Of a DNA stretch of 64,000 bases, positions 1 to 64,000 are shown one piece after another. The stretch covers positions 62,001 through 126,000 of the forward strand of contig NZ_BCRM01000008.1 of the NCBI RefSeq assembly GCF_001552595.1. The letters run 5' to 3'. Position numbers and translations under genes: made by a program. Each line of letters starts with the position of its first letter. The first letter of the stretch is position 1. The DNA comes from Rhodococcus erythropolis NBRC 15567 (lineage in GTDB: Bacteria > Actinomycetota > Actinomycetes > Mycobacteriales > Mycobacteriaceae). Under the pieces are notes generated by a model that searched no databases, was not told where the DNA came from, and worked only from the letters and a program-made list of their open reading frames with translations.

Positions 1-711
1 GACTTCCCACAGCCAGTCACGAGACCCGCCCTCGAAATCGTCGAGAAGCAAACTGACCGTCTGGCGCTCGGCAGCAGCCTCGAACTCGGCAAGACAACGA
101 CTTCGGAACGACGCCCACAGATAGACAACGCCGACGCACAGAATACTGATGTAGACAACGAGTTGAAACGAAAGGACGAAGTACTCGGCCGTCGCCCCGG
201 CAAGCATGACGAATAACAATCCCAGGCCGTGCACCAGAATCCAGGCCAAACCCAGCGACCGAACAGTCGACAGCGCAACTGCACCGGCACCCACCACACC
301 GGCGATGGTCGCGATCAGAACCAGCTTTCGTGAACCGTCTATCACCGGAAGCATCTCGGCCGCGAGGATCGTGTACAAAACACCCAGCAGTACCACTTCG
401 AGCATGAGTGCCCAGTAGTCGCACCGGGTCGTGTGCTTGGGCGAATACCTCTCTCCCTGAATGGCCCTCGGCAGCCACACACGCACCGAATTGAGGATGA
501 CTGCGAGCGCTGCCACTCCCCAGATCAGGCGGAACTCTTCGTGTTCCGGCGGCACGACATAGGCCAACAAAGCGCACGCACTGAAGAAATTCGCGACGTT
601 GGCCAGCGGAGCTACCGTTGTCACTTGACGGACCTGGCGAGAGAAGAGGTCGCGCCGCTCGACGTCAGACAGTTCGGCGTCGCTCGCACTCGAAGTCAGC
701 CTGCTCAGCAT
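1..711 (-). CDS. Membrane-anchored PAS-domain sensor protein (partial, 3' end off the left edge)
   Basis: The gene starts at 711 with ATG behind a strong GGAGGG ribosome site and reads 237 codons without a stop to the edge. After about 35 cytoplasmic residues come roughly six hydrophobic segments (for example around residues 95-105 and 120-165). Then follows a soluble linker rich in E/A/R and, at the edge, a DWLWE motif, which is typical of the start of a PAS sensory domain. Family knowledge: such N-termini precede histidine kinase, GGDEF/EAL or adenylate cyclase output domains; the output domain here is outside the window, so the enzyme class is unknown. No neighbour suggests a ligand. Confidence 0.7.
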   Translation of the reverse strand, partial: MLSRLTSSASDAELSDVERRDLFSRQVRQVTTVAPLANVANFFSACALLAYVVPPEHEEFRLIWGVAALAVILNSVRVWLPRAIQGERYSPKHTTRCDYWALMLEVVLLGVLYTILAAEMLPVIDGSRKLVLIATIAGVVGAGAVALSTVRSLGLAWILVHGLGLLFVMLAGATAEYFVLSFQLVVYISILCVGVVYLWASFRSRCLAEFEAAAERQTVSLLLDDFEGGSRDWLWEV

Positions 712-794
712 GCAACACCCTCCATCGTGGAGCCGACCAGATGAAGGTAGCGCGGATGCGGGCTCGGGGCACACGATGACGAGAAACTACGAAT

Positions 795-823
795 TGAAAC
801 ACACTGTTAAATAGGATGTTTCA
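795..823. promoter_or_regulatory. Inverted repeat TGAAACA-N15-TGTTTCA in the 138-bp gap between two minus-strand genes
   Basis: Seven-base arms (795-801 and 817-823) flank an AT-rich spacer just upstream of the membrane sensor gene and just downstream of the nuclease gene. The AT-rich setting fits a promoter or operator for the sensor gene; a weak terminator for the nuclease is the alternative. No regulator is identifiable. Confidence 0.3.
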
Positions 824-849
824 GACAATAGCGACAGAACGGATCAGCG

Positions 850-2442
850 CTACAACTCGGAAGCCAGCGGAATTTCCTTCTCCGCACGGTCCGTCATCCA
901 CTCACGTAGGACCTTGGTAGCAATGACGTCGTCCTCGTTGTATTGCAGGATGCGTGTCCGCTGCGTCTCGTCCGGCTCACCGTCGTAGCCGACCGCCTCG
1001 CGGTACCACGCCATCGACGCTTCACCACCGGCTTCGGCGTCACGCCAGTTGAACCCGGCGACGGGGGCAATCTTCTTGAGCCCCTTGCCGTTCGGGCAGA
1101 TGAACTGATCGCTCACCGCTTGATAGATGTCGACCCACTGCGGACTGTCGATGAACTCGCGGATCTCGTCCTTGCTCGGAATCCCGGGCTCACCGGCAAA
1201 CCTGCGCGCCGAGTCCAACAACCACTTGTCCTCGGCCGAACGCGAATAGCAGTACGCGGCAAAGGTTTTACCCGAAGCAGCGGCTGCGGCACGCTCCGCC
1301 ATCAGCCAGCCCCAGAACTCCGCGAACGACCGCGCCTCGTCACGCGTCGGCAGCGGATCCCACGTCGCAAATCCTCGATACATCGAGAAGCCACCGACAT
1401 TGAGCAGCGTTCCCCACAGGTAGGCGCCGTGCTCCTGATAGCTCTCCATGTCGACGTCGATCTCGATGTCCGCCCGAGTCACCGAGATCTTCTCGAACCG
1501 CCGCACCAACGGAGCATCTGCCAACCACGCCTTGGCGATCACGACTGCGTCGTCGAAATTTCCGTGCGGCCAATCCTCGAGCGGCTCACCGTCCCAGGCG
1601 GCCAGCTGATCGATCGTGTTACAGCCGACGTCGCGCAGAAGCTCCGCTCGCGATCCGACAGCCACCAGGCTGACATCGCGGTTGCGAACCAACTCCTGCT
1701 TGCATTCGGTCCACCACGGGCACGACTTGCACTCGCTCACCTGTGACGGAGACGTCAGCACCTCACCGCGGGCAACAGCGATACGGTCGGCGAAACGCTC
1801 GTCGTAGTCGTCGAGAATCGCACTGAGGTCGTGGACGAGGACGCAGTCTCCGTTGTATCCGATCGCGCCTGCCGTGAGCGACGGGCTCGCCAGCCCACGA
1901 CGCGCGAGCATCCGGTAGACCTGCGCGACGCGCATCTGATCGCGGACCTGACTGCGGACCTTGCGTTTGGGATCGACCGCGGGCTCCCATTCGAAGAGCC
2001 CCGAGGTGATCGCGCCCTGGCCGGGATCGGTCACCTTGTGATTGACGACAATGACGGGGATGTACCCGCCGCCCTCGTCGTCACGGATGAGCATTTCGCA
2101 GCGGCCCTTGCGTCCGGTGTCGCGCTCGACCGGCAAGACCGCGCCCCAGATCCGGTCCGCGCCGGCCTCACAGGCAGCAAGTGTGTCGCGAGCCTGAGCC
2201 GACGCCGATTGATCGGGGTTGATCTTCACCCAACGCTCGGGAGCAGCGCCGATCACCAGTTCGGCGATCTCCGTGCGCTTCGCGATCGCGGCATCCTGGC
2301 GCTGCTTGACGCCGGTGTCGACGGGTTCCGAAGCCGATTTCCCGGGAAACAACCCGTCCAGACGCACCCGATGACGGCATCGGGTCAACGCCCCCGAATC
2401 GATGATCGGGAGCTGGGGCGCGGGGTTGTTAACGGAACACAC
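850..2442 (-). CDS. TM0106-family RecB-like Fe-S nuclease with C-terminal RNase H-like (YprB) domain
   Basis: A 530-residue protein of the TM0106 / RecB-like putative nuclease family. Four cysteines in the spacing known from Fe-S nucleases are visible: C22 near the N-terminus and C238, C241, C247 (motif CKSCPWWTEC). The middle part resembles a RecB nuclease core. The C-terminal third has a DEDD-type exonuclease look, with D-x-E around residues 329-333 and YNEDD near residue 505, as in RNase_H_2 proteins. The frame stays open upstream to 2706, but that would overlap the divergent DUF6474 gene, so GTG at 2442 is preferred; the start lacks an obvious ribosome site. Probably a DNA or RNA processing nuclease; substrate unknown. 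Confidence 0.7.
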   Translation of the reverse strand: MCSVNNPAPQLPIIDSGALTRCRHRVRLDGLFPGKSASEPVDTGVKQRQDAAIAKRTEIAELVIGAAPERWVKINPDQSASAQARDTLAACEAGADRIWGAVLPVERDTGRKGRCEMLIRDDEGGGYIPVIVVNHKVTDPGQGAITSGLFEWEPAVDPKRKVRSQVRDQMRVAQVYRMLARRGLASPSLTAGAIGYNGDCVLVHDLSAILDDYDERFADRIAVARGEVLTSPSQVSECKSCPWWTECKQELVRNRDVSLVAVGSRAELLRDVGCNTIDQLAAWDGEPLEDWPHGNFDDAVVIAKAWLADAPLVRRFEKISVTRADIEIDVDMESYQEHGAYLWGTLLNVGGFSMYRGFATWDPLPTRDEARSFAEFWGWLMAERAAAAASGKTFAAYCYSRSAEDKWLLDSARRFAGEPGIPSKDEIREFIDSPQWVDIYQAVSDQFICPNGKGLKKIAPVAGFNWRDAEAGGEASMAWYREAVGYDGEPDETQRTRILQYNEDDVIATKVLREWMTDRAEKEIPLASEL

Positions 2443-2530
2443 GATGACGAAGATTATGTGCTCCCCTAGGCTGAAGCCGAAGCGCAGGTACCTGGCAACA
2501 CACAAACACCTGGAAACGGGGTCCTTTTCG

Positions 2531-3184
2531 ATGGGGTTGTTCAAGAAGCGAAAGTCTCGTGCCACCCGCAAGGCGGAGGCAAAGGCTCTCAAGCACAAGG
2601 CTGAGGTCGAGGCGAAGCTCAACGCCAAGAGCCAGCGTAAGCGCGACAAGGTCGAGACCAAGTCGCTCAAGAAGCTGGAGAAAGCCGAGATCGAGTCACA
2701 GCACAAGATCGAAAAGGCGCAGATCGCGACCCTGAAGGCGCAGGAGAAAGCCGCTGCGAATCAGGGCCTGACTGTCGCCAAGGTGCGTAAGTACCTGGGT
2801 GTGGCACGTCTGCTTGCTCCCGTTCTCCTGCCGATCGCCTACCGCGCTGCCACGGCTGTGCGCGCCCAGCTCGACACCACGCGCGCGCAGAAGATGGGCA
2901 TCGCCGTCGACCAGCTCGGTGACTACACCGGTCACGGCGCGAAGTTGAGCGCTCGTATCGCCGGTGCCGAGAGCTCGGTCACCGAGATCCTCAGCCGCAA
3001 GCCCGACGACGCGGAGACGCAGCGTTTTGCCGCCGCCATCCGCGAGCGCCTCGGCGATCTCAGCACGGCAGTTCGCGCTGCCGAGCAGATGCCGCAGGCT
3101 CGCCGTAAGGCAGCTCACCAGGCCATTTCTTCCGAACTCGACGGCGTCGAAGCAGATCTGCTCGCACGTCTCGGCGTGCGCTAG
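2531..3184 (+). CDS. DUF6474 family protein, Lys/Ala-rich coiled-coil
   Basis: A 217-residue protein. Residues 1-75 are extremely rich in K, A, E and R and should form a long charged helix or coiled coil. A hydrophobic patch follows around residues 92-110 (LLAPVLLPIAY), then an alpha-helical C-terminal region rich in A, E and R. This matches the actinobacterial DUF6474 family of unknown function; membrane association through the hydrophobic stretch is possible. ATG 2531 is chosen over the upstream in-frame ATG at 2402 because the latter lies inside the divergent nuclease gene. It is followed after 14 nt by a membrane protein gene. Confidence 0.7.
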   Translation: MGLFKKRKSRATRKAEAKALKHKAEVEAKLNAKSQRKRDKVETKSLKKLEKAEIESQHKIEKAQIATLKAQEKAAANQGLTVAKVRKYLGVARLLAPVLLPIAYRAATAVRAQLDTTRAQKMGIAVDQLGDYTGHGAKLSARIAGAESSVTEILSRKPDDAETQRFAAAIRERLGDLSTAVRAAEQMPQARRKAAHQAISSELDGVEADLLARLGVR

Positions 3185-3198
3185 ACCTGAGAACGCCA

Positions 3199-3714
3199 GT
3201 GAGAGCAGCCGAGCAGACCGCGCCCCTCCGGGGGATCTCTGTCGGTTCCGCTTCGGCTGCTCTCGCTGTCGCCGCGCATGGAATCGGCGGAGGCGAGCTG
3301 CCACAGTCGTCGTCGCTGACCCTGCTGCTCGCCGTCTGCGCAACCGTCGGCGCCGTGACGGCCACCCTTCCCGCCCTCTCCCGGGGGCCCGCTGCCCTGA
3401 TCGTGGCTCTTGGCCTGGGTCAGCTCGCCGCGCACACCACCATGACGCTCTCCGAGCACGCTCATTCGCCCGCTCCGGGATTGGTGATGCTCGGTGCTCA
3501 CGCCGGTGCCACCGTCGCCTGTGCGGTGGCGGTCCTGGCCGCCGAGCGCCTCTACCGCGTTGTCACCCACGCTCTCCACGTCGTCCTGGCGTCCCTGGCT
3601 CCCGCCGCCGTCACTTCCCGCGGCCACACCGTCTCGACCGGAATCCATCACGGACCCGTCGACGCCCTTCTTCGCGCCAGCATCTCGCGGCGCGGTCCTC
3701 CTGCCCTGGTCTGA
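3199..3714 (+). CDS. Small multi-pass membrane protein with His residues, upstream of the YcnI-CopC-CopD genes
   Basis: A 171-residue protein starting with GTG. There are about four hydrophobic segments (roughly residues 16-30, 40-60, 63-78 and 93-115). Histidines and a methionine sit together around residues 78-88 (HTTMTLSEHAH), with more His in the C-terminal tail. The layout resembles small membrane proteins found beside copper-handling genes in actinobacteria. The position directly before ycnI, copC and copD genes on the same strand suggests a role in copper homeostasis, but no domain name can be given with certainty. Confidence 0.6.
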   Translation: MRAAEQTAPLRGISVGSASAALAVAAHGIGGGELPQSSSLTLLLAVCATVGAVTATLPALSRGPAALIVALGLGQLAAHTTMTLSEHAHSPAPGLVMLGAHAGATVACAVAVLAAERLYRVVTHALHVVLASLAPAAVTSRGHTVSTGIHHGPVDALLRASISRRGPPALV

Positions 3715-3766
3715 AGATTCGTAGAACTCCCCACCCCTTCACCAGACCAAGAGGACACTTCCCGAC

Positions 3767-4435
3767 ATGAAGAACACCCTGATTTCGCGTGCGGTTGTCA
3801 CGACCGTCGCTACCGGCAGCGCTGTGCTGCTGGCCGCCGGAATTGCTTCAGCACACGTCAGCGTCGTCGCACCAGGAGCTACGCAGGGCGGATACTCCGT
3901 TCTCACGTTCCGCGTGCCCACCGAATCCGACACCGCTTCGACCACCAAGCTGACGGTGGGCCTCCCCGACCTCAAGTCGGCACGCACCGAACCGATGCCC
4001 GGTTGGACCGCCGTCGTCGAGAAGGACCCCACCTCGCTGGTCGCGAAGTCCGTGACCTGGACGGCCGACCCCGGCGTCGGAATCGCCCCCGGCCAGTTCC
4101 AGCAGTTCGTTCTTTCCGCCGGCCCGCTGCCGGAGCAGGAAGAGGTCGAGTTCAAGGCCGTGCAGACGTACAGCGACGGCAACGTCGTCAACTGGGATCA
4201 GGAAGAACTTGCCGACGGCAGCGAGCCGGACAAGCCTGCGCCGACGCTGACTCTCGCCGCATCCACCGGCGATGCTCACGGAGCGCCTGCTGCCGATAAC
4301 ACTGCCGAGACGTCCGCTGCATCCGAATCTTCTTCGTCAGACAACACCGCGCGCTGGCTCGGCGGCGTCGGCCTGGTGCTCGGCGCCTTGGGCGCTGCAC
4401 TCGGCCTCGGCGCACTGGTCAGGAGCAAGCGCTGA
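3767..4435 (+). CDS. ycnI: YcnI family copper-binding secreted/membrane-anchored protein
   Basis: A 222-residue protein with a signal peptide ending in A-S-A at residues 27-29, directly followed by H30. YcnI proteins (DUF1775) bind Cu(II) through this new N-terminal histidine plus other residues, and W in the PGW motif around residue 83 also fits. The YcnI domain spans about 30-160. A Ser/Ala-rich linker follows, then a C-terminal transmembrane helix (about 195-217) and a short RSKR tail, so it is anchored outside the membrane. It overlaps the copC start by one base (TGATG), indicating coupled translation. It probably delivers copper to or takes it from CopC/CopD. Confidence 0.88.
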   Translation: MKNTLISRAVVTTVATGSAVLLAAGIASAHVSVVAPGATQGGYSVLTFRVPTESDTASTTKLTVGLPDLKSARTEPMPGWTAVVEKDPTSLVAKSVTWTADPGVGIAPGQFQQFVLSAGPLPEQEEVEFKAVQTYSDGNVVNWDQEELADGSEPDKPAPTLTLAASTGDAHGAPAADNTAETSAASESSSSDNTARWLGGVGLVLGALGAALGLGALVRSKR

Positions 4436-4953
4436 TGAGTACCCGGATCAAGGTCATCGCCGTCGGCATGCTCGCGATGCTGGCCACGATGCTCGGAATG
4501 GGCACGGCCAGTGCGCACTCCGCGGTTGTCGGCTCCAACCCGGAAAACGGCGCGTCCATTCAGGTTGCGCCTGACAAGGTTTCGGTCACGTTCAACGAGG
4601 CTCTGCAGGCGCAGTTCGCGGCGCTGACGGTCACCGGCCCGGACGGCAACCTCTGGACCAAGAGCGATCCGTCCGTCGAAGGACCCACTGTCAGTGCAGA
4701 CCTCGGCGATCTCGGGCCGACCGGCGTCTACACCATCGCGTACCGAGTCACTTCCGCCGACGGCCACCCCGTCAACGGAACTCTGACCTTCACCCTCACC
4801 GAGGCGGGGTCGGGCACTCCCGGCGCTGCCGCTGCGTCGAGTACGGGTGAGTCGGAGTCCGGCAGCATGCCGGTGTGGATCTTCATCGTCGCCGGCGTCG
4901 TCGTGTTCGGCGGTGCGCTGTTCTTCGTGCTGCGTAAGCCGAAGTCGAGCTGA
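4435..4953 (+). CDS. copC: CopC domain copper-resistance/acquisition protein, membrane-anchored
   Basis: A 172-residue protein. The signal peptide ends at ASA with H28 as first mature residue, the classic CopC Cu(II) ligand. The HPVNG motif near residue 105 supplies the second conserved histidine. The beta-sandwich covers about 28-125. A Ser/Gly-rich linker and one C-terminal transmembrane helix (about 144-165) follow. It lies between ycnI and copD, with coupled start. Family knowledge: periplasmic or cell-wall-side copper carrier working with the CopD importer. Confidence 0.88.
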   Translation: MSTRIKVIAVGMLAMLATMLGMGTASAHSAVVGSNPENGASIQVAPDKVSVTFNEALQAQFAALTVTGPDGNLWTKSDPSVEGPTVSADLGDLGPTGVYTIAYRVTSADGHPVNGTLTFTLTEAGSGTPGAAAASSTGESESGSMPVWIFIVAGVVVFGGALFFVLRKPKSS

Positions 4954-4957
4954 TCGC

Positions 4958-5899
4958 GTGACGGGTACGGCAAACAGGTGGTGGTTGCTGTTTGCCGTAC
5001 CCACAGCTCTGCTGGGAGTCCTCATCGCCTGGGGCCTCGCGAGCCCGTCGGGACCCGAATCGTCGAGCACTGTCCGCGTTCTCGCGATCGGATGCGGCTC
5101 GTTGACGCTCGGCATCGCGACGCTTGCCTGGATGGGCCGCAGTGAACGCCGCCCGGCAACAACCCCCGCCGTCATGTGGACTCAGCTCACCGCGGCGGCA
5201 GCGGTTTGGCTCGTCGCCGAGATCACGCTCCTCGTGCTCAATGCCGCAGCCGCAGACGGCGCCCCGGTCACCTCACTGACCATCGGGCACTTCGGCGCAT
5301 TCGTCTCCGAGGTCAACGTCGGCCGCGTCGGTGTCGCGATCATCGCGTGCGCGTTTGCCGTGGTCTGTTACGGCATCTACGGGTTCACCAATCCCGAGGC
5401 GGTGCCCGTCGCACCGGCATTGGTCGTCTCCGCGTTGGCGCTCGCCGCCCGCCCGATCACCGGGCACATGGCGCAGCAGAGCTTCGGATCGATCCTCGAC
5501 GCCGTTCACGTCCTCGCTGCGGCCTTGTGGTTCGGCGTGCTCGCCGCACTCGCGCTTGCCGTACCGTCGCGCGGTGCCTGGGCGATCTGGTTGCCCAGGT
5601 ACTCCGCCCTCGCCTGGCGATGCGTCCTCGCGTTGGTCGTCACCGGTATCGTCAACGCCGTCGTGCGACTCGACTCGCTCTCCGCCTTCTACGACACCGC
5701 TTACGGCCGGGTGATCCTCGCCAAGATCGTGGCGATCGCAATGCTCGTCGCGCTGGGATGGTGGTGGCGCCGGACATGGGTGGTCGCAAGTGCTGCACAC
5801 CGCATGAGTTCGGACGGATCCCTGCGCCGCGCCATCGGTGAAGTTGTCTTCATGGCCATCGCATTCGGGCTCGCCGCGGCCCTTGCGACAACTGCGTAA
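4958..5899 (+). CDS. copD: CopD domain membrane protein (copper import)
   Basis: A 313-residue integral membrane protein with about eight helices. GTG 4958 lies 4 nt after the copC stop. It carries the CopD-type core: the segment HFGAFVSEVNVGR, the motif PITGHM, HVLAAALWFG around residues 188-197, and RYSALAW. Histidines within helices are the usual metal ligands of the family. It forms a YcnI-CopC-CopD set equal to a split YcnJ system. It is the last gene of the run; the following 120 bp separate it from the sulfation operon. Confidence 0.85.
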   Translation: MTGTANRWWLLFAVPTALLGVLIAWGLASPSGPESSSTVRVLAIGCGSLTLGIATLAWMGRSERRPATTPAVMWTQLTAAAAVWLVAEITLLVLNAAAADGAPVTSLTIGHFGAFVSEVNVGRVGVAIIACAFAVVCYGIYGFTNPEAVPVAPALVVSALALAARPITGHMAQQSFGSILDAVHVLAAALWFGVLAALALAVPSRGAWAIWLPRYSALAWRCVLALVVTGIVNAVVRLDSLSAFYDTAYGRVILAKIVAIAMLVALGWWWRRTWVVASAAHRMSSDGSLRRAIGEVVFMAIAFGLAAALATTA

Positions 5900-5933
5900 G
5901 ACGTGCCTCAGCACAAGATTTCGTGACCCGCAC

Positions 5934-5970
5934 ATTTAACGTTTCACGTCGAGATTTAACCTCTACGTGA
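5934..5970 (+). promoter_or_regulatory. Direct and inverted repeats in front of the sulfotransferase operon
   Basis: ATTTAAC occurs at 5934-5940 and again at 5954-5960, exactly 20 bp apart. Interlaced with it is a perfect six-base inverted repeat TCACGT (5944-5949) / ACGTGA (5965-5970). The element ends about 50 bp before the stf0 start, where an activator or repressor of the operon could bind. The cognate regulator cannot be named. Confidence 0.35.
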
Positions 5971-6021
5971 GTTTATTTTCCCAGCTTGCGGCGGTTTCCG
6001 GCCACCCTTAGCGTTGCTCGC

Positions 6022-6831
6022 ATGACGGAGGCCCAACGCTCGTTTCTCGTCTGCGCTTCGCAGCGCAGTGGCAGTACTTTGCTGGTCGAATCCCTGCGAG
6101 CAACAGGGGTCGCGGGTGAGCCGGAAGAGTTCTTCCAGTACCTCCCCGAGACCTCGCGTTCGCCGCAACCGAGGCAGTGGTTCGAAGACGTCACGGACGA
6201 GTCCGTCCTGGGGCTGCTCGCCCCGTTCCACCCGGGTACGCCGGACACCCGCACCTCCGAGCAGTGGCGCACACAACTTCTCGAACTCGGCCGAACACCC
6301 AACGGAGTCTGGGGCGGCAAGCTGATGTGGAATCAGACACCGCTCCTGCTCGATCGCGCAGCCGGATTGCCGTGGCGCAGTGGGACAGATCTACGTTCCG
6401 CACTCCACGACACTCTCGATCACGACCTGCAGTTCATCCACGTCTATCGAGAAGATGTTGTCGCTCAGGCTGTATCGATGTGGCGAGCCGTGCAGACGCA
6501 GGTCTGGCGCGACGACGCGACCCCACCGAATCTCTCGGACGGTGCGCAGTACAACGCGCTCGGAATCGCACACCTGGTGACGATTCTCGGTGAGCAGGAA
6601 CGACAGTGGAAGCGCTGGTTCGAGGAAGAGGACATCTCCCCCATCGAGATCGGGTTCCGCGATCTCACCGAAGACCCGCAGTCCGTGGTCGCAAAAACCC
6701 TCATTTCCCTCGGTCTCGACGGACAACTGGCCCCACCACCGCCGCTGCGTCGTCAGAGCGACGGACGCTCCCGCGAATGGGTGCAGCGTTATCGCATCGA
6801 CGCAGAACAGAACGGATACCCCGTCACATGA
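6022..6831 (+). CDS. Stf0 family (trehalose-type) PAPS-dependent sulfotransferase
   Basis: A 269-residue protein matching the Stf0 sulfotransferase family. The 5'-phosphosulfate loop CASQRSGST sits at residues 11-19, followed by the EEFFQY segment and the acidic/aromatic region VYREDVVAQAVS typical of the 3'-phosphate-binding part. In mycobacteria Stf0 sulfates trehalose for sulfolipids; the acceptor here is not known. The start at 6022 is preferred over 5986 because homology begins right after it. It shares ATGA with cysD and stands in one operon with the two enzymes that make PAPS, so donor supply and use are coupled. Confidence 0.85.
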   Translation: MTEAQRSFLVCASQRSGSTLLVESLRATGVAGEPEEFFQYLPETSRSPQPRQWFEDVTDESVLGLLAPFHPGTPDTRTSEQWRTQLLELGRTPNGVWGGKLMWNQTPLLLDRAAGLPWRSGTDLRSALHDTLDHDLQFIHVYREDVVAQAVSMWRAVQTQVWRDDATPPNLSDGAQYNALGIAHLVTILGEQERQWKRWFEEEDISPIEIGFRDLTEDPQSVVAKTLISLGLDGQLAPPPPLRRQSDGRSREWVQRYRIDAEQNGYPVT

Positions 6832-7742
6832 GCACCGTCACCGATGTCGTCGACGAACTCCGAGTTCTCGAATCCGAAGCGGTTCACATCATTCGAGAGG
6901 TGGTGGCAGAACTCGAAAGACCGGTACTGCTCTTCTCGGCCGGCAAGGACTCGATAGTCCTGCTTCGACTCGCCGAGAAGGCGTTTCGACCCTCCCCACT
7001 CCCTTTCCCGGTCCTACACGTCGACACCGGTCACAATTTCGAGGAAGTCATCGAATTTCGCGACCGCCGAATCAAGGAGGGCGGGCACACACTTCTGGTT
7101 GCTTCCGTTCAGGATTCGATCGACCAGGGTCGAGTGCAGGAGTCGACCGAGACCAGCGGATCGCGAAACCGCCTGCAGACCAGAACTCTGCTCGACGCTC
7201 TCGAAGGCGGGCGATTCGACGCCGCATTCGGCGGCGCCCGCCGGGACGAGGAACGTGCGCGAGCCAAGGAGCGAGTCCTGAGCTTCCGTGACGAGTTCGG
7301 CCAGTGGGACCCTCGGGCGCAACGGGCCGAACCGTGGTCGCTCTACAACGGTCGGATCAGACGCGGAGAGTCCGTTCGTGTCTTCCCGCTGAGCAACTGG
7401 ACAGAACTCGACATCTGGCGCTACATAGCCCAGGAGGAACTGGAGTTGCCGCCCATCTATTTCGCGCACGAACGGCGGGTATTCGAGCGCGACGGAATGC
7501 TCCTCGCTGCTTCGGAATTCAGCACCGACGCCGAGAACGCCGCGGCAACGACCGAGTGGGTGCGATATCGAACCGTCGGCGATCTGACCATCACCGGCGC
7601 CGTTCGATCGCACGCCACCACCATCGACGACGTCGTCACCGAGATCTCGGCCGCGACGGTTTCCGAACGAGGCGAGACTCGCGCAGACGACCGAACCTCG
7701 GTCGCCGCGATGGAAGACCGAAAGCGTGAGGGCTACTTCTGA
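6828..7742 (+). CDS. cysD: Sulfate adenylyltransferase subunit 2
   Basis: A 304-residue member of the PAPS-reductase-like ATP pyrophosphatase family. The PP-loop motif SAGKDS lies near residue 38, followed by HVDTGHNFEE and the GGARRDEERARAKER segment, all diagnostic for CysD. It forms APS from ATP and sulfate together with CysN. ATG 6828 overlaps the stf0 stop by 4 nt, and the stop overlaps the cysNC start. No cysH or sulfite reductase gene is nearby, so this copy probably serves sulfation rather than cysteine synthesis. Confidence 0.93.
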   Translation: MSTVTDVVDELRVLESEAVHIIREVVAELERPVLLFSAGKDSIVLLRLAEKAFRPSPLPFPVLHVDTGHNFEEVIEFRDRRIKEGGHTLLVASVQDSIDQGRVQESTETSGSRNRLQTRTLLDALEGGRFDAAFGGARRDEERARAKERVLSFRDEFGQWDPRAQRAEPWSLYNGRIRRGESVRVFPLSNWTELDIWRYIAQEELELPPIYFAHERRVFERDGMLLAASEFSTDAENAAATTEWVRYRTVGDLTITGAVRSHATTIDDVVTEISAATVSERGETRADDRTSVAAMEDRKREGYF

Positions 7743-9622
7743 TGACCACCACCATCACTCGCCAACTCCTGCGGCTGGCCACGGCGGGTAGCGTCGACGA
7801 CGGCAAGAGCACGCTGATCGGCCGACTGTTGCACGACACCGACAGTCTGCCTACCGATCACCTCGATTCCGTGACCGACGAGCACGGAGTCGCCGACCTG
7901 GCTGCACTCTCCGACGGATTGCGCGCCGAGCGTGAACAGGGCATCACGATCGACGTCGCGTACCGATTCTTCTCCACTCCGACCAGAAGTTACGTACTCG
8001 CCGACACCCCGGGACACGAGCGCTACACGCGCAACATGTTCACCGGAGCATCCAACGCCCACGTAGCGGTCCTGCTGGTCGACGCGAGGACCGGCGTGCT
8101 GCGTCAGACGCGTCGACACGCCAGAATCGCAGCGCTACTGGGTGTTCCGAACCTTGTGGCCGTGGTGAACAAGATCGATCTGGTGGGCTTCGACGAAGCG
8201 AGATTCGCGCAGGTACAGGAAGAATTGCGGGTATTGGCACGCCAGCTCGGGCGAGGCGACGTACTTGCCATACCCGTCTCCGCGAAAGCCGGCGACAATG
8301 TCGTGACCCGCTCGGAGAACACCGAGTGGTACAACGGGCCGACACTTCTCGAATACCTCGAAGGCGTCGAACTCCATGCGCCCGCAACGCACATCGAGGA
8401 ACTTCGGCTTCCCGTGCAGTGGGTTTCGCGCCCCGATCCGCAGAATCGGCGCCGGTACACCGGCCGAATTTCGGCGGGCACACTGAGCGTCGGAGACGAG
8501 GTAGTGGTACTGCCGTCCGGATCGAAGAGCACCGTGATCAGCCTGGACACCCTCGACGACAACCGCAGTACTGCCGTTGCACCACTGTCAGTTTCGGTGG
8601 AACTGGCCGACGACATCGACGTCGGACGTGGCGACGTTCTGGTCAGCGGCGGTGCGCAGGCCCATTTGCCGGTTCTGGCCCGAGAACTCGAAGCCACGAT
8701 CTGCTGGTTGTCGAACACTCCACTGCGAGCCGGCGATCGGATAGCGCTCAAACATACTTCCCGGACCGTGCGCGCGACCGTTCAAGAACTGCACACCCGA
8801 CTCGACCCCGAGACGCTCGACGAGCAGGACAGCCCAGTCGAACTGGGGCTCAACGACATCGGAACGGTCACGCTCCGAACCAGTTCCGTGGTGGTCGCCG
8901 ATACCTACGACCACAATCGGGACTCCGGCGCTTTCATTCTGATCGACGAGCAGAGCAACGACACCGTCGGCGCCGGCACCATTCTCGAACCACGCGTCGT
9001 CGTTCCCGGTGAGCAGACCCGCAACGACATCAAGTGGCATCCGTCTTCACTCGAACGTCAGCGGCGGTGGGCGTCGACGACCCAGAAGGGCGCGACGATC
9101 TGGTTGACCGGCCTGCCTGCCTCCGGAAAATCCACCGTCGCTGTGGCTGTCGAACGTGCGCTGGTCGACGCGGGACGCACCGCGTATCTCCTGGACGGTG
9201 ACAACGTCCGCCACGGTATCTCCGACGATCTCGGGTTCTCGCCGGGAGACCGGGCCGAGAACATCCGGCGCGTCGGGCATCTCACTCGGCTGTTCGCCGA
9301 TGCCGGCGTCGTGGCCATCGCGTCGATGGTCTCGCCGCTGCGTTCGGATCGAGCAATTGCGCGTGCTCTCAACGAAGCTGCCGGGCTCACATTCCTCGAA
9401 GTTGCCGTCACCACTCCCGTCGAAGAATGCGAACGCCGAGATCCCAAGGGCCTGTACGCGCGTGCGCGGGCCGGTGAACTGAAGGGGCTCACCGGAATCG
9501 ACGCACCGTACGAGACTCCGGAGGACCCGGACCTGGCTTTCGACACGACAGGCGCTGACATCAACGAACTGGTCGGGCGGGTCATCGCATTGTTGGAGGA
9601 GCGCGAAACCGCTAGGCCCTAG
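7742..9622 (+). CDS. cysNC: Bifunctional sulfate adenylyltransferase subunit 1 / adenylylsulfate kinase
   Basis: A 626-residue fusion. Residues 1-440 are CysN, an EF-Tu-like GTPase: P-loop GSVDDGKST at 16-24, DTPGHE near 93, NKID, then the beta-barrel domains. Residues about 445-626 are APS kinase (CysC) with a second P-loop GLPASGKST near 457-465 and the DGDNVRHG motif. It makes APS with CysD and phosphorylates it to PAPS, the donor for the Stf0 protein two genes upstream. The last four bases are shared with the convergent sulfatase stop (CTAG). Confidence 0.95.
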   Translation: MTTTITRQLLRLATAGSVDDGKSTLIGRLLHDTDSLPTDHLDSVTDEHGVADLAALSDGLRAEREQGITIDVAYRFFSTPTRSYVLADTPGHERYTRNMFTGASNAHVAVLLVDARTGVLRQTRRHARIAALLGVPNLVAVVNKIDLVGFDEARFAQVQEELRVLARQLGRGDVLAIPVSAKAGDNVVTRSENTEWYNGPTLLEYLEGVELHAPATHIEELRLPVQWVSRPDPQNRRRYTGRISAGTLSVGDEVVVLPSGSKSTVISLDTLDDNRSTAVAPLSVSVELADDIDVGRGDVLVSGGAQAHLPVLARELEATICWLSNTPLRAGDRIALKHTSRTVRATVQELHTRLDPETLDEQDSPVELGLNDIGTVTLRTSSVVVADTYDHNRDSGAFILIDEQSNDTVGAGTILEPRVVVPGEQTRNDIKWHPSSLERQRRWASTTQKGATIWLTGLPASGKSTVAVAVERALVDAGRTAYLLDGDNVRHGISDDLGFSPGDRAENIRRVGHLTRLFADAGVVAIASMVSPLRSDRAIARALNEAAGLTFLEVAVTTPVEECERRDPKGLYARARAGELKGLTGIDAPYETPEDPDLAFDTTGADINELVGRVIALLEERETARP

Positions 9623-10989
9623 GGGTTTTCGGTGTCCGACTCGAGGTAACCGCGGTCCGCACTGTAGGCGGACCGCACGTTGGGTCGGACACCGATCTTC
9701 TCGAGGTACGCCGCCATGCGATGCACCGCCATCGCGCTTCCCAATGCCTCGTCCGGGAGACGATCATCCGTTTCGGCGCGCCACGTGTGAAGCTGCGAGG
9801 ACAATTCCGCCTGTATTGCCGAGACTTCCGGTCGATCGATCAGATTGATCTTCTCGTCGGGGTCGGCACGGAGGTCGTACAGCTCCCGGGGTGCGCGTAC
9901 CGCCAGATGCTCGGTGCCGAGCGCCTTTCCGGAAAGACTGTCCTCTATGTCGAGCGGTAGATCCAGAGCGGGGCGGACGGCGTAGTTCTCGATGTAGCTG
10001 TAGTCCTTGGTGCGCACCGCGCGAATGGGATCGAAACTGTCGTGAAAGGTCTTCTCCGTGAACAAGGAGGTTCGGACAGGTTCGGACGGCTCGGTTCCAC
10101 GATCGACGAGGGCATCGGCGTGCGAGCGCCCTTCCACCTCGGTGGGGACGTCGATACCGAGGAGATCGAGAATGGTCGGAACAAGATCCACACCGCTGAA
10201 CAGCGTCTCGTATTCCTTTCCGCCACTGCGATACCGAGCCGGAGGGCGAGCGATCAACGCAATGCCGGTGCCGGGGGCGTAGAGCGTCGACTTGGCACGT
10301 GGGAACGCGGCGCCGTGATCGGTGAGAAAGAAGACCCACGTGTTCTCGTCGAGCCCCTCTTCCTCGAGGGTCCCGAGCAGATCACCCACCGCGGCGTCGG
10401 CTACCTCTACGCTGCCGTGGAATTCGGCCAGGTCCTCGCGTACCTGCGGCACGTCGGGAAGATATCCGGGCACCTCCAGCGCTGCGGTGTCCGCCGGGGT
10501 ATAGCGATCGGCCGGGTACGGCCGATGCGTTTCGAAGAACCCCGTGGTGAGAAGGAAAGGCTCGGGCGGGAAGCGTCGTAGCCAGTTCTGGGCGCGCGGA
10601 ACCACGTAGTCGCAGAACGAGTTCGTGACGTCGTACTCGTGATAGCCAAGCCGCTTCGGGTACGCAGTCTCGTGCTGCATGCCGAAGAGCGAGGTGTACC
10701 AACCGTTGTCGGAGAGGATCTGCGGAAGCGTCTGCACCTCAGCGTGGTACTCCCAGCCGTGGTGCGCCAACCCGATCAGACCGTTGTTGTGCGGATACCT
10801 GCCCGAGAAGAGAGAACCGCGCGAAGGTGAGCACAGCGGCGCCGTCGCGTGTGCATCGGTGAACCGGATGCCCTCTGCCGCCAGCCGGTCCAGGTTGGGG
10901 CTGTTGACCCCGGCGACACCGTAACTCGCGAGGTGTCGGCCCAGGTCGTGCCAATGAATGATCAGGACGTTATCTCGCGCAGCCGACAC
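9619..10989 (-). CDS. Sulfatase (arylsulfatase / sulfohydrolase family)
   Basis: A 456-residue type I sulfatase. The formylglycine signature CSPSR is present with the catalytic Cys at about residue 53. The family pattern continues with GRYPHNNG, LTDHGAAFPRAKSTLYAPG, and a C-terminal ELYDLRADPDEKINL segment typical of N-sulfoglucosamine sulfohydrolase-like enzymes. No signal peptide is visible, so it is probably cytoplasmic. GTG 10989 is preferred; an upstream TTG at 11025 would place a hairpin inside the gene. It sits convergent to the sulfation operon, suggesting removal of sulfate from the product of Stf0 or from scavenged sulfate esters. Confidence 0.85.
   Translation of the reverse strand: MSAARDNVLIIHWHDLGRHLASYGVAGVNSPNLDRLAAEGIRFTDAHATAPLCSPSRGSLFSGRYPHNNGLIGLAHHGWEYHAEVQTLPQILSDNGWYTSLFGMQHETAYPKRLGYHEYDVTNSFCDYVVPRAQNWLRRFPPEPFLLTTGFFETHRPYPADRYTPADTAALEVPGYLPDVPQVREDLAEFHGSVEVADAAVGDLLGTLEEEGLDENTWVFFLTDHGAAFPRAKSTLYAPGTGIALIARPPARYRSGGKEYETLFSGVDLVPTILDLLGIDVPTEVEGRSHADALVDRGTEPSEPVRTSLFTEKTFHDSFDPIRAVRTKDYSYIENYAVRPALDLPLDIEDSLSGKALGTEHLAVRAPRELYDLRADPDEKINLIDRPEVSAIQAELSSQLHTWRAETDDRLPDEALGSAMAVHRMAAYLEKIGVRPNVRSAYSADRGYLESDTENP
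9652..9676 (+). terminator. Possible hairpin terminator for cysNC inside the convergent sulfatase 3' end
   Basis: Perfect nine-base arms GCGGTCCGC and GCGGACCGC with a 7-nt loop lie 30 nt after the cysNC stop. They fall within the coding 3' end of the opposite sulfatase gene, since the two genes overlap and leave no intergenic space. There is no T tract, so Rho-independent termination is uncertain. Confidence 0.35.
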
Positions 10990-11019
10990 GTGGGCAAGGC
11001 TAGTTGCCCTGCCCACGTG
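10987..11019 (-). promoter_or_regulatory. Perfect 10-bp inverted repeat around the sulfatase start
   Basis: Arms CACGTGGGCA (10987-10996) and TGCCCACGTG (11010-11019) with a 13-nt loop. It lies in the short gap between the carboxylase stop (11046) and the sulfatase and includes the GTG start codon at its edge. It may terminate carboxylase transcription or control sulfatase translation by folding over the start. No T tract follows. Confidence 0.45.
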
Positions 11020-11045
11020 CGGCAACAGCTCGAATCAGCAGGATC

Positions 11046-14000
11046 TCAACTGTTTCTGCCGAGCTGCCTGATCCAGGCGCGGGTGTCGGCGGGATCGATG
11101 ACATCGTCCAGTTCGAACGTGGTGGCCGCCATCAATGCCTTGCCCTGTGCGTAGGCCAGTTCCACGAACTGACCGAACAGAGTTTCCCGAGCCTCCGGGT
11201 CTTCGACGGATTCGAGTTCCTTACGGAAACCGAGGCGCACGGCACCTTCCAGACCCATCGGCCCGATCTCGCCGGTCGGCCACGCCACCGTGAACTCGGG
11301 TGCGTGGAAGGAACCACCGGCCATCGCCATGGCGCCCAACCCGTAACCCTTGCGCAGGATGATCGTTCCGAACGGCACCGTGAGGCGAGCACCGGCTACG
11401 AAGAACCGGCCGAACCTTCGGACCGTCGCCTCCTCCTCCGAGTCCGGGCCCACCATGAATCCCGGTGTGTCGCAAAGGGTCACCAGAGGGATGCGGTGCG
11501 CTTCGAGCAGTTCCAGGAAATCCGAAGCCTTGTCGGAGGCTTCCGCGTCTATCGCTCCGCCGAGATGCTCGCTGCTGTTCGCCAGCACACCGTACGGAAC
11601 TCCTTCGACACGAACGAGTGCCGTCACTACACCGCGACCGTAATCGCGACGCAGTTCCAGGACACTGTCGACGTCCGCGATCGCCTCGATCGCTCCACGA
11701 ACGTCGTACGAGCGCAGGCGATTCTCCGGCACCACATGCCGGGAGAGCCGCGGATCCGGAGCCGTCCACGCCTGGCTCGCACCCTGGAAGTAGCCGAGGT
11801 ACTGCTTGGCCAGCGCCACCGCATGAGCGTCGTCGTCAGCCACCAGGTGTACGACGCCGTTACGGCGCTGCACGTCGATGGGGCCGATGTCCTCGGGGCG
11901 GAAGTTTCCGAGCCCGCCGCCCTCGACCATGGCAGGGCCGCCCATGCCGATGTTGGCGTCGGGCGTCGCGATCAGTACGTCGCAGGCGCCGGCCAGGGCC
12001 GCGTTGCCCGCGAAGCAGCGGCCGGACACGACAGCGACCATGGGTACGCGGCCGCTCAGCGCCGCCATGGCACGGAAGGTTCCCAGTTCCAGGCCCGCTC
12101 CCGCCCCTGCATCGGTGTCACCGGGGCGACCACCGCCGCCTTCCGCGAACAGCACTACCGGAACTCGCTTGCGATCGGCGATCTCGAGCAGGCGGTCGGT
12201 CTTGGCGTGATTGCGCATGCCCTGGGTACCGGCCAGCACCGAGTAGTCGTACGAGATCACGACGCTCTCGCCGCCGCTGATGGTCGCCACTCCGCCGATC
12301 AGACCGTCAGCAGGAGTGTTGGCGATCAAGTCTTCCTCGCTTCGCCGACTGCGCTGCGCAGCCAGTGCGAGAGCGCCGTACTCGACCAGGCTGTCGTCGT
12401 CGACCAGGTCGTAGACGTTCTCGCGAGCAGTCCGCCGCCCCAGCTTGTGGCGCTTCGCCACTGCCGCGGGCCGCGCCGCGTCGAGGGTCACCTCATGACG
12501 AGCGATGATTTCGGCGAGGTCCGGACGTACGTCGTCGAGGTCCACCTCGTCGACCTCGGCGAGCTTCGATCCCGCGCTTGCGCTACGGACGACGAGCAAC
12601 GGTTCGCCCGCACTCACCGATCTCCCCGGTGACGACAGGACCCGGACCACTTCGAGGTCACCGGGCGCCGAGAGAACATGCTGCATTTTCATCGCTTCGA
12701 GGACGGCGACCTGGCCACCCGCATGGACGCCGTCACCGACTGCGGCAAGTTCGACGACGATTCCCGCCATCTGTGCACGGACCACGTCCTCGTCCGGCGC
12801 CACGTCCACACTCGCGGAGGGAGCTTGTGGGCCCGCTTCGGGAACGAGGTCCGCCAATCGAGAACCCAACCAGTCGACGTCGACCAGGCCGTCGCGGAAG
12901 TCCTTGTCCGACAGTAGTGCCTGCAGGAATTCGAGGTTGGTCGCCACGCCGTCGATGGTGAACTCACTCAAAGCAGCAATCGACTTGCGCACAGCGGCAG
13001 GAAAATCCGATCGATGCGTGTGGGTGACGACCTTCGCCAGCAGCGAATCGTAACGCGCACTCGGCGAGAGTCCGACCGTACCGAAGGTGTCCACTCGCAC
13101 GCCGGGTCCGCCCGGAGGAGTGAAGTTGTCGAGCGTGCCGGAGGACGGTAGCGCATTGCCGTCCGGCGTCATGGTTTCCATGTTGACGCGCGCCTGTATC
13201 GCGATCCCCGACGCCGACGCCACGGATCCGACTGTCTCCGAAACCTTCTCGACAGCAGTGATTCCGGTTGGCAGGTCCAGGTCCTCGAACGGAACTCCGT
13301 CCGCGATAGCGAGTTGCACGGCGACGAGGTCGATTCCGGTGACCTCTTCGGTCACCGTGTGCTCCACCTGAATTCGGGGATTGACTTCGAGGAAGACGAA
13401 TCCGCGTTCCTCGACCAGGAACTCGACCGTCGCGATGCCTCGGTAGCCGACCTCGGCGCACAGCCTTGCGGCCGCAGCGTGAAGACGCTCGCGCAGGGCC
13501 CCCGACAGCCCCTGCGCGGGCGCAACCTCGATCAACTTCTGATGCCGACGTTGGACGCTGCAATCACGGTCACCCAGAGCGAGCGCGTGGGTTCCGCCTT
13601 GCCCCGGCGCCGCCACGATCTGCACTTCGATGTGCCGAGCGTGCTCACTGAGTACCTCGGCGAACAGTGCCGAACTGCCGAATCCCGACTGGGCTTCGGC
13701 CGCACACACACGGTACGCGTCGTCGAGCGCTTTCGGGTCGCGCACCGCGCGCATGCCGCGGCCACCGCCGCCGCTGAGCGCCTTGATCATGATGCCGCGG
13801 GAGTTGCGCTCGAAGAATTCACGCACCTCGTCGAGGTCGGCGTTCGCCGATGTCGACGGCAGGACCGGTACGCCGGAGTCGACCGCCGCAGTGCGGGCGC
13901 TGGCCTTGTCGCCGAAAGTCCGGAGAACCTGGGCGTCCGGGCCGACGAAGACGATGCCCGCCTCGGTACACGCCTGCGCGAATTCGGCATTCTCACTGAG

Positions 14001-14243
14001 GAATCCGTAGCCCGGGTGCACGTGCGTGGCGCCCGTTTCGGCCGCGATCGTCAGCAGTGCGCTCTGATCCAGGTACGCGGATGCGCCCGACGCTCCGAGC
14101 GGCACCGACTCCGTGGCCGCCGCGACGTGCGGACTGGACGCGTCGTCCGCGGCGTACACCGACACCGTTTCGATCCCGAGTTCACGGGCAGTTCGAATGA
14201 TCCGCAGCGCGATTTCGCCGCGGTTCGCAATCAGCAGTCTCAC
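11046..14243 (-). CDS. Single-chain biotin-dependent acyl-CoA carboxylase (BC-BCCP-CT)
   Basis: A 1065-residue multidomain enzyme. Biotin carboxylase occupies about residues 1-440 (LLIANRGEIA at the start, glycine loop GGGGRGMR near 158, FLEVNPRIQVEHTVTE). A linker and the biotinyl domain follow, with EAMKM near 518 carrying the biotinylated Lys. The carboxyltransferase fills about 560-1065, with both halves fused. This order equals the homohexameric long-chain acyl-CoA carboxylase (LCC) described from Mycobacterium avium. It carboxylates an acyl-CoA with bicarbonate and ATP. GTG 14243 shares GTGA with the upstream ligase stop, so the ligase probably supplies the CoA thioester. Substrate chain length cannot be read from sequence. 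Confidence 0.9.
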   Translation of the reverse strand: MRLLIANRGEIALRIIRTARELGIETVSVYAADDASSPHVAAATESVPLGASGASAYLDQSALLTIAAETGATHVHPGYGFLSENAEFAQACTEAGIVFVGPDAQVLRTFGDKASARTAAVDSGVPVLPSTSANADLDEVREFFERNSRGIMIKALSGGGGRGMRAVRDPKALDDAYRVCAAEAQSGFGSSALFAEVLSEHARHIEVQIVAAPGQGGTHALALGDRDCSVQRRHQKLIEVAPAQGLSGALRERLHAAAARLCAEVGYRGIATVEFLVEERGFVFLEVNPRIQVEHTVTEEVTGIDLVAVQLAIADGVPFEDLDLPTGITAVEKVSETVGSVASASGIAIQARVNMETMTPDGNALPSSGTLDNFTPPGGPGVRVDTFGTVGLSPSARYDSLLAKVVTHTHRSDFPAAVRKSIAALSEFTIDGVATNLEFLQALLSDKDFRDGLVDVDWLGSRLADLVPEAGPQAPSASVDVAPDEDVVRAQMAGIVVELAAVGDGVHAGGQVAVLEAMKMQHVLSAPGDLEVVRVLSSPGRSVSAGEPLLVVRSASAGSKLAEVDEVDLDDVRPDLAEIIARHEVTLDAARPAAVAKRHKLGRRTARENVYDLVDDDSLVEYGALALAAQRSRRSEEDLIANTPADGLIGGVATISGGESVVISYDYSVLAGTQGMRNHAKTDRLLEIADRKRVPVVLFAEGGGGRPGDTDAGAGAGLELGTFRAMAALSGRVPMVAVVSGRCFAGNAALAGACDVLIATPDANIGMGGPAMVEGGGLGNFRPEDIGPIDVQRRNGVVHLVADDDAHAVALAKQYLGYFQGASQAWTAPDPRLSRHVVPENRLRSYDVRGAIEAIADVDSVLELRRDYGRGVVTALVRVEGVPYGVLANSSEHLGGAIDAEASDKASDFLELLEAHRIPLVTLCDTPGFMVGPDSEEEATVRRFGRFFVAGARLTVPFGTIILRKGYGLGAMAMAGGSFHAPEFTVAWPTGEIGPMGLEGAVRLGFRKELESVEDPEARETLFGQFVELAYAQGKALMAATTFELDDVIDPADTRAWIRQLGRNS

Positions 14244-15937
14244 TTGTCCCCCTGAGTGCGCTCGAACAGATCGCCCTTGCGCACCTTTCCTGTTGCAGTC
14301 ATCGGAAGCGCCTCGAGCACTTCCACTTCGGGCACCTTGTACGTAGCCATGTTCTCCTTGGCCCACGAGACGATCTCATCGGCCGCGGTGTCGGAACCCT
14401 CGACCAGCTGGACAAACGCAAAAGCCACCTGCCCCTTGTCCGGGTCCGGTTTCGGTACCACCGCAGCCTTTTCGATCGCGGGATGCAGCATCAGCAGCGC
14501 TTCCACCTCGGAGGGAAAGACACTCATGCCGTTGGTCTTGATCATTTCCTTGTTCCGCGCCAAATAGTGCAAACCGCCACGCTCACTGAACTTTCCGACG
14601 TCACCGGTCTGCAGCCAGCCGTCACGGATGGCGTCGGCGGTGGCCGCCTCGTTGCGGTAGTACGCGGAAAGGATGGACGGGCTGCGCACGATGATCTGCC
14701 CGTGCTCGCCGACGGGAACCGGCCTGCCGTCGTGATCGACGATCAGAACGTCGGTGCCGGGCACCGGAATTCCGCAGAACACCGGCTCGCTTTTCAGGTC
14801 GTAGTCGCCGTCCTGGAAACCGAGAGTGATCGTGTCCGCGGTGTGGGTTTCGGTCATGCCGTAGCTCGCTTCGCGCAGAACACCGCCGGTAGCCTCGCGC
14901 CACCGCTGGCGCGTGGCCGGATCGAGTTTGAGAACAAACGAGACTGCCATGGCGTTCTGGAGTGTCGAGAGATTTCGCTCCGAGAACCCTGATGTGTCCA
15001 TCAGTTCGACGTAATTGTCGACGGTTCCGACCAGCGAGGTCACACCGTAGGTCTCGACCGCGTCGAGCGTGGTCTCCGCATCCCAACGATTCAGCAGGAC
15101 AACGGTTCCGCCGTTGACGAGCGGAACCAGAATGCCGAAGTCCTCACCCGCGATCCAGAAGATCGGCAGAAACACCAGGGATACCGGCGGATTGGCGCCC
15201 ACCTGGTCACCACCGGCAAGCGTCGCGGTGGCCGCGGTGTAAACCATGTGGCGCTGAGTGTGCTCACAGCCCTTGGGCATTCCCGTCGTTCCGCCCGTGT
15301 AGTTCAGGGCGGCGAGGGAATCGAGTTCGGTGGCAACGGGAGTCGCTCGCTCACTGGTGATGATCGACTGCCAGTCGCTCAGGCGCGGATCGTCGACCTC
15401 GAAGGGCAGTTCGACGGTGGGGATCGCAGTCAGCATGTCCGATACTGCGGTCTTCGCGACGTGTTCGAGTGAAGTCTGTGAGCGAACCTTCTTCACCAGC
15501 TTCGAGAAAGTGTTCTGCGTCAGTAGGACCTTGACGCCGGCATCGTTGAGTTCGTGAATCAATTCGTGTTCACGGAAGAGCGGATTGATGGGCGCGTGAA
15601 CCGCACCGACCTTGAGAATGCCGAGCATCGCGATGTGGAACTGCGGGCAGTTGACCAGGTGAACGCCGACACGATCACCTCGTTCGACTCCGAGTGAAAG
15701 CAGCCATCCGGCAAAACGATCCGAAAGCTCGTCGTACTCGGCGTACGTGATGACGCGGCCGTAAAAGACGATTGCGGGAGTATCCGGCCGCTCGAGCGCC
15801 CAATGCCGCAAGTAGTCGACAAGTCCCCCGCCTTCGAGCGGATACTCGACGGAGCGGGGAATCCCGGCGGGCCAATGCGCCTGCTGCAGCGCAGTGATTT
15901 CCGCCAGAGCCGCTTCGAGCACGTCTTGTTCTGCCAC
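14240..15937 (-). CDS. Acyl-CoA ligase (AMP-binding, class I adenylate-forming)
   Basis: A 565-residue ligase. The phosphate-binding motif YTGGTTGMPKG lies near residue 220, the adenine motif YGMTETH near 360, GWLQTGD near 435, and the C-terminal lysine in ATGKVRKGD near 554. These are the core motifs A3-A10 of fatty-acid/aromatic acyl-CoA synthetases. It activates a carboxylic acid as acyl-AMP and then acyl-CoA. It is the first gene of the operon with the single-chain carboxylase and lies 25 nt from the TetR regulator gene. Substrate unknown. Confidence 0.88.
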   Translation of the reverse strand: MAEQDVLEAALAEITALQQAHWPAGIPRSVEYPLEGGGLVDYLRHWALERPDTPAIVFYGRVITYAEYDELSDRFAGWLLSLGVERGDRVGVHLVNCPQFHIAMLGILKVGAVHAPINPLFREHELIHELNDAGVKVLLTQNTFSKLVKKVRSQTSLEHVAKTAVSDMLTAIPTVELPFEVDDPRLSDWQSIITSERATPVATELDSLAALNYTGGTTGMPKGCEHTQRHMVYTAATATLAGGDQVGANPPVSLVFLPIFWIAGEDFGILVPLVNGGTVVLLNRWDAETTLDAVETYGVTSLVGTVDNYVELMDTSGFSERNLSTLQNAMAVSFVLKLDPATRQRWREATGGVLREASYGMTETHTADTITLGFQDGDYDLKSEPVFCGIPVPGTDVLIVDHDGRPVPVGEHGQIIVRSPSILSAYYRNEAATADAIRDGWLQTGDVGKFSERGGLHYLARNKEMIKTNGMSVFPSEVEALLMLHPAIEKAAVVPKPDPDKGQVAFAFVQLVEGSDTAADEIVSWAKENMATYKVPEVEVLEALPMTATGKVRKGDLFERTQGDK

Positions 15938-15962
15938 CGATCACTCCATTCGTAAAAGAAAT

Positions 15963-16592
15963 CTATTTCGACTCTTCGAACCCGATCAACCGTTCGGACA
16001 TCGTCGTCATATCTGCAATGAACTGGTTCTGCTCTTCGACACTCGCCTTACTCAGTCGTGCTCCACCGGCCATCTGTGCGTCCGAGATCATCTGAACGAG
16101 CACCGGGGGCGAAACGCAGGGATCTACATCGTGAACCTGTCGAATACGTTCGACGAAGCGTACGTAGCGGCTCACGAGCTTTTCGCGAACTGCTGACCAA
16201 CTGCGCTCGACCTCGGAATCCACCCGCGCCCGGTGCTCGATCACCGCGAGCAGGTCCCCGTAGGTGTACACGGCCGTGATGAACGCCGACGTGGTCGTTC
16301 TGAGAACTTCGCGTAGATCCTCGGCCGCTGGCCCCTCCATGTGCTGGGCGTCGAGAAACCGTCGGCACATCATTTCGGCGACGGCACGAAAGACCTCGTC
16401 CTTCGACGAGAAGTACGCGTAGAAGGTCGCTCGGGACACATCGGCCCTGGTGGTAATGGTCTCGACGGTCACGGCGTCGTATCCGAGTTCGCCGAAACAG
16501 AGGGCAGCGGTGTCGAGCAGGCCCGCCCGACGTGGACCGTCCCCGAGCTTGCGGGCTGTCCGCGCTCGCTCCTGCGTTTCGCTGGTGGTCAC
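15963..16592 (-). CDS. TetR family regulator of the ligase-carboxylase operon
   Basis: A 209-residue TetR protein. The helix-turn-helix covers about residues 20-60 (YDAVTVETITTRADVSRATFYAYFSSKDE). The rest is the variable ligand-binding domain. GTG 16592 (MTTSETQ...) is chosen; GTG 16598 is an equal alternative. Lying 5' in the same orientation as the ligase gene, with a palindromic operator just upstream of its own start, it probably represses itself and the downstream genes and responds to an acyl-CoA or its precursor. The effector is an inference. Confidence 0.85.
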   Translation of the reverse strand: MTTSETQERARTARKLGDGPRRAGLLDTAALCFGELGYDAVTVETITTRADVSRATFYAYFSSKDEVFRAVAEMMCRRFLDAQHMEGPAAEDLREVLRTTTSAFITAVYTYGDLLAVIEHRARVDSEVERSWSAVREKLVSRYVRFVERIRQVHDVDPCVSPPVLVQMISDAQMAGGARLSKASVEEQNQFIADMTTMSERLIGFEESK

Positions 16593-16607
16593 CGTCACAG
16601 TGTGTGT

Positions 16608-16627
16608 TGACGTTGACGTCAATGTCA
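16608..16627. promoter_or_regulatory. Palindromic operator upstream of the TetR gene
   Basis: A 20-bp palindrome with a perfect central decamer TTGACGTCAA (16613-16622) extended on both sides to TGAC...GTCA; nine of ten base pairs match. It lies 16 bp upstream of the TetR start, the usual place for an autoregulatory TetR-family site. Confidence 0.6.
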
Positions 16628-16674
16628 AGAATTGCGGCATCCTCGCCGCCGTTCTCGTCGGCTCAGTCGCGAAG

Positions 16675-16779
16675 ATGGGCGAGAAGAAAATCGTCTCCCG
16701 GATCACCCGTGGGGCCGGCGACATGGTCGGCCCGGCGATCGTCGTCGTGGTGATCGGTGCGGCAGCGGTATTCGAGTAG
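16675..16779 (+). CDS. Possible 34-residue membrane peptide
   Basis: The reading frame encodes MGEKKIVSRITRGAG followed by a hydrophobic helix of about 14 residues (GPAIVVVVIGAAAV) and a stop one base before the convergent DinB gene's stop. A short basic amphipathic head plus a single helix is typical of small membrane proteins. The ribosome site is weak, and there is no other evidence that it is expressed. It is divergent from the TetR gene and could share the operator. Confidence 0.33.
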   Translation: MGEKKIVSRITRGAGDMVGPAIVVVVIGAAAVFE

Positions 16780-16780
16780 T

Positions 16781-17368
16781 TCAGGCGTGGTGGGCCTCGC
16801 GTGCCGCCGTCTCCAGACGGTCGTTGTACTCGGCCCACCACGCCTCATCACCGGGAGCCAGATTGTTGTCGCCCGCCTTCATCCCAGCAGCTCCGTCGAT
16901 CAGCTCCCGCACGATGTCCGCGTGGCCGGCGTGCCGATGGATCTCGGTGACAACGTGAACGAGTATCCGGTGCAATGTGACGTCGCGACGATCCTCCGGC
17001 CAGTGCTTCACGAAGCCGGGGGCGTCCAGATCGTGCTGCTCGATCGTGGCGTCAGCGAAAGCCCAGGTGCGGCGATAGGTTTCGACGATGTCGGCACTGG
17101 ACTCATCGGCGCGGGCCCACATGTCGACGTTGAGTTCCTCCGAACGCAACCACGCCGGTAGATCGGGAACCCGACGGCCGAACGTCGGACCGAAATACCC
17201 GAGCTCGACGCCGATCATGTGTTTGACCAGTCCCAACAAGTTGGTCCCTGTCCGGGTCATCGGACGCCGAATGTCATACTCCGACAGCCCGTCGAGCTTC
17301 CAGACGAGCGCGTCACGTGCTGCCTGCAGGTACCGCTGGAGATCTTCCTTTTCCGAGTTGGTGGTCAT
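16781..17368 (-). CDS. DinB family (DUF664) putative metal-dependent protein
   Basis: A 195-residue four-helix-bundle protein of the DinB/YfiT type. Conserved metal-ligand histidines are seen at KHMIGVE (about residue 49) and EIHRHAGHAD (about 142-148). Many actinobacterial members are mycothiol- or bacillithiol-dependent transferases or of unknown function. It stands alone between convergent and divergent genes, so context gives no role. Confidence 0.82.
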   Translation of the reverse strand: MTTNSEKEDLQRYLQAARDALVWKLDGLSEYDIRRPMTRTGTNLLGLVKHMIGVELGYFGPTFGRRVPDLPAWLRSEELNVDMWARADESSADIVETYRRTWAFADATIEQHDLDAPGFVKHWPEDRRDVTLHRILVHVVTEIHRHAGHADIVRELIDGAAGMKAGDNNLAPGDEAWWAEYNDRLETAAREAHHA

Positions 17369-17398
17369 GAAACCAACCTAAACCGAGTGGAGCAGACA

Positions 17399-18634
17399 TT
17401 GACAGCGGTGGAGGATCTGACCGAGGTTGCCTCCCGGGCCGTCGCCGCCGAGCGTGACGCCCGGTCGGTGCGCTGGCACAACCCGGCAGCCGTCCGCAAG
17501 GCTGCCGCGTCCGTGCGTGATTCGCTCGACGACGAACGATCAGCGCTGAGCCGACCGTCGTACAGCGGTTTGTCGCCGTCGCCGCACATGGCTCGCCAAC
17601 TCGAACTGATCACGACGTTGCAGCCGCCGCTGCCCGCCGACGCCGGCATCAGCACCGCCGCGCAGGCCGAGGCCGACGCCGTCGCCGCGGTGACCACCGC
17701 GCGGATAGCCTTGCGCGCCGCCCACCTTGCGGTTCTCGAAGCACGCGTCGCCGCGCTCGATGCCGGAGATACCGAAACCGTCGCCGCCGCGATCCGCGGT
17801 TACGTCCCGCTGAACTCGGGCAACCCCGTCGTCCGGCACGTGCAGGGTCTCGGCTCCCGGATCCGTGAGGAAGCACGGCACGTCGTGAGTGGCAAGCCTC
17901 GGTCGATCGCTTTTCGACTGGGGCTGAGCCTCGGAATGGGCTTGGCGTACCTGGCATTCATTCGCCTCTTCCAGTGGGACGCCAAGGAAGATCGACTGCC
18001 TTACCTTGCGCTGTACGCACTCTCGGGTGTGGTCGGAAGCGTCGTGTGCACCAATGCGCTCAGCTTCGACGCCGGCCGCGTCCGTGCTGCTTTGTCCGGC
18101 GGAACCAGGCTCTGGCACGTCCTCGTCGCGAAGAATGCGATGATGCTGCTTCTCGTCGGCAGCGCCGGGTTCCTGCTCAGTGCCATCCTCGCGTGGCGCT
18201 CCGGAAGCAGTGCTGATCTGGTGAAGGCGTGCGGTCAGGTACTGACCATGATCCTGCTGTGGCTCGGCGTCGCCAACGTGATGTCCGTGGCCTTGCCGCT
18301 GCGGGCCGAACCGATGACGGCGAGGCGCCACGACGGCACATGGAAGCAGTTCCTGCTGTCTTTCGTCATCTCGTACGGTGTCGGACTGATCGTCAATCTG
18401 ATGCTCTACTGGCGAGTCTGGGCGAAGACGACGCTGCTCGAGCAGATGGGCGGTCCGTGGATTCCGGTCCTGCTGCTCCTCGCGAGCGCGGCCGCGACGT
18501 GGCTGTTGCTGACCGTCCTGGCCGTACTCCTGGCCGAGCAACCACGCTTCCGGCGCGCCTTGCAACGGGAGATGGTGGTCTACCGCGAAGAAACCAACCA
18601 CTTGCAGGCGACCATTCAGCACAATTCCGGCTAA
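17399..18634 (+). CDS. ABC-2-like membrane permease, no ATPase partner nearby
   Basis: A 411-residue protein. The first about 175 residues are Ala/Arg/Glu-rich and helical. Then about six transmembrane segments follow (roughly residues 180-200, 210-230, 250-275, 285-305, 325-350, 365-390), ending with a charged tail. The pattern resembles ABC-2-type permeases. TTG 17399 is chosen because GGAG lies 6 nt before it; GTG 17387 and 17408 are alternatives. No ATP-binding subunit is adjacent, so transport function is unproven. Confidence 0.55.
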   Translation: MTAVEDLTEVASRAVAAERDARSVRWHNPAAVRKAAASVRDSLDDERSALSRPSYSGLSPSPHMARQLELITTLQPPLPADAGISTAAQAEADAVAAVTTARIALRAAHLAVLEARVAALDAGDTETVAAAIRGYVPLNSGNPVVRHVQGLGSRIREEARHVVSGKPRSIAFRLGLSLGMGLAYLAFIRLFQWDAKEDRLPYLALYALSGVVGSVVCTNALSFDAGRVRAALSGGTRLWHVLVAKNAMMLLLVGSAGFLLSAILAWRSGSSADLVKACGQVLTMILLWLGVANVMSVALPLRAEPMTARRHDGTWKQFLLSFVISYGVGLIVNLMLYWRVWAKTTLLEQMGGPWIPVLLLLASAAATWLLLTVLAVLLAEQPRFRRALQREMVVYREETNHLQATIQHNSG

Positions 18635-18699
18635 TGTAACCGTGCGTGGCTGATCCGGGCACGCCGCGAGTACACGCAGTGTCGAGGAAGGCGTGACCC

Positions 18700-20349
18700 A
18701 TGATGTCCGTAAAGCCTGGCGCAGCCGATACGTCGGCCGCCGTAACCACCGCCTCCTGGCTACCACTGATCGTGGTGGTCCTCACGCAGATTCAGGCGTC
18801 GTTCGCCGTCAATGCGCTGACCGTCTCGATGGCCGGCATCACCACCGATCTCGACACTCCTGCAACAAGTGTCGGCACCGCGATCACCGCAGGCACCTTT
18901 GCCATGGCTGCCTTCATTCTGCTGGGCGCCAAGATCGGCGCCCGCTACGGGACGCGTTTGGTCTTCCAGATTGCCGTCGCGATTCACGGTCTCGCGATGG
19001 CTGCGGTCGCTCTGAGCCAGAGCCCGGCAATGCTGTTCGTGGCGCAAGCCGCGTCCGGCGCCGTGATCGCTCTCATCGCCCCCGCGTTGACGGTTTTCAT
19101 CGCCACGAACTTCAATGGCGATCAGCAGGCAAAGGCCATCGGTTACCTGGCAGCAGCAATCCCCGCAGCCGGTGTGCTGGCACTACTCATCGCCGGTTCC
19201 TTCGCGACGACCATCGGGTGGCGTTACTCCTTCGCCCTCGTCGTGGCGCTCGCCGTGGTCAACCTGGTCCTGAGTTTCCGTGTCAAACCTGTTCCCCCGC
19301 AGAAGGACATCACCATCGATTGGGCCGGCGCCGCACTGGCTGCCGTTGCCGTCATCCTGCTCAGCTTCGGTTTCAGCGGCCTGAACTCGTGGGGCGTCAT
19401 CCTGGCCACCGACGCTGCGCCGTTCTCGGTCATCGGTGTTTCACCCGCGGCCATCCTGATAGTCCTCGGCACCATCTGCGCGCAGGGATTCTTCCAGTGG
19501 ACGCGAAGCCGCAAGGCGCAGAACAAGCCTCAGCTCTTCAACCTCGACGTCCTCAAGACCGGCGCCGAGCGCGCCACCACGATCTGCATGGCGACGATGA
19601 TGTTCGTGGGAACCGCGGCCAACTTCCTCATTCCGCTGTACATGCAGATCATCCAGGGCCGCAGCAGCTTGCAGACGTCGTTCTCGATCATCCCGTACAC
19701 ACTCTCGATCTTCATCGCGAGCACCGTCGTCGCGCGCCTGTACAAGACGTACTCCCCGCGTCTGATCGCACGAGCCGGGTTCGTCGTTGTTGCCGCTGGA
19801 CTCATCCTGTTGGCCTTCACCATTCGTGGTGACTGGCATCAGATCTTTGTTGTCATCGGCCTTATCACCCTCGGCCTCGGGCAGGGCGCCATCGTTGCGC
19901 TGGTGTTCAACACCCTCCTCACCGCAGCTCCCAAGGAACTGGCCGGTGACGTCGGCGCCTGGCGAGGACTGGTACACAACATGTCCGGCAGTGTCGGCAT
20001 CGCGGTGGCCAGCGTGTTCGCCGTCGGAATCCTCGGTACCCTCGTCAGCTCGCAGCTGATCGACAACCCCACCATCCCGGCATCGCTCAAGGTCGAGTCA
20101 GGGATCAATCTCGACCAGGTCAACTTCGTCCCCAACGATCAACTCGTCGTGACGCTCGAAAACACCTCCGCGACACAGGCACAGATCGACGAAGCCATCC
20201 GGATCAACACCGAAGCGCGCCTGCGCGCACTGCGAACCTCGCTGCTCGTACTCGCCGGGCTCTCTCTGCTCGCCATCATTCCGGCCGGGCGCATGCCCAA
20301 CGAAGTACCTGCTCTGGACGAACCGCAACCCACGAAGGGCAAGAAGTAA
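18700..20349 (+). CDS. MFS transporter, DHA2-like drug/metabolite exporter
   Basis: A 549-residue major facilitator protein with about 12-14 hydrophobic helices. The motif GAKIGARYGTR near residue 72 is the MFS loop 2-3 signature. A ribosome site AGGAAGG precedes tandem ATG codons. It is followed after 3 nt by a DUF6325 gene and then a SHOCT gene, all apparently one operon. Probably an efflux pump using the proton gradient; substrate unknown. Confidence 0.82.
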   Translation: MMSVKPGAADTSAAVTTASWLPLIVVVLTQIQASFAVNALTVSMAGITTDLDTPATSVGTAITAGTFAMAAFILLGAKIGARYGTRLVFQIAVAIHGLAMAAVALSQSPAMLFVAQAASGAVIALIAPALTVFIATNFNGDQQAKAIGYLAAAIPAAGVLALLIAGSFATTIGWRYSFALVVALAVVNLVLSFRVKPVPPQKDITIDWAGAALAAVAVILLSFGFSGLNSWGVILATDAAPFSVIGVSPAAILIVLGTICAQGFFQWTRSRKAQNKPQLFNLDVLKTGAERATTICMATMMFVGTAANFLIPLYMQIIQGRSSLQTSFSIIPYTLSIFIASTVVARLYKTYSPRLIARAGFVVVAAGLILLAFTIRGDWHQIFVVIGLITLGLGQGAIVALVFNTLLTAAPKELAGDVGAWRGLVHNMSGSVGIAVASVFAVGILGTLVSSQLIDNPTIPASLKVESGINLDQVNFVPNDQLVVTLENTSATQAQIDEAIRINTEARLRALRTSLLVLAGLSLLAIIPAGRMPNEVPALDEPQPTKGKK

Positions 20350-20352
20350 CCG

Positions 20353-20805
20353 ATGTCCAACCAAGACCAATTCGGTCCGATCGAATACGTTGCCGTCGAG
20401 TTTCCCAGCGGTGCACCGACCTCCGCGGGATTCGAGCAGCTGCTCACTCTCGTCGACTCCGGAGTGATCCGCATCCTCGACCTCGAGTTCGTCACCAAAG
20501 CCGCCGACGGATCGGTATCCGTCGTACCCGCGTCCACCTTCGAACTCGCAGATTTCGATTTGGCGCAGTTCGACGGCGCTGCCTCCGGACTGCTCGACGC
20601 CGGCGACATCGCTGCCGTTGGTGACGAGTTGGCCGCCGGAAGTGTTGCCGCCGTACTCGTCTACGAGGAACTGGCAATACTGCCGGTCATCGAGGCCTGG
20701 ACCCGCAGCGGCGCAAAGGTTGTCACCGAAGGTCACCTGAGCGTGGACGAACTGGCTGCTGCACTGGACAACACCGCACCGGATACCACGGAGAAGGACG
20801 CATGA
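20353..20805 (+). CDS. DUF6325 family protein
   Basis: A 150-residue acidic protein without membrane helices. It opens with GPIEYVAVEFP, has a repeated VDSGVIRILDLEFV-like beta-alpha pattern and ends in a D/E-rich tail. This corresponds to DUF6325 (formerly within DUF1269-like proteins), of unknown function. Its stop shares ATGA with the SHOCT gene start, a pairing seen often for this family. Confidence 0.7.
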   Translation: MSNQDQFGPIEYVAVEFPSGAPTSAGFEQLLTLVDSGVIRILDLEFVTKAADGSVSVVPASTFELADFDLAQFDGAASGLLDAGDIAAVGDELAAGSVAAVLVYEELAILPVIEAWTRSGAKVVTEGHLSVDELAAALDNTAPDTTEKDA

Positions 20806-21095
20806 GTTTCTTGAGGCGAGCCGGCCGCGTAGCCGTCGCAAGCTCCATTCACGGCAATGTTCAGCGCCGTCAGCGGACCCGTTGGGCCGCCGAAGATCAG
20901 GCCCGCGCAGCGCAGGTCCAGCCGGTGCCGCCGATTCCCGATCTACCGCCCCTCCCGCCGCAGGCAGCTCCGGCAGAATCGGAAATGTCGATGGACGCGA
21001 AGCTCGAACAGCTCACCAAGCTGGGTGAACTCAAGAACGCCGGCGTATTGACGGAGGCCGAGTTCGAGACCCAGAAGGCGCGCATCCTCGGCTGA
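20802..21095 (+). CDS. SHOCT domain small protein
   Basis: A 97-residue protein. A basic N-terminal third and a proline-rich linker (PPIPDLPPLPP) lead to a C-terminal SHOCT domain of about 30 residues (LEQLTKLGELKNAGVLTEAE...). SHOCT domains are short oligomerisation or tethering modules. It is translationally coupled to the DUF6325 gene. Confidence 0.78.
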   Translation: MSFLRRAGRVAVASSIHGNVQRRQRTRWAAEDQARAAQVQPVPPIPDLPPLPPQAAPAESEMSMDAKLEQLTKLGELKNAGVLTEAEFETQKARILG

Positions 21096-21096
21096 A

Positions 21097-21783
21097 CTAG
21101 CTGGGCCGCCCGAGTGCAAAAGCCATGACGGGAAGCTGCGTCGTCGCGAGATTCAACAGAGATGCCACTCGGGCATCGGTGAATCCTGCGATGGCGCAGC
21201 CCACAAGTCCCATCGCCTCGGTCACAAGGTACAGATTCTGAACCAGCACACCGGCATCCACGTGCATCGTGCGGTAGTGCCGCATCGCGTACTTCTCGAG
21301 CGGCGCTTCCACGTCGGCGACCACAAACAGAAGAACCGGGAACACGTCGACGAACTCGGGCTGGAGAAGGCTCGCTCGAAGGTTTCCTTGTACGCCACCC
21401 GGCCGAACGGCCTCAGCACGGCCTTCCTGGATGTACCGGTACACCCCGGCTCCAAGCGAGTGTCCGGGTTGGCTGACAACAAACGACAGCGTCAGTTCGC
21501 GCATCCCACCGGCCGTCGGGCTGCTGACCAGACTGTGGTGCAGCACATTTGAAAGCTCATCGATTCCCAAAGCAACTTGCGCTGGGTTGTAGTGGCTCCG
21601 TCGTGCCTGCAAGATATCCGGAAAGCCCTGGGCCGGCAGTGGCGTCGGCGCCGGTAATTCAACGAACTCAGACGTCACCGGCGGCAGGGCGGCCTCGTCG
21701 AACAGTAGCTCCGACGGAGCCACCGTCCGGTCAAGCGCAGCATGCAGCGATACGACGGCCTCGACCCGCTCGAGGGCGGTCAA
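21097..21783 (-). CDS. SagB-like FMN-dependent dehydrogenase (nitroreductase fold) of the RiPP locus
   Basis: About 228 residues of the SagB/ThcOx nitroreductase-like family. The FMN-phosphate motif ARRSHY is near residue 62. Later come the segments FVVSQPG, AGVLVQNLYLVTEAMGLVGCAIAGF, characteristic of SagB-type dehydrogenases. In azole-forming RiPP systems SagB enzymes oxidise azolines to azoles. It is the last gene of the metal-chelate importer operon; the only good start is TTG 21783, 4 nt after the binding-protein stop, so expression relies on coupling. It could modify the peptide or reduce/release the imported metal complex; the first is favoured by family. Confidence 0.72.
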   Translation of the reverse strand: MTALERVEAVVSLHAALDRTVAPSELLFDEAALPPVTSEFVELPAPTPLPAQGFPDILQARRSHYNPAQVALGIDELSNVLHHSLVSSPTAGGMRELTLSFVVSQPGHSLGAGVYRYIQEGRAEAVRPGGVQGNLRASLLQPEFVDVFPVLLFVVADVEAPLEKYAMRHYRTMHVDAGVLVQNLYLVTEAMGLVGCAIAGFTDARVASLLNLATTQLPVMAFALGRPS

Positions 21784-21787
21784 GACC

Positions 21788-22768
21788 TCACGAACCCGGG
21801 TGCAGCAGGCGAGATACCTCGGCAGCTCCGTCGATCGACACCAACTCACCGGCGAACCACGCCTCCGGGACGGCAAAGATCGCATTCGACGTCGCGGCAG
21901 GCGTCCCGGCAAATGCGGTGCGAGCAGCCTCGAGTGTGGATTCCCGAGCCGACTCGGTGGAGTAAACGACAAGAATTGCCTGCGGCGACTTCGCGAGTAT
22001 CGATTCGGTGGCTACCTGGCCGAAGTACTTCCCATCCGGAAGGTCGCTCTCGTAGAGGTTCTTTCCCCCGGCCGCCTCGAGCACGCTGCTGTAGAGGCCC
22101 CTCGCCAGAGCGTAGGACTGCCCCTCCGAAACCTGAACCATCACAGTGGGAACCGGCTCCTTCCCGGCCACGGATGCCTCGGTTTCTGCGAGCGACTTCT
22201 TGCCATCTGCCAGGAGAATTGCTGCTTCGTCACTTGTTCCGGTCAGGGCACCGAGACCGTCGATGTCGGACCAGACGTCGTCGATCCGCCCCTCGGTGAC
22301 CGCCTTGTGGCAGTAGCCGCTGTTCACGAAGATCGGGATGCCGAGGTCACGCAATTCGTCCATGCTCTGCAGTCGGTCACCGTCGAACCAATATTCCCCG
22401 TCGGAGACGATCAGATCCGGACGGGCGTCGAGCAACGCTTCTTTCGCGGGAACTCCGGTGCTCAGTACCGGCACGGCCGCGAACTGATCCGCGAGTTCGG
22501 GGCTGGGAGGAGAGAGATCGGTATTCGATTGTCCGACAATGCGGTCGGCGGCACCGAGTTGAATCAGAAGCTCCGTCATCGACGGATACAGCGAGACAAT
22601 CCGCTCCGCCGTCTTGGGCAACGTGACCTCGCGGTCACAATTGGTGACGGAAATCTTCTCGGACGACGACGTCGCCGAATCCGCCGTGGAGTTTCCGCAT
22701 GCGGTCAGTACTGCAGTGGCGGTAACGGCCGAGCACAACAGCGCGGCAGTACGTATCGAGGATTTCAA
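21788..22768 (-). CDS. Metal-chelate ABC importer, substrate-binding lipoprotein (FecB/BtuF type)
   Basis: A 326-residue lipoprotein. The lipobox L-T-A-C places the lipidated Cys at about residue 24, and a Ser-rich linker follows. The TroA/BtuF-like bilobed fold shows in KTAERIVSLYPSMTELLIQLGAADRIVG and DARPDLIVSDG. TTG 22768 overlaps the ATPase stop as TTGA; the long upstream open frame lies inside the ATPase gene. The family binds Fe-siderophores, haem or cobalamin outside the membrane. Here the linked peptide-modifying genes suggest a peptide-metal complex as ligand (inference). Confidence 0.85.
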   Translation of the reverse strand: MKSSIRTAALLCSAVTATAVLTACGNSTADSATSSSEKISVTNCDREVTLPKTAERIVSLYPSMTELLIQLGAADRIVGQSNTDLSPPSPELADQFAAVPVLSTGVPAKEALLDARPDLIVSDGEYWFDGDRLQSMDELRDLGIPIFVNSGYCHKAVTEGRIDDVWSDIDGLGALTGTSDEAAILLADGKKSLAETEASVAGKEPVPTVMVQVSEGQSYALARGLYSSVLEAAGGKNLYESDLPDGKYFGQVATESILAKSPQAILVVYSTESARESTLEAARTAFAGTPAATSNAIFAVPEAWFAGELVSIDGAAEVSRLLHPGS

Positions 22769-23559
22769 GACACTGCTTCTTTCGTGTGTAGTAGCGGAGG
22801 GGCGAACGAGAGCAAGGGACGCCCGGTCAAGGGGTGAGTGCCGAGATGCACCTGAACCCCGAATACTTCGGACAGCAGGTCCTCGGTGAGGACCTCGGCC
22901 GTTGGTCCTGTCGCGACAACTACCCCGCCGGAGAGCAGACAGACGTAGTCGCAATATGCTGCGGCCAAGGCGAGTTCATGGATCGCGACAATCGTCGTAG
23001 TACCGAGTTCGGCGACCAATTCCATCAATTCGAGTTGAGCTCGGATGTCGAGGTGGTTGGTGGGCTCGTCCAAGACCAGCACCGAAGGTTGTTGAGCGAT
23101 CGCCCGGGCCAACATCACACGCTGCTTTTCTCCGCCGGACAGTTCGGCGAAGAGTCGTGATCCGAAGCCGTGCATACCGGTTCGCGCCAGGGCGGCACTG
23201 ACGATGTCCCGGTCGATTTCACCGAGTCGAGAGAATGCGCTGTGATGCGGCGTCCGGCCCGTCGCCACCACCTCGCGGACGCTGAACGAGAAGTCGGATG
23301 AATGCTCCTGCCCCACAACACCGATGATGCGTGCTGCTGATCGGGGCGAGAGATCGTCCCAAACATTCACCTCGTCCACCTTCACGATTCCGCTTCTCGG
23401 CTTCATCGAGCGATACAACGCGCGCAGGAGGGAGGACTTTCCACTACCGTTCGGCCCGACGAGTCCGACCACGCTCCCCTCGGGCGCTTCGAGATCTACG
23501 CCGGAAACCACCAGACGCCCACCTCGAACGACGTGAATCCCGCTGGCCGACAATCTCAT
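22765..23559 (-). CDS. Metal-chelate ABC importer, ATP-binding subunit (FecE/BtuD type)
   Basis: A 264-residue ABC ATPase. Walker A GPNGSGKSS is at about 35-43, signature LSGGEKQRV near 139, Walker B VLVLDEPTNHLD near 160 and the switch His in AIHEL near 193. ATG 23559 overlaps the permease stop by 4 nt. It powers import through the permease encoded just upstream. Confidence 0.92.
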   Translation of the reverse strand: MRLSASGIHVVRGGRLVVSGVDLEAPEGSVVGLVGPNGSGKSSLLRALYRSMKPRSGIVKVDEVNVWDDLSPRSAARIIGVVGQEHSSDFSFSVREVVATGRTPHHSAFSRLGEIDRDIVSAALARTGMHGFGSRLFAELSGGEKQRVMLARAIAQQPSVLVLDEPTNHLDIRAQLELMELVAELGTTTIVAIHELALAAAYCDYVCLLSGGVVVATGPTAEVLTEDLLSEVFGVQVHLGTHPLTGRPLLSFAPPLLHTKEAVS

Positions 23560-24623
23560 GACTGCGCACCTCCGTCGCGTCGAAGTAACCAGAGGAAGAA
23601 CGGGGCACCCAATCCGGCGGTGATGATTCCGAGCGGCAATTCGTTGGGCGCATCCAACATCCGAGCCGCAAGATCGACGATCACCAGGAAGGTTGCACCG
23701 ACCAGCGCGGTTGCCGGCAGCAGCTTGCGGTGGTCGGATCCGACCAGGAGTCTTACGGCGTGCGGCACGAGTAGCCCCACGAAACCGATTCCGCCGGCAA
23801 CGGATACAACAACCGCGGTCAGCAACGACGCGATCACCAGTAGTAGCAACCTGGTACGGCGCACGTCGACGCCCACCGATTGCGCGCTCTCGTCTCCCAT
23901 AGCCAGCGCGTTGAGTTGGCGAGACTGCGTCAACAGCACTGCCGCACAGACGGTGATCACTGCGGCGGGCACACCGAGATCCGACCAACCTGCCCCGCTC
24001 ACCGAACCGAGTAACCAGAAGAGCACTCCCGAAAACTGACTCGGATCGGCGCGCAACTGCACAAAACTTGTTGCAGCCGAGAGCAGATAGCCGATGGCAA
24101 CTCCGGCCAAGACCATGCGCAGCGGGACAAGCATTCCCTCGCGCCGACCCAGTACGAGAACCGCGATCAGGGAAACCATGGCCCCCAGGAAGGCTGCCAC
24201 CGGAACACCGATCGACAGGCCGGTTCCGATGCCCGTCGTCATGATCAGCACTGCGCCGAAGGACGCTCCCGAACCGACACCCAAGATGTACGGATCGGCA
24301 ATCGGATTGCGCACCAACGCTTGCAGCACTGCGCCGGCCAGTGACAACCCGGCACCCGCCAGTGCTGCGATCAGAATGCGCGGGACCCGCAGTCCCCACA
24401 CGATCCGGTCGAGTAGCGGGTCGACCGGCGGCCCACCGGCGTGCGCGTACAACACCGCGAATACGTCGGCGAAGGACAGCGACGCAGCGCCCGACCACAC
24501 CGCGACGGTGGAGACGGTGGCAAGAACCACGGCCGTGGCCAACAGAAACGGGACGTATCCGCGGTCGCCGACGGGATGCGCACGCGACGGGGCATCAGGT
24601 ACTGCTTCGCTGGTCAGCGTCAT
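23556..24623 (-). CDS. Metal-chelate ABC importer, permease (FecCD/BtuC type)
   Basis: A 355-residue permease with about ten helices. The FecCD signature ALVRNPIADPYILGVGSGAS is present in the first third, and GIGFVGLLVPHAVRLLVG marks the ATPase-coupling region. ATG 24623 has a good AGGAG site; an upstream in-frame start at 24650 lacks one. It is the first gene of the importer-sagB operon. A Zur-like element lies about 55-75 bp upstream of the start, so zinc control is likely by inference. Confidence 0.9.
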   Translation of the reverse strand: MTLTSEAVPDAPSRAHPVGDRGYVPFLLATAVVLATVSTVAVWSGAASLSFADVFAVLYAHAGGPPVDPLLDRIVWGLRVPRILIAALAGAGLSLAGAVLQALVRNPIADPYILGVGSGASFGAVLIMTTGIGTGLSIGVPVAAFLGAMVSLIAVLVLGRREGMLVPLRMVLAGVAIGYLLSAATSFVQLRADPSQFSGVLFWLLGSVSGAGWSDLGVPAAVITVCAAVLLTQSRQLNALAMGDESAQSVGVDVRRTRLLLLVIASLLTAVVVSVAGGIGFVGLLVPHAVRLLVGSDHRKLLPATALVGATFLVIVDLAARMLDAPNELPLGIITAGLGAPFFLWLLRRDGGAQS

Positions 24624-24675
24624 CGCACTCCTGAATAGGTAGGGGTTCACAGGGATGAACAGGTGGATCTAACCA

Positions 24676-24696
24676 TAACGACAGTCGTTTTCATTA
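24676..24696 (-). promoter_or_regulatory. Zur-like operator before the importer operon
   Basis: The 21-bp site lies between the MFS stop and the permease start. Read on the minus strand it begins TAATGAAAACGAC and ends TGTCGTTA. Its core AACGAC-A-GTCGTT is a perfect 6-bp inverted repeat. It fits the actinobacterial Zur box layout (TGAAAATGATTTTCA type) at most positions and does not fit the IdeR iron box. The match is by eye. Confidence 0.5.
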
Positions 24697-24708
24697 ATAG
24701 TGACATGC

Positions 24709-25968
24709 TCATCTGTGCGGACAAGGGTCGGTCCGCAGGGCGCTCACCCACGCAAAGAGTGCCCCGACCAGCGCAAAGCTGCACGCAACGAGGTAGGCGG
24801 TGCCGATATCCCATCGTCCTGCAATTGCCCCGGCAATCAAGGCACCCACCGGCGAACCACCCCAGGCGACCATCCTCGCCGTGGTGTTCACGCGCCCCTG
24901 TAGACGATCCGGAGTCAGACGCTGACGTGCACCGATGCCGTTGAGGATGGTGACAGTCGCACAGCCGGAGTAGACGGTCAGAGCGGTGATCGCTGCGGCG
25001 GTGTTGCTGGTTGTCGCAACGACGAACAGCACCACCGGGGCGATGGTCAACGCACCGACCGTGATCGCGCCGACCGGCCATTGCGCCGGTAGGCGTGGGA
25101 GCAAGACTGCGCCGACCACGCCACCCACGGAGACTGCTGTCCACACGGCCCCGATCATCGGACTCGACGTCGAAATCCCCAGCCTCTCGGTCGCGTACAC
25201 CACCAGGAGCGCCGTGACAGCACCCTGCGTCAGCGAATTGACGAAGCCGACGCCGGTCAAGGCTCGCAGGAGCGGAGACTGCCAGAGGAAGCTGAGGCCT
25301 TCGCGTATGTCACGCGCAATTCCGGGTTCCGACCTCTTCGGCGCCGCAGGAATACCCGAGAACGAGGCTCCGATCGACGCCATGGCCAGCCCGGCCAATA
25401 CGTAGGCCAGTGCATCAGCACCCAATGCGTAGGCCGGGCCGATCGACGCCACGAGCACTCCGGCAATAGCCGGAAAGGCAACATCGACGAGCGTGCTGGA
25501 AGTCCACAGCGCACTGTTGGCGGTCGGTATTCTCTGCCGACCGACCAGCGCAGGCAACGCTCCGAAAGCTGCGGCATCGAACCACACGAAACACGTTCCG
25601 ATGCACATCGATACGCCGACCGCGTGCCATGCCGTCAACACACCGAGCGCCTGAGCCGCCGGAATACTCGCCAAGGCAAGAGCAGCGACGGCCTGCGCAC
25701 ACAGGATGACCGTCCGCCGGTTGACTCGGTCTGCCACGGCGCCCGCGAACAAGCCGAATACGAGGTACGGCAGAACCGTCCCCGCAGCCGCGAGCGAGGT
25801 GAGAAACGGAGACCGGCTGATGTCGAACACCAGAATCGGCATTGCCACACCGGTGACCGCCGCACCGGCCACGGCAATCGTGCGAGCCGTGAAGAACAAT
25901 CGAAACGATCTGTCCCGAAACACATGTGGTTGCGCTTCGGCGGATCCCGTCGTCGAGGTCTCGCTCAT
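24709..25968 (-). CDS. MFS exporter, EntS-like, of the RiPP locus
   Basis: A 419-residue major facilitator with 12 hydrophobic segments. The FRDRSFRLFFTARTIAVAG start and the loop motif GAVADRVNRR near residue 77 resemble the DHA3/EntS group, which exports siderophores and macrolides. It is transcribed divergently from the precursor gene, sharing a 92-bp promoter region with a perfect inverted repeat. Likely job: export of the mature peptide. Substrate is inferred from position only. Confidence 0.8.
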   Translation of the reverse strand: MSETSTTGSAEAQPHVFRDRSFRLFFTARTIAVAGAAVTGVAMPILVFDISRSPFLTSLAAAGTVLPYLVFGLFAGAVADRVNRRTVILCAQAVAALALASIPAAQALGVLTAWHAVGVSMCIGTCFVWFDAAAFGALPALVGRQRIPTANSALWTSSTLVDVAFPAIAGVLVASIGPAYALGADALAYVLAGLAMASIGASFSGIPAAPKRSEPGIARDIREGLSFLWQSPLLRALTGVGFVNSLTQGAVTALLVVYATERLGISTSSPMIGAVWTAVSVGGVVGAVLLPRLPAQWPVGAITVGALTIAPVVLFVVATTSNTAAAITALTVYSGCATVTILNGIGARQRLTPDRLQGRVNTTARMVAWGGSPVGALIAGAIAGRWDIGTAYLVACSFALVGALFAWVSALRTDPCPHR

Positions 25969-25989
25969 GTATGCACTCTCTTGTACCTG

Positions 25990-26018
25990 TTGCTCTCCGT
26001 GGCGATCTTTCGTACGGT
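25990..26018 (+). promoter_or_regulatory. Candidate promoter of the RiPP operon
   Basis: TTGCTC (25990-25995) and TACGGT (26013-26018) are spaced by 17 bp and match the -35/-10 layout loosely. The Zur-like inverted repeat starts 6 bp after the -10 box, where a bound repressor would block initiation. The precursor start follows 42 bp further. Confidence 0.35.
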
Positions 26019-26023
26019 GGCAT

Positions 26024-26048
26024 CGTAATGGAAATGGTTTCCATTACG
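26024..26048. promoter_or_regulatory. Perfect inverted repeat, Zur-like operator in the divergent RiPP/exporter promoter
   Basis: Two perfect 11-bp arms, CGTAATGGAAA and TTTCCATTACG, flank a 3-nt spacer TGG. The inner 15 bases, TGGAAATGGTTTCCA, match the Streptomyces-type Zur box TGAAAATGATTTTCA at 12 positions. It lies between the MFS exporter and the precursor gene and ends 12 bp before the precursor start, so it can control both directions. Zinc regulation is inferred from motif likeness. Confidence 0.65.
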
Positions 26049-26060
26049 GAAGGGATGACA

Positions 26061-26249
26061 ATGAGCAACATTTCGTTCGACAGCGTCTCCAACTCGGCTC
26101 CGGCCAATGCACTCCAGGGCGTCGGCACCAACGCCCTCGTCGACAACCCGTTCACCTTCGAGCCGGTTGCCGAGGCGACGTCCGCACATGCTCTGCAGGG
26201 TGTGGGCACCAACGCCCTCGTCGACAACCCGTTCAGCTTCCAGAGCTGA
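26061..26249 (+). CDS. RiPP precursor peptide with two tandem core-like repeats
   Basis: A 62-residue peptide, ATG 26061 behind a strong GGAAGGG site. Residues 1-16 (MSNISFDSVSNSAPAN) look like a short leader or recognition part. The 15-residue unit ALQGVGTNALVDNPF occurs identically at 17-31 and 44-58, a period of 27 residues. Each is followed by a hydroxyl residue and Phe (TF, then SF). There is no Cys, so any heterocycles would come from Ser/Thr. The Thr/Ser swap after NPF keeps the beta-hydroxyl, hinting at a modified position. Size, repeats, and position before leader-binding and YcaO genes mark it as the substrate peptide. Product structure is unknown. Confidence 0.8.
   Translation: MSNISFDSVSNSAPANALQGVGTNALVDNPFTFEPVAEATSAHALQGVGTNALVDNPFSFQS
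26109..26234 (+). repeat. Two 45-bp coding repeats, 81 bp apart, inside the precursor gene
   Basis: Copies at 26109-26153 and 26190-26234 encode the same 15 residues. The 3' two thirds of each copy are identical in DNA as well, while the 5' third differs at synonymous positions only. This points to an intragenic duplication kept by selection on the peptide. Confidence 0.9.
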
Positions 26250-26299
26250 AACCTTCCCTGATCCGGACTGTTTCGACGGTCTGATCTGCCGATGACCCC

Positions 26300-26327
26300 G
26301 CCCGCATCCGACTCGTCGGGTGCGGGC
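26300..26327 (+). terminator. Hairpin between precursor and biosynthetic genes (attenuator-like)
   Basis: Arms 26300-26312 (GCCCGCATCCGAC) and 26315-26327 (GTCGGGTGCGGGC) pair with one G-T wobble, leaving a very small loop. The stem stands just before the AAGGAG site of the next gene. No T tract follows. Such stems between precursor and enzyme genes often lower downstream transcription or protect the short precursor mRNA. Confidence 0.5.
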
Positions 26328-26343
26328 ACCGACAAGGAGATCC

Positions 26344-27156
26344 GTGTACGCCCTCGCCGACGGACACCACCTGTATCCGACACCGGACGGTGTTTGGCAT
26401 TACCTGACACCGGACGAGAACGCAGTCACGATCGGTGCGCCGGCCGAAGACCTCGCGGAACTCGACAACTTTCTCAGGCGCTCTGGTTCGGTGCTCGGCC
26501 CGGGAGCGATCGAGATCGCCGACGCTCTCGTCTCTCGCGGCGTGCTGGCTGTTCCAGGTCAAGTGCCAGAGATTCCGGGTCCACAGCGTGTGCTGATGGA
26601 CGGGGTCGGACCCGTTGCCGATGCCTGCATCGCTCTGCTCTCCAAGGCTCTTCCGGACCTCGACGTCGTATCCACCACTGCGCCAATCGAAGACGACGTT
26701 GCGTCGTCGGACCTCGTACTGTCGGTTGCCGACGCTCCTCCTCACGACGCGTGGTCGGAACTCGATACCTGGTGCCGCCACAGCCGAACTCCGTGGCAAC
26801 GCGTCCACGCAGAGCTGGGTGAGATCTGCATCGGTCCCTTCTTCGACGGCATCGACAGCGCGAGCTACCGGGACGTCTGCGGTCGACGCCTTGCCGCGTC
26901 ACGCGTACCGGATCACCTTCTGGCGCTGTGGAACCACCTCGCCGACAGTGAACGTCGTCCGCTTGGACTTTCACCCACCACAGCCGCAATGGTCAGTGCA
27001 CTTGCATGTTCGGGCGTCGTGGCTAGTTCTTACGGCGCACCGCAATCACACCTTCACCACCAGATCCGGATGAATCCACGAACCCTGATGATGACTCGAC
27101 ATCCCGTGCTACCACTGCCAGGCGGCGTTCTCGAACCTTCGCCGACGCTCCGGTGA
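26344..27156 (+). CDS. TOMM precursor leader-peptide-binding / E1-like partner protein
   Basis: A 270-residue protein, GTG start with AAGGAG site. The N-terminal 85 residues (YALADGHHLYPTPDGVW..., then LDNFLRR) fit the RiPP recognition part. Residues about 90-200 follow the E1/ThiF-like pattern of TOMM cyclodehydratase partner proteins: DGVGPVADACIALL, DLVLSVAD, then VHAELGEICIGPFFDG. The zinc Cys pair usual after this point is reduced to YRDVC, so the metal knuckle is probably lost. It should bind the precursor leader and hand it to a YcaO enzyme. The stop overlaps the hydrolase start (GTGA). Shorter than most relatives. Confidence 0.7.
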   Translation: MYALADGHHLYPTPDGVWHYLTPDENAVTIGAPAEDLAELDNFLRRSGSVLGPGAIEIADALVSRGVLAVPGQVPEIPGPQRVLMDGVGPVADACIALLSKALPDLDVVSTTAPIEDDVASSDLVLSVADAPPHDAWSELDTWCRHSRTPWQRVHAELGEICIGPFFDGIDSASYRDVCGRRLAASRVPDHLLALWNHLADSERRPLGLSPTTAAMVSALACSGVVASSYGAPQSHLHHQIRMNPRTLMMTRHPVLPLPGGVLEPSPTLR

Positions 27157-28580
27157 TCTCACTCGGAGTGAAGATCCCGGCAGCAGACGGTTCTTCGCTG
27201 GCTACGGATGTGCTTCTCCCAGATTCTTCACCTCGGGGACTGATCGTGATCCGCACCCCGTACGGACGCGGGTGGCATCTGGCCGAGGGGGTCGAATGGC
27301 GATCGCGAGGAATTGCATTCATCTGTCAGGACGTACGTGGACGGCACGATTCCACCGGATCTTGGGAACCCTACGTTCACGAGCGCGAGGACGCCGCCGC
27401 CCTTGCCGAGTGGCTGCAGGATCAGCCGTGGACACCCGAGTGCGTCATCGCAAGCGGGGCTTCGTATGCGGCCGGAACTGCGTGGGCCTTTACTGCCGAG
27501 ACCAACGGCGCCGATCGGGCATTTCGTGCTCGCGGCGTCGTCTCCAAAGTGCCGACCATCGGAAGCGACCGCGTCAAACGTGATCCCTCGGGGATACTTC
27601 TCCTCGCCGAGCATCTGGCGTGGTGGGGCGAGCACGGAGATTCGTCTTCCTCTCGTGAGGGTTTCATCCCTGCCCTGATGCGCTCGGATTCGTCTTTGCT
27701 GGAACATCTCCCGGTGCAGTCGATGATCGAGGAGGTTGGCCTGACCTCCGATTCACCGGGCTGGTTGACGCCGATCCGTCGCGCTCGTGAGCGCGAAGAC
27801 TTCGGTGGCGATGATCTGGTGTCCGCGGACGAACTCTCCGAACTCGACGTCGCCGGGCTGCACATCGGCGGTTGGGACGATGCGATGATTCGGGAGACAC
27901 TGCGGCACTTCGCATCCGTGTGGCGTGCGCCGCAGAGTTTGATCGTGGGTCCCTGGGCGCACGACCTCCGCCCTGGAAGGGTCGGCGAGACAAGTTTCGG
28001 CCGCCTTCAGGTCGAGTGGATGGAATCGATATTCTCGGCGCGGCCCGTGACCATCAATCGGGTGTTCGACCGGGGTGCAGGCGATTGGTCGACCGAACCG
28101 TATGTCACGGGTGCGAATCGCGTTCGTCTCGAACCAGACCCGAGGACGGCGCCTTTCAACTTCACGCACCACGCAGACGAGGGCCGAAACGACTGTGTTG
28201 TCTGGACTTTCGACATGGAGGTCGAGTGTGTGCTGTCGGGAATGCCTTCGGTGGAGTTGACAGTGCATTCGCCCGAGGGCGAAGCTGACTGGATCGTCGA
28301 GCTGAGCATCGTCGATAGCGCCGGAGTCACCAGGTCGATCGCTCGTGGGGCCGGCGTCAGCCTTTGCTCCGGCACGTTGACCATAGATCTCGATCCCGTG
28401 TTGCACACTGTGCGCGCGGGTGATGTCTTGACACTGCGGATCGCCGGCTCGGACTTCCCACGGCTCGCACGCAATCTCGGAGACGGTGATCGCTATCGAG
28501 GAACACGCAGTACCGCACTGCACCAATCATTTTCCGGGTCGTTGACCCTGCCGATACTCGGAGGAACTGCCGGTGGATGA
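27153..28580 (+). CDS. CocE/NonD family serine hydrolase of the RiPP locus
   Basis: A 475-residue alpha/beta hydrolase of the X-Pro dipeptidyl-peptidase (S15)/cocaine esterase class. The nucleophile motif GASY gives S104, GGWDD gives D242 and GPWAHD gives H270, so the catalytic triad is intact. CQDVRGRHDSTG near 59-70 is the family oxyanion segment. The beta-sandwich C-terminal domain (about 300-475) is present. It lies between the leader-binding and YcaO genes with overlaps of 4 and 8 nt, so it is surely in the pathway. Possible jobs: leader or repeat-linker cleavage, or hydrolysis of an amide or ester in the peptide. Bottromycin also pairs YcaO enzymes with an alpha/beta hydrolase, but of another class. 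Confidence 0.82.
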   Translation: MISLGVKIPAADGSSLATDVLLPDSSPRGLIVIRTPYGRGWHLAEGVEWRSRGIAFICQDVRGRHDSTGSWEPYVHEREDAAALAEWLQDQPWTPECVIASGASYAAGTAWAFTAETNGADRAFRARGVVSKVPTIGSDRVKRDPSGILLLAEHLAWWGEHGDSSSSREGFIPALMRSDSSLLEHLPVQSMIEEVGLTSDSPGWLTPIRRAREREDFGGDDLVSADELSELDVAGLHIGGWDDAMIRETLRHFASVWRAPQSLIVGPWAHDLRPGRVGETSFGRLQVEWMESIFSARPVTINRVFDRGAGDWSTEPYVTGANRVRLEPDPRTAPFNFTHHADEGRNDCVVWTFDMEVECVLSGMPSVELTVHSPEGEADWIVELSIVDSAGVTRSIARGAGVSLCSGTLTIDLDPVLHTVRAGDVLTLRIAGSDFPRLARNLGDGDRYRGTRSTALHQSFSGSLTLPILGGTAGG

Positions 28581-29913
28581 CTTGCTGGTCGACGCCCGGA
28601 GCGGCGTGCTGACCTCACTGGAACCACACATTCGCTCGGACATGCCGACGGGCTGGGTCGGTTGGGCCGCGAGGGTGGCCGACACCAGAAACTTCGGCGG
28701 CAGCGGTTCACTGTTTCGCGCGGACCCTTACGGATTCGGGGCTTCGATACGCGACGACGCAGCAGCTCGCGGGGCTGCAACCGGTGAGGCAGTCGAAAGA
28801 TATTGCGGCAACGTGGTCCCCGAAGATCTGATCCGCAGTAGTGCGTCAGCGCTGGAACTGGCAGGCTCACGGGTCGTCGATCCGGCGAAATTTGCGTTGT
28901 ACAGCGAGGATCAGTACCGCCTTCCCGGATTCCCCTTTGTTCCCTTCACATCGGCTCTGGAAGTCCGCTGGGCGCTGGGTCACACCATGGACGAAAAAGT
29001 GCCCACCTATGTGCCAGCCGCCCTGACCTATCTCGGGTACTATACCGGCACCCGTCGCGGCGAACCACCGATCGCGTCGTTGCAGTACGCCGGAATCGCC
29101 GCGGGACGCTCACGCGCCGAGGCCGAGATGTCTGCTCTGCTGGAACTTCTCGAACGCGATGCCACCGCACTGTGGTGGTGCGGGGACCGGTCACAGCCGG
29201 CAATCGAGCTTTCCGACTGGGAGCGGTTACCTGCGCACCGCCAACTCGGGGATCTGGAGAGCCAGGTCCGCAGCGTTCGAGTGCTTCTGCTTCCCTCCCC
29301 CTTCGGCATTCCCGTCGCCGCAGTGTGGATCCGGGATGACCGACGTGGATTGGTCGCGCTGGGCACAGCTTGTCGACCAACGGTGGAGGCGGCAGTCTCG
29401 AAGGCGCTTGTCGAGGCGTACGCCGTACTTGCCATCACGATCGACCTCGCCGACCCCGACGGGCCGACCTGGCGCAGCGTGGCGGACGGAACGCTGCCGG
29501 CGCACCTGTACAAACCCTTTCGGGCCGACCGTCGTTACCGGGACGAGTTCGATGCGCAGTGGAAGGACGTCGTCGATCTGCCGACCGTCGCCCAGCTGTA
29601 TCTCGACCCCGTGATGGCTGAGGCAGCGGAAGAGCATCTTTTCGACTACACCGAAACACGCTCGGTATCAGAGGTTCCCGACGAAGATCCTGTGAATCTT
29701 GCTTCTCTGGTAGTCCTTCTGACGTCTCGAGGGTACCAACCGATTTCCGTCGATCTCACCACCCGCGACATCTCGATTGCCGGGTTGCACGTCGTCCGCG
29801 TCCTGTCTCCCGGCCTCTACAACAATGCGCCGGCAGCTTTTCCCCTTCTTGGAGGTAGCAGATTGACCAGCGCATCGACCACCCATCTGCATCTGCCGGT
29901 CCCTCTCGCATGA
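28573..29913 (+). CDS. YcaO domain peptide-modifying enzyme 1
   Basis: A 446-residue YcaO protein, GTG 28573 overlapping the hydrolase by 8 nt. ATP/Mg-binding motifs are visible: GEAVERYCGN at 71-80 with E72, E75 and R76, and EMSALLELLERDA near 190-205. YcaO enzymes activate a backbone amide with ATP so that a nucleophile can attack, giving azolines, thioamides or amidines. The C-terminus ends L-P-V-P-L-A, a remnant of the PxPxP tail of azoline-forming YcaOs. With no Cys in the precursor, Ser/Thr-derived oxazolines or a macroamidine are the candidates. Confidence 0.87.
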   Translation: MDDLLVDARSGVLTSLEPHIRSDMPTGWVGWAARVADTRNFGGSGSLFRADPYGFGASIRDDAAARGAATGEAVERYCGNVVPEDLIRSSASALELAGSRVVDPAKFALYSEDQYRLPGFPFVPFTSALEVRWALGHTMDEKVPTYVPAALTYLGYYTGTRRGEPPIASLQYAGIAAGRSRAEAEMSALLELLERDATALWWCGDRSQPAIELSDWERLPAHRQLGDLESQVRSVRVLLLPSPFGIPVAAVWIRDDRRGLVALGTACRPTVEAAVSKALVEAYAVLAITIDLADPDGPTWRSVADGTLPAHLYKPFRADRRYRDEFDAQWKDVVDLPTVAQLYLDPVMAEAAEEHLFDYTETRSVSEVPDEDPVNLASLVVLLTSRGYQPISVDLTTRDISIAGLHVVRVLSPGLYNNAPAAFPLLGGSRLTSASTTHLHLPVPLA

Positions 29914-31202
29914 GGTCTTTGCTCGTCGACCGCCGAACTGGGATCATTCGAGAGTTGGTCGACGCCGTTGTTCCCCAGCACTTTCCGCCGGAGTTCAAGC
30001 TGATTCACTCGTATGTCTGCGATTCGGCACGCTTTTCACCCTGGTCCAGCGACTCGGCGGGCGCCGGATATTGCTTCGATCTGGGTGACCGTGCGCGGCC
30101 TACCGCAGCTGCGGTAGGCGAAGCGGTGGAACGGTATTGCGGCAACATCGTCGCCAAACCGATCGTCCGCGGGTCGGCTGATGCATTGATCGGAGCAAGC
30201 ATCGACCTGTCACAACTCGCGCGTTTCGACGCCGCCCAGTACGCGCAGCCACAGTTCCCGTTCGTCGAACCAACCGACGATCTCGAGTTGGACTGGACTC
30301 TCGGAGTCGACCTGATCACGGGTTCGGATATCTGGGTACCGGCCGAACTCGTCTGGGGTTCGTATCCTCATTTCGTCGCCCGGACGGGTCCGGCGATCTC
30401 TCCAGTAGCTCAGGCGGGTCTCGCCGCCGGTCCCACGACGGAATTCGCGATACGGAATGCAGTGCGCGAGATAGTCGAGCGCGACGCGATGACGCTCTCC
30501 TGGACCGGAAGGCGCGGCGTTCGGATTGTCACCGGGATGCCAGAGCAGCTCCTTCGACTGGGCAATCACGAAACCCTGTCGACGAGATGGCTGGCATTCG
30601 AGAGTGATTTCGGGATCCCGGTACTCGGCGCCCTCGTCCGCGACCACCGCACCGGATACTCGACCATGGGAACCGCCTGCCACGAGGACGCACAGACCGC
30701 TGCGTTCAAGTCGCTCGGGGAAGCGCTTCAGCTGCAACTTCTTTCCGCCGACTACGACGACCCGGAGAGCGGCATCGGTCGAGCCGCGGCCTCCCCGACC
30801 AGCCCGCTTGCGCCTTGGCGAGCTGACCGAAGCTATGCAGGCGCCTACCGATCGGACTTTGCCGACGTCATGGACTACGGATGCCACTTGCAGCTCCACC
30901 TGGACCCGGAGATCCAAGCACGATTCGAGAGTGAGCTGGCAGGTGCCGTCGTCGGCGAGGTGGACCTCGACTCTCTGACGTCACCCATCGACACCGAAAG
31001 CGCACTGACAGGTTCGGGTTTCAGGCCGGCATGGGTCGATCTGACCACAACTGATGTTCTCCGCGCCGGCCTGCGCGTCGTCCGCGTCGTCGTTCCCGGT
31101 TGTCTCACCAATGCGGCCGCCGGATTGCCGTTTCTCGGCTCGCCCCGACTAGTCGACGGTCTTGCCGGACGTCCGCCTCGTACCATCCCATTGCCGCACT
31201 GA
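29910..31202 (+). CDS. YcaO domain peptide-modifying enzyme 2
   Basis: A 430-residue YcaO protein starting at an ATGA overlap with the first YcaO gene. GEAVERYCGN is conserved at 70-79 (E71, E74, R75) and a second acidic helix AVREIVERDA is near 185-195. It opens with the same LLVDxRxGxxxxL pattern as YcaO 1, showing an old duplication, but the rest has diverged strongly. It ends T-I-P-L-P-H, again proline-rich. Both could act as a heterodimer or perform different modifications. The last 54 bp overlap the convergent dehydrogenase gene. Confidence 0.87.
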   Translation: MRSLLVDRRTGIIRELVDAVVPQHFPPEFKLIHSYVCDSARFSPWSSDSAGAGYCFDLGDRARPTAAAVGEAVERYCGNIVAKPIVRGSADALIGASIDLSQLARFDAAQYAQPQFPFVEPTDDLELDWTLGVDLITGSDIWVPAELVWGSYPHFVARTGPAISPVAQAGLAAGPTTEFAIRNAVREIVERDAMTLSWTGRRGVRIVTGMPEQLLRLGNHETLSTRWLAFESDFGIPVLGALVRDHRTGYSTMGTACHEDAQTAAFKSLGEALQLQLLSADYDDPESGIGRAAASPTSPLAPWRADRSYAGAYRSDFADVMDYGCHLQLHLDPEIQARFESELAGAVVGEVDLDSLTSPIDTESALTGSGFRPAWVDLTTTDVLRAGLRVVRVVVPGCLTNAAAGLPFLGSPRLVDGLAGRPPRTIPLPH

Positions 31203-32120
31203 CAGTTCCGGAACTGCCAGTTGTAACGACTCTGCGGTCTCCACCGCGTGAAACCAAGTCGGCTTCGAGATTGCACTGTCTCGAATCACCTGCACGGCAC
31301 GCGCGGCGATGGTTGCCGTCGCGGCCGACTGGCTACGCCCCGAAACCCACAGCGCCGGGCCGGTATCCGTTCGGGCCATCGCAACCCAACGATCCGAACC
31401 CCACAGCTTCTTCGGCACAACCTTCTGGAGGGCGGGCGCCCACGTCATGGCTGCAAGCCCGAGTGTCGCTGTGGACGTGTCCAATCGCAGGTACGTCCGC
31501 ACCGGAACACCAAGGTCGCGCGTCAACGCATGTTGGTCCGAAAAGTCCGCCCGCACAGCAGGACCGGATCGGTACCCGGTCGCGTCCGCCGGCATCCGAA
31601 ACGTCTTCATCCCGGTGTAGTTCCGGATCGATCGCCCGTCGGGATCGGGAAACCTCGTTCCCAACATCCCGTACGTCCACGCCGTCGCGGCCGGTCCGTG
31701 TAGTTCTCCGCCGCCGAGGCCGATCACGATGTCCACGGGTCCCCCGCCGAGTCGATGCGCTTCGGCGGCAAGGACACTGGTCAATCCCGGCGCCAATCCG
31801 ACGCCCATCAGAACTGGGCCGTCGACCGCTTCCAGTTCTTCGCAGTAGCTCGAGGTTGCCGTGATGTCGACGAACGCCGCCCCACCGCGTACCGCTTCTT
31901 CTGCCAGGCGAACGTCGTCGAAACCCGACGCATTCACCACGACATCGAAGTCTCGAACCACAGCCGCGTACGCGCCTGGTTCTTTAAGATCAACGACGAC
32001 GTCCGCGCGGGCACGATCGCGCCCGGCGGAGTACGCGGAGATTTCGGGGACCTTCGCGAGTTGTTTCATCAGGGGAATCCCGACGGCACCGTAGCCACCG
32101 AGTACAAGAACCTTCGTCAT
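31149..32120 (-). CDS. Saccharopine dehydrogenase-like NAD(P)-binding protein
   Basis: A 323-residue protein with an N-terminal Rossmann motif VLVLGGYGAVG (residues 4-14) and the VVVNASGFDD segment of the saccharopine dehydrogenase/trans-enoyl reductase-like family. Function in this group is mostly unknown; lysine metabolism is unlikely from context. It is divergent from a TetR gene with a tandem operator between them, so that TetR probably controls it. Its 3' end overlaps the second YcaO gene by 54 bp on the opposite strand. Confidence 0.75.
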   Translation of the reverse strand: MTKVLVLGGYGAVGIPLMKQLAKVPEISAYSAGRDRARADVVVDLKEPGAYAAVVRDFDVVVNASGFDDVRLAEEAVRGGAAFVDITATSSYCEELEAVDGPVLMGVGLAPGLTSVLAAEAHRLGGGPVDIVIGLGGGELHGPAATAWTYGMLGTRFPDPDGRSIRNYTGMKTFRMPADATGYRSGPAVRADFSDQHALTRDLGVPVRTYLRLDTSTATLGLAAMTWAPALQKVVPKKLWGSDRWVAMARTDTGPALWVSGRSQSAATATIAARAVQVIRDSAISKPTWFHAVETAESLQLAVPELSVRQWDGTRRTSGKTVD

Positions 32121-32139
32121 TATTTCGCCTCCCGAGTCG

Positions 32140-32168
32140 CTAGAGTTCGACTCTAGAGTTAAACTCTA
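32140..32168. promoter_or_regulatory. Two overlapping palindromes, operator of the TetR/dehydrogenase pair
   Basis: CTAGAGT-TCG-ACTCTAG (32140-32156) is followed directly by TAGAGTT-A-AACTCTA (32154-32168). Both are perfect inverted repeats of the same half-site (AGAGTT/AACTCT). The pair sits between the two divergent starts and ends 4 bp before the TetR start, ideal for repression of both. Confidence 0.7.
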
Positions 32169-32171
32169 ATC

Positions 32172-32798
32172 ATGACTGAGGTTCTTCGGGAAGACACGTC
32201 GGCGCGGCGCAAGATCATCGAGGCAGCGCGGGAAGTTTTTGTCGATCCCGGCTACGCGGCCGCCACGATCAAACAGCTTGCCGCGGCGGCGGGCGTGTCG
32301 GTGCAGAGTGTCTATTTCGTGTTCGGCAACAAGCCGAGCGTGCTGTCAGCACTGCTCGACGTGGCCGTTGCGGGCGACGAGGAAAAGACGGCAACTCTCG
32401 ACCGGCCGTGGGTGGCGGCAGCACTAGGCGCCCCACATCCACTCGGGCAACTCCGGATTCAGGTTCACCACGGACGGCTCATTCTGGAGCGCACCGCAGA
32501 CATCCTGTTGGCACTGCGGGCTGCCGCTTCCGCCGACGAGGACGCCGCCCGCCTTTGGCAAATCAACCGCACTCAGCGACGCACGGTGCAGGAACATCTG
32601 ATGGTCGGCATAGTCGAAAAAGCGCCAACCGTCGACCTCGAGACCGCCGTGAACGTCGCACTCACGCTGCTCAGTCCCGAGACGTACACAGACCTCGTGG
32701 TCGGCGCGGGTTGGACCGGCCAAAAGTACGAAGAATGGGTGGTCAACACCCTTGCCGCCACCCTGGGCCTGGACCGAACCGTCAAATCCCGGAAGTAG
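32172..32798 (+). CDS. TetR family regulator
   Basis: A 208-residue TetR protein. The DNA-binding domain covers residues 10-60, with recognition helix in AAAAGVSVQSVYFVFGNKPS. The start ATG 32172 lies immediately after two overlapping palindromes, so autoregulation and control of the divergent dehydrogenase gene are likely. The effector is unknown. Confidence 0.87.
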   Translation: MTEVLREDTSARRKIIEAAREVFVDPGYAAATIKQLAAAAGVSVQSVYFVFGNKPSVLSALLDVAVAGDEEKTATLDRPWVAAALGAPHPLGQLRIQVHHGRLILERTADILLALRAAASADEDAARLWQINRTQRRTVQEHLMVGIVEKAPTVDLETAVNVALTLLSPETYTDLVVGAGWTGQKYEEWVVNTLAATLGLDRTVKSRK

Positions 32799-32804
32799 CT
32801 GGGA

Positions 32805-33245
32805 CTACTTGGTGGGCTTGTCGTCGATGTGCCGTGGGTTGTTCCACAGGCGTTCCGTCAGATCGTGAAGGACGGCGAGGGTGATCGTGTCGTCGTCCCG
32901 TCGGAGCAGAGACTGACTGACCGTCGCGCGCACCAATGTGCTGTCCGAGTGCACGAACTCCTTGACCGAGCCCGGCTCGGAACTCAGTTCACGATGAGCC
33001 TGCTCGGCACTGACGTCGTCGGCATCCTTGTCGTAGAGAATGTCCTGCAAACGCAAAGCCGAGACGGCCTTCTTGGGATATCCCAGCATGTCAGCGAAGG
33101 ACGGGTTGGCAAAAACGATGCTGCCGTCGCGGTGAACGGCCATGACCGGCACCGGAAGCCTGTCGAGGAGAATCAGAGCAGGCATCTGCTCCAGATCCGC
33201 AATCGGCGATTGTGGCGGCTGCGCAACATTGCGGCGGCGTTCCAT
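32805..33245 (-). CDS. Single PAS domain protein
   Basis: A 146-residue protein. A PAS domain covers about 25-135, starting with LLDRLPVPVMAVHRDGSIVFANPSFADMLGYP, and there is no effector domain. ATG 33245 is preferred over an upstream alternative. Single-PAS proteins act as small sensory or adapter modules. It is convergent with the TetR gene (6-bp gap). Confidence 0.75.
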   Translation of the reverse strand: MERRRNVAQPPQSPIADLEQMPALILLDRLPVPVMAVHRDGSIVFANPSFADMLGYPKKAVSALRLQDILYDKDADDVSAEQAHRELSSEPGSVKEFVHSDSTLVRATVSQSLLRRDDDTITLAVLHDLTERLWNNPRHIDDKPTK

Positions 33246-33356
33246 AACACGTCCTCTCAAGTTGCCCGAGTCGACAACAGTCTAACTGCCCAGCAAATCG
33301 CGGGTTGACTTCCCGCCCGGATGCAGTGACGAATGCCCGAATCGTGCCCGCCTGAG

Positions 33357-34097
33357 TTACGCCGCGAGCGCCTCCTGGTCCTCCGCCAAGGAACCGTCAA
33401 CAACACGATAGACAGTATCCATCCGAGACAGGTGACTTCGGTCGTGTGTCACGAGAAGGGTTGCCGCCTCGTGTTCCCGCACCACCCCGATGATCAGATC
33501 CATGACAGCGGCACCGCGCTCCTGATCGAGCGCGCTGGTGGGCTCGTCGACCACCAGAAGCTGCGGATCGTTCATCAATGCTCGCGCGAGATTGACGCGC
33601 TGTCGCTGCCCACCCGACAGCTGAGACGGTCGTTTTCCGCTCTGATCCGCGAGCCCGACAGCGTCCAGCAAATCCATCGCTTTTGATTTCACGGCCTTGC
33701 GACGGGTCCGTGACGTGAAAACGGACTGCCCCAGATGCGCCATCACCTCGAGCTGCTCCAGAGCCGTCAACGACGACACGAGGTTGGACTGCTGGAAGAC
33801 GATTCCGATCGACGAGCGTCGCAATTCCGACGCCGCCCTCCGACTCAGCGCCGCTATGTCGGTGCTGCCTTCCGGCGTCCGGAGATAGACGTGCCCGGAA
33901 TCCGGACGGATCAGGGTCGACGCCACCGCCAACAGGCTGGACTTGCCTGAACCCGAAGGTCCGGTGATTGCGGCGATCTCGCCGCGGTGCAGTCGCAGAG
34001 ACACGTCGTCCAGCGCCGTCACCCGCGATTGCCCGTCGGGAAACGTCAGATCGACGTTCTGGATGTCGAGAACTGTGGTGCCGGTTGTCATGGTCAT
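33357..34097 (-). CDS. ABC transporter ATP-binding protein, MacB/LolD-like
   Basis: A 246-residue ATPase. Walker A GPSGSGKSS is near 41-49, signature LSGGQRQRVNLARAL near 150 and DEPTSALD near 172. It pairs with the FtsX-like permease upstream (ATGA overlap). Such pairs export or sense cell-envelope compounds rather than import nutrients. A NarL-type two-component system is divergently encoded. Confidence 0.9.
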   Translation of the reverse strand: MTMTTGTTVLDIQNVDLTFPDGQSRVTALDDVSLRLHRGEIAAITGPSGSGKSSLLAVASTLIRPDSGHVYLRTPEGSTDIAALSRRAASELRRSSIGIVFQQSNLVSSLTALEQLEVMAHLGQSVFTSRTRRKAVKSKAMDLLDAVGLADQSGKRPSQLSGGQRQRVNLARALMNDPQLLVVDEPTSALDQERGAAVMDLIIGVVREHEAATLLVTHDRSHLSRMDTVYRVVDGSLAEDQEALAA

Positions 34098-35140
34098 CGT
34101 GCGCTCCCCAATGCTGTGAGTGGATCGGTGGTCGAGAGGAATCGAAGTGCAAAGGCCGCGCCGAGCAGGCCGAGTCCGATCAATGCCACGGCAGGTACGA
34201 CGGTGGTCGATGCGTCCAGGACAAACGGCATGGCGTCACCGATCAGCGAGCCGGCCACGGCCGTCAGCCCGATTCCGACGGTGACGCCGGCAATCAGGAC
34301 GATGAGGGCCTGACCCAGTGCGTCGCGCACCAGAGAACCGGTGGTTGCGCCGAGCGCTTTCAACGTCGCGATGTCCGGGGTTCGCTGGATCGTCCACACC
34401 GTGAAGAACGCACCGATCACCAGGGCCGAGATCGCGAACAACATGAGCGTCATCAGGGTCAACGACCCGTTCTCCGATTTGTACGAACCGATCGCGTCGA
34501 GCGAACCGCTGACCGTCGTCGACGTCGTCGCGGCTGACTTGTCCGTTGCGGAAGCGTCAGAGGCTCCGGTGACAGCCAGTACTGTCGCAACGCCGCCGCG
34601 TGGATTGGCCGCCTGCCAGTCACCGAGCGTCATCCAGACGACGGGCGAATGGCTGTACCAGTCGTCACCGCGAACGTCGCTGACGGTGAACTGCTGCGTA
34701 CCGACGCTCACCTGATCGCCGGCGCCCGCCCCCAGATCGCGGGCGGCACCTTCGCTCAACACCACCGTGCCTGACGCCGACGGCGTCACGTCACCGAAAC
34801 CGCCGTCAGCACCGAACAGGGCCACCGACTTCTGATTTCCGTCGGCCAATCCTGCCTTCCCGCGGCCGATTCCGATGGGATCGACATCCTTCGCGGCCCC
34901 GGCCCAGGCGTTGACCTGGTCCTGTGTGAGCGCCGACTCGTCGAACGACGCCCCAGCTCCGGTGTCTGCAAACACCACCGTGTCGGCATTCATGGCCTCG
35001 ATGGCCGACACGTTCTGATGGCGAAGTCCTGCAGTCAACCCGCTGAGAAAACTGACGAGAAGTGCAACCAACAGAACCACGACGGAGATCAGCGCGAAAC
35101 GACCTCGCGCTGCCCGTAAGTCCCTCATTGCGACAAACAC
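34094..35140 (-). CDS. FtsX-like ABC transporter permease
   Basis: A 348-residue protein with the MacB/FtsX layout: one helix at about 15-40, a long extracellular domain (about 45-235), then three helices near the C-terminus. GTG 35140 has an AGGAAAGGAA site 8 nt upstream and fits better than the open frame up to 35236. It works with the following ATPase, probably in antibiotic resistance or envelope stress. Confidence 0.82.
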   Translation of the reverse strand: MFVAMRDLRAARGRFALISVVVLLVALLVSFLSGLTAGLRHQNVSAIEAMNADTVVFADTGAGASFDESALTQDQVNAWAGAAKDVDPIGIGRGKAGLADGNQKSVALFGADGGFGDVTPSASGTVVLSEGAARDLGAGAGDQVSVGTQQFTVSDVRGDDWYSHSPVVWMTLGDWQAANPRGGVATVLAVTGASDASATDKSAATTSTTVSGSLDAIGSYKSENGSLTLMTLMLFAISALVIGAFFTVWTIQRTPDIATLKALGATTGSLVRDALGQALIVLIAGVTVGIGLTAVAGSLIGDAMPFVLDASTTVVPAVALIGLGLLGAAFALRFLSTTDPLTALGSAR

Positions 35141-35293
35141 TGTGAATTCCTTTCCTGTGCTTGCCTCTACGCTCTCGCGGATGCAGACTCTTTCCATCGC
35201 ACCTCGGATCGACATTCCAGCGCTCGAAAGAACCATCCCGGTTTACAACTTTTGATGGATGAACCAGGCCCGAACCTCGCTAAGCTGGGCGAG

Positions 35294-36457
35294 ATGCACC
35301 GATCTCCGCTCACGCCTGTCTTCGCCGGCCTACAACTGGGCCTGCATGTCCTTGTCATGGCGCTGGCCGGTGTGGTGTTTCTTCGAGCGCTGATCGACGA
35401 ATCCGACCTCACCGCAACAATCATCGCGTTGGCCGTGATCTTTGTTGCCGTCTATCTTTTCGGGGTTGCCAAAAGGCTGCGCGGCAACGCTGCCCGCTGG
35501 TGGCTCGCCGTGCTGACCCTCGTCTGGATCGCGACGATGGCGGTATCCGCCGACGCCGCCTACCTCGCGTTCGGACTCTTCTTCCTCTATCTCCATATTC
35601 TGCGGCGCCCCTGGAGCCTGCTGGCCGTCACCGCGGCAACGGCTGTCGCCGTGATCGGCACCGGATTGCATCGCGGGTGGACAGTGGCCGGCGCCGTCGG
35701 CCCGATCATCGGCGCCGCCGTAGCCGTTGCTATCGGTCTCGGATATCAGGCGCTTTACCGCGAGGCAGCGGAGCGCGGACGTCTCATCGACGAATTGATG
35801 AACACCCGTGAAGAATTGGCGTCGACGTCTCGCGATGCCGGAAAATTCGCCGAACGTGAAAGGCTCGCGGCCGAGATCCACGACACCGTGGCCCAAGGAC
35901 TTTCGAGCATCCAGATGCTCCTCCACGCTGCCGAACGCGCCGATCCGGAAAGCCCGGCCATCCGGCAGATCAGCCTCGCACGGGAAACTGCAGCGGACAG
36001 TCTTGCCGAAACCCGCCAACTCATAGCCGAATTGACACCGGCGGCCCTGGACGGTCAGTCGCTCGCCGATGCGCTTCGTCGAATCTGTGAACGCGCGAGC
36101 AGTCCTGAACTGGAAGCGCGATCCGTGGTCGAAGGTGAGGCAATCCGGCTGCCGATGCCCCTCGAAGCAACACTGGTGCGCATCGCCCAGGGTGCGGTAT
36201 CCAATGTTCTCCGCCACGCGGATGCAACCAGAATGGCTGTGACACTGACGTATTCCGACAACACCGTCAGCCTCGACGTGGTCGACAACGGCCGCGGCTT
36301 CGACGTGGAAGTTCTCGAACGTGGACCGGCGGAATCGTTTGGCCTCAACGCAATTCGACGACGCGTCGAACTGCAGGGCGGAACGTTCTCCATCGAGTCG
36401 GAGCCGGGACACACGGCCGTCGCGGTGACGTTTCCCCTCGATGTCGGTGAACAGTGA
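35294..36457 (+). CDS. Sensor histidine kinase (HisKA_3/NarX-DesK type)
   Basis: About 387 residues. Five to six membrane segments (residues 5-145) lead to a linker helix, the dimerisation box ERERLAAEIHDTVAQG with phospho-acceptor H196, and an ATPase domain with DNGRGFDVE and FGLNAIRRRVELQGG. ATG 35294 is preferred; ATG 35252/35255 lack ribosome sites. The stop overlaps the regulator start (GTGA). It probably controls the divergent ABC transporter genes. Confidence 0.88.
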   Translation: MHRSPLTPVFAGLQLGLHVLVMALAGVVFLRALIDESDLTATIIALAVIFVAVYLFGVAKRLRGNAARWWLAVLTLVWIATMAVSADAAYLAFGLFFLYLHILRRPWSLLAVTAATAVAVIGTGLHRGWTVAGAVGPIIGAAVAVAIGLGYQALYREAAERGRLIDELMNTREELASTSRDAGKFAERERLAAEIHDTVAQGLSSIQMLLHAAERADPESPAIRQISLARETAADSLAETRQLIAELTPAALDGQSLADALRRICERASSPELEARSVVEGEAIRLPMPLEATLVRIAQGAVSNVLRHADATRMAVTLTYSDNTVSLDVVDNGRGFDVEVLERGPAESFGLNAIRRRVELQGGTFSIESEPGHTAVAVTFPLDVGEQ

Positions 36458-37071
36458 TCCGCCTGCTGCTCGCCGACGATCACGCGATCGTGCGCGCCGG
36501 ACTGCGAGCGCTGCTCGAAAGCGAATCCGACATCGAGGTGGTCGGCGAAGCAGGGACCGCCGAGGAAGCCATAGCCTTCTGCGCCACCACGCCGGTCGAC
36601 CTCGTGCTCATGGACCTGCGGTTCGGGCCAGGCAAGACCGGGGTCGACGCCACCCGCGCGGTATGCGCGCTGCCGAATCCGCCGCACGTACTCGTTGTGA
36701 CCAACTACGACACGGACGCGGATATCTTGAGCGCCGTCGAAGCCGGAGCCAGCGGCTATCTACTCAAGGACACACCCCCGGTCGAGTTGCTGTCGGCCGT
36801 CCGCGCCGCTGCGAGCGGGGACAGCGTTCTCTCACCTGCCATCGCGTCGAAGCTCATGACTCGCGTCCGTAAGCCCGAAACCAGCCTCAGCCCAAGGGAA
36901 ATCGAGGTGCTGAAGCTGGTGGCGGCGGGTCGATCCAACCGCGAGATCGGTAAAGAACTGTTCCTGAGCGAGACCACGGTCAAATCGCATCTGGTCCACA
37001 TCTTCGGCAAGTTGGGCGTGAAGTCGCGGACGTCGGCGGTAGCTCGTGCGCGGGAGTTGGGTTCGATCTGA
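36454..37071 (+). CDS. NarL/LuxR-type response regulator
   Basis: A 205-residue regulator. Receiver domain 1-120 with D8/D9 acidic pocket and phospho-acceptor D54 (DLVLMDLRFG). LuxR helix-turn-helix at about 140-205 (LSPREIEVLKLVAAGRSNREIGKELFLSETTVKSHL). It is translated from a GTGA overlap with the kinase gene, forming a complete two-component system. Confidence 0.92.
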   Translation: MIRLLLADDHAIVRAGLRALLESESDIEVVGEAGTAEEAIAFCATTPVDLVLMDLRFGPGKTGVDATRAVCALPNPPHVLVVTNYDTDADILSAVEAGASGYLLKDTPPVELLSAVRAAASGDSVLSPAIASKLMTRVRKPETSLSPREIEVLKLVAAGRSNREIGKELFLSETTVKSHLVHIFGKLGVKSRTSAVARARELGSI

Positions 37072-37384
37072 GGCTTTGGACAATTCAAGCGGGGCAAATT
37101 GAGGTCGCCAACCAAACTGGACTAGTACCAGGGCCCAACATGACCGATCAACACCTTCGCCGCCAACGTTCTCAGTCGGACAGTCTGATACGCCGAATTC
37201 TAAAACCAATGCATAGAAACGCCAACGCACGAACCGGCGCTCTCTCGCCACGAGCGAATACGCGGGTGGAGTGAAAAACTTGCTCGAATACTGATGCATT
37301 TCAACAATTCTCAAACTCCTACGGTTACCGAAGTTGTCCGCTTTGTCTCTGGCTATCGAAAGTTTGTTCGATTATACTTTCGGT
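37072..37384. other. 313-bp intergenic region, AT-richer, no gene seen
   Basis: Between the response regulator and the HNH gene no coding frame of good quality was found on either strand. The sequence is noticeably richer in A/T than the flanks. Its right end carries the inverted repeat described separately. Confidence 0.5.
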
Positions 37385-37385
37385 A
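37354..37385 (+). promoter_or_regulatory. Inverted repeat at the start of the DUF222-HNH gene
   Basis: TATCGAAAGT (37354-37363) and ACTTTCGGTA (37376-37385) pair with one mismatch around a 12-bp AT-rich spacer containing TTGTTCGATTATA. The element runs into the ATG start. Genes of the 13E12-type family often have similar palindromes just upstream. Confidence 0.45.
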
Positions 37386-38623
37386 TGGATAGTCGGGAAG
37401 CATGGCAGCTGGATGGTGAGGGCCTCAAGGGTGAGGTTCTGGATCTGGTGCGCGCCCGGCACGAGTTGCAGTCGCGGTTGGTGTTGCTGATCGTGGAGAT
37501 GTTTTCCCGTGACGTTCTCGGTGGGAAGGGTTTTCGGGCGATCGCACAGTGGTTGCACGGGTCGACGAATCTTGAGATCGGTGAGTGCAGTCTGCTGGTC
37601 GGACTGGCGCGGTTGTTGATGCTCGAACCTGTTGTCGCGGATGCGTTTCATCGCGGTGATGTGGATGCGTTGAAAGCCCGGCAGGTGGCGTCGTTTTGTC
37701 AGCATCCGCCGAAGAACATGACCCTGGCGGATGTGGACAAGGCTCGCGAGATTTTGTTGTCGTTGGCGTCGAAGAACATTGCGGATTGTGATGCGGTGCG
37801 GGCGGCGATTCGGCGGATCGAGAAGCAGTACGGCAAGCGTGAGGACGGCGTCCCGGTCGGGGAAGATTCCGAACGTAACGAGTTCTACGCCTCGAAAGGC
37901 TTGTACGGGCGAGTGTCGGTGAAGGGCGACTTGGATGCTGTGAACGGGGCCCGGTTGATCACCTTGTTGTCGAGCCTGTCCGCTCCGACACCGGAGAAGG
38001 ACGGCGTCAAGGACACCCGCACGCCTGCATTACGGCGCGCGGACGGGTTCTGCGAACTGCTGCGCCGCTACGAGCGGGCGGGGTTGGGTCCGATCGAGGG
38101 CGGCGTGAAACCACACATCACGGTCACCGCATCGGCGAAAGACATGACCGATCTGCAAGCCTTGAAAGACCTCCTGCCGTCCACTGAGGAACTCGGGTTT
38201 GCGTGGACGGATTGGGTGGGCCCGATCAGTATCGACACCGCACGGATGCTCGCCTGCGACTGCACCGTGACGCGGATCTTGTTGGATGAGAATGGTGTTC
38301 CGCTCGACTGCGGTAAGGAAGCGAGAACAGCGACTGTTCCGCAGCGGCGGGCGTTGGCAGTTCGTGATGGTGGGTGCGCGTTCCCAGGGTGCGGGACTCC
38401 GTCGGGGTGGTGCGATGCCCATCATATTGTTCACTGGAACGATGGTGGCCCAACAGATCTCGACAACCTGATCTTGTTGTGCGGTCATCACCACCGGACG
38501 ATGCACCACACCGAGTGGCGTGTCGAGATCGGCCCGGATCGGAAGTCGGTGTTCTATCCGCCGATGTCCGTTGACCCGTATCAGCAGCCGATCGGCGGGA
38601 ACAGCCCGCCGACAGCCGCCTGA
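37385..38623 (+). CDS. DUF222 domain HNH endonuclease (13E12 repeat family)
   Basis: A 412-residue protein. The DUF222 region fills about 15-300. The HNH motif follows near 335-390: CAFPGCGTPSGWCDAHHIVHWNDGG ... LCGHHHRTMHH, with zinc Cys residues and catalytic His present. Codon choice differs from neighbours, with more T in third positions, suggesting transfer. These proteins occur in many copies in actinobacterial genomes; a homing or selfish role is suspected but unproven. It is bracketed by an upstream palindrome and a downstream long hairpin. Confidence 0.85.
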   Translation: MDSREAWQLDGEGLKGEVLDLVRARHELQSRLVLLIVEMFSRDVLGGKGFRAIAQWLHGSTNLEIGECSLLVGLARLLMLEPVVADAFHRGDVDALKARQVASFCQHPPKNMTLADVDKAREILLSLASKNIADCDAVRAAIRRIEKQYGKREDGVPVGEDSERNEFYASKGLYGRVSVKGDLDAVNGARLITLLSSLSAPTPEKDGVKDTRTPALRRADGFCELLRRYERAGLGPIEGGVKPHITVTASAKDMTDLQALKDLLPSTEELGFAWTDWVGPISIDTARMLACDCTVTRILLDENGVPLDCGKEARTATVPQRRALAVRDGGCAFPGCGTPSGWCDAHHIVHWNDGGPTDLDNLILLCGHHHRTMHHTEWRVEIGPDRKSVFYPPMSVDPYQQPIGGNSPPTAA

Positions 38624-38635
38624 ACGGGCATAACT

Positions 38636-38695
38636 GAAAATGCCAGCGTATGCACCGGGGAAGAATCATGCCCCGGGGCATACGCTGGCATTTTC
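38636..38695. terminator. Strong 25-pair hairpin terminator after the HNH gene
   Basis: Perfect 18-bp arms GAAAATGCCAGCGTATGC and its complement (38678-38695) are extended inward by CCGGGG/CCCCGG after one mismatch, with a 10-nt loop. The arms end in A and T runs on both sides, so it can terminate in both directions. Confidence 0.85.
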
Positions 38696-38767
38696 GGTTG
38701 CGCGCGATGTCCGTCTTGCGACAGCATCTGTCTCCACTTCGACACGCAGGACCAATAGGGTCGAGGG

Positions 38768-39583
38768 ATGTCTTTCTGCGAACCCGCCCGCGTTGTCACC
38801 GTCACGTCCCTGACCCCGCACATGCGGCGAATCAGCATCGAGGCAGAAGGTGACTGGCACTGGCCGACCGGCGGACAAGGCGACGAGCGCATCGATATCG
38901 CGTTCCCGAAACCCGGTGAAACAGAAGCAGATTACGACTACTTCAACAATCCCGACTACGGCAAGGCCGATCTCGGAACCGAGCCACCGTGGCGGCACTA
39001 CACCGTGCGCAAGGTGCACGACGGCGGCCGACGTCTGGACATCGACTTCGTCGTGCACCCTGGCGGTATTGCAGCGGATTGGGCCCTGCGGGCCGAACCA
39101 GGTCACCTACTAGGCGTCTTCTGGTCGGACAGTTCGCGGTCCCACTACCAAGCACCGGCGGGTCCTCGCTGGCAGCTGCTGGTCGCAGACGCCACGGGTC
39201 TCCCCGGACTGGGCAGGATTGTCGAAGAACTTCGAGAGGGCGATGTCGCACAGGCGATCATCGAGGTCGAAACCGAAGAGGATCGACAGGAATTTGTCAC
39301 TCGCGGCGACGTCACGTACACGTGGCTCGTGGGGAGTGGCCTCGGAAAGGCGCCGAGCGCGCTGTTCGAAGCTGTGGAGAAGGTCGAGTTTCCCGAATCC
39401 GAATCGGCCGACGTCTACGCGTGGGTGGCGTGCGAAAGCGCAACCAGCCGTCGTATTCGTAAGCATCTGAGGGAAGTTCGAGGAATTGCTCGCGACAAGC
39501 ACAATGTTGTCGGGTACTGGCGAGAGGGCGCCGACGGCCACGTTTCCGGCATGAACAGCGAGGAAGTCACCGTCGGCGCCTGA
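38768..39583 (+). CDS. Siderophore-interacting protein (FAD-dependent ferric reductase)
   Basis: A 271-residue protein of the SIP/ViuB family. The FAD-binding RHYTVRKVHDGG motif is near residue 76 and the NAD(P)H-binding SIP domain follows (LLVADATGLPGLGRI, WLVGSGLGKAPSALFEAV). It reduces Fe(III)-siderophores in the cytoplasm to free the iron. No siderophore synthesis genes stand next to it; the RiPP importer 14 kb away is probably a separate unit. Confidence 0.87.
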   Translation: MSFCEPARVVTVTSLTPHMRRISIEAEGDWHWPTGGQGDERIDIAFPKPGETEADYDYFNNPDYGKADLGTEPPWRHYTVRKVHDGGRRLDIDFVVHPGGIAADWALRAEPGHLLGVFWSDSSRSHYQAPAGPRWQLLVADATGLPGLGRIVEELREGDVAQAIIEVETEEDRQEFVTRGDVTYTWLVGSGLGKAPSALFEAVEKVEFPESESADVYAWVACESATSRRIRKHLREVRGIARDKHNVVGYWREGADGHVSGMNSEEVTVGA

Positions 39584-39592
39584 GCGCCGTAA

Positions 39593-40021
39593 TCACTCTG
39601 CCGGCAGTGTGTCGGTAGATTCTGCGTGAGCCTGCTGCACGTCAGCCGGCTTTTCCGCCAGCATCTCGAACAGTGCACGGCGTGCCTCGGCAAGAATTGC
39701 CTCTGCCTTGGCGACCTGCTCAGCGGTCCCACCTGCGGCTACCGCGACAGCGGCACCTCGGAGTAGACCCATCGCGGGACGGAGCGCTGCGCCGGCTTCA
39801 CCGAAGTGAGGGCGGCCGTGTCCGCGCTGGTCGGGTCGACCAAATCCGCTCTGGTCGGGCCGACCGCGTCGGCCTTCGGGGCGTCCTTCTGCTCGGTCTT
39901 CGAAGCGACCCTCGGGTCGCTCTCCATCGAATCCTCGACGGAAACCGTGTCCACGATGCGGGCCTCGGCGGCCATGCTCGCGACGTTCTTGCATTTCTGG
40001 GTTGTTGTGTGGGGCGTACAT
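39593..40021 (-). CDS. Arg/Gly/His-rich small protein, unknown
   Basis: A 142-residue protein with a clear GGAGG site. Residues 10-75 are extremely rich in R, G, H, P and E, with repeated R-P-E-G-R and G-R-P-D-Q units. The C-terminal part is an ordinary helical segment (LLRGAAVAVAAGGTAEQVAKAEAILAEARRALFEML). The N-terminal style recalls actinobacterial PadR regulators, but the winged-helix domain is missing. RNA or DNA binding through the RG-rich part is possible. A tandem repeat resembling a PadR-type operator lies upstream. Confidence 0.6.
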   Translation of the reverse strand: MYAPHNNPEMQERREHGRRGPHRGHGFRRGFDGERPEGRFEDRAEGRPEGRRGRPDQSGFGRPDQRGHGRPHFGEAGAALRPAMGLLRGAAVAVAAGGTAEQVAKAEAILAEARRALFEMLAEKPADVQQAHAESTDTLPAE

Positions 40022-40055
40022 GTTGTCCTCCTGGACTGTCTGTGTTTGTTTGACG

Positions 40056-40077
40056 TATCGACGATATATCGACAATA
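40056..40077 (-). promoter_or_regulatory. Abutting 11-bp direct repeats containing the palindrome CGATATATCG
   Basis: TATCGACGATA (40056-40066) is followed directly by TATCGACAATA (40067-40077). At their junction CGATATATCG (40062-40071) is a perfect palindrome. The element lies 35-56 bp upstream of the Arg/Gly-rich gene and 60 bp upstream of the divergent proline dehydrogenase gene. Confidence 0.5.
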
Positions 40078-40136
40078 GATCGAACGCAAGGGTCCGGAGA
40101 ATAATTCCCGCACCCTCGTCCGGATACGCTGAAGCC

Positions 40137-41093
40137 GTGAACACGGATCTACAAGCCCAGGCCGCAGACGTCCTACGCCGCCTCGCACTCGACGAATCCC
40201 TGAAAGAACGCACCATGGCGGACGCTGCGACTGCAGCTCTCGCACGGAAAGTCGCCGCTCGCTACATCGGCGGCGAAACCATCGACGACGCTTTCGACCG
40301 CCTCCCCTCGATCTTCGCGCGAGGACACAAGGCGAGCATCGAATACACCGGGGAAAGCGTCCGGGATCCCGAGCTCGCGAACGCCGAAACCGATGTTTTC
40401 GTGGAACTCGCGGAACGAATCGGCACGTCGGGTGTCGAGAGCACCGTGTCGTTCGACCTCTCGCACATCGGCTTGGTAATCGATCCGGAGCAGTGCTTTC
40501 GCAATGTCGTGCGCCTGGCCGAGGCCACGGAACGCGCAGGTGCCGAGCTGATCATCTCCGCCGAAGCGTCCGATCGCACCGACCTGGTCCTCGACATGCA
40601 CGCGCGGCTGGCCGAGCGCTTCACTCACGTGGGGATCACTGTTCAGGCCCGACTGCACCGGACCGCAAAGGATCTCGCCGCTCTGCTGGACCGACCCGGC
40701 CGCATCCGTCTCGTGAAGGGCGCCTTCCTCGAAGCCGAATCCGTCGCCTACCCACGCGGTAGTGCCGAACTGCGAAGCGCGTATCTCGACTACGCAGCCC
40801 GAATCGTCGAATCGGGTCACCAGGTTTCCATCGCGACGCATGACCGCGACATCCTCGAAGCATTACGCGCCGAGCATGATTCGAAGCTCAGAGCCGACCA
40901 CGTGGAGTTCGAGATGCTGCTCGGTCTCGGTACCGAGCAACTGGACGCACTCCGAGCCGCGGGCTTCACCACACGCGAATACGTCATCTTCGGAACACAG
41001 TGGTGGCTGTACGTACTCAATCGCATCGCCGAAGAGCCGGAGCGTGTCTACACCGCGCTCGTCGACGCCGCGCTTGTCACCACTGCAAACTGA
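40137..41093 (+). CDS. Proline dehydrogenase (monofunctional)
   Basis: A 318-residue TIM-barrel flavoenzyme of the PRODH family: GHKASIEYTGESV, LSAEASDRTDLVL-like strand, GRIRLVKGAFLEAESVAYPR and THDRDILEAL are typical. It oxidises proline to pyrroline-5-carboxylate. GTG 40137 begins the homologous part; the frame upstream overlaps the divergent gene. No P5C dehydrogenase is adjacent, although an aldehyde dehydrogenase of another class lies downstream. A strong hairpin follows the stop. Confidence 0.85.
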   Translation: MNTDLQAQAADVLRRLALDESLKERTMADAATAALARKVAARYIGGETIDDAFDRLPSIFARGHKASIEYTGESVRDPELANAETDVFVELAERIGTSGVESTVSFDLSHIGLVIDPEQCFRNVVRLAEATERAGAELIISAEASDRTDLVLDMHARLAERFTHVGITVQARLHRTAKDLAALLDRPGRIRLVKGAFLEAESVAYPRGSAELRSAYLDYAARIVESGHQVSIATHDRDILEALRAEHDSKLRADHVEFEMLLGLGTEQLDALRAAGFTTREYVIFGTQWWLYVLNRIAEEPERVYTALVDAALVTTAN

Positions 41094-41102
41094 TCCGCAG
41101 CA

Positions 41103-41147
41103 ACACAAGTGGGGCTGCACTCGAATCGAGTGCAGCCCCACTTGTGT
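41103..41147. terminator. Perfect 21-bp-arm bidirectional terminator
   Basis: Arms 41103-41123 and 41127-41147 are exactly complementary with a 3-nt loop, ten bases after the proline dehydrogenase stop and a few bases before the stop of the convergent SRPBCC gene. One terminator serves both genes. Confidence 0.85.
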
Positions 41148-41153
41148 ATGTTT

Positions 41154-41597
41154 CTAGCTCTCCAGAAACGCCTTGATGCGCGCCAGAGTGGTTTCCATTC
41201 CGGTCTGCATCAGCTGATCTCGACCCCGACCGAGCAGGCCGCTACCCGACATCATGCGGACGTAAAGCGCAGGCGTCGCATAGATTTCACGAGTCTCGGT
41301 AAGCACAGTGCCCGTTCCCGAAGGCTCGAGCACGTACGTCCACCGAGCCTTCGGCTCGTCCGATTCGAAGGAGAACTTCCGGCAGTCGACCACGTCGACC
41401 ACCGTGCAGTGCGTGCTCCACCGAATCAGGCCGTGCTTGTTGGTGCCCTTGAACTTTGCACCCACAGTGCCCGGAGTTCCGGAAGTCCATGTTCCACCGG
41501 TGTTTTCAGGGCTGAAGCGACCCATACCTTCGATGTCGCTGACAACCTTCCACACCGATACCGGAGTTGCCTCGATGTACGCGCTGGCGGTTTCCAC
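41154..41597 (-). CDS. SRPBCC (START/polyketide cyclase-like) family protein
   Basis: A 147-residue protein with the helix-grip fold pattern: ATPVSVWKVVSDIEGMGRFSPENTGG at the start, central beta strands and a long C-terminal helix MQTGMETTLARIKAFLE. The family binds hydrophobic ligands; role unknown. It follows the semialdehyde dehydrogenase gene by 3 nt, so both are probably one transcript. Confidence 0.82.
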   Translation of the reverse strand: METASAYIEATPVSVWKVVSDIEGMGRFSPENTGGTWTSGTPGTVGAKFKGTNKHGLIRWSTHCTVVDVVDCRKFSFESDEPKARWTYVLEPSGTGTVLTETREIYATPALYVRMMSGSGLLGRGRDQLMQTGMETTLARIKAFLES

Positions 41598-41600
41598 CCG

Positions 41601-43154
41601 TTACCGGCCCGGAACCCAGGACATGATCTTGATGGCGTGAGGCATGAGCTTTGCCCACACCTTGGCCGGAAGTCCGCGCGGTCCACCGAGATTCATGACG
41701 CGGGTGGTGGCAACGGTCTGCGGCTCGGTGTACTTGATCAGCCCCTCGGCGCCGTGACGACGACCGACGCCCGAGACACCCATGCCGCCCATCGGTGCTG
41801 CGGTGCTGCCCCAGGTGGGTGCGTAACCCTCGTCGACGTTGACGGTGCCGGCGTGGATGCGCGCTGCGATGGCTTCGCCGGCAGCCTTGCTTCCCGCCCA
41901 CACACTGGCGTTGAGGCCGTACTCGGTGTCGTTGGCCGCAGCGATGGCCTCTTCGACGTCCTTGACGGGGTAGATCGAGACGAGCGGCCCGAAGGTCTCG
42001 TCGCGGTAGCACTCGGCGTCTTCGGGAACCCCGGTGAGCAGCGTGGGCTCGTAGAACAGCGGTCCGATGTCCGGGCGGGCCTTGCCGCCGGCAATGACGG
42101 TGGCGCCCTTGACCACTGCGTCGTCGACATGCGCGGAGATTGCCTTGACCTGGGCCTCGGAGACGAGGCTGCCCATCTCGATTCCGAATTCGTAACCAGC
42201 GGCGAGGTTCATCTTCTTGACGCGGTCACCGAACATACGGATGAACTCGGGTGCGATGGACTCTTCGACGTAGATGCGCTCGATGGAGATGCACAGCTGA
42301 CCGGAGTTGGAGAAGCACGCACGCACAGCGGCGTCGGTGACCTCGCGCAGGTCTGCGCCGGCCGCGACGATCATCGGGTTCTTGCCACCGAGTTCGGCGG
42401 AGAAGCCGATCAGTCGACGGCCGGCCTGCTCGGCGAGGAGCTGACCGGTCGCGGTGGAACCGGTGAACATGAGGTAGTCGGTGTTCTCGACCAACGCGGT
42501 GCCCACGACGGAGCCCGGTCCGGGAACCACGGCGAAGAGGTCGCGGGGCAGTCCCGCCTTGTAGAGCAGTTCGACGCAGGCGAGCGCGCAGTACGGCGTC
42601 TGGCTGTCCGGCTTGAGGACAACGGCGTTGCCCGCGAGCAGCGCGGCGATGGCGTCGGACACGGCCAGCGTCATCGGGTAGTTCCACGGCGAGATGACGC
42701 CGACGACACCCTTGGGCTGGTATCGAACGACGGTCTTCGTCAGACCCGGAAGCATGCCGGAGACGCGACGCGGGCGCAGCAGCTTCGGCGCCACACGTGC
42801 GTAGTGACGCGACGTCATCGAGATGTCGAGGACTTCTTCCTGAGCTGCGGTACGCGACTTTCCGGTCTCGGCCTGAGCCATGTCCATGAGGGCGTCGCGG
42901 TTCTCCAGGATGAGATCGCGGTAGCGGTGGAAGACGGCAGCGCGGTCGAGGACGGAGCGCTTGGCCCATTCCTTCTGGGCGACGCGGGCACGGGCGATGG
43001 CCGCAAGTGCGTCGTCGGCGGTGCCAACGGGGATGGTCGCCAGCTCCTTGCCGGTGAACACCTCGGTGATGGACTTCGTCGGGCGATCGGCAACATTGTC
43101 GATGGCGATCAGATCGGCGAGCCGCGAGAAGGTCGCAGCGGACGGAGCAGGCAT
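41601..43154 (-). CDS. gabD2: Succinate-semialdehyde dehydrogenase (NADP+), GabD2-like
   Basis: A 517-residue aldehyde dehydrogenase. Catalytic Glu in ELGGKNP near residue 258 and catalytic Cys in NSGQLCISIERIY near 293 are present, with VGVISPWNYPMTL and PWNYP nucleotide-binding features. The sequence resembles mycobacterial GabD2. It oxidises succinate semialdehyde to succinate. A good AGTAGGGG site precedes ATG 43154. Confidence 0.85.
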   Translation of the reverse strand: MPAPSAATFSRLADLIAIDNVADRPTKSITEVFTGKELATIPVGTADDALAAIARARVAQKEWAKRSVLDRAAVFHRYRDLILENRDALMDMAQAETGKSRTAAQEEVLDISMTSRHYARVAPKLLRPRRVSGMLPGLTKTVVRYQPKGVVGVISPWNYPMTLAVSDAIAALLAGNAVVLKPDSQTPYCALACVELLYKAGLPRDLFAVVPGPGSVVGTALVENTDYLMFTGSTATGQLLAEQAGRRLIGFSAELGGKNPMIVAAGADLREVTDAAVRACFSNSGQLCISIERIYVEESIAPEFIRMFGDRVKKMNLAAGYEFGIEMGSLVSEAQVKAISAHVDDAVVKGATVIAGGKARPDIGPLFYEPTLLTGVPEDAECYRDETFGPLVSIYPVKDVEEAIAAANDTEYGLNASVWAGSKAAGEAIAARIHAGTVNVDEGYAPTWGSTAAPMGGMGVSGVGRRHGAEGLIKYTEPQTVATTRVMNLGGPRGLPAKVWAKLMPHAIKIMSWVPGR

Positions 43155-43232
43155 TTCAGTACCCCTACTGGTGAGTAGTTCTTGGAGTTACACACAACTT
43201 ACCCCGTCGGTGGTACCGATCACAGTGCCGAA

Positions 43233-44549
43233 TCAGACAGAGTCAACCAATACTGCCTCTTTCGGACGTTTTGCGATCAACAACGACATGACTGCAGCGA
43301 TCGCGCAGAGCGCGCCGGCCACCAAGAATGCAGCGTCGTACGAGCCGATCTGATCACGAACGAGGCCGGCCAAGAAGGCCACCAGACCCGCACCGATCTG
43401 ATGAGATGCCAGCACCCAACCGAACACGATGGGGGCGTCGGCGCCGAAGTGCTGACGGCACAGCGCGACCGTCGGCGGAACCGTCGCCACCCAGTCGAGC
43501 CCGTAGAAGATGACAAACGCGATCATCGGCGGATTCACGGTGTTGGCGAGCAGCAGCGGCAGGAAGAGCAGCGAGATTCCGCGGAAGAGGTAGTAGATGC
43601 CGAGAAGTTTTCGCGAGTCCATCCGGTCGGTGAACCAACCCGAAGCAATGGTGCCGACCATGTCGAGGATTCCGATCAACGCCAACAGGGACGCGGCCGT
43701 CGTGATCGGCATTCCGTGATCGTGCGACGCCGGGACGAAGTGCGTTCCGATCAGGCCGTTGGTGCTCGCGCCGCAAATCGCGAAGGTACCGGCGAGAAGC
43801 CAGAACACCTTGGTCTTCGACGCCATCACCAGCACCGAGATCGCCCGGCCTCCGGCGCCGCCGCGCTGGTAGACAGGCTTGGCGGGTGGGGCGTAATCGG
43901 CGGGCGCGCCGTACGGCGTCGTTCCCACGTCTGACGGATAGTTACGCAGGAACAGCAGAACGAACGGCACGACGGCCAGTGCGGCAAACGAAACTGTGAA
44001 GGCGACGCTCTTCCAGTCGTACGTTTCCGCGAGCTTCGCCAGGACGGGCAGGAACACCAGCTGACCGGCAGCACCACCGGCCGTCAGGATGCCGGTCACG
44101 AGACCACGCTTTTCGACGAACCAGCGATCGACGACGGTGGCGACAAACGCCAGCGCCATCGAACCGGTGCCGAGACCGACGAAGACACCCCACAGCAGAA
44201 TGAGTTGCCAACTCGAGGTCATGAAGATCGTGAGACCACTGCCGAGCGAGATGAGCGCCAACGCCGAAGTGACGACCGCCCGGATACCGAACCTTTCCAT
44301 CAGGGCAGCGGCGAACGGCGAGGTCAGCCCGTACAGGATCAGGTTGACCGAGACGGCGGCCGAGATGCTGGCGCGCGACCACCCGAAATCCTCGTGCAGC
44401 GGATCGATCAGCACCGATGGGGCAGCGCGGAAGCTCGCCGCACCGACCAATGCCAGGAATGCCACGATCGCGACGGACCACGCGCGGTGAAAGCGCGGGG
44501 ATCTCACCTGCTGCGGGCCCGATTCGGGGAGAGCGGTCTCAGAAGTCAC
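43233..44549 (-). CDS. MFS transporter, monocarboxylate/oxalate-formate antiporter-like
   Basis: A 438-residue major facilitator with 12 helices. Segments DFGWSRASISAAVSVNLILYGLTSPFAAALMERFG and WFVEKRGLVTGILTAGGAAGQLVFLP are typical of the MCT/OFA-like group for organic anions. It is divergent from the GlxA-type regulator gene (71-bp gap), which may control it. GTG start, weak ribosome site. Confidence 0.82.
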   Translation of the reverse strand: MTSETALPESGPQQVRSPRFHRAWSVAIVAFLALVGAASFRAAPSVLIDPLHEDFGWSRASISAAVSVNLILYGLTSPFAAALMERFGIRAVVTSALALISLGSGLTIFMTSSWQLILLWGVFVGLGTGSMALAFVATVVDRWFVEKRGLVTGILTAGGAAGQLVFLPVLAKLAETYDWKSVAFTVSFAALAVVPFVLLFLRNYPSDVGTTPYGAPADYAPPAKPVYQRGGAGGRAISVLVMASKTKVFWLLAGTFAICGASTNGLIGTHFVPASHDHGMPITTAASLLALIGILDMVGTIASGWFTDRMDSRKLLGIYYLFRGISLLFLPLLLANTVNPPMIAFVIFYGLDWVATVPPTVALCRQHFGADAPIVFGWVLASHQIGAGLVAFLAGLVRDQIGSYDAAFLVAGALCAIAAVMSLLIAKRPKEAVLVDSV

Positions 44550-44620
44550 AGAGAGAATTCTGCAGTTCGGATTCGATCGAGAACAGTGGCCAGATTGCCA
44601 ATATATGAAAGGATCGAGCC

Positions 44621-45592
44621 ATGTCTGTTCCGCATCGCGTCGTCGTACTGGCTCTGAACGGAGTCATTCCCTTCGAACTCGGGATCCCCGCGCGTATCTT
44701 CGGGCGTGCCATCGACGTCGAGGATCGGCCGCTGTACGAGATCCTGACGTGCACCGTCGACGGCAATCCCGTGCAGACCGACGCTGACTTCAGCATTTCG
44801 GTCGACCATGGGAGCGAGTTGCTCGCCACCGCCGACACCGTCGTCATCCCCGCGTCGTACGAATTGGGCCCGGCCTTCGACGAGGGGTATCTCTCCCCCG
44901 AATTGGCCGCAGCATTCGAACACATCCGCCCGGGGACCCGGCTCGTCTCGATCTGCACCGGTTCGTACATCCTCGCCGCGTCCGGTTTGCTCGACGGACT
45001 CCGTGCTACGACGCATTGGCGCAACACCGACCATTTCCAGCGTGTCTATCCCAAGGTGAACGTGGATCCCGACGTGCTGTTCGTCGACGAAGGCCACATC
45101 CTGACCTCGGCCGGCGCGGCGTCAGGCGTCGATCTCTGTCTACACATCGTCAGGCGCGACCACGGCATGGAAGTGGCGAACACCGTCGCGAGGCGTTGCG
45201 TCGTACCGCCGTGGCGCGACGGTGGCCAAGCGCAGTACATCCGCCGCCCACTTGCCGACAAGCCTTCGGAATCGACTGCCGACGCTCGGCACTGGGCCCT
45301 CGAACATCTCGGCGATCCGATCACGCTGGCAGACCTGGCGACGCGTGCCAACATGAGCGTCCGCACCTTCAGCCGTCGATTCCGCGACGAAGTCGGAACC
45401 ACGCCGAACCGCTGGTTGACCAGCAGACGCGTCGATCGGGCACGTGAATTGCTGGAGGAATCCGATCTGTCGATCGATGCAATTGCAGCTCGAACCGGCT
45501 TCGGGACTGCGACATCGATGCGTCAACACATGAACGAAGCGCTCGGCGTTTCACCGAGCGCCTACCGACGCACGTTCAAGGCACCGGCGTAA
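44621..45592 (+). CDS. GlxA family regulator (DJ-1/PfpI-like domain plus AraC helix-turn-helix)
   Basis: A 323-residue protein. Residues 1-190 form the DJ-1/PfpI-like domain, with the nucleophile-elbow Cys in SICTGSYILAASGLLDG near residue 113. Residues 220-320 are the two AraC helix-turn-helices (ITLADLATRANMSVRTFSRRFRDEVGTTP and IDAIAARTGFGTATSMRQHM). These regulators sense small nitrogenous or carboxylic compounds. The divergent MFS gene is a natural target. Confidence 0.88.
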   Translation: MSVPHRVVVLALNGVIPFELGIPARIFGRAIDVEDRPLYEILTCTVDGNPVQTDADFSISVDHGSELLATADTVVIPASYELGPAFDEGYLSPELAAAFEHIRPGTRLVSICTGSYILAASGLLDGLRATTHWRNTDHFQRVYPKVNVDPDVLFVDEGHILTSAGAASGVDLCLHIVRRDHGMEVANTVARRCVVPPWRDGGQAQYIRRPLADKPSESTADARHWALEHLGDPITLADLATRANMSVRTFSRRFRDEVGTTPNRWLTSRRVDRARELLEESDLSIDAIAARTGFGTATSMRQHMNEALGVSPSAYRRTFKAPA

Positions 45593-45622
45593 GCGGCAGT
45601 ACCAGGCACTATCCTGGAGGCC

Positions 45623-46000
45623 ATGGCCGAACAGACTCGCCCGAACTTTCCCCAGTACTGCGGATACCTCCTGGGGAAGACGCTCCCCGACCGGTACCAG
45701 GACTGGGTGCGGAACGATCTGGTCGGACCGGGTGCGCAGGCTCGCTACATCATTCGTTTCACCGTGCCGGCGACGCTGATTCTTCTGCTGTTCCTGTTGA
45801 TTCCGGGACCGATCTGGATTCCCTTGGCCATGATGGCTTTGCTGCTCATCCCGCTCGCGTACTTCGTCGTGGCGCTCGGGACCATCTACCGCCGTCACCG
45901 CCTGCTGAGCCACGGACTCGATCCCGAACTGCTCGACGAGAAGGCCCAGCGCCGTGCCGATCGCACTCGCGAGGACTACGAGAAGCGGCACGGTCGCTGA
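45623..46000 (+). CDS. DUF5313 family membrane protein
   Basis: A 125-residue protein with two adjacent hydrophobic helices (about 43-62 and 64-86) between a soluble N-terminus (PNFPQYCGYLLGKTLPDRYQDWV) and a charged tail rich in R, E and K. It matches DUF5313, a Mycobacteriales family of unknown function. Confidence 0.8.
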   Translation: MAEQTRPNFPQYCGYLLGKTLPDRYQDWVRNDLVGPGAQARYIIRFTVPATLILLLFLLIPGPIWIPLAMMALLLIPLAYFVVALGTIYRRHRLLSHGLDPELLDEKAQRRADRTREDYEKRHGR

Positions 46001-46007
46001 GCACCCC

Positions 46008-47687
46008 TCAGCGGAACATCGTCACTGCGGCCTTGGCGAGGACCTTCGGATCCTTCTCGTAGTGATGCATCTTGGTGAGCTTGTCTTCCGGAATCCCCAG
46101 GAACTTGTAGACGGCCACCTGAGCGCACCGCACCGAGTACTGCTCGGTGAACACCATGTCGAACGGCAACTCCGCGAACTGACTGATGAAGGCCAGGTTC
46201 TTGGAGTGCTTCGGCACCACCAGCGGCCGGTCGCCGACGGCTCGCCGATTGAACAGCGCACTGGCGTAAGGCATGTGGCTGGGAATCGAATTCACGACGC
46301 TGTCCATAATCTCTTGTCGGCGCGCGGCGAGCGCACCGCTCTCGTCGAGTGCCTCGAGATGCCCGAGAGTCTCTTCCAGCATTTCGCGCCCGGTCATCTC
46401 GATGAACGGCTTCTTCACGTAGTCGCCGTCCTTGCGCGGGAACAGACAGTAACCCCAGAAGACTCCTTCGTTCTCCTTCTGCGCGTGGTAGTGCGGCTGA
46501 TGGTGAACCACGATCGACAGAAGCACGTTCGAGTCCACGAACGTGTTGAGTGCATTTCCGGGGAGCTGCTTGGTGATTCGGGAAATCTCGTTGATGAGCT
46601 CGTGTGACGAAGTGGTGACGGTGAAGCTGGTCCACTCACTCTGCGCCCGGTCCCCGAAGAACTTGTCGGGATTCCCGAGATCGTAGAAATGCTCGGTGGC
46701 CTGCTTCCACAGCAGCGCACTCGGCGCGTATCTCATGTCTTCGACGATCGGAGTATCCAGATCGCCGATCGACGAACTGTCGGTGATGCTGCCGTTGGTG
46801 TCGAAGACGAAATCGCCTTCCGCCACGTCGATTCGGCCCTTCTCGCCGGTGCGGACGTTCTCGTAATCGAGTCCCGTCACGATGATCTCGTCTCGAAGCG
46901 GGGTGTCCTTGAACACGAACTCCGTGATCTTCAGTTCGTTGACGAACTTCACGCCCTTACCTTCGAGGAAGGTCCGCATCGGCAAGATGATGCTCTCGTA
47001 CTGGTTGTACGGGGACCTGGTGACACCCGCAAGCGTCTGAATGCGGCTGAACTCGAGAATCATTCGGTTCATGTACCGGCGAAGCTCCATCGCCGAACTC
47101 ACCCGCTTGAAAGCGAAAGTGGTCTCCCACATGTACCAGAAGTTGGTGGTGAAGAAGTGCGGAGTGTCCTCGAACCACTGCTCGATGCTGATGTCGTCGA
47201 GTTTTGCCTCGTCCGACTCCGGCATCGTCATCAGCTTCGTCAACAAGTACCGGTCCTTGTTGTCGAATTGCATGTGCTTGTAATCGTTCTCGCCCTTGTT
47301 GCGAATACCGTCTCGGTCGATCAACCGTGCGACGTCATGCGTGGGGTGCGCGTGGTCGAAGTCGAGAATGTCATCCGTCACCGACTTTCCCGGGTTGTCC
47401 AGCGACGGAACCGCACTCAATACGTCCCAGAGGTTCTCGTAGGTTTCCTCGTTGAGCATGCGGCCGCCGCGGTTGATGAAACCCGCGTCGTTACCGAGTT
47501 CGCGATGGCCGTACTGGTGCTGAAACGTAGCGGCGGATTCGCCGTCGTTCGCTCCGTGCATGTCCAGGCCCATGATGGTGATGTCCTCACCGTTCCACTC
47601 ACCGTCTCGAATCAGATAGACGGCAGCCGAGAGGTTTCCGATGCCGGCACCGATCATGTAGGCCTTGTGAGACAGATTGGAAGACAT
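46008..47687 (-). CDS. ohyA: Oleate hydratase
   Basis: A 559-residue FAD enzyme. GAGIGNLSAAVYLIRDGEW near 13-30 binds FAD, and GLDMHGANDGE with NRGGRMLNEETYENLWD are hallmark motifs of the oleate hydratase (myosin-cross-reactive antigen) family, the second holding catalytic Glu. It adds water to oleic acid to give 10-hydroxystearate. ATG 47687 follows a GGAACG site; the longer frame is noncoding. It lies downstream of, and in line with, an XRE-TetR regulator gene, 94 bp apart. Confidence 0.95.
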   Translation of the reverse strand: MSSNLSHKAYMIGAGIGNLSAAVYLIRDGEWNGEDITIMGLDMHGANDGESAATFQHQYGHRELGNDAGFINRGGRMLNEETYENLWDVLSAVPSLDNPGKSVTDDILDFDHAHPTHDVARLIDRDGIRNKGENDYKHMQFDNKDRYLLTKLMTMPESDEAKLDDISIEQWFEDTPHFFTTNFWYMWETTFAFKRVSSAMELRRYMNRMILEFSRIQTLAGVTRSPYNQYESIILPMRTFLEGKGVKFVNELKITEFVFKDTPLRDEIIVTGLDYENVRTGEKGRIDVAEGDFVFDTNGSITDSSSIGDLDTPIVEDMRYAPSALLWKQATEHFYDLGNPDKFFGDRAQSEWTSFTVTTSSHELINEISRITKQLPGNALNTFVDSNVLLSIVVHHQPHYHAQKENEGVFWGYCLFPRKDGDYVKKPFIEMTGREMLEETLGHLEALDESGALAARRQEIMDSVVNSIPSHMPYASALFNRRAVGDRPLVVPKHSKNLAFISQFAELPFDMVFTEQYSVRCAQVAVYKFLGIPEDKLTKMHHYEKDPKVLAKAAVTMFR

Positions 47688-47781
47688 TGGGTTTCGTTCC
47701 TTACTCGAGTCGCGGTACGGATACCTTCCAAGCATGGACCCGTTTGCCCGCAGGCGCATCACCCGAACCGGATGACGTCCG

Positions 47782-48660
47782 TCACGGTCGCTGAAGGCGC
47801 ACCAGATCCAGCGCAAAACGCGCGTAGTCGCGTGCAATTTCCTCGGGGGTTTGTGGTCCGCTCGGCCGATACCATTGCGCGACAGAGACACACATCACGA
47901 CAATCGCACGCGCGGCCTGTCGCGGCCGATCCGTCTCGAACACACCGGCGGCGATTCCGTCGTCCACTTGCTTCGTCATCAACCATTGCTGGTAGTTGCG
48001 TGATTCCGTGATGCGCAACCTGTTCTCGGCTGTGAGACTGCGCATTTCGCTGGCGCCGAGGAATCCTTGATCACGCCGATAGATATGGAACAAGGTCACA
48101 CATTCGACAAGGAAAGCCAATCTTTCGTCGGGACTTTCGCCCTCTTCGATAGCCGCCAACGATCTCGTGTTCAGTTCAGCCATGGTGAGGTCGAGAATTT
48201 CGGCCAACATCTGTTGCTTACTGGAATAGTGGTGATACAGACCCGGAACACTCATCTGCGCACGTTTGGCGATCTCACGCATCGCAGCGCCGTGATATCC
48301 GGTCTTCACCATCTCCGCGAGCGCGGCAGCCAACACCGGATCGAACGAACTCGGACCGAACCTTCGCCACTCGTTCGGGCGAAAATGTGCGTCCGGGTCG
48401 GCGTCGTCGCCTCCCCATCGCGGCTGTTCCGGCGGACGCACTATCGCAGCCGGGAGCAGAGCGTCGAAACGCACTCCGAGAATCCCGCCGATTGCCGCCA
48501 ACCGGTCGACGCTGACTCTGGTCTTTCCGGTCTCGACAGCGCTGAGGGTAGCCGGGCTGACATCGAGACGCCTGGCCAATTCACGCAGCGAGAGCCCGCT
48601 GTGACGCCGCGCTTGCCGGATCGACGCCCCGATCAGGACAGCATTCTCAAATTCGGTCAC
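47782..48660 (-). CDS. XRE-TetR double DNA-binding regulator
   Basis: A 292-residue fusion regulator. Residues about 10-65 are an XRE helix-turn-helix (IRQARRHSGLSLRELARRLDVSPATLSAVETGKT). A linker rich in P, D and R follows, then a TetR-type domain about 100-290 (GYHGAAMREIAKRAQMSVPGLYHHYSSKQQML). GTG 48660 is the likely start. It precedes ohyA on the same strand and is divergent from the cyclase-ligase operon, so either may be its target. Confidence 0.85.
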   Translation of the reverse strand: MTEFENAVLIGASIRQARRHSGLSLRELARRLDVSPATLSAVETGKTRVSVDRLAAIGGILGVRFDALLPAAIVRPPEQPRWGGDDADPDAHFRPNEWRRFGPSSFDPVLAAALAEMVKTGYHGAAMREIAKRAQMSVPGLYHHYSSKQQMLAEILDLTMAELNTRSLAAIEEGESPDERLAFLVECVTLFHIYRRDQGFLGASEMRSLTAENRLRITESRNYQQWLMTKQVDDGIAAGVFETDRPRQAARAIVVMCVSVAQWYRPSGPQTPEEIARDYARFALDLVRLQRP

Positions 48661-48780
48661 AGTGTTCAGTATTGCCGAACATAGGATTTCCAACAATGCG
48701 ATGACCACGGAAATCTATGAACGTGTTGACTACTAGTTATCGGCCTGAACATGATGTGGATCACAAAGACCCAGGTCCGC

Positions 48781-48796
48781 CCGAGCGATCGTTCGG
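48781..48796. promoter_or_regulatory. Near-perfect 16-bp palindrome before the cyclase-ligase operon
   Basis: CCGAGCGATCGTTCGG pairs at seven of eight positions and lies 27 bp upstream of the cyclase-family start, in the promoter shared with the divergent XRE-TetR gene. It fits a TetR-type operator. Confidence 0.45.
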
Positions 48797-48823
48797 TGTC
48801 GGTAGCGAGAGGATCGAATCACC

Positions 48824-49777
48824 ATGACCGAGGCGCCATATCTTGGAGAACTCCTGCGCGACGCACCCAGCAACTGGGGCAAGTGGGGAGAGTCCGACGA
48901 GGTCGGTTCACTGAACTACCTCGACGCCGGACAGGTGCTTCGCGGCGTCGGAACCATCAAGCAGGGTTCCGTGTTCACACTCCAACGTCTTATCGGCGAT
49001 CCCAAGGGTGATCCGGTCTGGCCGGGCCGGAGCCCCGCCGAGCGCACACAGATCTTCGACGAGAGCAGCTGGGACGGCGACGACGCCCCCAACTTCCCCG
49101 GCGGCCTGCATTACGCGGACGACAAGATCGACGCATTCCTGCAGGGCTCGACGCAGTACGACGCACTCGGCCACGTCTGGTACGACGGCGCCCTGTGGAA
49201 CGGATACTCGGCTGATACCACTGTCGGCGGCCTGGAGAAGGCCAGCGTCGAACCGATTGCCGACCGCGGCGTCGTCGGACGCGCAGTACTTCTCGACATG
49301 GCGAAGTTCCGCGGCAAGGAAAACCTCGACAAGGCCGAAACCTTCACGCACCATGATCTTTTGGCCTGCGCCGAAGCGCAGGGCGTCACCATCGAGAAGC
49401 GTGACATTCTCGTCATCCGCACCAACTTCCTCAAGCTGTTCTTCGACCAAGGCGAGGCCTTCTACGAGGGCTTCTGCGAGCCCGGCTTGATCTACAGCCC
49501 CGAACTCGTCCAGTGGTTCCAGGACATGGAGATTCCGAACCTCGTCACCGACACCATTGCCAACGAGGTCACCACCGACCCCGAAAACGGTGTGGCACTG
49601 GTTCTCCACAACGCATTGATGCGCAACCTCGGTGTGGTGTTCACCGAGATCTGCGATCTGGAGAAGCTGGCCGCGGACTGCGCGTCCGACGGCCAGTACA
49701 CGTTCTTGTACGTCGCCGCACCGCTCAAGGTTGCCAAGGCCAGCGGCTCTCCCGTGAATCCGGTTGCCATCAAATGA
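48824..49777 (+). CDS. Cyclase family (kynurenine formamidase-like) hydrolase
   Basis: A 317-residue protein of the cyclase family (PF04199). A Thr-Gln-Tyr-Asp-x-Leu-Gly-His segment near residue 105 and FTHHDLLACAE near 178 carry typical metal/active-site residues. Family members hydrolyse amides, lactones or ring compounds with a divalent metal. It is coupled (ATGA) to an acyl-CoA ligase gene, so both probably act on one catabolic substrate: ring or amide opening, then CoA activation. Confidence 0.8.
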   Translation: MTEAPYLGELLRDAPSNWGKWGESDEVGSLNYLDAGQVLRGVGTIKQGSVFTLQRLIGDPKGDPVWPGRSPAERTQIFDESSWDGDDAPNFPGGLHYADDKIDAFLQGSTQYDALGHVWYDGALWNGYSADTTVGGLEKASVEPIADRGVVGRAVLLDMAKFRGKENLDKAETFTHHDLLACAEAQGVTIEKRDILVIRTNFLKLFFDQGEAFYEGFCEPGLIYSPELVQWFQDMEIPNLVTDTIANEVTTDPENGVALVLHNALMRNLGVVFTEICDLEKLAADCASDGQYTFLYVAAPLKVAKASGSPVNPVAIK

Positions 49778-51423
49778 CATACGAAGATCGCCCTTGGTTG
49801 GCGTTGTACCGCAACGACGTTCCCCCCGACATCGACGTCGAACAGCCCACAATGCTCGAAATGTTGGCGGCGGCGGTCCGCTCTGATCCGGACGCCACGG
49901 CTGTGAAGTACTTCGACGGTCAACTCAGTTTCGCCGAACTGGATCAGCAGAGTGACGCCCTGGCCCGCGCACTACGAGCAGGTGGTCTGACGAAGGGAGA
50001 CCGTGTCGCACTCTTCCTGCAGAACGTTCCGCAATTCGTGCTCGCCCTCGCCGGAATCTGGAAAGCCGGCGGCGTCGCAGTCTCGATCAATCCCATGAGC
50101 CGTGAACGAGAACTGGGATACCAACTCGAAGATTCCGGAGCAGCGGTTCTGATCGCTCTCGAGGGGCTCTACGAGTCCGTCGGCCGCAACGTCGTCTCCG
50201 ACTCGCCGGTCAGGCGAGTCATCACCACCTCGGAACTCGAGTACCAAAGCCGCAACGATCCACGGGTTTTCGACGGAATCGTGAAGAAGGATCTCGGTAC
50301 CGACGATCTCGCGACGCTGATCGACCAGCATCGTCTCGGCGATCCGATCACTACCGACGCTGCACCGGAAGACATTGCGGTACTGACCTATACGTCGGGA
50401 ACCACAGGTCCGCCGAAGGGAGCGATGACCTCTCACGCGAATATGACCTTCAACGCCCAGGTCTACCGTGACTGGCTGGGGCTCACCCCGAAAGACACGG
50501 TTCTCGGCGTAGCACCGCTCTTCCACATCACGGGGTTGATCGGTCACATCGCGGTGTCCGTCCTGGCGAGAATGCCGCTGGTGCTGGCCTATCGCTTCCA
50601 GCCCGAGGTGATGCTCGACGCGATTCGTGAGCACCGCCCGACATTCACAGTCGGCGCCATCACTGCGTTCACCGCACTGCTCAACACTCCGGGTTGCGCG
50701 CCCGCAGACTTCACCTCCATGCGGTTGCTGTATTCCGGCGGCGCACCCATCTCGCCGACAGCCGCCGAGGCAGTCCGCGCCATGACCGGTGCTGCGCTGC
50801 ACAACATCTACGGGCTGACCGAGACCACGTCGCCCACTCACGCCGTTCCCGTCGGGGCGGACACGCCCGTCGACCCCACGTCCGGGGCACTGTCCGTCGG
50901 CGTTCCAGTACCCAACACCGTGGTCCGCATCGAAGACGAGGGCGGTGCGGTCCTGCCGATCGGAGAGATCGGTGAATTGGTCGTCCGTGGTCCACAGGTG
51001 GTGCGCGGTTACTGGAACAAGCCGGAGGAGAGTGCGTCGGCCATTCGCGACGGGTGGTTCCACACCGGCGACGTCGGTTTCATGGACGAAGCCGGCTGGT
51101 TCTACGTCGTCGACCGTAAGAAGGACATGATCATCGCGTCCGGTTACAAGGTGTGGCCACGCGAGGTCGAGGACGTTCTTGCCGAGCACCCCGCAGTCCG
51201 TGAGGCGGCAGTCGTCGGGATCGCCGACGAATACCGCGGTGAGACGGTGAAGGCGTTTGTCAGCCTCGTCGCGGGGGCGTCCGTCACCCCGGAAGATCTG
51301 ATCGATCACTGCAAGCAGCGGATGGCGGCGTACAAGTACCCACGCTCCGTGGTGCTGGTGGAGGAACTGCCCAAGACCGTCACCGGCAAGATCTTGCGAC
51401 GGGAGCTGCGCACGACCTCCTGA
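49774..51423 (+). CDS. Acyl-CoA ligase (AMP-binding)
   Basis: A 549-residue adenylate-forming ligase. YTSGTTGPPKG near 205, IYGLTETTSP near 345, GWFHTGD near 428 and the catalytic Lys in VTGKILRRE near 540 are intact. It activates a fatty or aromatic acid to its CoA ester. ATG 49774 is favoured because it overlaps the cyclase stop and starts the homologous region. Confidence 0.9.
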   Translation: MTYEDRPWLALYRNDVPPDIDVEQPTMLEMLAAAVRSDPDATAVKYFDGQLSFAELDQQSDALARALRAGGLTKGDRVALFLQNVPQFVLALAGIWKAGGVAVSINPMSRERELGYQLEDSGAAVLIALEGLYESVGRNVVSDSPVRRVITTSELEYQSRNDPRVFDGIVKKDLGTDDLATLIDQHRLGDPITTDAAPEDIAVLTYTSGTTGPPKGAMTSHANMTFNAQVYRDWLGLTPKDTVLGVAPLFHITGLIGHIAVSVLARMPLVLAYRFQPEVMLDAIREHRPTFTVGAITAFTALLNTPGCAPADFTSMRLLYSGGAPISPTAAEAVRAMTGAALHNIYGLTETTSPTHAVPVGADTPVDPTSGALSVGVPVPNTVVRIEDEGGAVLPIGEIGELVVRGPQVVRGYWNKPEESASAIRDGWFHTGDVGFMDEAGWFYVVDRKKDMIIASGYKVWPREVEDVLAEHPAVREAAVVGIADEYRGETVKAFVSLVAGASVTPEDLIDHCKQRMAAYKYPRSVVLVEELPKTVTGKILRRELRTTS

Positions 51424-51552
51424 TCACAGGGCAGCGGGCGGACTTCACGGTCCGCCTGCTGTCTGATCGCGCACAGTTTTAGGTCGACCACGCAATCGGG
51501 GTAATGGAACAGTAATATGTGCTGAGTACCCACGGACAAACGGGAGACATCA

Positions 51553-51669
51553 GTGAGCAAGTTCGGACGTAAGAAGCAGCCCACGCCCAAGAGCTACCAG
51601 TGGCTGGCCATGACCCTCATCGCGTTGTCGCTCTCCGTGTCGATCGGGATTGCCGCCAAACCCTCCTGA
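51553..51669 (+). CDS. 38-residue single-helix membrane protein
   Basis: GTG start with a GGGAG site 7 nt upstream. A basic head (MSKFGRKKQPTPKSYQ) is followed by one hydrophobic helix (about 17-33) and the tail AAKPS. Clear ribosome site, complete frame and isolated position support a real small protein. It lies between the ligase and phosphatase genes. Function unknown. Confidence 0.6.
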   Translation: MSKFGRKKQPTPKSYQWLAMTLIALSLSVSIGIAAKPS

Positions 51670-51801
51670 GCTCGGCGGATCCGAAACTTGTAACCCCGCG
51701 TCCATCTGCACATGGGCAAATAGGAGCAATTCGGACGCTTAGCTGTTCTAACTTTCCTTCCGTCGTGTCACCTCGGCACCGACGGAGAGGATCAACTCAC
51801 C

Positions 51802-53250
51802 ATGCGAAGCTCACGCTTCGGCGTGCTGGCCGCTGCCGGCGCTGTCGGACTCGTGCTTGTCACCAGCAGCGTCCAGTCGATCGCCACGGCGTCACCGTTC
51901 GGTTCGCTCGACGCCGGTTCGAGTTCCGGTTCGACAGAGACACCGACCGTCAGCAACGGCGGTTTCACCTCCAAGACGCCCTACACTCCCGGCCAGCGCA
52001 TCGCCGACTATCAGGCGCCGCCGACCGGATACATCCCGGTGTACACGGAAAGTGTTGCGCGCCATGGTTCCAGAGCACTGTCGAGCCTGAAGTACGACGA
52101 CCTGAGCCTGCAGCTGTGGGAAATCGCCGAAGCCGAGAACGCATTGACACCCGTCGGCAAGGAATTCGGCCCGGCGCTTCGTGATCTCATGGACGCCAAC
52201 AAGAAGCTGGGGTACGGCAACCTCAGCGGACTCGGGGTCACCGAACATCGGCAGCTCGGAGCGCGCGTCACCGAGCGCCTCCCTCAATTGTTCGACGCCA
52301 TCGCAGCGCAACAGGGCACCATCACTTTGACTTCGTCGGGCGTCGACCGTGCCGTGGACAGCGCCGAGAACTTCGCTCAGGGCCTGACCGGTGCGTTTCC
52401 GGCCGTCGCCGGTGACGTTGCGCCGGTGACCACGGATGCCGACCTTCTCTACTTCCACGACTCGGATGAAAACGCCGACTACAAGGACTACGAAGAGTCG
52501 GATCCTCGACTGAAAGCCGTCGACGACCAGATCGCCGATCTTCCCCGCACCCGCGAGGTCTCGCGGCACATGATGCTCAGGCTCTACTCGGAGGACTTCG
52601 TGAACCGGCTGAGTGCGGGCGAGTTCTCACTCGTCGACCGTGGCAAGGGTTCCAGCACGATCGACAACGAGGTCGACGCCGCGTACATGCTGTACAACAC
52701 GTACATCATCACTCCGGGCATGGCCGAAGAAGGCAAGTGGAATTTCGAGCGGTTCATCGACTCCGACGACGCTCAGTGGCTCGCGTACACGAACGACGCC
52801 GAGGACTTCTACGCCAAGGGCCCTGGCTTCACCGGTGAAGACGTCACCTACCGGATGGCAACCGTCCTGCGCGACGAGTTCCTGCGCGGCTTGCAGGAAC
52901 ACACCGGCGACGCCGCCGTACCGGGAGCAGACTTCCGGTTTGCACACGCAGAAACGATCATCCCCTTCGCTGCGCTCCTGAAACTGCCGGGGAGCACCGT
53001 CTCGCAGGCCGAGGGTGATCTCTACACCTATGCGAACAACCCCTGGCGCGGAGCGAATGTCAGCCCGATGGCCGCCAACGTGCAGTGGGACGTCTACGCC
53101 GGACCGGACGGTGATCGGCTGGTCCGAATGCTCTACAACGAGCGCGAGACAGCATTTGCTGCCCCGTGCGCTCCGGTGAGCGCCGGGAGTTTCTTCTACA
53201 CGCCGGCCGAACTGGCCCGCTGCCTACCGGAGATTTCACCGGCGGCCTGA
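51802..53250 (+). CDS. Secreted histidine acid phosphatase family protein
   Basis: A 482-residue protein. A signal peptide ends near ATA-SP (residue 30). The histidine phosphatase signature ARHGSR gives the catalytic H88, and the second motif HAETI lies near residue 380, as in multiple inositol-polyphosphate phosphatases and phytases. It should release phosphate from organic esters outside the cell. The last 54 bases overlap the convergent XRE gene. Confidence 0.83.
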
Positions 53251-53579
53251 GGTCCGGCAACTCGGGATCCAGCCAGCGGTCGACGAGGGCGCGCCCATGC
53301 CTGGTGCAACGCCAGCATGCGCGCCTTCTCGTCGTCTTCCATCAACAAGGCGTCGCAGATACGTACGATGACCGGAGCCGAAACACCAACGGACGTACCC
53401 TGTTCCAGCCGCTGATAGTGATTGAAACTGATGTCGGCTATCTGCGCGACATCACGCCGACTGAGGCCGTGCATGCGGCGAGCACCCTCGCAGCGCATGC
53501 CGACCATTTCGGGCGCAAGACTGTTTCGTTTCTCGACGAGCATCTGGCTCATCAACTGACGCGCGCTCGACCCGTTCAC
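53196..53579 (-). CDS. XRE family helix-turn-helix regulator
   Basis: About 127 residues with a helix-turn-helix at 35-85 ([28 protein letters not shown]). GTG 53579 follows AAAGGTGG; a TTG at 53615 is the alternative. The C-terminal 20 residues are basic and overlap the phosphatase gene tail. It may regulate neighbouring genes; no target is evident. Confidence 0.7.
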
Positions 53580-53733
53580 GTCGCCACCTTTTCCATCCCT
53601 GAAATATGCTTTCAACTAACACGTTTCAGAATATGGGATGGGACGGACACGGCGGTATCTCCGAGATGACAGATAATCACGCGATACCGCCAACCCTGTG
53701 CCCGTTCAGGCTGTGACGATCAGGGGCCGAAGA

Positions 53734-54192
53734 TCAGGCTATGAACCTGCCGATCGTCGGATTCGACTGGCAGATGGGACTACTGCCCCAATTGATCGAA
53801 CCGAACGCCGTCGCAACGACATTGCCGACGCCGGTATTCACCGTCGCAGAGAGATACGGGTACGCCCCTACCAGGTCGACGATTCCGGACTTACCCGTGT
53901 CGGTGTTGACCCACGCAACGGTCACCTGACCCGCCGCCGGAATGGGCGCGGCTGCCGGGAACGAATCGAAGCGAATATCACCCTTGGCGATGGGCGGATT
54001 GGACTCTGGTCCGGACTGGCCGGTGAGCCCGGTCAACGAGGCCAGTGACCCCTGATTCGGGCACCCGATGGTGACGGCGGCGCCGCCGAAAGGGTGGGGC
54101 GGATCAGCCGAGGCGACTCCGGCGAACATGACGCTCGCGGCAATCGGTAATCCGATGGCCGCAAAAACCCCGGCCGTGCGTGTGACGCTCAT
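53734..54192 (-). CDS. Small secreted protein of unknown function
   Basis: A 152-residue protein with a signal peptide (MSVTRTAGVFAAIGLPIAASVMFAG, cleavage near ASA-DP at about residue 29). The mature part is rich in G, S, N and T, with two cysteines (IGCPNQ and PICQSN) that can form a disulfide. It resembles the small exported proteins common in Rhodococcus and Mycobacterium. GAGGAG precedes the start. Confidence 0.7.
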   Translation of the reverse strand: MSVTRTAGVFAAIGLPIAASVMFAGVASADPPHPFGGAAVTIGCPNQGSLASLTGLTGQSGPESNPPIAKGDIRFDSFPAAAPIPAAGQVTVAWVNTDTGKSGIVDLVGAYPYLSATVNTGVGNVVATAFGSINWGSSPICQSNPTIGRFIA

Positions 54193-54362
54193 AGCTGCTC
54201 CTCGGGTCGACAACACTTTCCGGATACCCCTGGTACAACGCCCGAAACGATGGAAAGTCGACTATTCACACCCCTAGACAACGCGTGTTGTCAGAACTAC
54301 AGTCGGTGGTGCAGCTCACACCTACCTCTGCAGCGCGCAGACCAGTCCCAGGGAGTGTTCAG

Positions 54363-55259
54363 ATGAAGCGCTACGACCTCCGCAGTCGCACGGATCGACT
54401 CGATCCCGAAACCGATTACGAAGAGATGTCGCGCATTCTCGCGGCGCAAGAGTTTCCCTGGGACATCAATCAGGCGCTCAGCTTCGCCCTTTTTCGCACG
54501 TACGCCGTTCCCTCGATCGGCAAACTTCTCTTCTCCACCGGGGAGTTCACCGACAAGGTTCAGAAGCGCTACGACGACACCAGCCTGATCCTCGACGCCA
54601 TCCTCGAGCACGGCCTCAGCAGCACCGAAGGCCGCAAGAGCGTGCGTCGTATGAATCAGATGCACGGTTCGTACGACATCTCCAACGACGACATGCTCTA
54701 CGTACTGGCAACCTTCGTCGTCACCCCGGTCAGATGGCTCGACGAGTACGGCTGGCGGAAGATGACCGACAACGAGATCGTCGGGTCGACGAACTATTAC
54801 CGCCACCTGGGTCGGTACATGAACATCAAGGACACTCCTGACACCTACGAGGGGTTCGTCAAACTTCTCGACGACTATGAGCGTGAACACTTTTCATTCG
54901 ACTCCGGAGCGCGGGCCGTTGCCGATTCCACCCTCGACCTGATGTGCACCTTCCCGCCCAACAACCTGGCGCCGAAGGCTCTGGTCAAGGGATTCGCGTT
55001 CGCCCTCATGGACGATCACCTACTCGACGCCTTCCACTACAAGCACCCGAGCACCGCGATGCGCGTCGTCTCACGCGGCGCGCTGAAAATCCGTGCGCGT
55101 CTGCTGCGGTTCTTCCCGGTGCGCACGAAGCGGAAATTCGCCCGCGAGCTGCCCAACATCCGCAGCTACCCGAGCGGTTACAAGGTCGAAGACCTCGGCA
55201 CCTTCCCCACGGGATGCCCGGTCAAGCACCTGCAGGCAGACCAGCAGGCCCAAGCGTAG
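54363..55259 (+). CDS. MpaB/DUF2236 family oxygenase-like protein
   Basis: A 298-residue protein related to the MpaB/latex-clearing (Lcp) fold. Histidine-containing helices RRMNQMHGSYDI near 100-110 and LMDDHLLDAFHYKHPST near 220-235 are candidates for haem or metal binding. ATG 54363 has an AGGGAG site. Family members include haem-b oxygenases; others have unknown roles. Confidence 0.72.
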   Translation: MKRYDLRSRTDRLDPETDYEEMSRILAAQEFPWDINQALSFALFRTYAVPSIGKLLFSTGEFTDKVQKRYDDTSLILDAILEHGLSSTEGRKSVRRMNQMHGSYDISNDDMLYVLATFVVTPVRWLDEYGWRKMTDNEIVGSTNYYRHLGRYMNIKDTPDTYEGFVKLLDDYEREHFSFDSGARAVADSTLDLMCTFPPNNLAPKALVKGFAFALMDDHLLDAFHYKHPSTAMRVVSRGALKIRARLLRFFPVRTKRKFARELPNIRSYPSGYKVEDLGTFPTGCPVKHLQADQQAQA

Positions 55260-55323
55260 GTGCGTTGGGATACATCAGATTCACGGACGAGTTTGTCTGC
55301 GGGACGTTCAGGAGGCGATGGTC

Positions 55324-55431
55324 ATGATTCCGATACCGCCGTACGGACTCGGTGACAGTTGGAAGATCTGGACTCCCTGGCTGGTTCCCATCGTGGAGTG
55401 GTGGAACTCCTGGCACCCTGCGATGGGCTGA
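55324..55431 (+). CDS. Trp-rich 35-residue peptide
   Basis: AGGAGG lies 8 nt before ATG 55324 (ATG 55318 is too close to it). The peptide contains six Trp and six Pro in 35 residues: IPIPPYGLGDSWKIWTPWL, then VPIVEWWNSWHPAMG. It lies 64 nt after the MpaB-like gene on the same strand and may be cotranscribed. It could be a small membrane-interface protein; no family is recognised. Confidence 0.55.
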   Translation: MIPIPPYGLGDSWKIWTPWLVPIVEWWNSWHPAMG

Positions 55432-55441
55432 ATCGCCTTTC

Positions 55442-55906
55442 TCAGGCCTGAATGAGGGAGGAGTCGCGACCAGTACGACGCAGGGTGATCAATTCGTGGT
55501 TTGTCTCGGCATCGTGTCGGCGCCCCTCTTCTTCGAAGTCCATCAGCGCATAGAACCTGCGGGCGCGATCGTTGAGGGTGTAAACCTCGAGTGTCACCTC
55601 GCCGTGCATGGTTGTGGCGTGTTCCACCAACGCCCGACCGACGCCCAACCCTTGCGACGCCGGCGCGACGAACAGTCCCCCGATCTCGGAGCCGATCATT
55701 CCCAACAGGCCGACAACTTCGGAGTTGTGCTCAGCCACCCAATTGTCGGCCTGAATCAGATAGACCTCTCGCATCTTCTGCTCCCGTTCGCCCGTTCCCT
55801 CACCCGTAAGGAACGGATGGGCTTCACGGGCAGCGCGCGACCACAGGTCGACGACCACATCCTCATCCGACGGTATGTAGCGGCGAATGATCAGATCCTG
55901 ATTCAC
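55442..55906 (-). CDS. GNAT family N-acetyltransferase
   Basis: About 154 residues with GNAT motifs: LIIRRYIPSDEDVVVDLW at the start, GLFVAPASQGLGVGRALVEHA (acetyl-CoA loop) near 90-110 and LNDRARRFYALMDFEEEGRRHD. GTG 55906 is preferred; an upstream ATG at 56023 would add 39 residues lacking family likeness. Substrate unknown. Confidence 0.8.
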   Translation of the reverse strand: MNQDLIIRRYIPSDEDVVVDLWSRAAREAHPFLTGEGTGEREQKMREVYLIQADNWVAEHNSEVVGLLGMIGSEIGGLFVAPASQGLGVGRALVEHATTMHGEVTLEVYTLNDRARRFYALMDFEEEGRRHDAETNHELITLRRTGRDSSLIQA

Positions 55907-56056
55907 AATCCGACCATACCCTCCGGCATCAGAGAGATAGCCGGCGCTGAAAGTGACCAATTCTCGGTTCAACGCACGACGGCCTCGACGTAAACCAGTG
56001 GCAACAATTCCATTCGTTGCCATCCCACAATTACTGCCTTGTGCGAGGGTTGTCCG

Positions 56057-56632
56057 ATGACTGACGGTGATCCGGTAACTAAGCGCGGAGGTCCGGCATC
56101 CTGGTGGAAGGTGACAGCGATTGTCGCCGCTGTGCTTGTCGCTCTCACATGCGGCGTCATCGTGTGGTCCTTCATGCCGCCGGTTGTGTACTTTCCGTTT
56201 TTCGCGCTCGCCGCCTCAGTGTTGCTGGGTTTGGGTGGAGTGTGGTTGATACTCAGCCTGATTGGTTGGATGAAGTACAAAACGCTCCGGTTGAGCACGA
56301 TCGCGCCGGTGATAGTCCTCGTCACCGGCGCGATCGTGACCTTGTCCGTCCCTTCGCGTGTTGCGTTTGCATTGTCGAAAGATTCTCTCGAAGCAGTGGC
56401 GGCGGACTGCCAGAAGTCGTTGGACAACCAAACAATTGGCGTCTACCGGGTCCTGCAGGTCTGGCCCGTCGGAAACGGGTGCCGCTTCCACATCGAGGGC
56501 GGTCTGATCGATTCGATCGGATTGGCGTACTTACCCGACGGCGCACCATATCTCGGCAAGCCCCGCCGCGACGGCGAGATCGGATACCAGGGGTTCGACG
56601 GCGACTGGTACTCGTTCGTTCAAGCGTTTTAG
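56057..56632 (+). CDS. Membrane protein of unknown function
   Basis: A 191-residue protein with three hydrophobic helices (about 20-40, 45-70, 80-100) and a C-terminal soluble domain that contains CQKSLDNQTIGVYRVLQVWPVGNGCRFHI, two Cys that may pair, and ends YQGFDGDWYSFVQAF. No known family recognised. Confidence 0.65.
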   Translation: MTDGDPVTKRGGPASWWKVTAIVAAVLVALTCGVIVWSFMPPVVYFPFFALAASVLLGLGGVWLILSLIGWMKYKTLRLSTIAPVIVLVTGAIVTLSVPSRVAFALSKDSLEAVAADCQKSLDNQTIGVYRVLQVWPVGNGCRFHIEGGLIDSIGLAYLPDGAPYLGKPRRDGEIGYQGFDGDWYSFVQAF

Positions 56633-56642
56633 CGGCGCGCAA

Positions 56643-57578
56643 CTAGTCGACGAGCTTGGCCTTCAGAAGTGCGATCGTGTCCGCAGTGAGTCCGAGACCT
56701 TCGGTGAGATAACCGTCGACGGTTCCGTAATCGCTGGCTATCTGCGCGAGTCCAGCTTCCAGGTACGACGCATCGACACCGAGGGCCGGCTCGAGATTGG
56801 TCGCTACCTGCGGGCTCAGAGCCTGAGAGATCTGCGCAAGGATCTTCTCGTTGGTCGCCTGAAGGTAGGTGTTGCTCAACAGATAGTCGTCCATGATCGT
56901 CTGGGCGGGGACACCCGCGATGGTCTGCAGCAACATCGCGGTCCAACCCGTGCGATCCTTGCCTGAAGTGCAATGGAACAACTGCACCCCGTCACCAGCA
57001 GCGATGTCCGAGAGAACCTGCTTGAAGCCGGCGCGGCGCACAGGGTCGGTGACAAAACTGCGGTTGGTGTCGACCAAGAACTGCTTGGCCTCTTCCGGCG
57101 ACTTGATCGTTGTGGCGAGCTGAGTGAGATCCTTGAACTCGATGGGGATGTTCGTGTACGTCACACCGTCCGGGAGCTTGTCCGCGCCACCGATGAACGG
57201 GTTGGAGATCTCGGTTGAACCGCGGAGGTCATAGGCGTCGGCAAGTCCGAGGCCGGTGAGCGTCGCCTTGTCTGCGTCGCTGGTCGCGGTCAGCGCATTG
57301 GACCGGTAGATGACGCCGCGCTTGAGGTGCGAGCCGTCGACGGTGGCGTATCCCCTACCGTCATTGCCGGCGACGTCGCGAAAGTTGGCCACGGAGGCCA
57401 AGTTCGGTGTCGGCGCGAGCACAGGATCGAGCGAGCCGAGATCGACCGATCCCGTGTTGAGAGAGCCCAAGTCGAGCGGGATGGCCGTGGCGGGAGCGGC
57501 AAACAACAGGCCTCCGGTGACAACAAGTGCGGCGGCCTTCGCAGTGCGAGCGAACAATATTCGTGAGCGTGTGGACAT
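56643..57578 (-). CDS. Secreted tyrosine phosphatase-like protein
   Basis: A 311-residue protein. A signal peptide ends near residue 32 (ATA-IP). The dual-specificity/tyrosine phosphatase loop HCTSGKDRTG holds catalytic C203 and R209, and NFRDVAGNDGRGYATVDG with RGVIYRSN is typical of the LipA/PtpB-like family. Mycobacterial PtpB is a phosphotyrosine and lipid phosphatase; the present one may act on extracellular phosphate esters. Confidence 0.82.
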   Translation of the reverse strand: MSTRSRILFARTAKAAALVVTGGLLFAAPATAIPLDLGSLNTGSVDLGSLDPVLAPTPNLASVANFRDVAGNDGRGYATVDGSHLKRGVIYRSNALTATSDADKATLTGLGLADAYDLRGSTEISNPFIGGADKLPDGVTYTNIPIEFKDLTQLATTIKSPEEAKQFLVDTNRSFVTDPVRRAGFKQVLSDIAAGDGVQLFHCTSGKDRTGWTAMLLQTIAGVPAQTIMDDYLLSNTYLQATNEKILAQISQALSPQVATNLEPALGVDASYLEAGLAQIASDYGTVDGYLTEGLGLTADTIALLKAKLVD

Positions 57579-57629
57579 GTGGCAATACCTCTCGCTGTAG
57601 TTTGGGATTTGTGGTTTGGTGAGCTGGAG

Positions 57630-58793
57630 TTACGGTGCGACGTCACCGATTCCGGTGAACCCGTATCGCTGATGGGGTCCGATGACTGCTACCTCGAACA
57701 GTCCTGTCCCGGTGCGAGTTACGCCGTCTTCTACAAGGGTGAACCGGGCCAAGTTGTCGACCGGGCACAGCATCTTCTTCCACGGTTCGATGTCCGAAAC
57801 CTTCTCTCGCAGGCCCTGAACCACCAGTTCTCCCTGCCACATCCCGTGGCGCCAATCCTGCTCGAGTCCGTAGCCCGTACCGACACCGATGTAGTTGGGC
57901 AGAATCGGTTCGCAGGTTATCTCCAGGATGTGGTCGGATTCGCCTGGTGCACCGGGACGCCGGAAGTACAGAGTTCCGCTCTTCACCTCGCGGGTGCCGG
58001 AAATGAAGGTGAGCTGGTGGTCCGGTCGACCCAACCACTCCGGCTCGCGCGAACGATCCGCCCAGACGCGTGTCGCATCCTCCAGAATTCGGCGTCCCTG
58101 TTGATCCTCTTGAACGACCGTGACGACGGTGAAGTCCCCGAATTGCATGATCGAGTAGATCCAGAAGAAGTTCTGACTGCCGGCGATCGACGGATCCGCC
58201 TTGCGTCCAGGAGGTTCCGCCTCGCCGACCGGTCGAACACCCCAGGATCGATCGCGATTACCCCGCCACGTCTCCGGGGTGACCGGGATGACGTCGCCGT
58301 CGACGGTCAGGGATCCGGACCATGTTCCGGTTTGCACGAATCGTTGCGTGTCGAAGGTGACTCGTTCGAGCTGGCGATGGAAATGTCTGGCCTCGAGATT
58401 GGCGGGGCCGTCGGACTCGAAGGTGAGGTCGAAGCTCAGGTCCGGCGCTTCGGGACTCGGGTCCAACACCACCCGCAGACGGTGCAGACCCTCGATGATC
58501 TCGATCCTCAACGGGCCTACTGACAGGTCCATACGATCGTCGCCCAAGGCGCGGGATGCCCGGAAGACGATATGGTCGTCGCCGCGCCGAAGAACCGCAA
58601 AGCCGTCGCACACACCAAGATTGGGGTACTGACCGAGACCGATGATGAGAAACAGCGGCTCGCTGTCGCCGTCGACGCCGGCATGGCAGTTGAAGTAGTA
58701 GCGGTCGTAGAAGTTTCGATCCGAGGTGCCCACGTGGCGGATGGTCTCGGCGATCTGATGTACCGGGTAGTCGTCGAGCGGGGACAGTGTCAT
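57630..58793 (-). CDS. DUF7064/7065-like protein linked to an APH-type kinase
   Basis: A 387-residue soluble protein, beta-rich, with the segments SDRNFYDRYYFNCHAG, WRGNRDRSWGVRPVGE and KSGTLYFRRPG. This pattern is common in actinobacterial proteins beside aminoglycoside-phosphotransferase-like genes (DUF7064/7065 type), often in steroid or lipid catabolism regions. ATG 58793 overlaps the kinase stop (ATGA). Function unknown. Confidence 0.65.
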   Translation of the reverse strand: MTLSPLDDYPVHQIAETIRHVGTSDRNFYDRYYFNCHAGVDGDSEPLFLIIGLGQYPNLGVCDGFAVLRRGDDHIVFRASRALGDDRMDLSVGPLRIEIIEGLHRLRVVLDPSPEAPDLSFDLTFESDGPANLEARHFHRQLERVTFDTQRFVQTGTWSGSLTVDGDVIPVTPETWRGNRDRSWGVRPVGEAEPPGRKADPSIAGSQNFFWIYSIMQFGDFTVVTVVQEDQQGRRILEDATRVWADRSREPEWLGRPDHQLTFISGTREVKSGTLYFRRPGAPGESDHILEITCEPILPNYIGVGTGYGLEQDWRHGMWQGELVVQGLREKVSDIEPWKKMLCPVDNLARFTLVEDGVTRTGTGLFEVAVIGPHQRYGFTGIGDVAP

Positions 58794-60013
58794 CGTGCAT
58801 CTCCTGTTGCGACCGACGCTGTTGTGAGCGTGGCTGTAGCGAGCGATTCCCAATAGGTGCCGTCGAGCATGGCTTCGAGTGTCTTGTGGTGCAGGATCAT
58901 CTCGTCCGGATTGTCGGGGAATTCCGCCTGACCGAAAGCCACTGCGCGACTTTGGACTCGGAACATGATCACCGCATGCCGCAGCGCGGCGTACACGATG
59001 TAGAAATCTAGATCCGCAACCTGGTGGCCGGAAAGCGAGCCGTAGACCTCTGCCACGGCCTCGCGACGAAGGAAGTCCGGCATTCCGGGGAGTCCGGCCA
59101 TGGCAGCGAGATCCTCGAAGAACCTGTGCTGGAAGATCATCCAGCCGAGGTCCAGTTCACGCGGCCCCAGTGTGGCCATCTCCCAGTCGAGGACCGCCGC
59201 TGGTTCGAAGTCGCGGTAGATGACATTTCCGATCCGCGAGTCACCCCAGCAGAGCACTGCGGAACCGGCATCGGCGGGAAAGTTCGCTTCGATCCAGTCG
59301 AAGCCGCGCTCGATCAACGGAGATCCTGGTCCGTCGGCTGTTGCCCACTCGTAATAGCGTCGCTGGTCCTCGAGGTGCGCGCGAAGTGCTTCTGCCCCAG
59401 TCGGTTCGGCACCGCCGCCGCACAACTCGGGGAGAGCCAGGTGTGGATCGGCCATAGCGTGCAACTCCGCCAGCACTCGGACCGATGACTGCTGGAGTCG
59501 AGAACAGTCGTCCGCTGAAGCCTCCGAGAGCCAGGATCCGAACGTGTACGGCATGACGTCTGGCGGGATTTCGCCCTCGCGCCGTTCCATCACGAAGAAC
59601 TCGCCGCCGAGCGCGTCCGGGTTGCTCTCGGACCAGTACACGCGCGGGATCGGCACCGACGTGTGGGCTGCGACGGCGCTCATGACCCGAAACTGCTGGT
59701 CCAGGTTGTACGACGGGAAGATCGGCACCGCACTGTCTCGCGGAGCGATACGGGCGACCAGGCGATGCTCGGCTCGAATCCCGTCCTCGATCCACGTTGC
59801 ATCGAACAGCACGGTCTCGTTGGACATGCCGTTCGCGGCGGGCACCTCGACCGAGGTCACGGAAGGTTTCGAGCCTCGCCACAGCACGCTCGCGAGCCAG
59901 CCTTCGAGGCTGCGTCGCATCTCGGCCGGGTCATTGCGGGATTCGCCGGGCCTGGCGAATTCGGCGTAGTCGGGATCTCCGCCTGAGGTTTCTGTTTCGG
60001 TTCGAAGGTTCAT
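58790..60013 (-). CDS. Aminoglycoside phosphotransferase-like (APH) family protein
   Basis: A 407-residue kinase-fold protein. The Brenner-type catalytic motif appears as LCWGDSRIGNVIY near 260 (usual HGD replaced by WGD) and AVLDWEMATLGPRELDLGW near 275. Family members phosphorylate alcohols, choline or acyl groups; those near acyl-CoA dehydrogenases act in lipid breakdown. A TetR gene with a perfect operator is divergent. Confidence 0.82.
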   Translation of the reverse strand: MNLRTETETSGGDPDYAEFARPGESRNDPAEMRRSLEGWLASVLWRGSKPSVTSVEVPAANGMSNETVLFDATWIEDGIRAEHRLVARIAPRDSAVPIFPSYNLDQQFRVMSAVAAHTSVPIPRVYWSESNPDALGGEFFVMERREGEIPPDVMPYTFGSWLSEASADDCSRLQQSSVRVLAELHAMADPHLALPELCGGGAEPTGAEALRAHLEDQRRYYEWATADGPGSPLIERGFDWIEANFPADAGSAVLCWGDSRIGNVIYRDFEPAAVLDWEMATLGPRELDLGWMIFQHRFFEDLAAMAGLPGMPDFLRREAVAEVYGSLSGHQVADLDFYIVYAALRHAVIMFRVQSRAVAFGQAEFPDNPDEMILHHKTLEAMLDGTYWESLATATLTTASVATGDAR

Positions 60014-60056
60014 CACCACTCCTCGTGGTTCGGTGGCGCCGATGCGCACGTGCCGA

Positions 60057-60081
60057 TAGTCGATACAATATGTATCGACTA
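60057..60081. promoter_or_regulatory. Perfect 25-bp operator of the TetR/APH divergent promoter
   Basis: Eleven-base arms TAGTCGATACA and TGTATCGACTA flank the spacer ATA. It lies between the APH start (60013) and the TetR start, ideally placed for repression of both. Confidence 0.75.
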
Positions 60082-60137
60082 AAGCCGTGACAGAATGTAA
60101 CGGCCATCACAGCGATACCGCAAGGGATTTGCCCAAA

Positions 60138-60761
60138 ATGTCCAAAGATTCCGAAACTCAGCACCGCCTGGGCCCGCAGCGAAACCCTGCAATCGACGAC
60201 GCAGTACTGGACGCGACCAGGCAACTGTTGGAAGAAAAGGGGTATGCGGGCACGTCCATCGACGCCATCGCCACGCGTGCCGGAGTGGGGCGTCCGGCCA
60301 TCTACCGTCGGTGGCCGTCGAAGGCACACATCGTCAACGACGCGATCTATCCGGTACTCGACGTCGAACAGGGCGCGGACATCGACACCGAACTCGGCGC
60401 CGAGGGCACGATCGCGGATCAGATTCGCGCGCTTGTGCAGGGCGCGGTGGCACTGTTCGCCGCTCCCGCCACCCGAGCCGCGGCGCCCGGACTGATGAGC
60501 GAAGTGCGCACAAACGCGGAATTACGCGACGTTCTCGTGGTGCGGCAACTGGCCGGAGTCCGCGTCGAGCTGAACCGCCGACTGGAAGCGGCGAGGGAGC
60601 GCGGCGACATCCGAAGCGGCGTCGACGCCGACGCTCTTCTCGACATCATGGCGGGCGCGGCCATCTTTGCGATGTCGGTTCGCGACGTCTCGGACCCGGG
60701 ACCGTTTGCCGATTCTCTCGCCGACATAGTGCTGAACGGCATACTCCCCGACGACAACTAG
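60138..60761 (+). CDS. TetR family regulator
   Basis: A 207-residue TetR protein from ATG 60138; GTG 60087, which directly follows the operator, would add 17 residues. Helix-turn-helix at about 15-60 (YAGTSIDAIATRAGVGRPAIYRRWPSKAH), C-terminal TetR_C-like domain. Probably represses itself and the divergent kinase/DUF genes. Confidence 0.87.
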   Translation: MSKDSETQHRLGPQRNPAIDDAVLDATRQLLEEKGYAGTSIDAIATRAGVGRPAIYRRWPSKAHIVNDAIYPVLDVEQGADIDTELGAEGTIADQIRALVQGAVALFAAPATRAAAPGLMSEVRTNAELRDVLVVRQLAGVRVELNRRLEAARERGDIRSGVDADALLDIMAGAAIFAMSVRDVSDPGPFADSLADIVLNGILPDDN

Positions 60762-60791
60762 GCCCGAGCCCCGCCGACTATCCTGTGGGGC

Positions 60792-61268
60792 ATGACCGAG
60801 CCTGTAGCGACCGCTGACCTTGCCGACGAGATCGGACCCGACATCCGTAGCTGCGACACGCAGTTCACCCAGTTCGGTGGACGTGAAGTGTTTGCCGGCC
60901 CCATCACGACCATCAAGTGCTTCCAGGACAACCTGCTCGTGAAGCAGACCCTCAGCGAACCGGGCAACGGCGGAGTCCTCGTCGTCGACGGTGACGCGAG
61001 CATCCACACCGCCCTGGTCGGCGACATCATCGCCGGCCGCGGCGTCGACAACGGCTGGGCCGGCGTCATCGTCAACGGAGCTGTCCGCGACTCGGCGATC
61101 CTGCGCACCCTCGACATCGGCGTCAAGGCACTGGGTACCAACCCGCGCAAGAGCACTCAGACCGGTTCGGGCGAGAAGAACGTGCCGATCGAAATCGGCG
61201 GAGTCACCTTCAACCCCGGCGAGATCGTCTACAGCGACCAGGACGGCGTCGTCGTTCGCGAAAGCTAG
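60792..61268 (+). CDS. RraA family protein
   Basis: A 158-residue member of the RraA/HMG-aldolase family. [21 protein letters not shown] and [14 protein letters not shown] are diagnostic. It contains the conserved Arg and Asp (VRDS) used by 4-hydroxy-4-methyl-2-oxoglutarate aldolases, while E. coli RraA inhibits RNase E. Aldolase or regulator cannot be decided here. Confidence 0.88.
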
Positions 61269-61283
61269 TCAGAAGTCGCGGGA

Positions 61284-61520
61284 TCAGGCGGGGGCTTCCA
61301 CTTTGGCGGCCATCCCGCCGATCTCGACGACATCGCCGTCACGAAGCTGGCGGCCCCGACGATCTTCGACCTCACCGTTGACCGAAACCATGCCGTCGGC
61401 GATCACTTCCTTGGCCTCCGCGCCCGATTCGATGAGGTTCGCGAGCTTGAGAAACTGACCGAGCCGAATCATTTCGTCGCGGATGGGTACTGCTGGAATG
61501 TTGTCGGTCATGTCAATCAT
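61284..61520 (-). CDS. RNA-binding S4 domain protein
   Basis: A 78-residue YbcJ-like protein that is almost entirely an S4 domain: IRLGQFLKLANLIESGAEAKEVIADGMVSVNGEVEDRRGR, then DGDVVEI. GGAGGAGG precedes ATG 61520; ATG 61511 is the alternative start. Binds structured RNA, probably at the ribosome. Divergent from lysX. Confidence 0.88.
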   Translation of the reverse strand: MIDMTDNIPAVPIRDEMIRLGQFLKLANLIESGAEAKEVIADGMVSVNGEVEDRRGRQLRDGDVVEIGGMAAKVEAPA

Positions 61521-61599
61521 CTTCCTCCTCCCACAAAACTGGACACGACAGACCACACTTAGCGTGAGGATCTGATCGACCGGTAGGAGAGGAAGCTCG

Positions 61600-64000
61600 A
61601 TGGCACCATTGACCGAGGTATCGGACACCACTGCAGAGTTGGTCGAATCGCCACCCGAAAATCCGCGCCAGGCGCGGCGATTCCGCAAAGGGCGGTTCAG
61701 CCAGGTTCCCCATATCTCGGGATTGATCCTCGGAGTCTTCTCCGTACTGGTGTTCCTGTGGAGCATCTCGCCGGTTCTGCGGCACATCCTCCGCGTCCCA
61801 CGCGAATACATCGACAGCTACTACTTCGACGCACCGGATACGAGCCTGTCGTGGGCGCTCGTCGTCGCCCTGCTCGCCGCGGCCCTCGCGAGTCGCAAGC
61901 GCATCGCCTGGTGGCTGCTGACGATCTACCTCGCGCTGATCACCCTCACCAACATCGCCTCCACGATCGTCGACAAGAACCCGAACAACGCCGTCGCCGC
62001 TGTCGTTTTGCTTGTCGTGATCGGAATCCTCATCGCCGCGAGGCCCGAGTTCTACACACGCGTACGACGCGGCGCCGGTTGGAAAGCGCTCGGCGTACTG
62101 ATCGGCGGCATGGCTGTCGCGACCGTGATCGGTTGGGGCCTTGTCGAACTCTTCCCGGGCGACCTGCCGCAGAACCAACGATTCCTCTGGGCCCTGAACC
62201 GCGTCACTGCGGCGGCTTCGGTCGACAACGAGGTGTTCGACGGCCATCCACGCGTCTTCGTCAACACGGTCCTCGGTCTCCTCGGCGCCATCGCACTACT
62301 CGCCGCCGTCATGACGCTCTTCCGCGCGCAACGCTCCAACAACGCCCTCACCGGCAACGACGAATCCGCGATCCGCGGGTTGATCCAGAACTTCGGCGCC
62401 GACGACTCCCTCGCTTACTTCGCCACCCGCCGCGACAAGGCCGTCATCTTCGCGCCGAGCGGCAAGGCCGCGATCACGTACCGCGTCGAGATCGGCGTCT
62501 GCCTCGCCAGTGGTGATCCCATCGGCGATCCCGAGGCGTGGCCGCACGCCATCGAAGCGTGGCAGGACCTGGCCTCGCAGTACGGCTGGGCGACAGCCGT
62601 CATGGGCGCCAGCGAAACCGGGGCGACGGCGTACAAGAAGGCAGGCTTGAGCGTCCTGCAACTCGGCGACGAAGCGATCCTGCGCACCCGCGAGTTCAAC
62701 CTCAACGGACGCGACATGCGCCCGGTACGCCAGGCCGTCACCCGCGTCAGGCGCCACGGCGTCACCGTGCGGATGCGACGCCATCGCGACATCCCGCCCG
62801 AGGACATGGCGGCCGTCATCATCCGCGCGGACGACTGGCGTGACACCGACACCGAGCGCGGCTTCTCCATGGCGCTCGGCCGACTGGGCGATCACCTCGA
62901 CGGCGACTGCCTCCTCGTCGAAGCCGTCATGGGCGAAGGCACGGAGGACGAAAGCGTCGTCGGCATGCTTTCGCTCGTGCCGTGGGGACCGAACGGCGTT
63001 TCGCTCGATCTGATGCGTCGCAAGCCGACGGCACCCAACGGAGTCGTCGAATTGATGGTCTCGGAGTTGGCCACACGTTCCGACGAGATCGGCGTCGTGC
63101 GGGTCTCGCTCAACTTCGCCGTCTTCCGCTCGGTGTTCGAGGAAGGTTCGCGCATCGGCGCCGGCCCGATCCTCCGTATCTGGCGCTCGGTGCTCGTCTT
63201 CTTCTCCCGCTGGTGGCAGCTCGAAGCGCTGTACCGCTCCAACGTGAAGTACCAGCCGGATTGGGAGCCGCGTTTTCTCTGCTTCGAGGACAACCGTGAG
63301 CTGCCGCGCGTCGGATTCGCGTCGGCCATCGCCGAAGGCTTTGTGGTTCTGCCCAGTTTCGGGCGCAAGTCGAGCCAGGTCGTCAAGCACACCGGAACAC
63401 ATGCGGCGGTGCCGGCAGCTCTGGTGACTTCCGAAGGACTGCACGCCGACGGCAGCCCGCCGGACTCGGCGCCGTCGTTCACGACCAACGGTCCGCGTCG
63501 ACCCGAGCAGGTCCGCGTGCGCATGAACAAGCTCGCGCAACTCGCCGACGAAGGAATCGCCGCCTACCCCGTCGCCTACCCGCCGACGCATACGATCGCA
63601 GCCGCAGCGAAGTCGCCGGAGGGCACCCGCGTACGCATCGCGGGACGCCTGCTGAGGGTTCGCGACTACGGCGGAGTCGTGTTCACGGACGTGCGCGACT
63701 GGTCCGGCGACATCCAGGTCCTGGTCGACCAGGACAACGTCGGCCGGGAGAAGCTGGCGGAGTTCGCTGCCGAGTTCGATCTCGGTGACCTGATCGAAGT
63801 GAGCGGAACCATCGGGCGCAGCCGCAAGGGCGAGCTGTCGCTCATCGCCGTCGAGTGGCGCATGAACGGCAAGTGCCTGCACCCGCTGCCGGACAAGTGG
63901 AAGGGCCTCTCGGATCCCGAGACCCGAGTCCGCCAGCGGTACCTCGACATCGCCCTCAACCCGAAGGCCCGCGAACTGCTCGAGGCCCGAAGCGCCGTCG
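61600..64000 (+). CDS. lysX: Bifunctional lysylphosphatidylglycerol synthase / lysine-tRNA ligase (partial, right edge)
   Basis: ATG 61600 follows AGGAGAGGAAG. The frame reads 800 codons to the edge without a stop. Seven hydrophobic helices fill about 40-250. The DUF2156/MprF-type lysyltransferase domain follows (about 265-590; [28 protein letters not shown]). A lysyl-tRNA synthetase begins at about residue 640, with the OB-fold anticodon domain ([23 protein letters not shown]) and the start of the class II core ([12 protein letters not shown]). LysX makes lysyl-tRNA and transfers Lys to phosphatidylglycerol, lowering surface charge and giving resistance to cationic peptides. The C-terminus is outside the window. 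Confidence 0.95.

What the first reader, a model, noticed from the sequence alone, without database searches (positions are those of the whole stretch)
21097..31202. Candidate zinc-linked RiPP metallophore locus: repeat precursor, two YcaOs, E1-like, hydrolase, SagB, exporter and chelate importer
Seen: a 62-residue repeat peptide followed by a leader-binding/E1-like gene, a CocE-type hydrolase and two YcaO genes, coupled by overlaps of 4, 8 and 4 nt among the four enzymes. Divergent are an EntS-like MFS exporter and a full Fec/Btu-type importer whose operon ends with a SagB-like enzyme. Known: YcaO, E1-like and SagB proteins modify ribosomal peptides, and Fec/Btu importers take up metal chelates. 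Inferred: the peptide is modified, exported, binds a metal and is taken back. A ribosomal metallophore with its own Fec-type importer would be unusual; methanobactin (copper) is the obvious comparison but uses other enzymes.
Basis: partly seen in the sequence, partly recalled or inferred. Interest (0 to 1): 0.95.

Follow-up and report, generated by a model that had tools for sequence, protein, structure and literature searches.

The report
Zinc-switched ribosomal peptide metal scavenger
This bacterium, likely a Rhodococcus, carries a gene cluster of the known streptamidine peptide family whose two operons each begin with a predicted binding site for the zinc-starvation regulator Zur; relatives in other genera carry predicted sites too, so these little-understood peptides likely help cells scavenge zinc.

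Summary
In detail: a 62-residue precursor with two identical 15-residue repeats, an E1-like protein, a CocE hydrolase, two YcaOs, and divergent exporter, Fec/Btu importer and SagB-like genes, with the stated 4, 8 and 4 nt overlaps. The chemistry is a known kind: the precursor scores 105 bits (cut-off 45) against NCBIfam NF040715, 'streptamidine-related', and the streptamidine paper (PMC8442711) already mentions a two-YcaO Rhodococcus subset and suspected metal import, but saw no metal binding and no phenotype. New here is the control. Two palindromes precede the two operons. A pattern made from one finds 7 places in the 6.59-Mb genome: both boxes, znuA, a COG0523 GTPase, an smtB-zur-like pair and two TetR-type loci. 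A Zur matrix trained on zinc genes away from these clusters finds a box just upstream of the precursor in 29 of 29 sampled family loci (15 genera, both precursor models). Relatives often lie beside zinc genes (COG0523 within 15 kb in 8 of 29; 0.3 expected). Best explanation: a Zur-controlled RiPP that likely acts as a zincophore. Zur control is well supported by sequence; zinc binding and uptake are untested here and were negative for streptamidine itself.

The parts
21097..21783 (-). SagB-like flavin dehydrogenase (AmiE counterpart by position and family), last gene of the importer operon; open frame runs to 21972, likely TTG start at 21783
   Evidence: TIGR03605 82.7 bits, Nitroreductase PF00881; start from the orthologue span and the sequence
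21788..22768 (-). Substrate-binding lipoprotein of the importer (Peripla_BP_2)
   Evidence: PF01497 83.9 bits; closest solved sequences are named periplasmic, vitamin B12-, iron- or haem-binding proteins; TTG start overlaps the ATPase stop by 4 nt
22765..23559 (-). Importer ATPase (Fec/Btu type)
   Evidence: PF00005; the 25 best NCBIfam models (of 195) are Fec/Btu/F420-0 and other ABC models, all below their cut-offs
23556..24623 (-). Importer permease (FecCD family)
   Evidence: PF01032 324 bits
24676..24696 (.). Predicted Zur box 2, in the gap between the exporter gene and the importer operon
   Evidence: 3 mismatches to the box-1 palindrome, one of 7 places in the whole genome; 26.1 bits with the independent matrix; 13 of 15 specified positions of a published actinobacterial znuA box
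24709..25968 (-). MFS transporter, predicted exporter (EntS-like)
   Evidence: MFS_3 PF05977 108 bits; EntS model 109 bits, below cut-off 324
26026..26046 (.). Predicted Zur box 1, palindrome between the divergent exporter and precursor genes
   Evidence: only 0-mismatch place in the 6.59-Mb genome (the pattern was made from it); 32.0 bits with the independent matrix; 13 of 15 specified positions of the published box
26061..26249 (+). Precursor peptide (AmiA-like, two cores)
   Evidence: NF040715 105 bits, cut-off 45, two stretches
26109..26153 (+). Repeat 1 ALQGVGTNALVDNPF (residues 17-31); predicted core ALQGVG
   Evidence: core placed by eye against the streptamidine core HLSATH before [S/T]NALV
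26190..26234 (+). Repeat 2 ALQGVGTNALVDNPF (residues 44-58)
26344..27156 (+). AmiB counterpart, predicted leader-binding/E1-like partner protein (open frame from 26320)
   Evidence: TIGR03882 27.7 bits, below cut-off 36.9; tblastn match in 11 of 11 NF040715-type loci and 3 of 18 NF040714-type loci; no PDB sequence match
27153..28580 (+). AmiC counterpart, CocE/NonD-S15 hydrolase, predicted leader-removing enzyme
   Evidence: TIGR00976 148 bits, PF02129 97.5 bits
28573..29913 (+). YcaO 1 (AmiD counterpart)
   Evidence: TIGR03604 247 bits; PDB sequence matches MusD, TruD, LynD
29910..31202 (+). YcaO 2
   Evidence: TIGR03604 222.5 bits, cut-off 219.25; 37% identical to YcaO 1

Best explanation
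This is a two-core, two-YcaO member of the streptamidine family of ribosomal peptides whose peptide operon and importer operon each carry a predicted Zur (zinc-starvation) box, and it likely makes a modified peptide that would be exported, bind zinc and be taken back through the Fec/Btu importer. Steps: (1) when zinc is short, Zur is predicted to leave box 1 and box 2, opening the precursor/enzyme operon, the MFS exporter and the importer/SagB operon together. (2) The E1-like protein is predicted to hold the precursor while the YcaOs modify the two ALQGVG-type cores; by homology with streptamidine the hydrolase would free the core N-terminus and a YcaO would close a six-membered amidine; the job of the second YcaO and of the SagB-like enzyme is unknown. 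(3) The MFS protein is predicted to export the product. (4) The SBP/FecCD/ATPase importer is predicted to recover the loaded product. Shown here: gene content, family membership of the precursor, the box sequences and their conservation. Inferred: Zur binding, modification, export, zinc binding and uptake.
For: Family: NF040715 and NALVxNPF-type cores shared with the streptamidine-type precursors. Zur in this genome: the palindrome made from box 1 alone, at up to 3 mismatches, hits 7 places in 6.59 Mb: box 1, box 2, COG0523, znuA, an ArsR/Fur-family pair read as smtB-zur, and two TetR-type loci; reversed control 2. Zur across the family: a palindromic motif learned blind from 42 upstream regions of ZnuA-like/COG0523 genes away from these clusters (22 with a site) puts a box within 400 nt upstream of the precursor match in 29 of 29 loci, 11 of NF040715 and 18 of NF040714 type, 15 genera, scores 19.7-35.0 bits. 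Distinct boxes over 18 bits: 64 in 568 kb of cluster loci, 9 in 1,052 kb of flanks, 0 in one mononucleotide shuffle per locus. Other FecCD loci: 1 of 22 fetched has a box. Neighbours: COG0523 within 15 kb of the precursor in 8 of 29 genomes (0.30 expected), ZnuA-like in 4 of 29 (0.33 expected); Cys-less L31, L36, L32 or S14 paralogues within 15 kb in 5 of 29, in each of the five with a predicted box before one of them. Importer: FecCD match in 28 of 29 loci. One genome (G384) has a precursor match with an internal stop and no YcaO match, while the same query finds the YcaO in 7 of 7 relatives, yet keeps importer and box, as an importer-only user of a shared product would.
Against: Russell et al. 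2021 (PMC8442711) found no metal binding by streptamidine, zinc included, and no metal-starvation phenotype of a YcaO mutant. The predicted Rhodococcus core ALQGVG has no His or Cys, so it offers few obvious zinc ligands. Box 2 is a weaker match (3 mismatches to the box-1 pattern); box 1 and box 2 each miss 2 of 15 specified positions of the published box. The weakest precursor box, L058 (19.7 bits), is not a clean palindrome. None of 12 zinc-linked query proteins matches within 30 kb of the precursor in the three Rhodococcus relatives. The degenerate pattern was written after seeing the sites in this genome, and 4 of its 8 places have no zinc gene that I recognised. Zur sites are predictions. 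The importer-only genome is one case. The importer genes are essential for streptamidine production (PMC8442711), which simple re-uptake does not explain.
Confidence: 0.55

Rival explanations
1. The peptide is made under zinc starvation but is not a zinc carrier: it is a signal, antibiotic or other effector, and the importer takes up something else (another organism's chelate, or the peptide as a signal).
For: No metal binding or metal-starvation phenotype for streptamidine, whose authors suggest signalling or development (PMC8442711); no His/Cys in the predicted core here.
Against: Importer linked in 28 of 29 loci and, here, under a predicted Zur box of its own; importer kept with a broken precursor and no YcaO match in G384; streptamidine showed no antibacterial or antifungal activity.
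Confidence: 0.3
2. The Fec-type importer works in maturation or retention of the peptide (for example recycling a periplasmic intermediate) and the product is an intracellular or envelope zinc buffer or chaperone.
For: Deletion of the importer genes abolishes streptamidine production (PMC8442711); COG0523-type GTPases are frequent neighbours.
Against: Exporter genes are linked (MFS match in 11 of 11 NF040715-type loci; ABC transporters in the streptamidine type by PMC8442711), and streptamidine is recovered from fermentation cultures (PMC8442711).
Confidence: 0.08
3. The boxes are sites of another Fur-family metal sensor (iron, manganese, nickel), so the peptide serves another metal.
For: Fec/Btu importers usually carry iron chelates or cobalamin (recalled); the motif is a general Fur-type palindrome (recalled).
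Against: The motif was learned from ZnuA-like/COG0523 genes, and the box-1 palindrome finds the smtB-zur-like pair of this genome; several clusters neighbour Cys-less ribosomal paralogues; no IdeR-type iron box in the window at up to 3 mismatches; no Rfam match in 18000-34000.
Confidence: 0.04
4. An ordinary azole-forming (LAP/TOMM) bacteriocin cluster with an unrelated importer next door.
For: SagD-type YcaOs and a SagB-like dehydrogenase.
Against: The core is not rich in Ser/Thr/Cys; the precursor belongs to the streptamidine-related family; importer and precursor share predicted control and co-occur across the family.
Confidence: 0.03

Closest known systems
Streptamidine (ami) cluster of Streptomyces albidoflavus J1074 (PMC8442711; main text read, no figures or supplements)
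   Same: ALV-motif precursor, AmiB-like E1-type protein, hydrolase, YcaO, flavin dehydrogenase, FecBCDE-type importer; a predicted Zur box lies upstream of the precursor also in unnamed relatives whose core reads exactly HLSATH (for example L069, L071, L072).
   Different: Two YcaOs, two repeats, core ALQGVG without the Ser at position 3 of streptamidine, MFS exporter instead of ABC transporters AmiT1-T2, one FecCD permease. The text names a Frankia/Rhodococcus/Clavibacter two-YcaO subset usually with motif-B precursors, to which this locus appears to belong (inferred); the text describes no product of that subset. 'Zur' does not occur in its main text. The J1074 cluster itself was not scanned here.
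Methanobactin (recalled)
   Same: Ribosomal peptide metallophore logic: make, export, re-import.
   Different: Other enzymes; no MbnB/MbnC-type family among the Pfam and NCBIfam hits of these proteins; copper rather than zinc (recalled).
Coelibactin of Streptomyces coelicolor (passages of PMC5472717; abstract start of PMC3430247 in a listing)
   Same: A zincophore pathway repressed by Zur in an actinobacterium, with znuABC and Cys-less ribosomal paralogues in the same regulon.
   Different: Non-ribosomal, not YcaO-made (recalled for the enzymes).
Bottromycin and klebsazolicin (as described in PMC8442711)
   Same: YcaO-made amidine rings; bottromycin also uses two YcaOs.
   Different: Different precursors and clusters; klebsazolicin blocks translation.

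Membership tests
Streptamidine-related RiPP family | Precursor over the cut-off of the family model, with the conserved ALV | tested here: met
   NF040715 105 bits, cut-off 45; NALV in both repeats
Streptamidine-related RiPP family | YcaO and hydrolase related to those of streptamidine-type clusters | tested here: met
   tblastn of the window's YcaOs and hydrolase matches 16 of 18 NF040714-type loci
Streptamidine-related RiPP family | E1-like AmiB counterpart | tested here: inconclusive
   model hit below cut-off; tblastn match in 11 of 11 NF040715-type but only 3 of 18 NF040714-type loci
Streptamidine-related RiPP family | Fec-type importer in the cluster | tested here: met
   21788-24623; FecCD match in 28 of 29 family loci
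Streptamidine-related RiPP family | YcaO placed in the streptamidine clade of a tree | not tested
   no tree was built; similarity only
Streptamidine-related RiPP family | Amidine ring in the product | not testable with these tools
   needs chemistry; predicted dehydrated masses
Zur regulon member | Zur box upstream of the operons, by a motif independent of this family | tested here: met
Zur regulon member | Zur protein binding and zinc-dependent expression | not testable with these tools
   needs EMSA and RNA
Zincophore (metallophore) system | Exporter and importer genes with the biosynthetic genes | tested here: met
   MFS 24709-25968, importer 21788-24623
Zincophore (metallophore) system | Product binds zinc | not testable with these tools
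   published test of streptamidine was negative (PMC8442711); I found no test of a product of this branch
Methanobactin | MbnB/MbnC-type enzymes | tested here: not met
   no such family among Pfam or NCBIfam hits of the ten proteins
Linear azol(in)e peptide (LAP) | Ser/Thr/Cys-rich core | tested here: not met
   core ALQGVG(T)

The most novel reading that the evidence does not exclude
The whole streptamidine family, over 230 species in the published count, is a Zur-controlled class of ribosomally made zincophores: YcaO-modified peptides exported under zinc starvation and recovered by Fec/Btu-type importers, the first RiPP metallophores for zinc, with this Rhodococcus locus a two-core, two-YcaO branch and importer-only cheaters already present.
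Probability: 0.42. Interest if true: 0.9.

Novelty: new variant of a known kind. Interest (0 to 1): 0.74.

Why it matters
The paper that described streptamidine states that its biological role remains unknown, after tests of metal binding and of growth under metal starvation. A predicted Zur box upstream of the precursor in 29 of 29 sampled loci turns that open question into a direct test: grow the producers without zinc, find the product they make then, and ask whether it carries zinc through the importer. If it does, it would be a ribosomal zincophore with a new chemistry, spread over many actinobacterial genera, and the importer would be a marker for both producers and users.

Tried and rejected
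Azole bacteriocin, iron control (no IdeR-type box; that consensus is recalled) and a riboswitch (no Rfam match in 18000-34000) were considered and dropped. My first palindrome had one N too many and found nothing; it was corrected. A first motif run took the minus-strand genes' upstream regions from the wrong side and was redone with strands set; only the second was used. The simple palindrome at up to 3 mismatches found a box near the precursor in only 8 of 11 NF040715-type and 4 of 18 NF040714-type loci; the matrix from zinc genes raised this to 29 of 29. Rows dropped before training: of 60 loci, 12 near the clusters (one of them 41 kb away) and 6 near-duplicate Rhodococcus rows; 20 of the remaining 42 gave no site. 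One locus per genome was taken; G081 has two more precursor copies that were not looked at. Boxes of three Rhodococcus loci (L065-L067) were left out of the gene listing. The degenerate pattern was fitted by hand to sites already seen, so its control of 0 is only a specificity check. One search listed more FecCD matches than the 30 for which it gave loci; the control of 22 is that part. The roughly 400-aa protein next to many NF040714-type precursors, considered as a zinc chaperone, gave no Pfam, NCBIfam or PDB match. Structure prediction was not run. Importer models and PDB relatives name no ligand for this SBP.

Searches for earlier reports, judged by listings: 'streptamidine' 12 papers, one of them (PMC8442711) with more than 3 mentions; at least 3 of RiPP, YcaO, Zur, zinc, metallophore: 582 papers, 20 listed, none on such a peptide by title; YcaO with 'zinc uptake regulator' 0; 'Zur regulon' with RiPP 3, none on such a peptide; two or more of streptamidine, zinc, zincophore, Zur: 5,227 papers, 15 listed, none of them with streptamidine; 'zincophore' with 'ribosomally synthesized' 6, none on such a peptide. 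Supplements, preprints outside the library and subscription papers were not seen, so 'not in print' means not found in these.
Full report
WHAT IS THERE. The window lies in a 6.59-Mb genome (G000, contig C8). Three same-genus genomes carry the same cluster; two of them, G409 and G410, share contig lengths with Rhodococcus qingshengii IEGM 1359 and Rhodococcus sp. P-2, so the host is likely a Rhodococcus (inference). On the + strand: a 62-aa precursor (26061-26249) with two exact copies of ALQGVGTNALVDNPF, an E1-like protein, a CocE-type hydrolase and two YcaOs, overlapping by 4, 8 and 4 nt. On the - strand: an MFS transporter, then permease, ATPase, binding lipoprotein and a SagB-like enzyme.

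THE CHEMISTRY IS A KNOWN KIND. The precursor scores 105 bits against NF040715, 'streptamidine-related RiPP repeat protein' (cut-off 45). I read the main text of the streptamidine paper without figures or supplements (PMC8442711). It describes over 230 such clusters, frequent Fec-type importers, a Frankia/Rhodococcus/Clavibacter subset with two YcaOs and usually motif-B precursors, and the amidine product, with core HLSATH, of the model strain. Its authors suspected metal import from the importer genes, but saw no metal binding by streptamidine (zinc included) and no metal-starvation phenotype; they call the role unknown. Aligned by eye on NALV, the Rhodococcus core is ALQGVG where streptamidine has HLSATH.

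HOW COMMON. NF040715 is found in 8 of 394 genomes drawn from the class, this genome included, and in 5 of 61 relatives: this genome, 3 of 27 others of its genus and one of another family of the order. The streptamidine model NF040714 is found in 18 of 394, 17 over its cut-off. I took one locus from each genome outside this one: 11 of NF040715 and 18 of NF040714 type. All 11 of the first have two YcaOs; 16 of 18 of the second have one, and two none: L068, cut off by a contig end, and L085. That the first type is the paper's motif B is my inference. The 29 loci come from 15 genera and are not independent: three are near-identical Rhodococcus loci.

CONTROL BY ZUR, IN THIS GENOME. Two palindromes lie in the two intergenic gaps: 26026-26046 between exporter and precursor genes, and 24676-24696 before the importer operon. 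The first, turned into a pattern and allowed 3 mismatches, occurs at 7 places in the whole genome (reversed control 2): the two boxes themselves; 4 nt before a COG0523/CobW GTPase; before a znuA gene; between a glycyl-tRNA synthetase and an ArsR/Fur-family pair read as smtB-zur; and at two TetR-type loci (the cobW, ZnuA and Fur families by Pfam, the rest by eye). A degenerate pattern, fitted by hand to sites already seen, occurs at 8 places at up to 1 mismatch (control 0); the three exact ones are box 1, the GTPase and znuA, box 2 has one mismatch, and four others lie at no zinc gene that I recognised. Each box agrees with 13 of 15 specified positions of the published actinobacterial znuA Zur box (passage of PMC5472717). 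In Mycobacterium smegmatis predicted Zur boxes precede znuABC, CobW-like genes, alternative ribosomal proteins and smtB-zur (passages of PMC7174638), the same company.

CONTROL BY ZUR, ACROSS THE FAMILY. To avoid circularity I learned a palindromic motif blind from 42 upstream regions of ZnuA-like and COG0523 genes that are not near these clusters; 22 gave a site. With this matrix a box over 18 bits lies within 400 nt upstream of the precursor match in 29 of 29 loci (lowest 19.7 in L058, next 23.6, highest 35.0). Distinct boxes: 64 in 568 kb around the clusters against 9 in 1,052 kb of outer flanks, several of which themselves precede zinc genes; none in one mononucleotide shuffle per locus. 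Among FecCD importers of ten of these genomes, 1 of 22 non-cluster loci has a box in its 4-kb stretch against 5 of 8 cluster importers; in the other three clusters the boxes found lie at the precursor (in one also 1.6 kb beyond it), outside that stretch.

ZINC NEIGHBOURS. A COG0523 gene lies within 15 kb of the precursor in 8 of 29 genomes (0.30 expected from hit counts and genome sizes) and a ZnuA-like gene in 4 of 29 (0.33 expected). Ribosomal paralogues without Cys (type B L31, type B L36, L32, S14) lie within 15 kb in 5 of 29, in each with a predicted box within 300 nt before one of them. Within 30 kb, ArsR/SmtB-like proteins match in 8 of 29 and His-rich proteins in 4 of 29. In the three Rhodococcus relatives none of the 12 query proteins matches within 30 kb.

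IMPORT AND EXPORT. A FecCD match is found in 28 of 29 loci. Loci differ in importer (one permease near 50% identity to ours, or two near 37%) and in exporter (MFS in 11 of 11 NF040715-type loci), which suggests that the coupling of peptide, import and export is kept while the parts are exchanged (inference). SagB-like matches to our gene are found in only 5 of 11 and 2 of 18 loci. In G384 (100% complete) the precursor match has an internal stop, no YcaO is found while the same query finds it in 7 of 7 relatives, the query's own genome and two others of the same genus among them, and no hydrolase is found near by; yet permease and SBP (90 and 75% identical to those of L072) and the box remain. 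This is one case.

MECHANISM. I favour a zincophore: made, exported and recovered under zinc starvation (0.55 for the whole chain). Zur control I hold very likely on sequence grounds; modification to an amidine is likely by homology; export and import are predicted from gene families; zinc binding is the weakest step, because the predicted core has no His or Cys and streptamidine did not bind zinc. A way out, which is inference: the dehydrogenase is essential although streptamidine carries no oxidation (PMC8442711), so the compound isolated may not be the final product, and the cultures may not have been zinc-starved. The main rival is a zinc-starvation peptide with another task (0.3).

VERDICT.

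Noticed in passing
L085 (G384): Streptamidine-type locus with an internal stop in the precursor match and no YcaO match in the genome (7 of 7 relatives match), but with the Fec importer and a predicted Zur box kept: a candidate importer-only user.
   Followed up: partly
L070:10152-11354 and relatives: A roughly 400-aa protein within 5 kb of the precursor in 16 of 29 loci, often beside predicted Zur boxes; the L070 copy matches no Pfam, NCBIfam or PDB sequence. A beta-propeller is my guess by eye.
   Followed up: partly
L063:13033-14007, L057, L062, L155: A ParA/CooC-like nucleotide-binding protein with a predicted Zur box just before it, near NF040715-type clusters in four genomes.
   Followed up: partly
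L057:16619-16924, L164:1748-2050: His-rich proteins of about 100 aa near predicted Zur boxes, possible zinc stores; no family match for the L057 protein.
   Followed up: partly
L243: A FecCD-type importer of G223, not in its streptamidine-type cluster, with a strong predicted Zur box (28.6 bits): perhaps another zinc-chelate importer.
   Followed up: no
window 20802-21095: Small protein whose C-terminus (LEQLTKLGELKNAGVLTEAEFETQKARILG) looks like a SHOCT domain (recalled, not searched), just outside the cluster.
   Followed up: no
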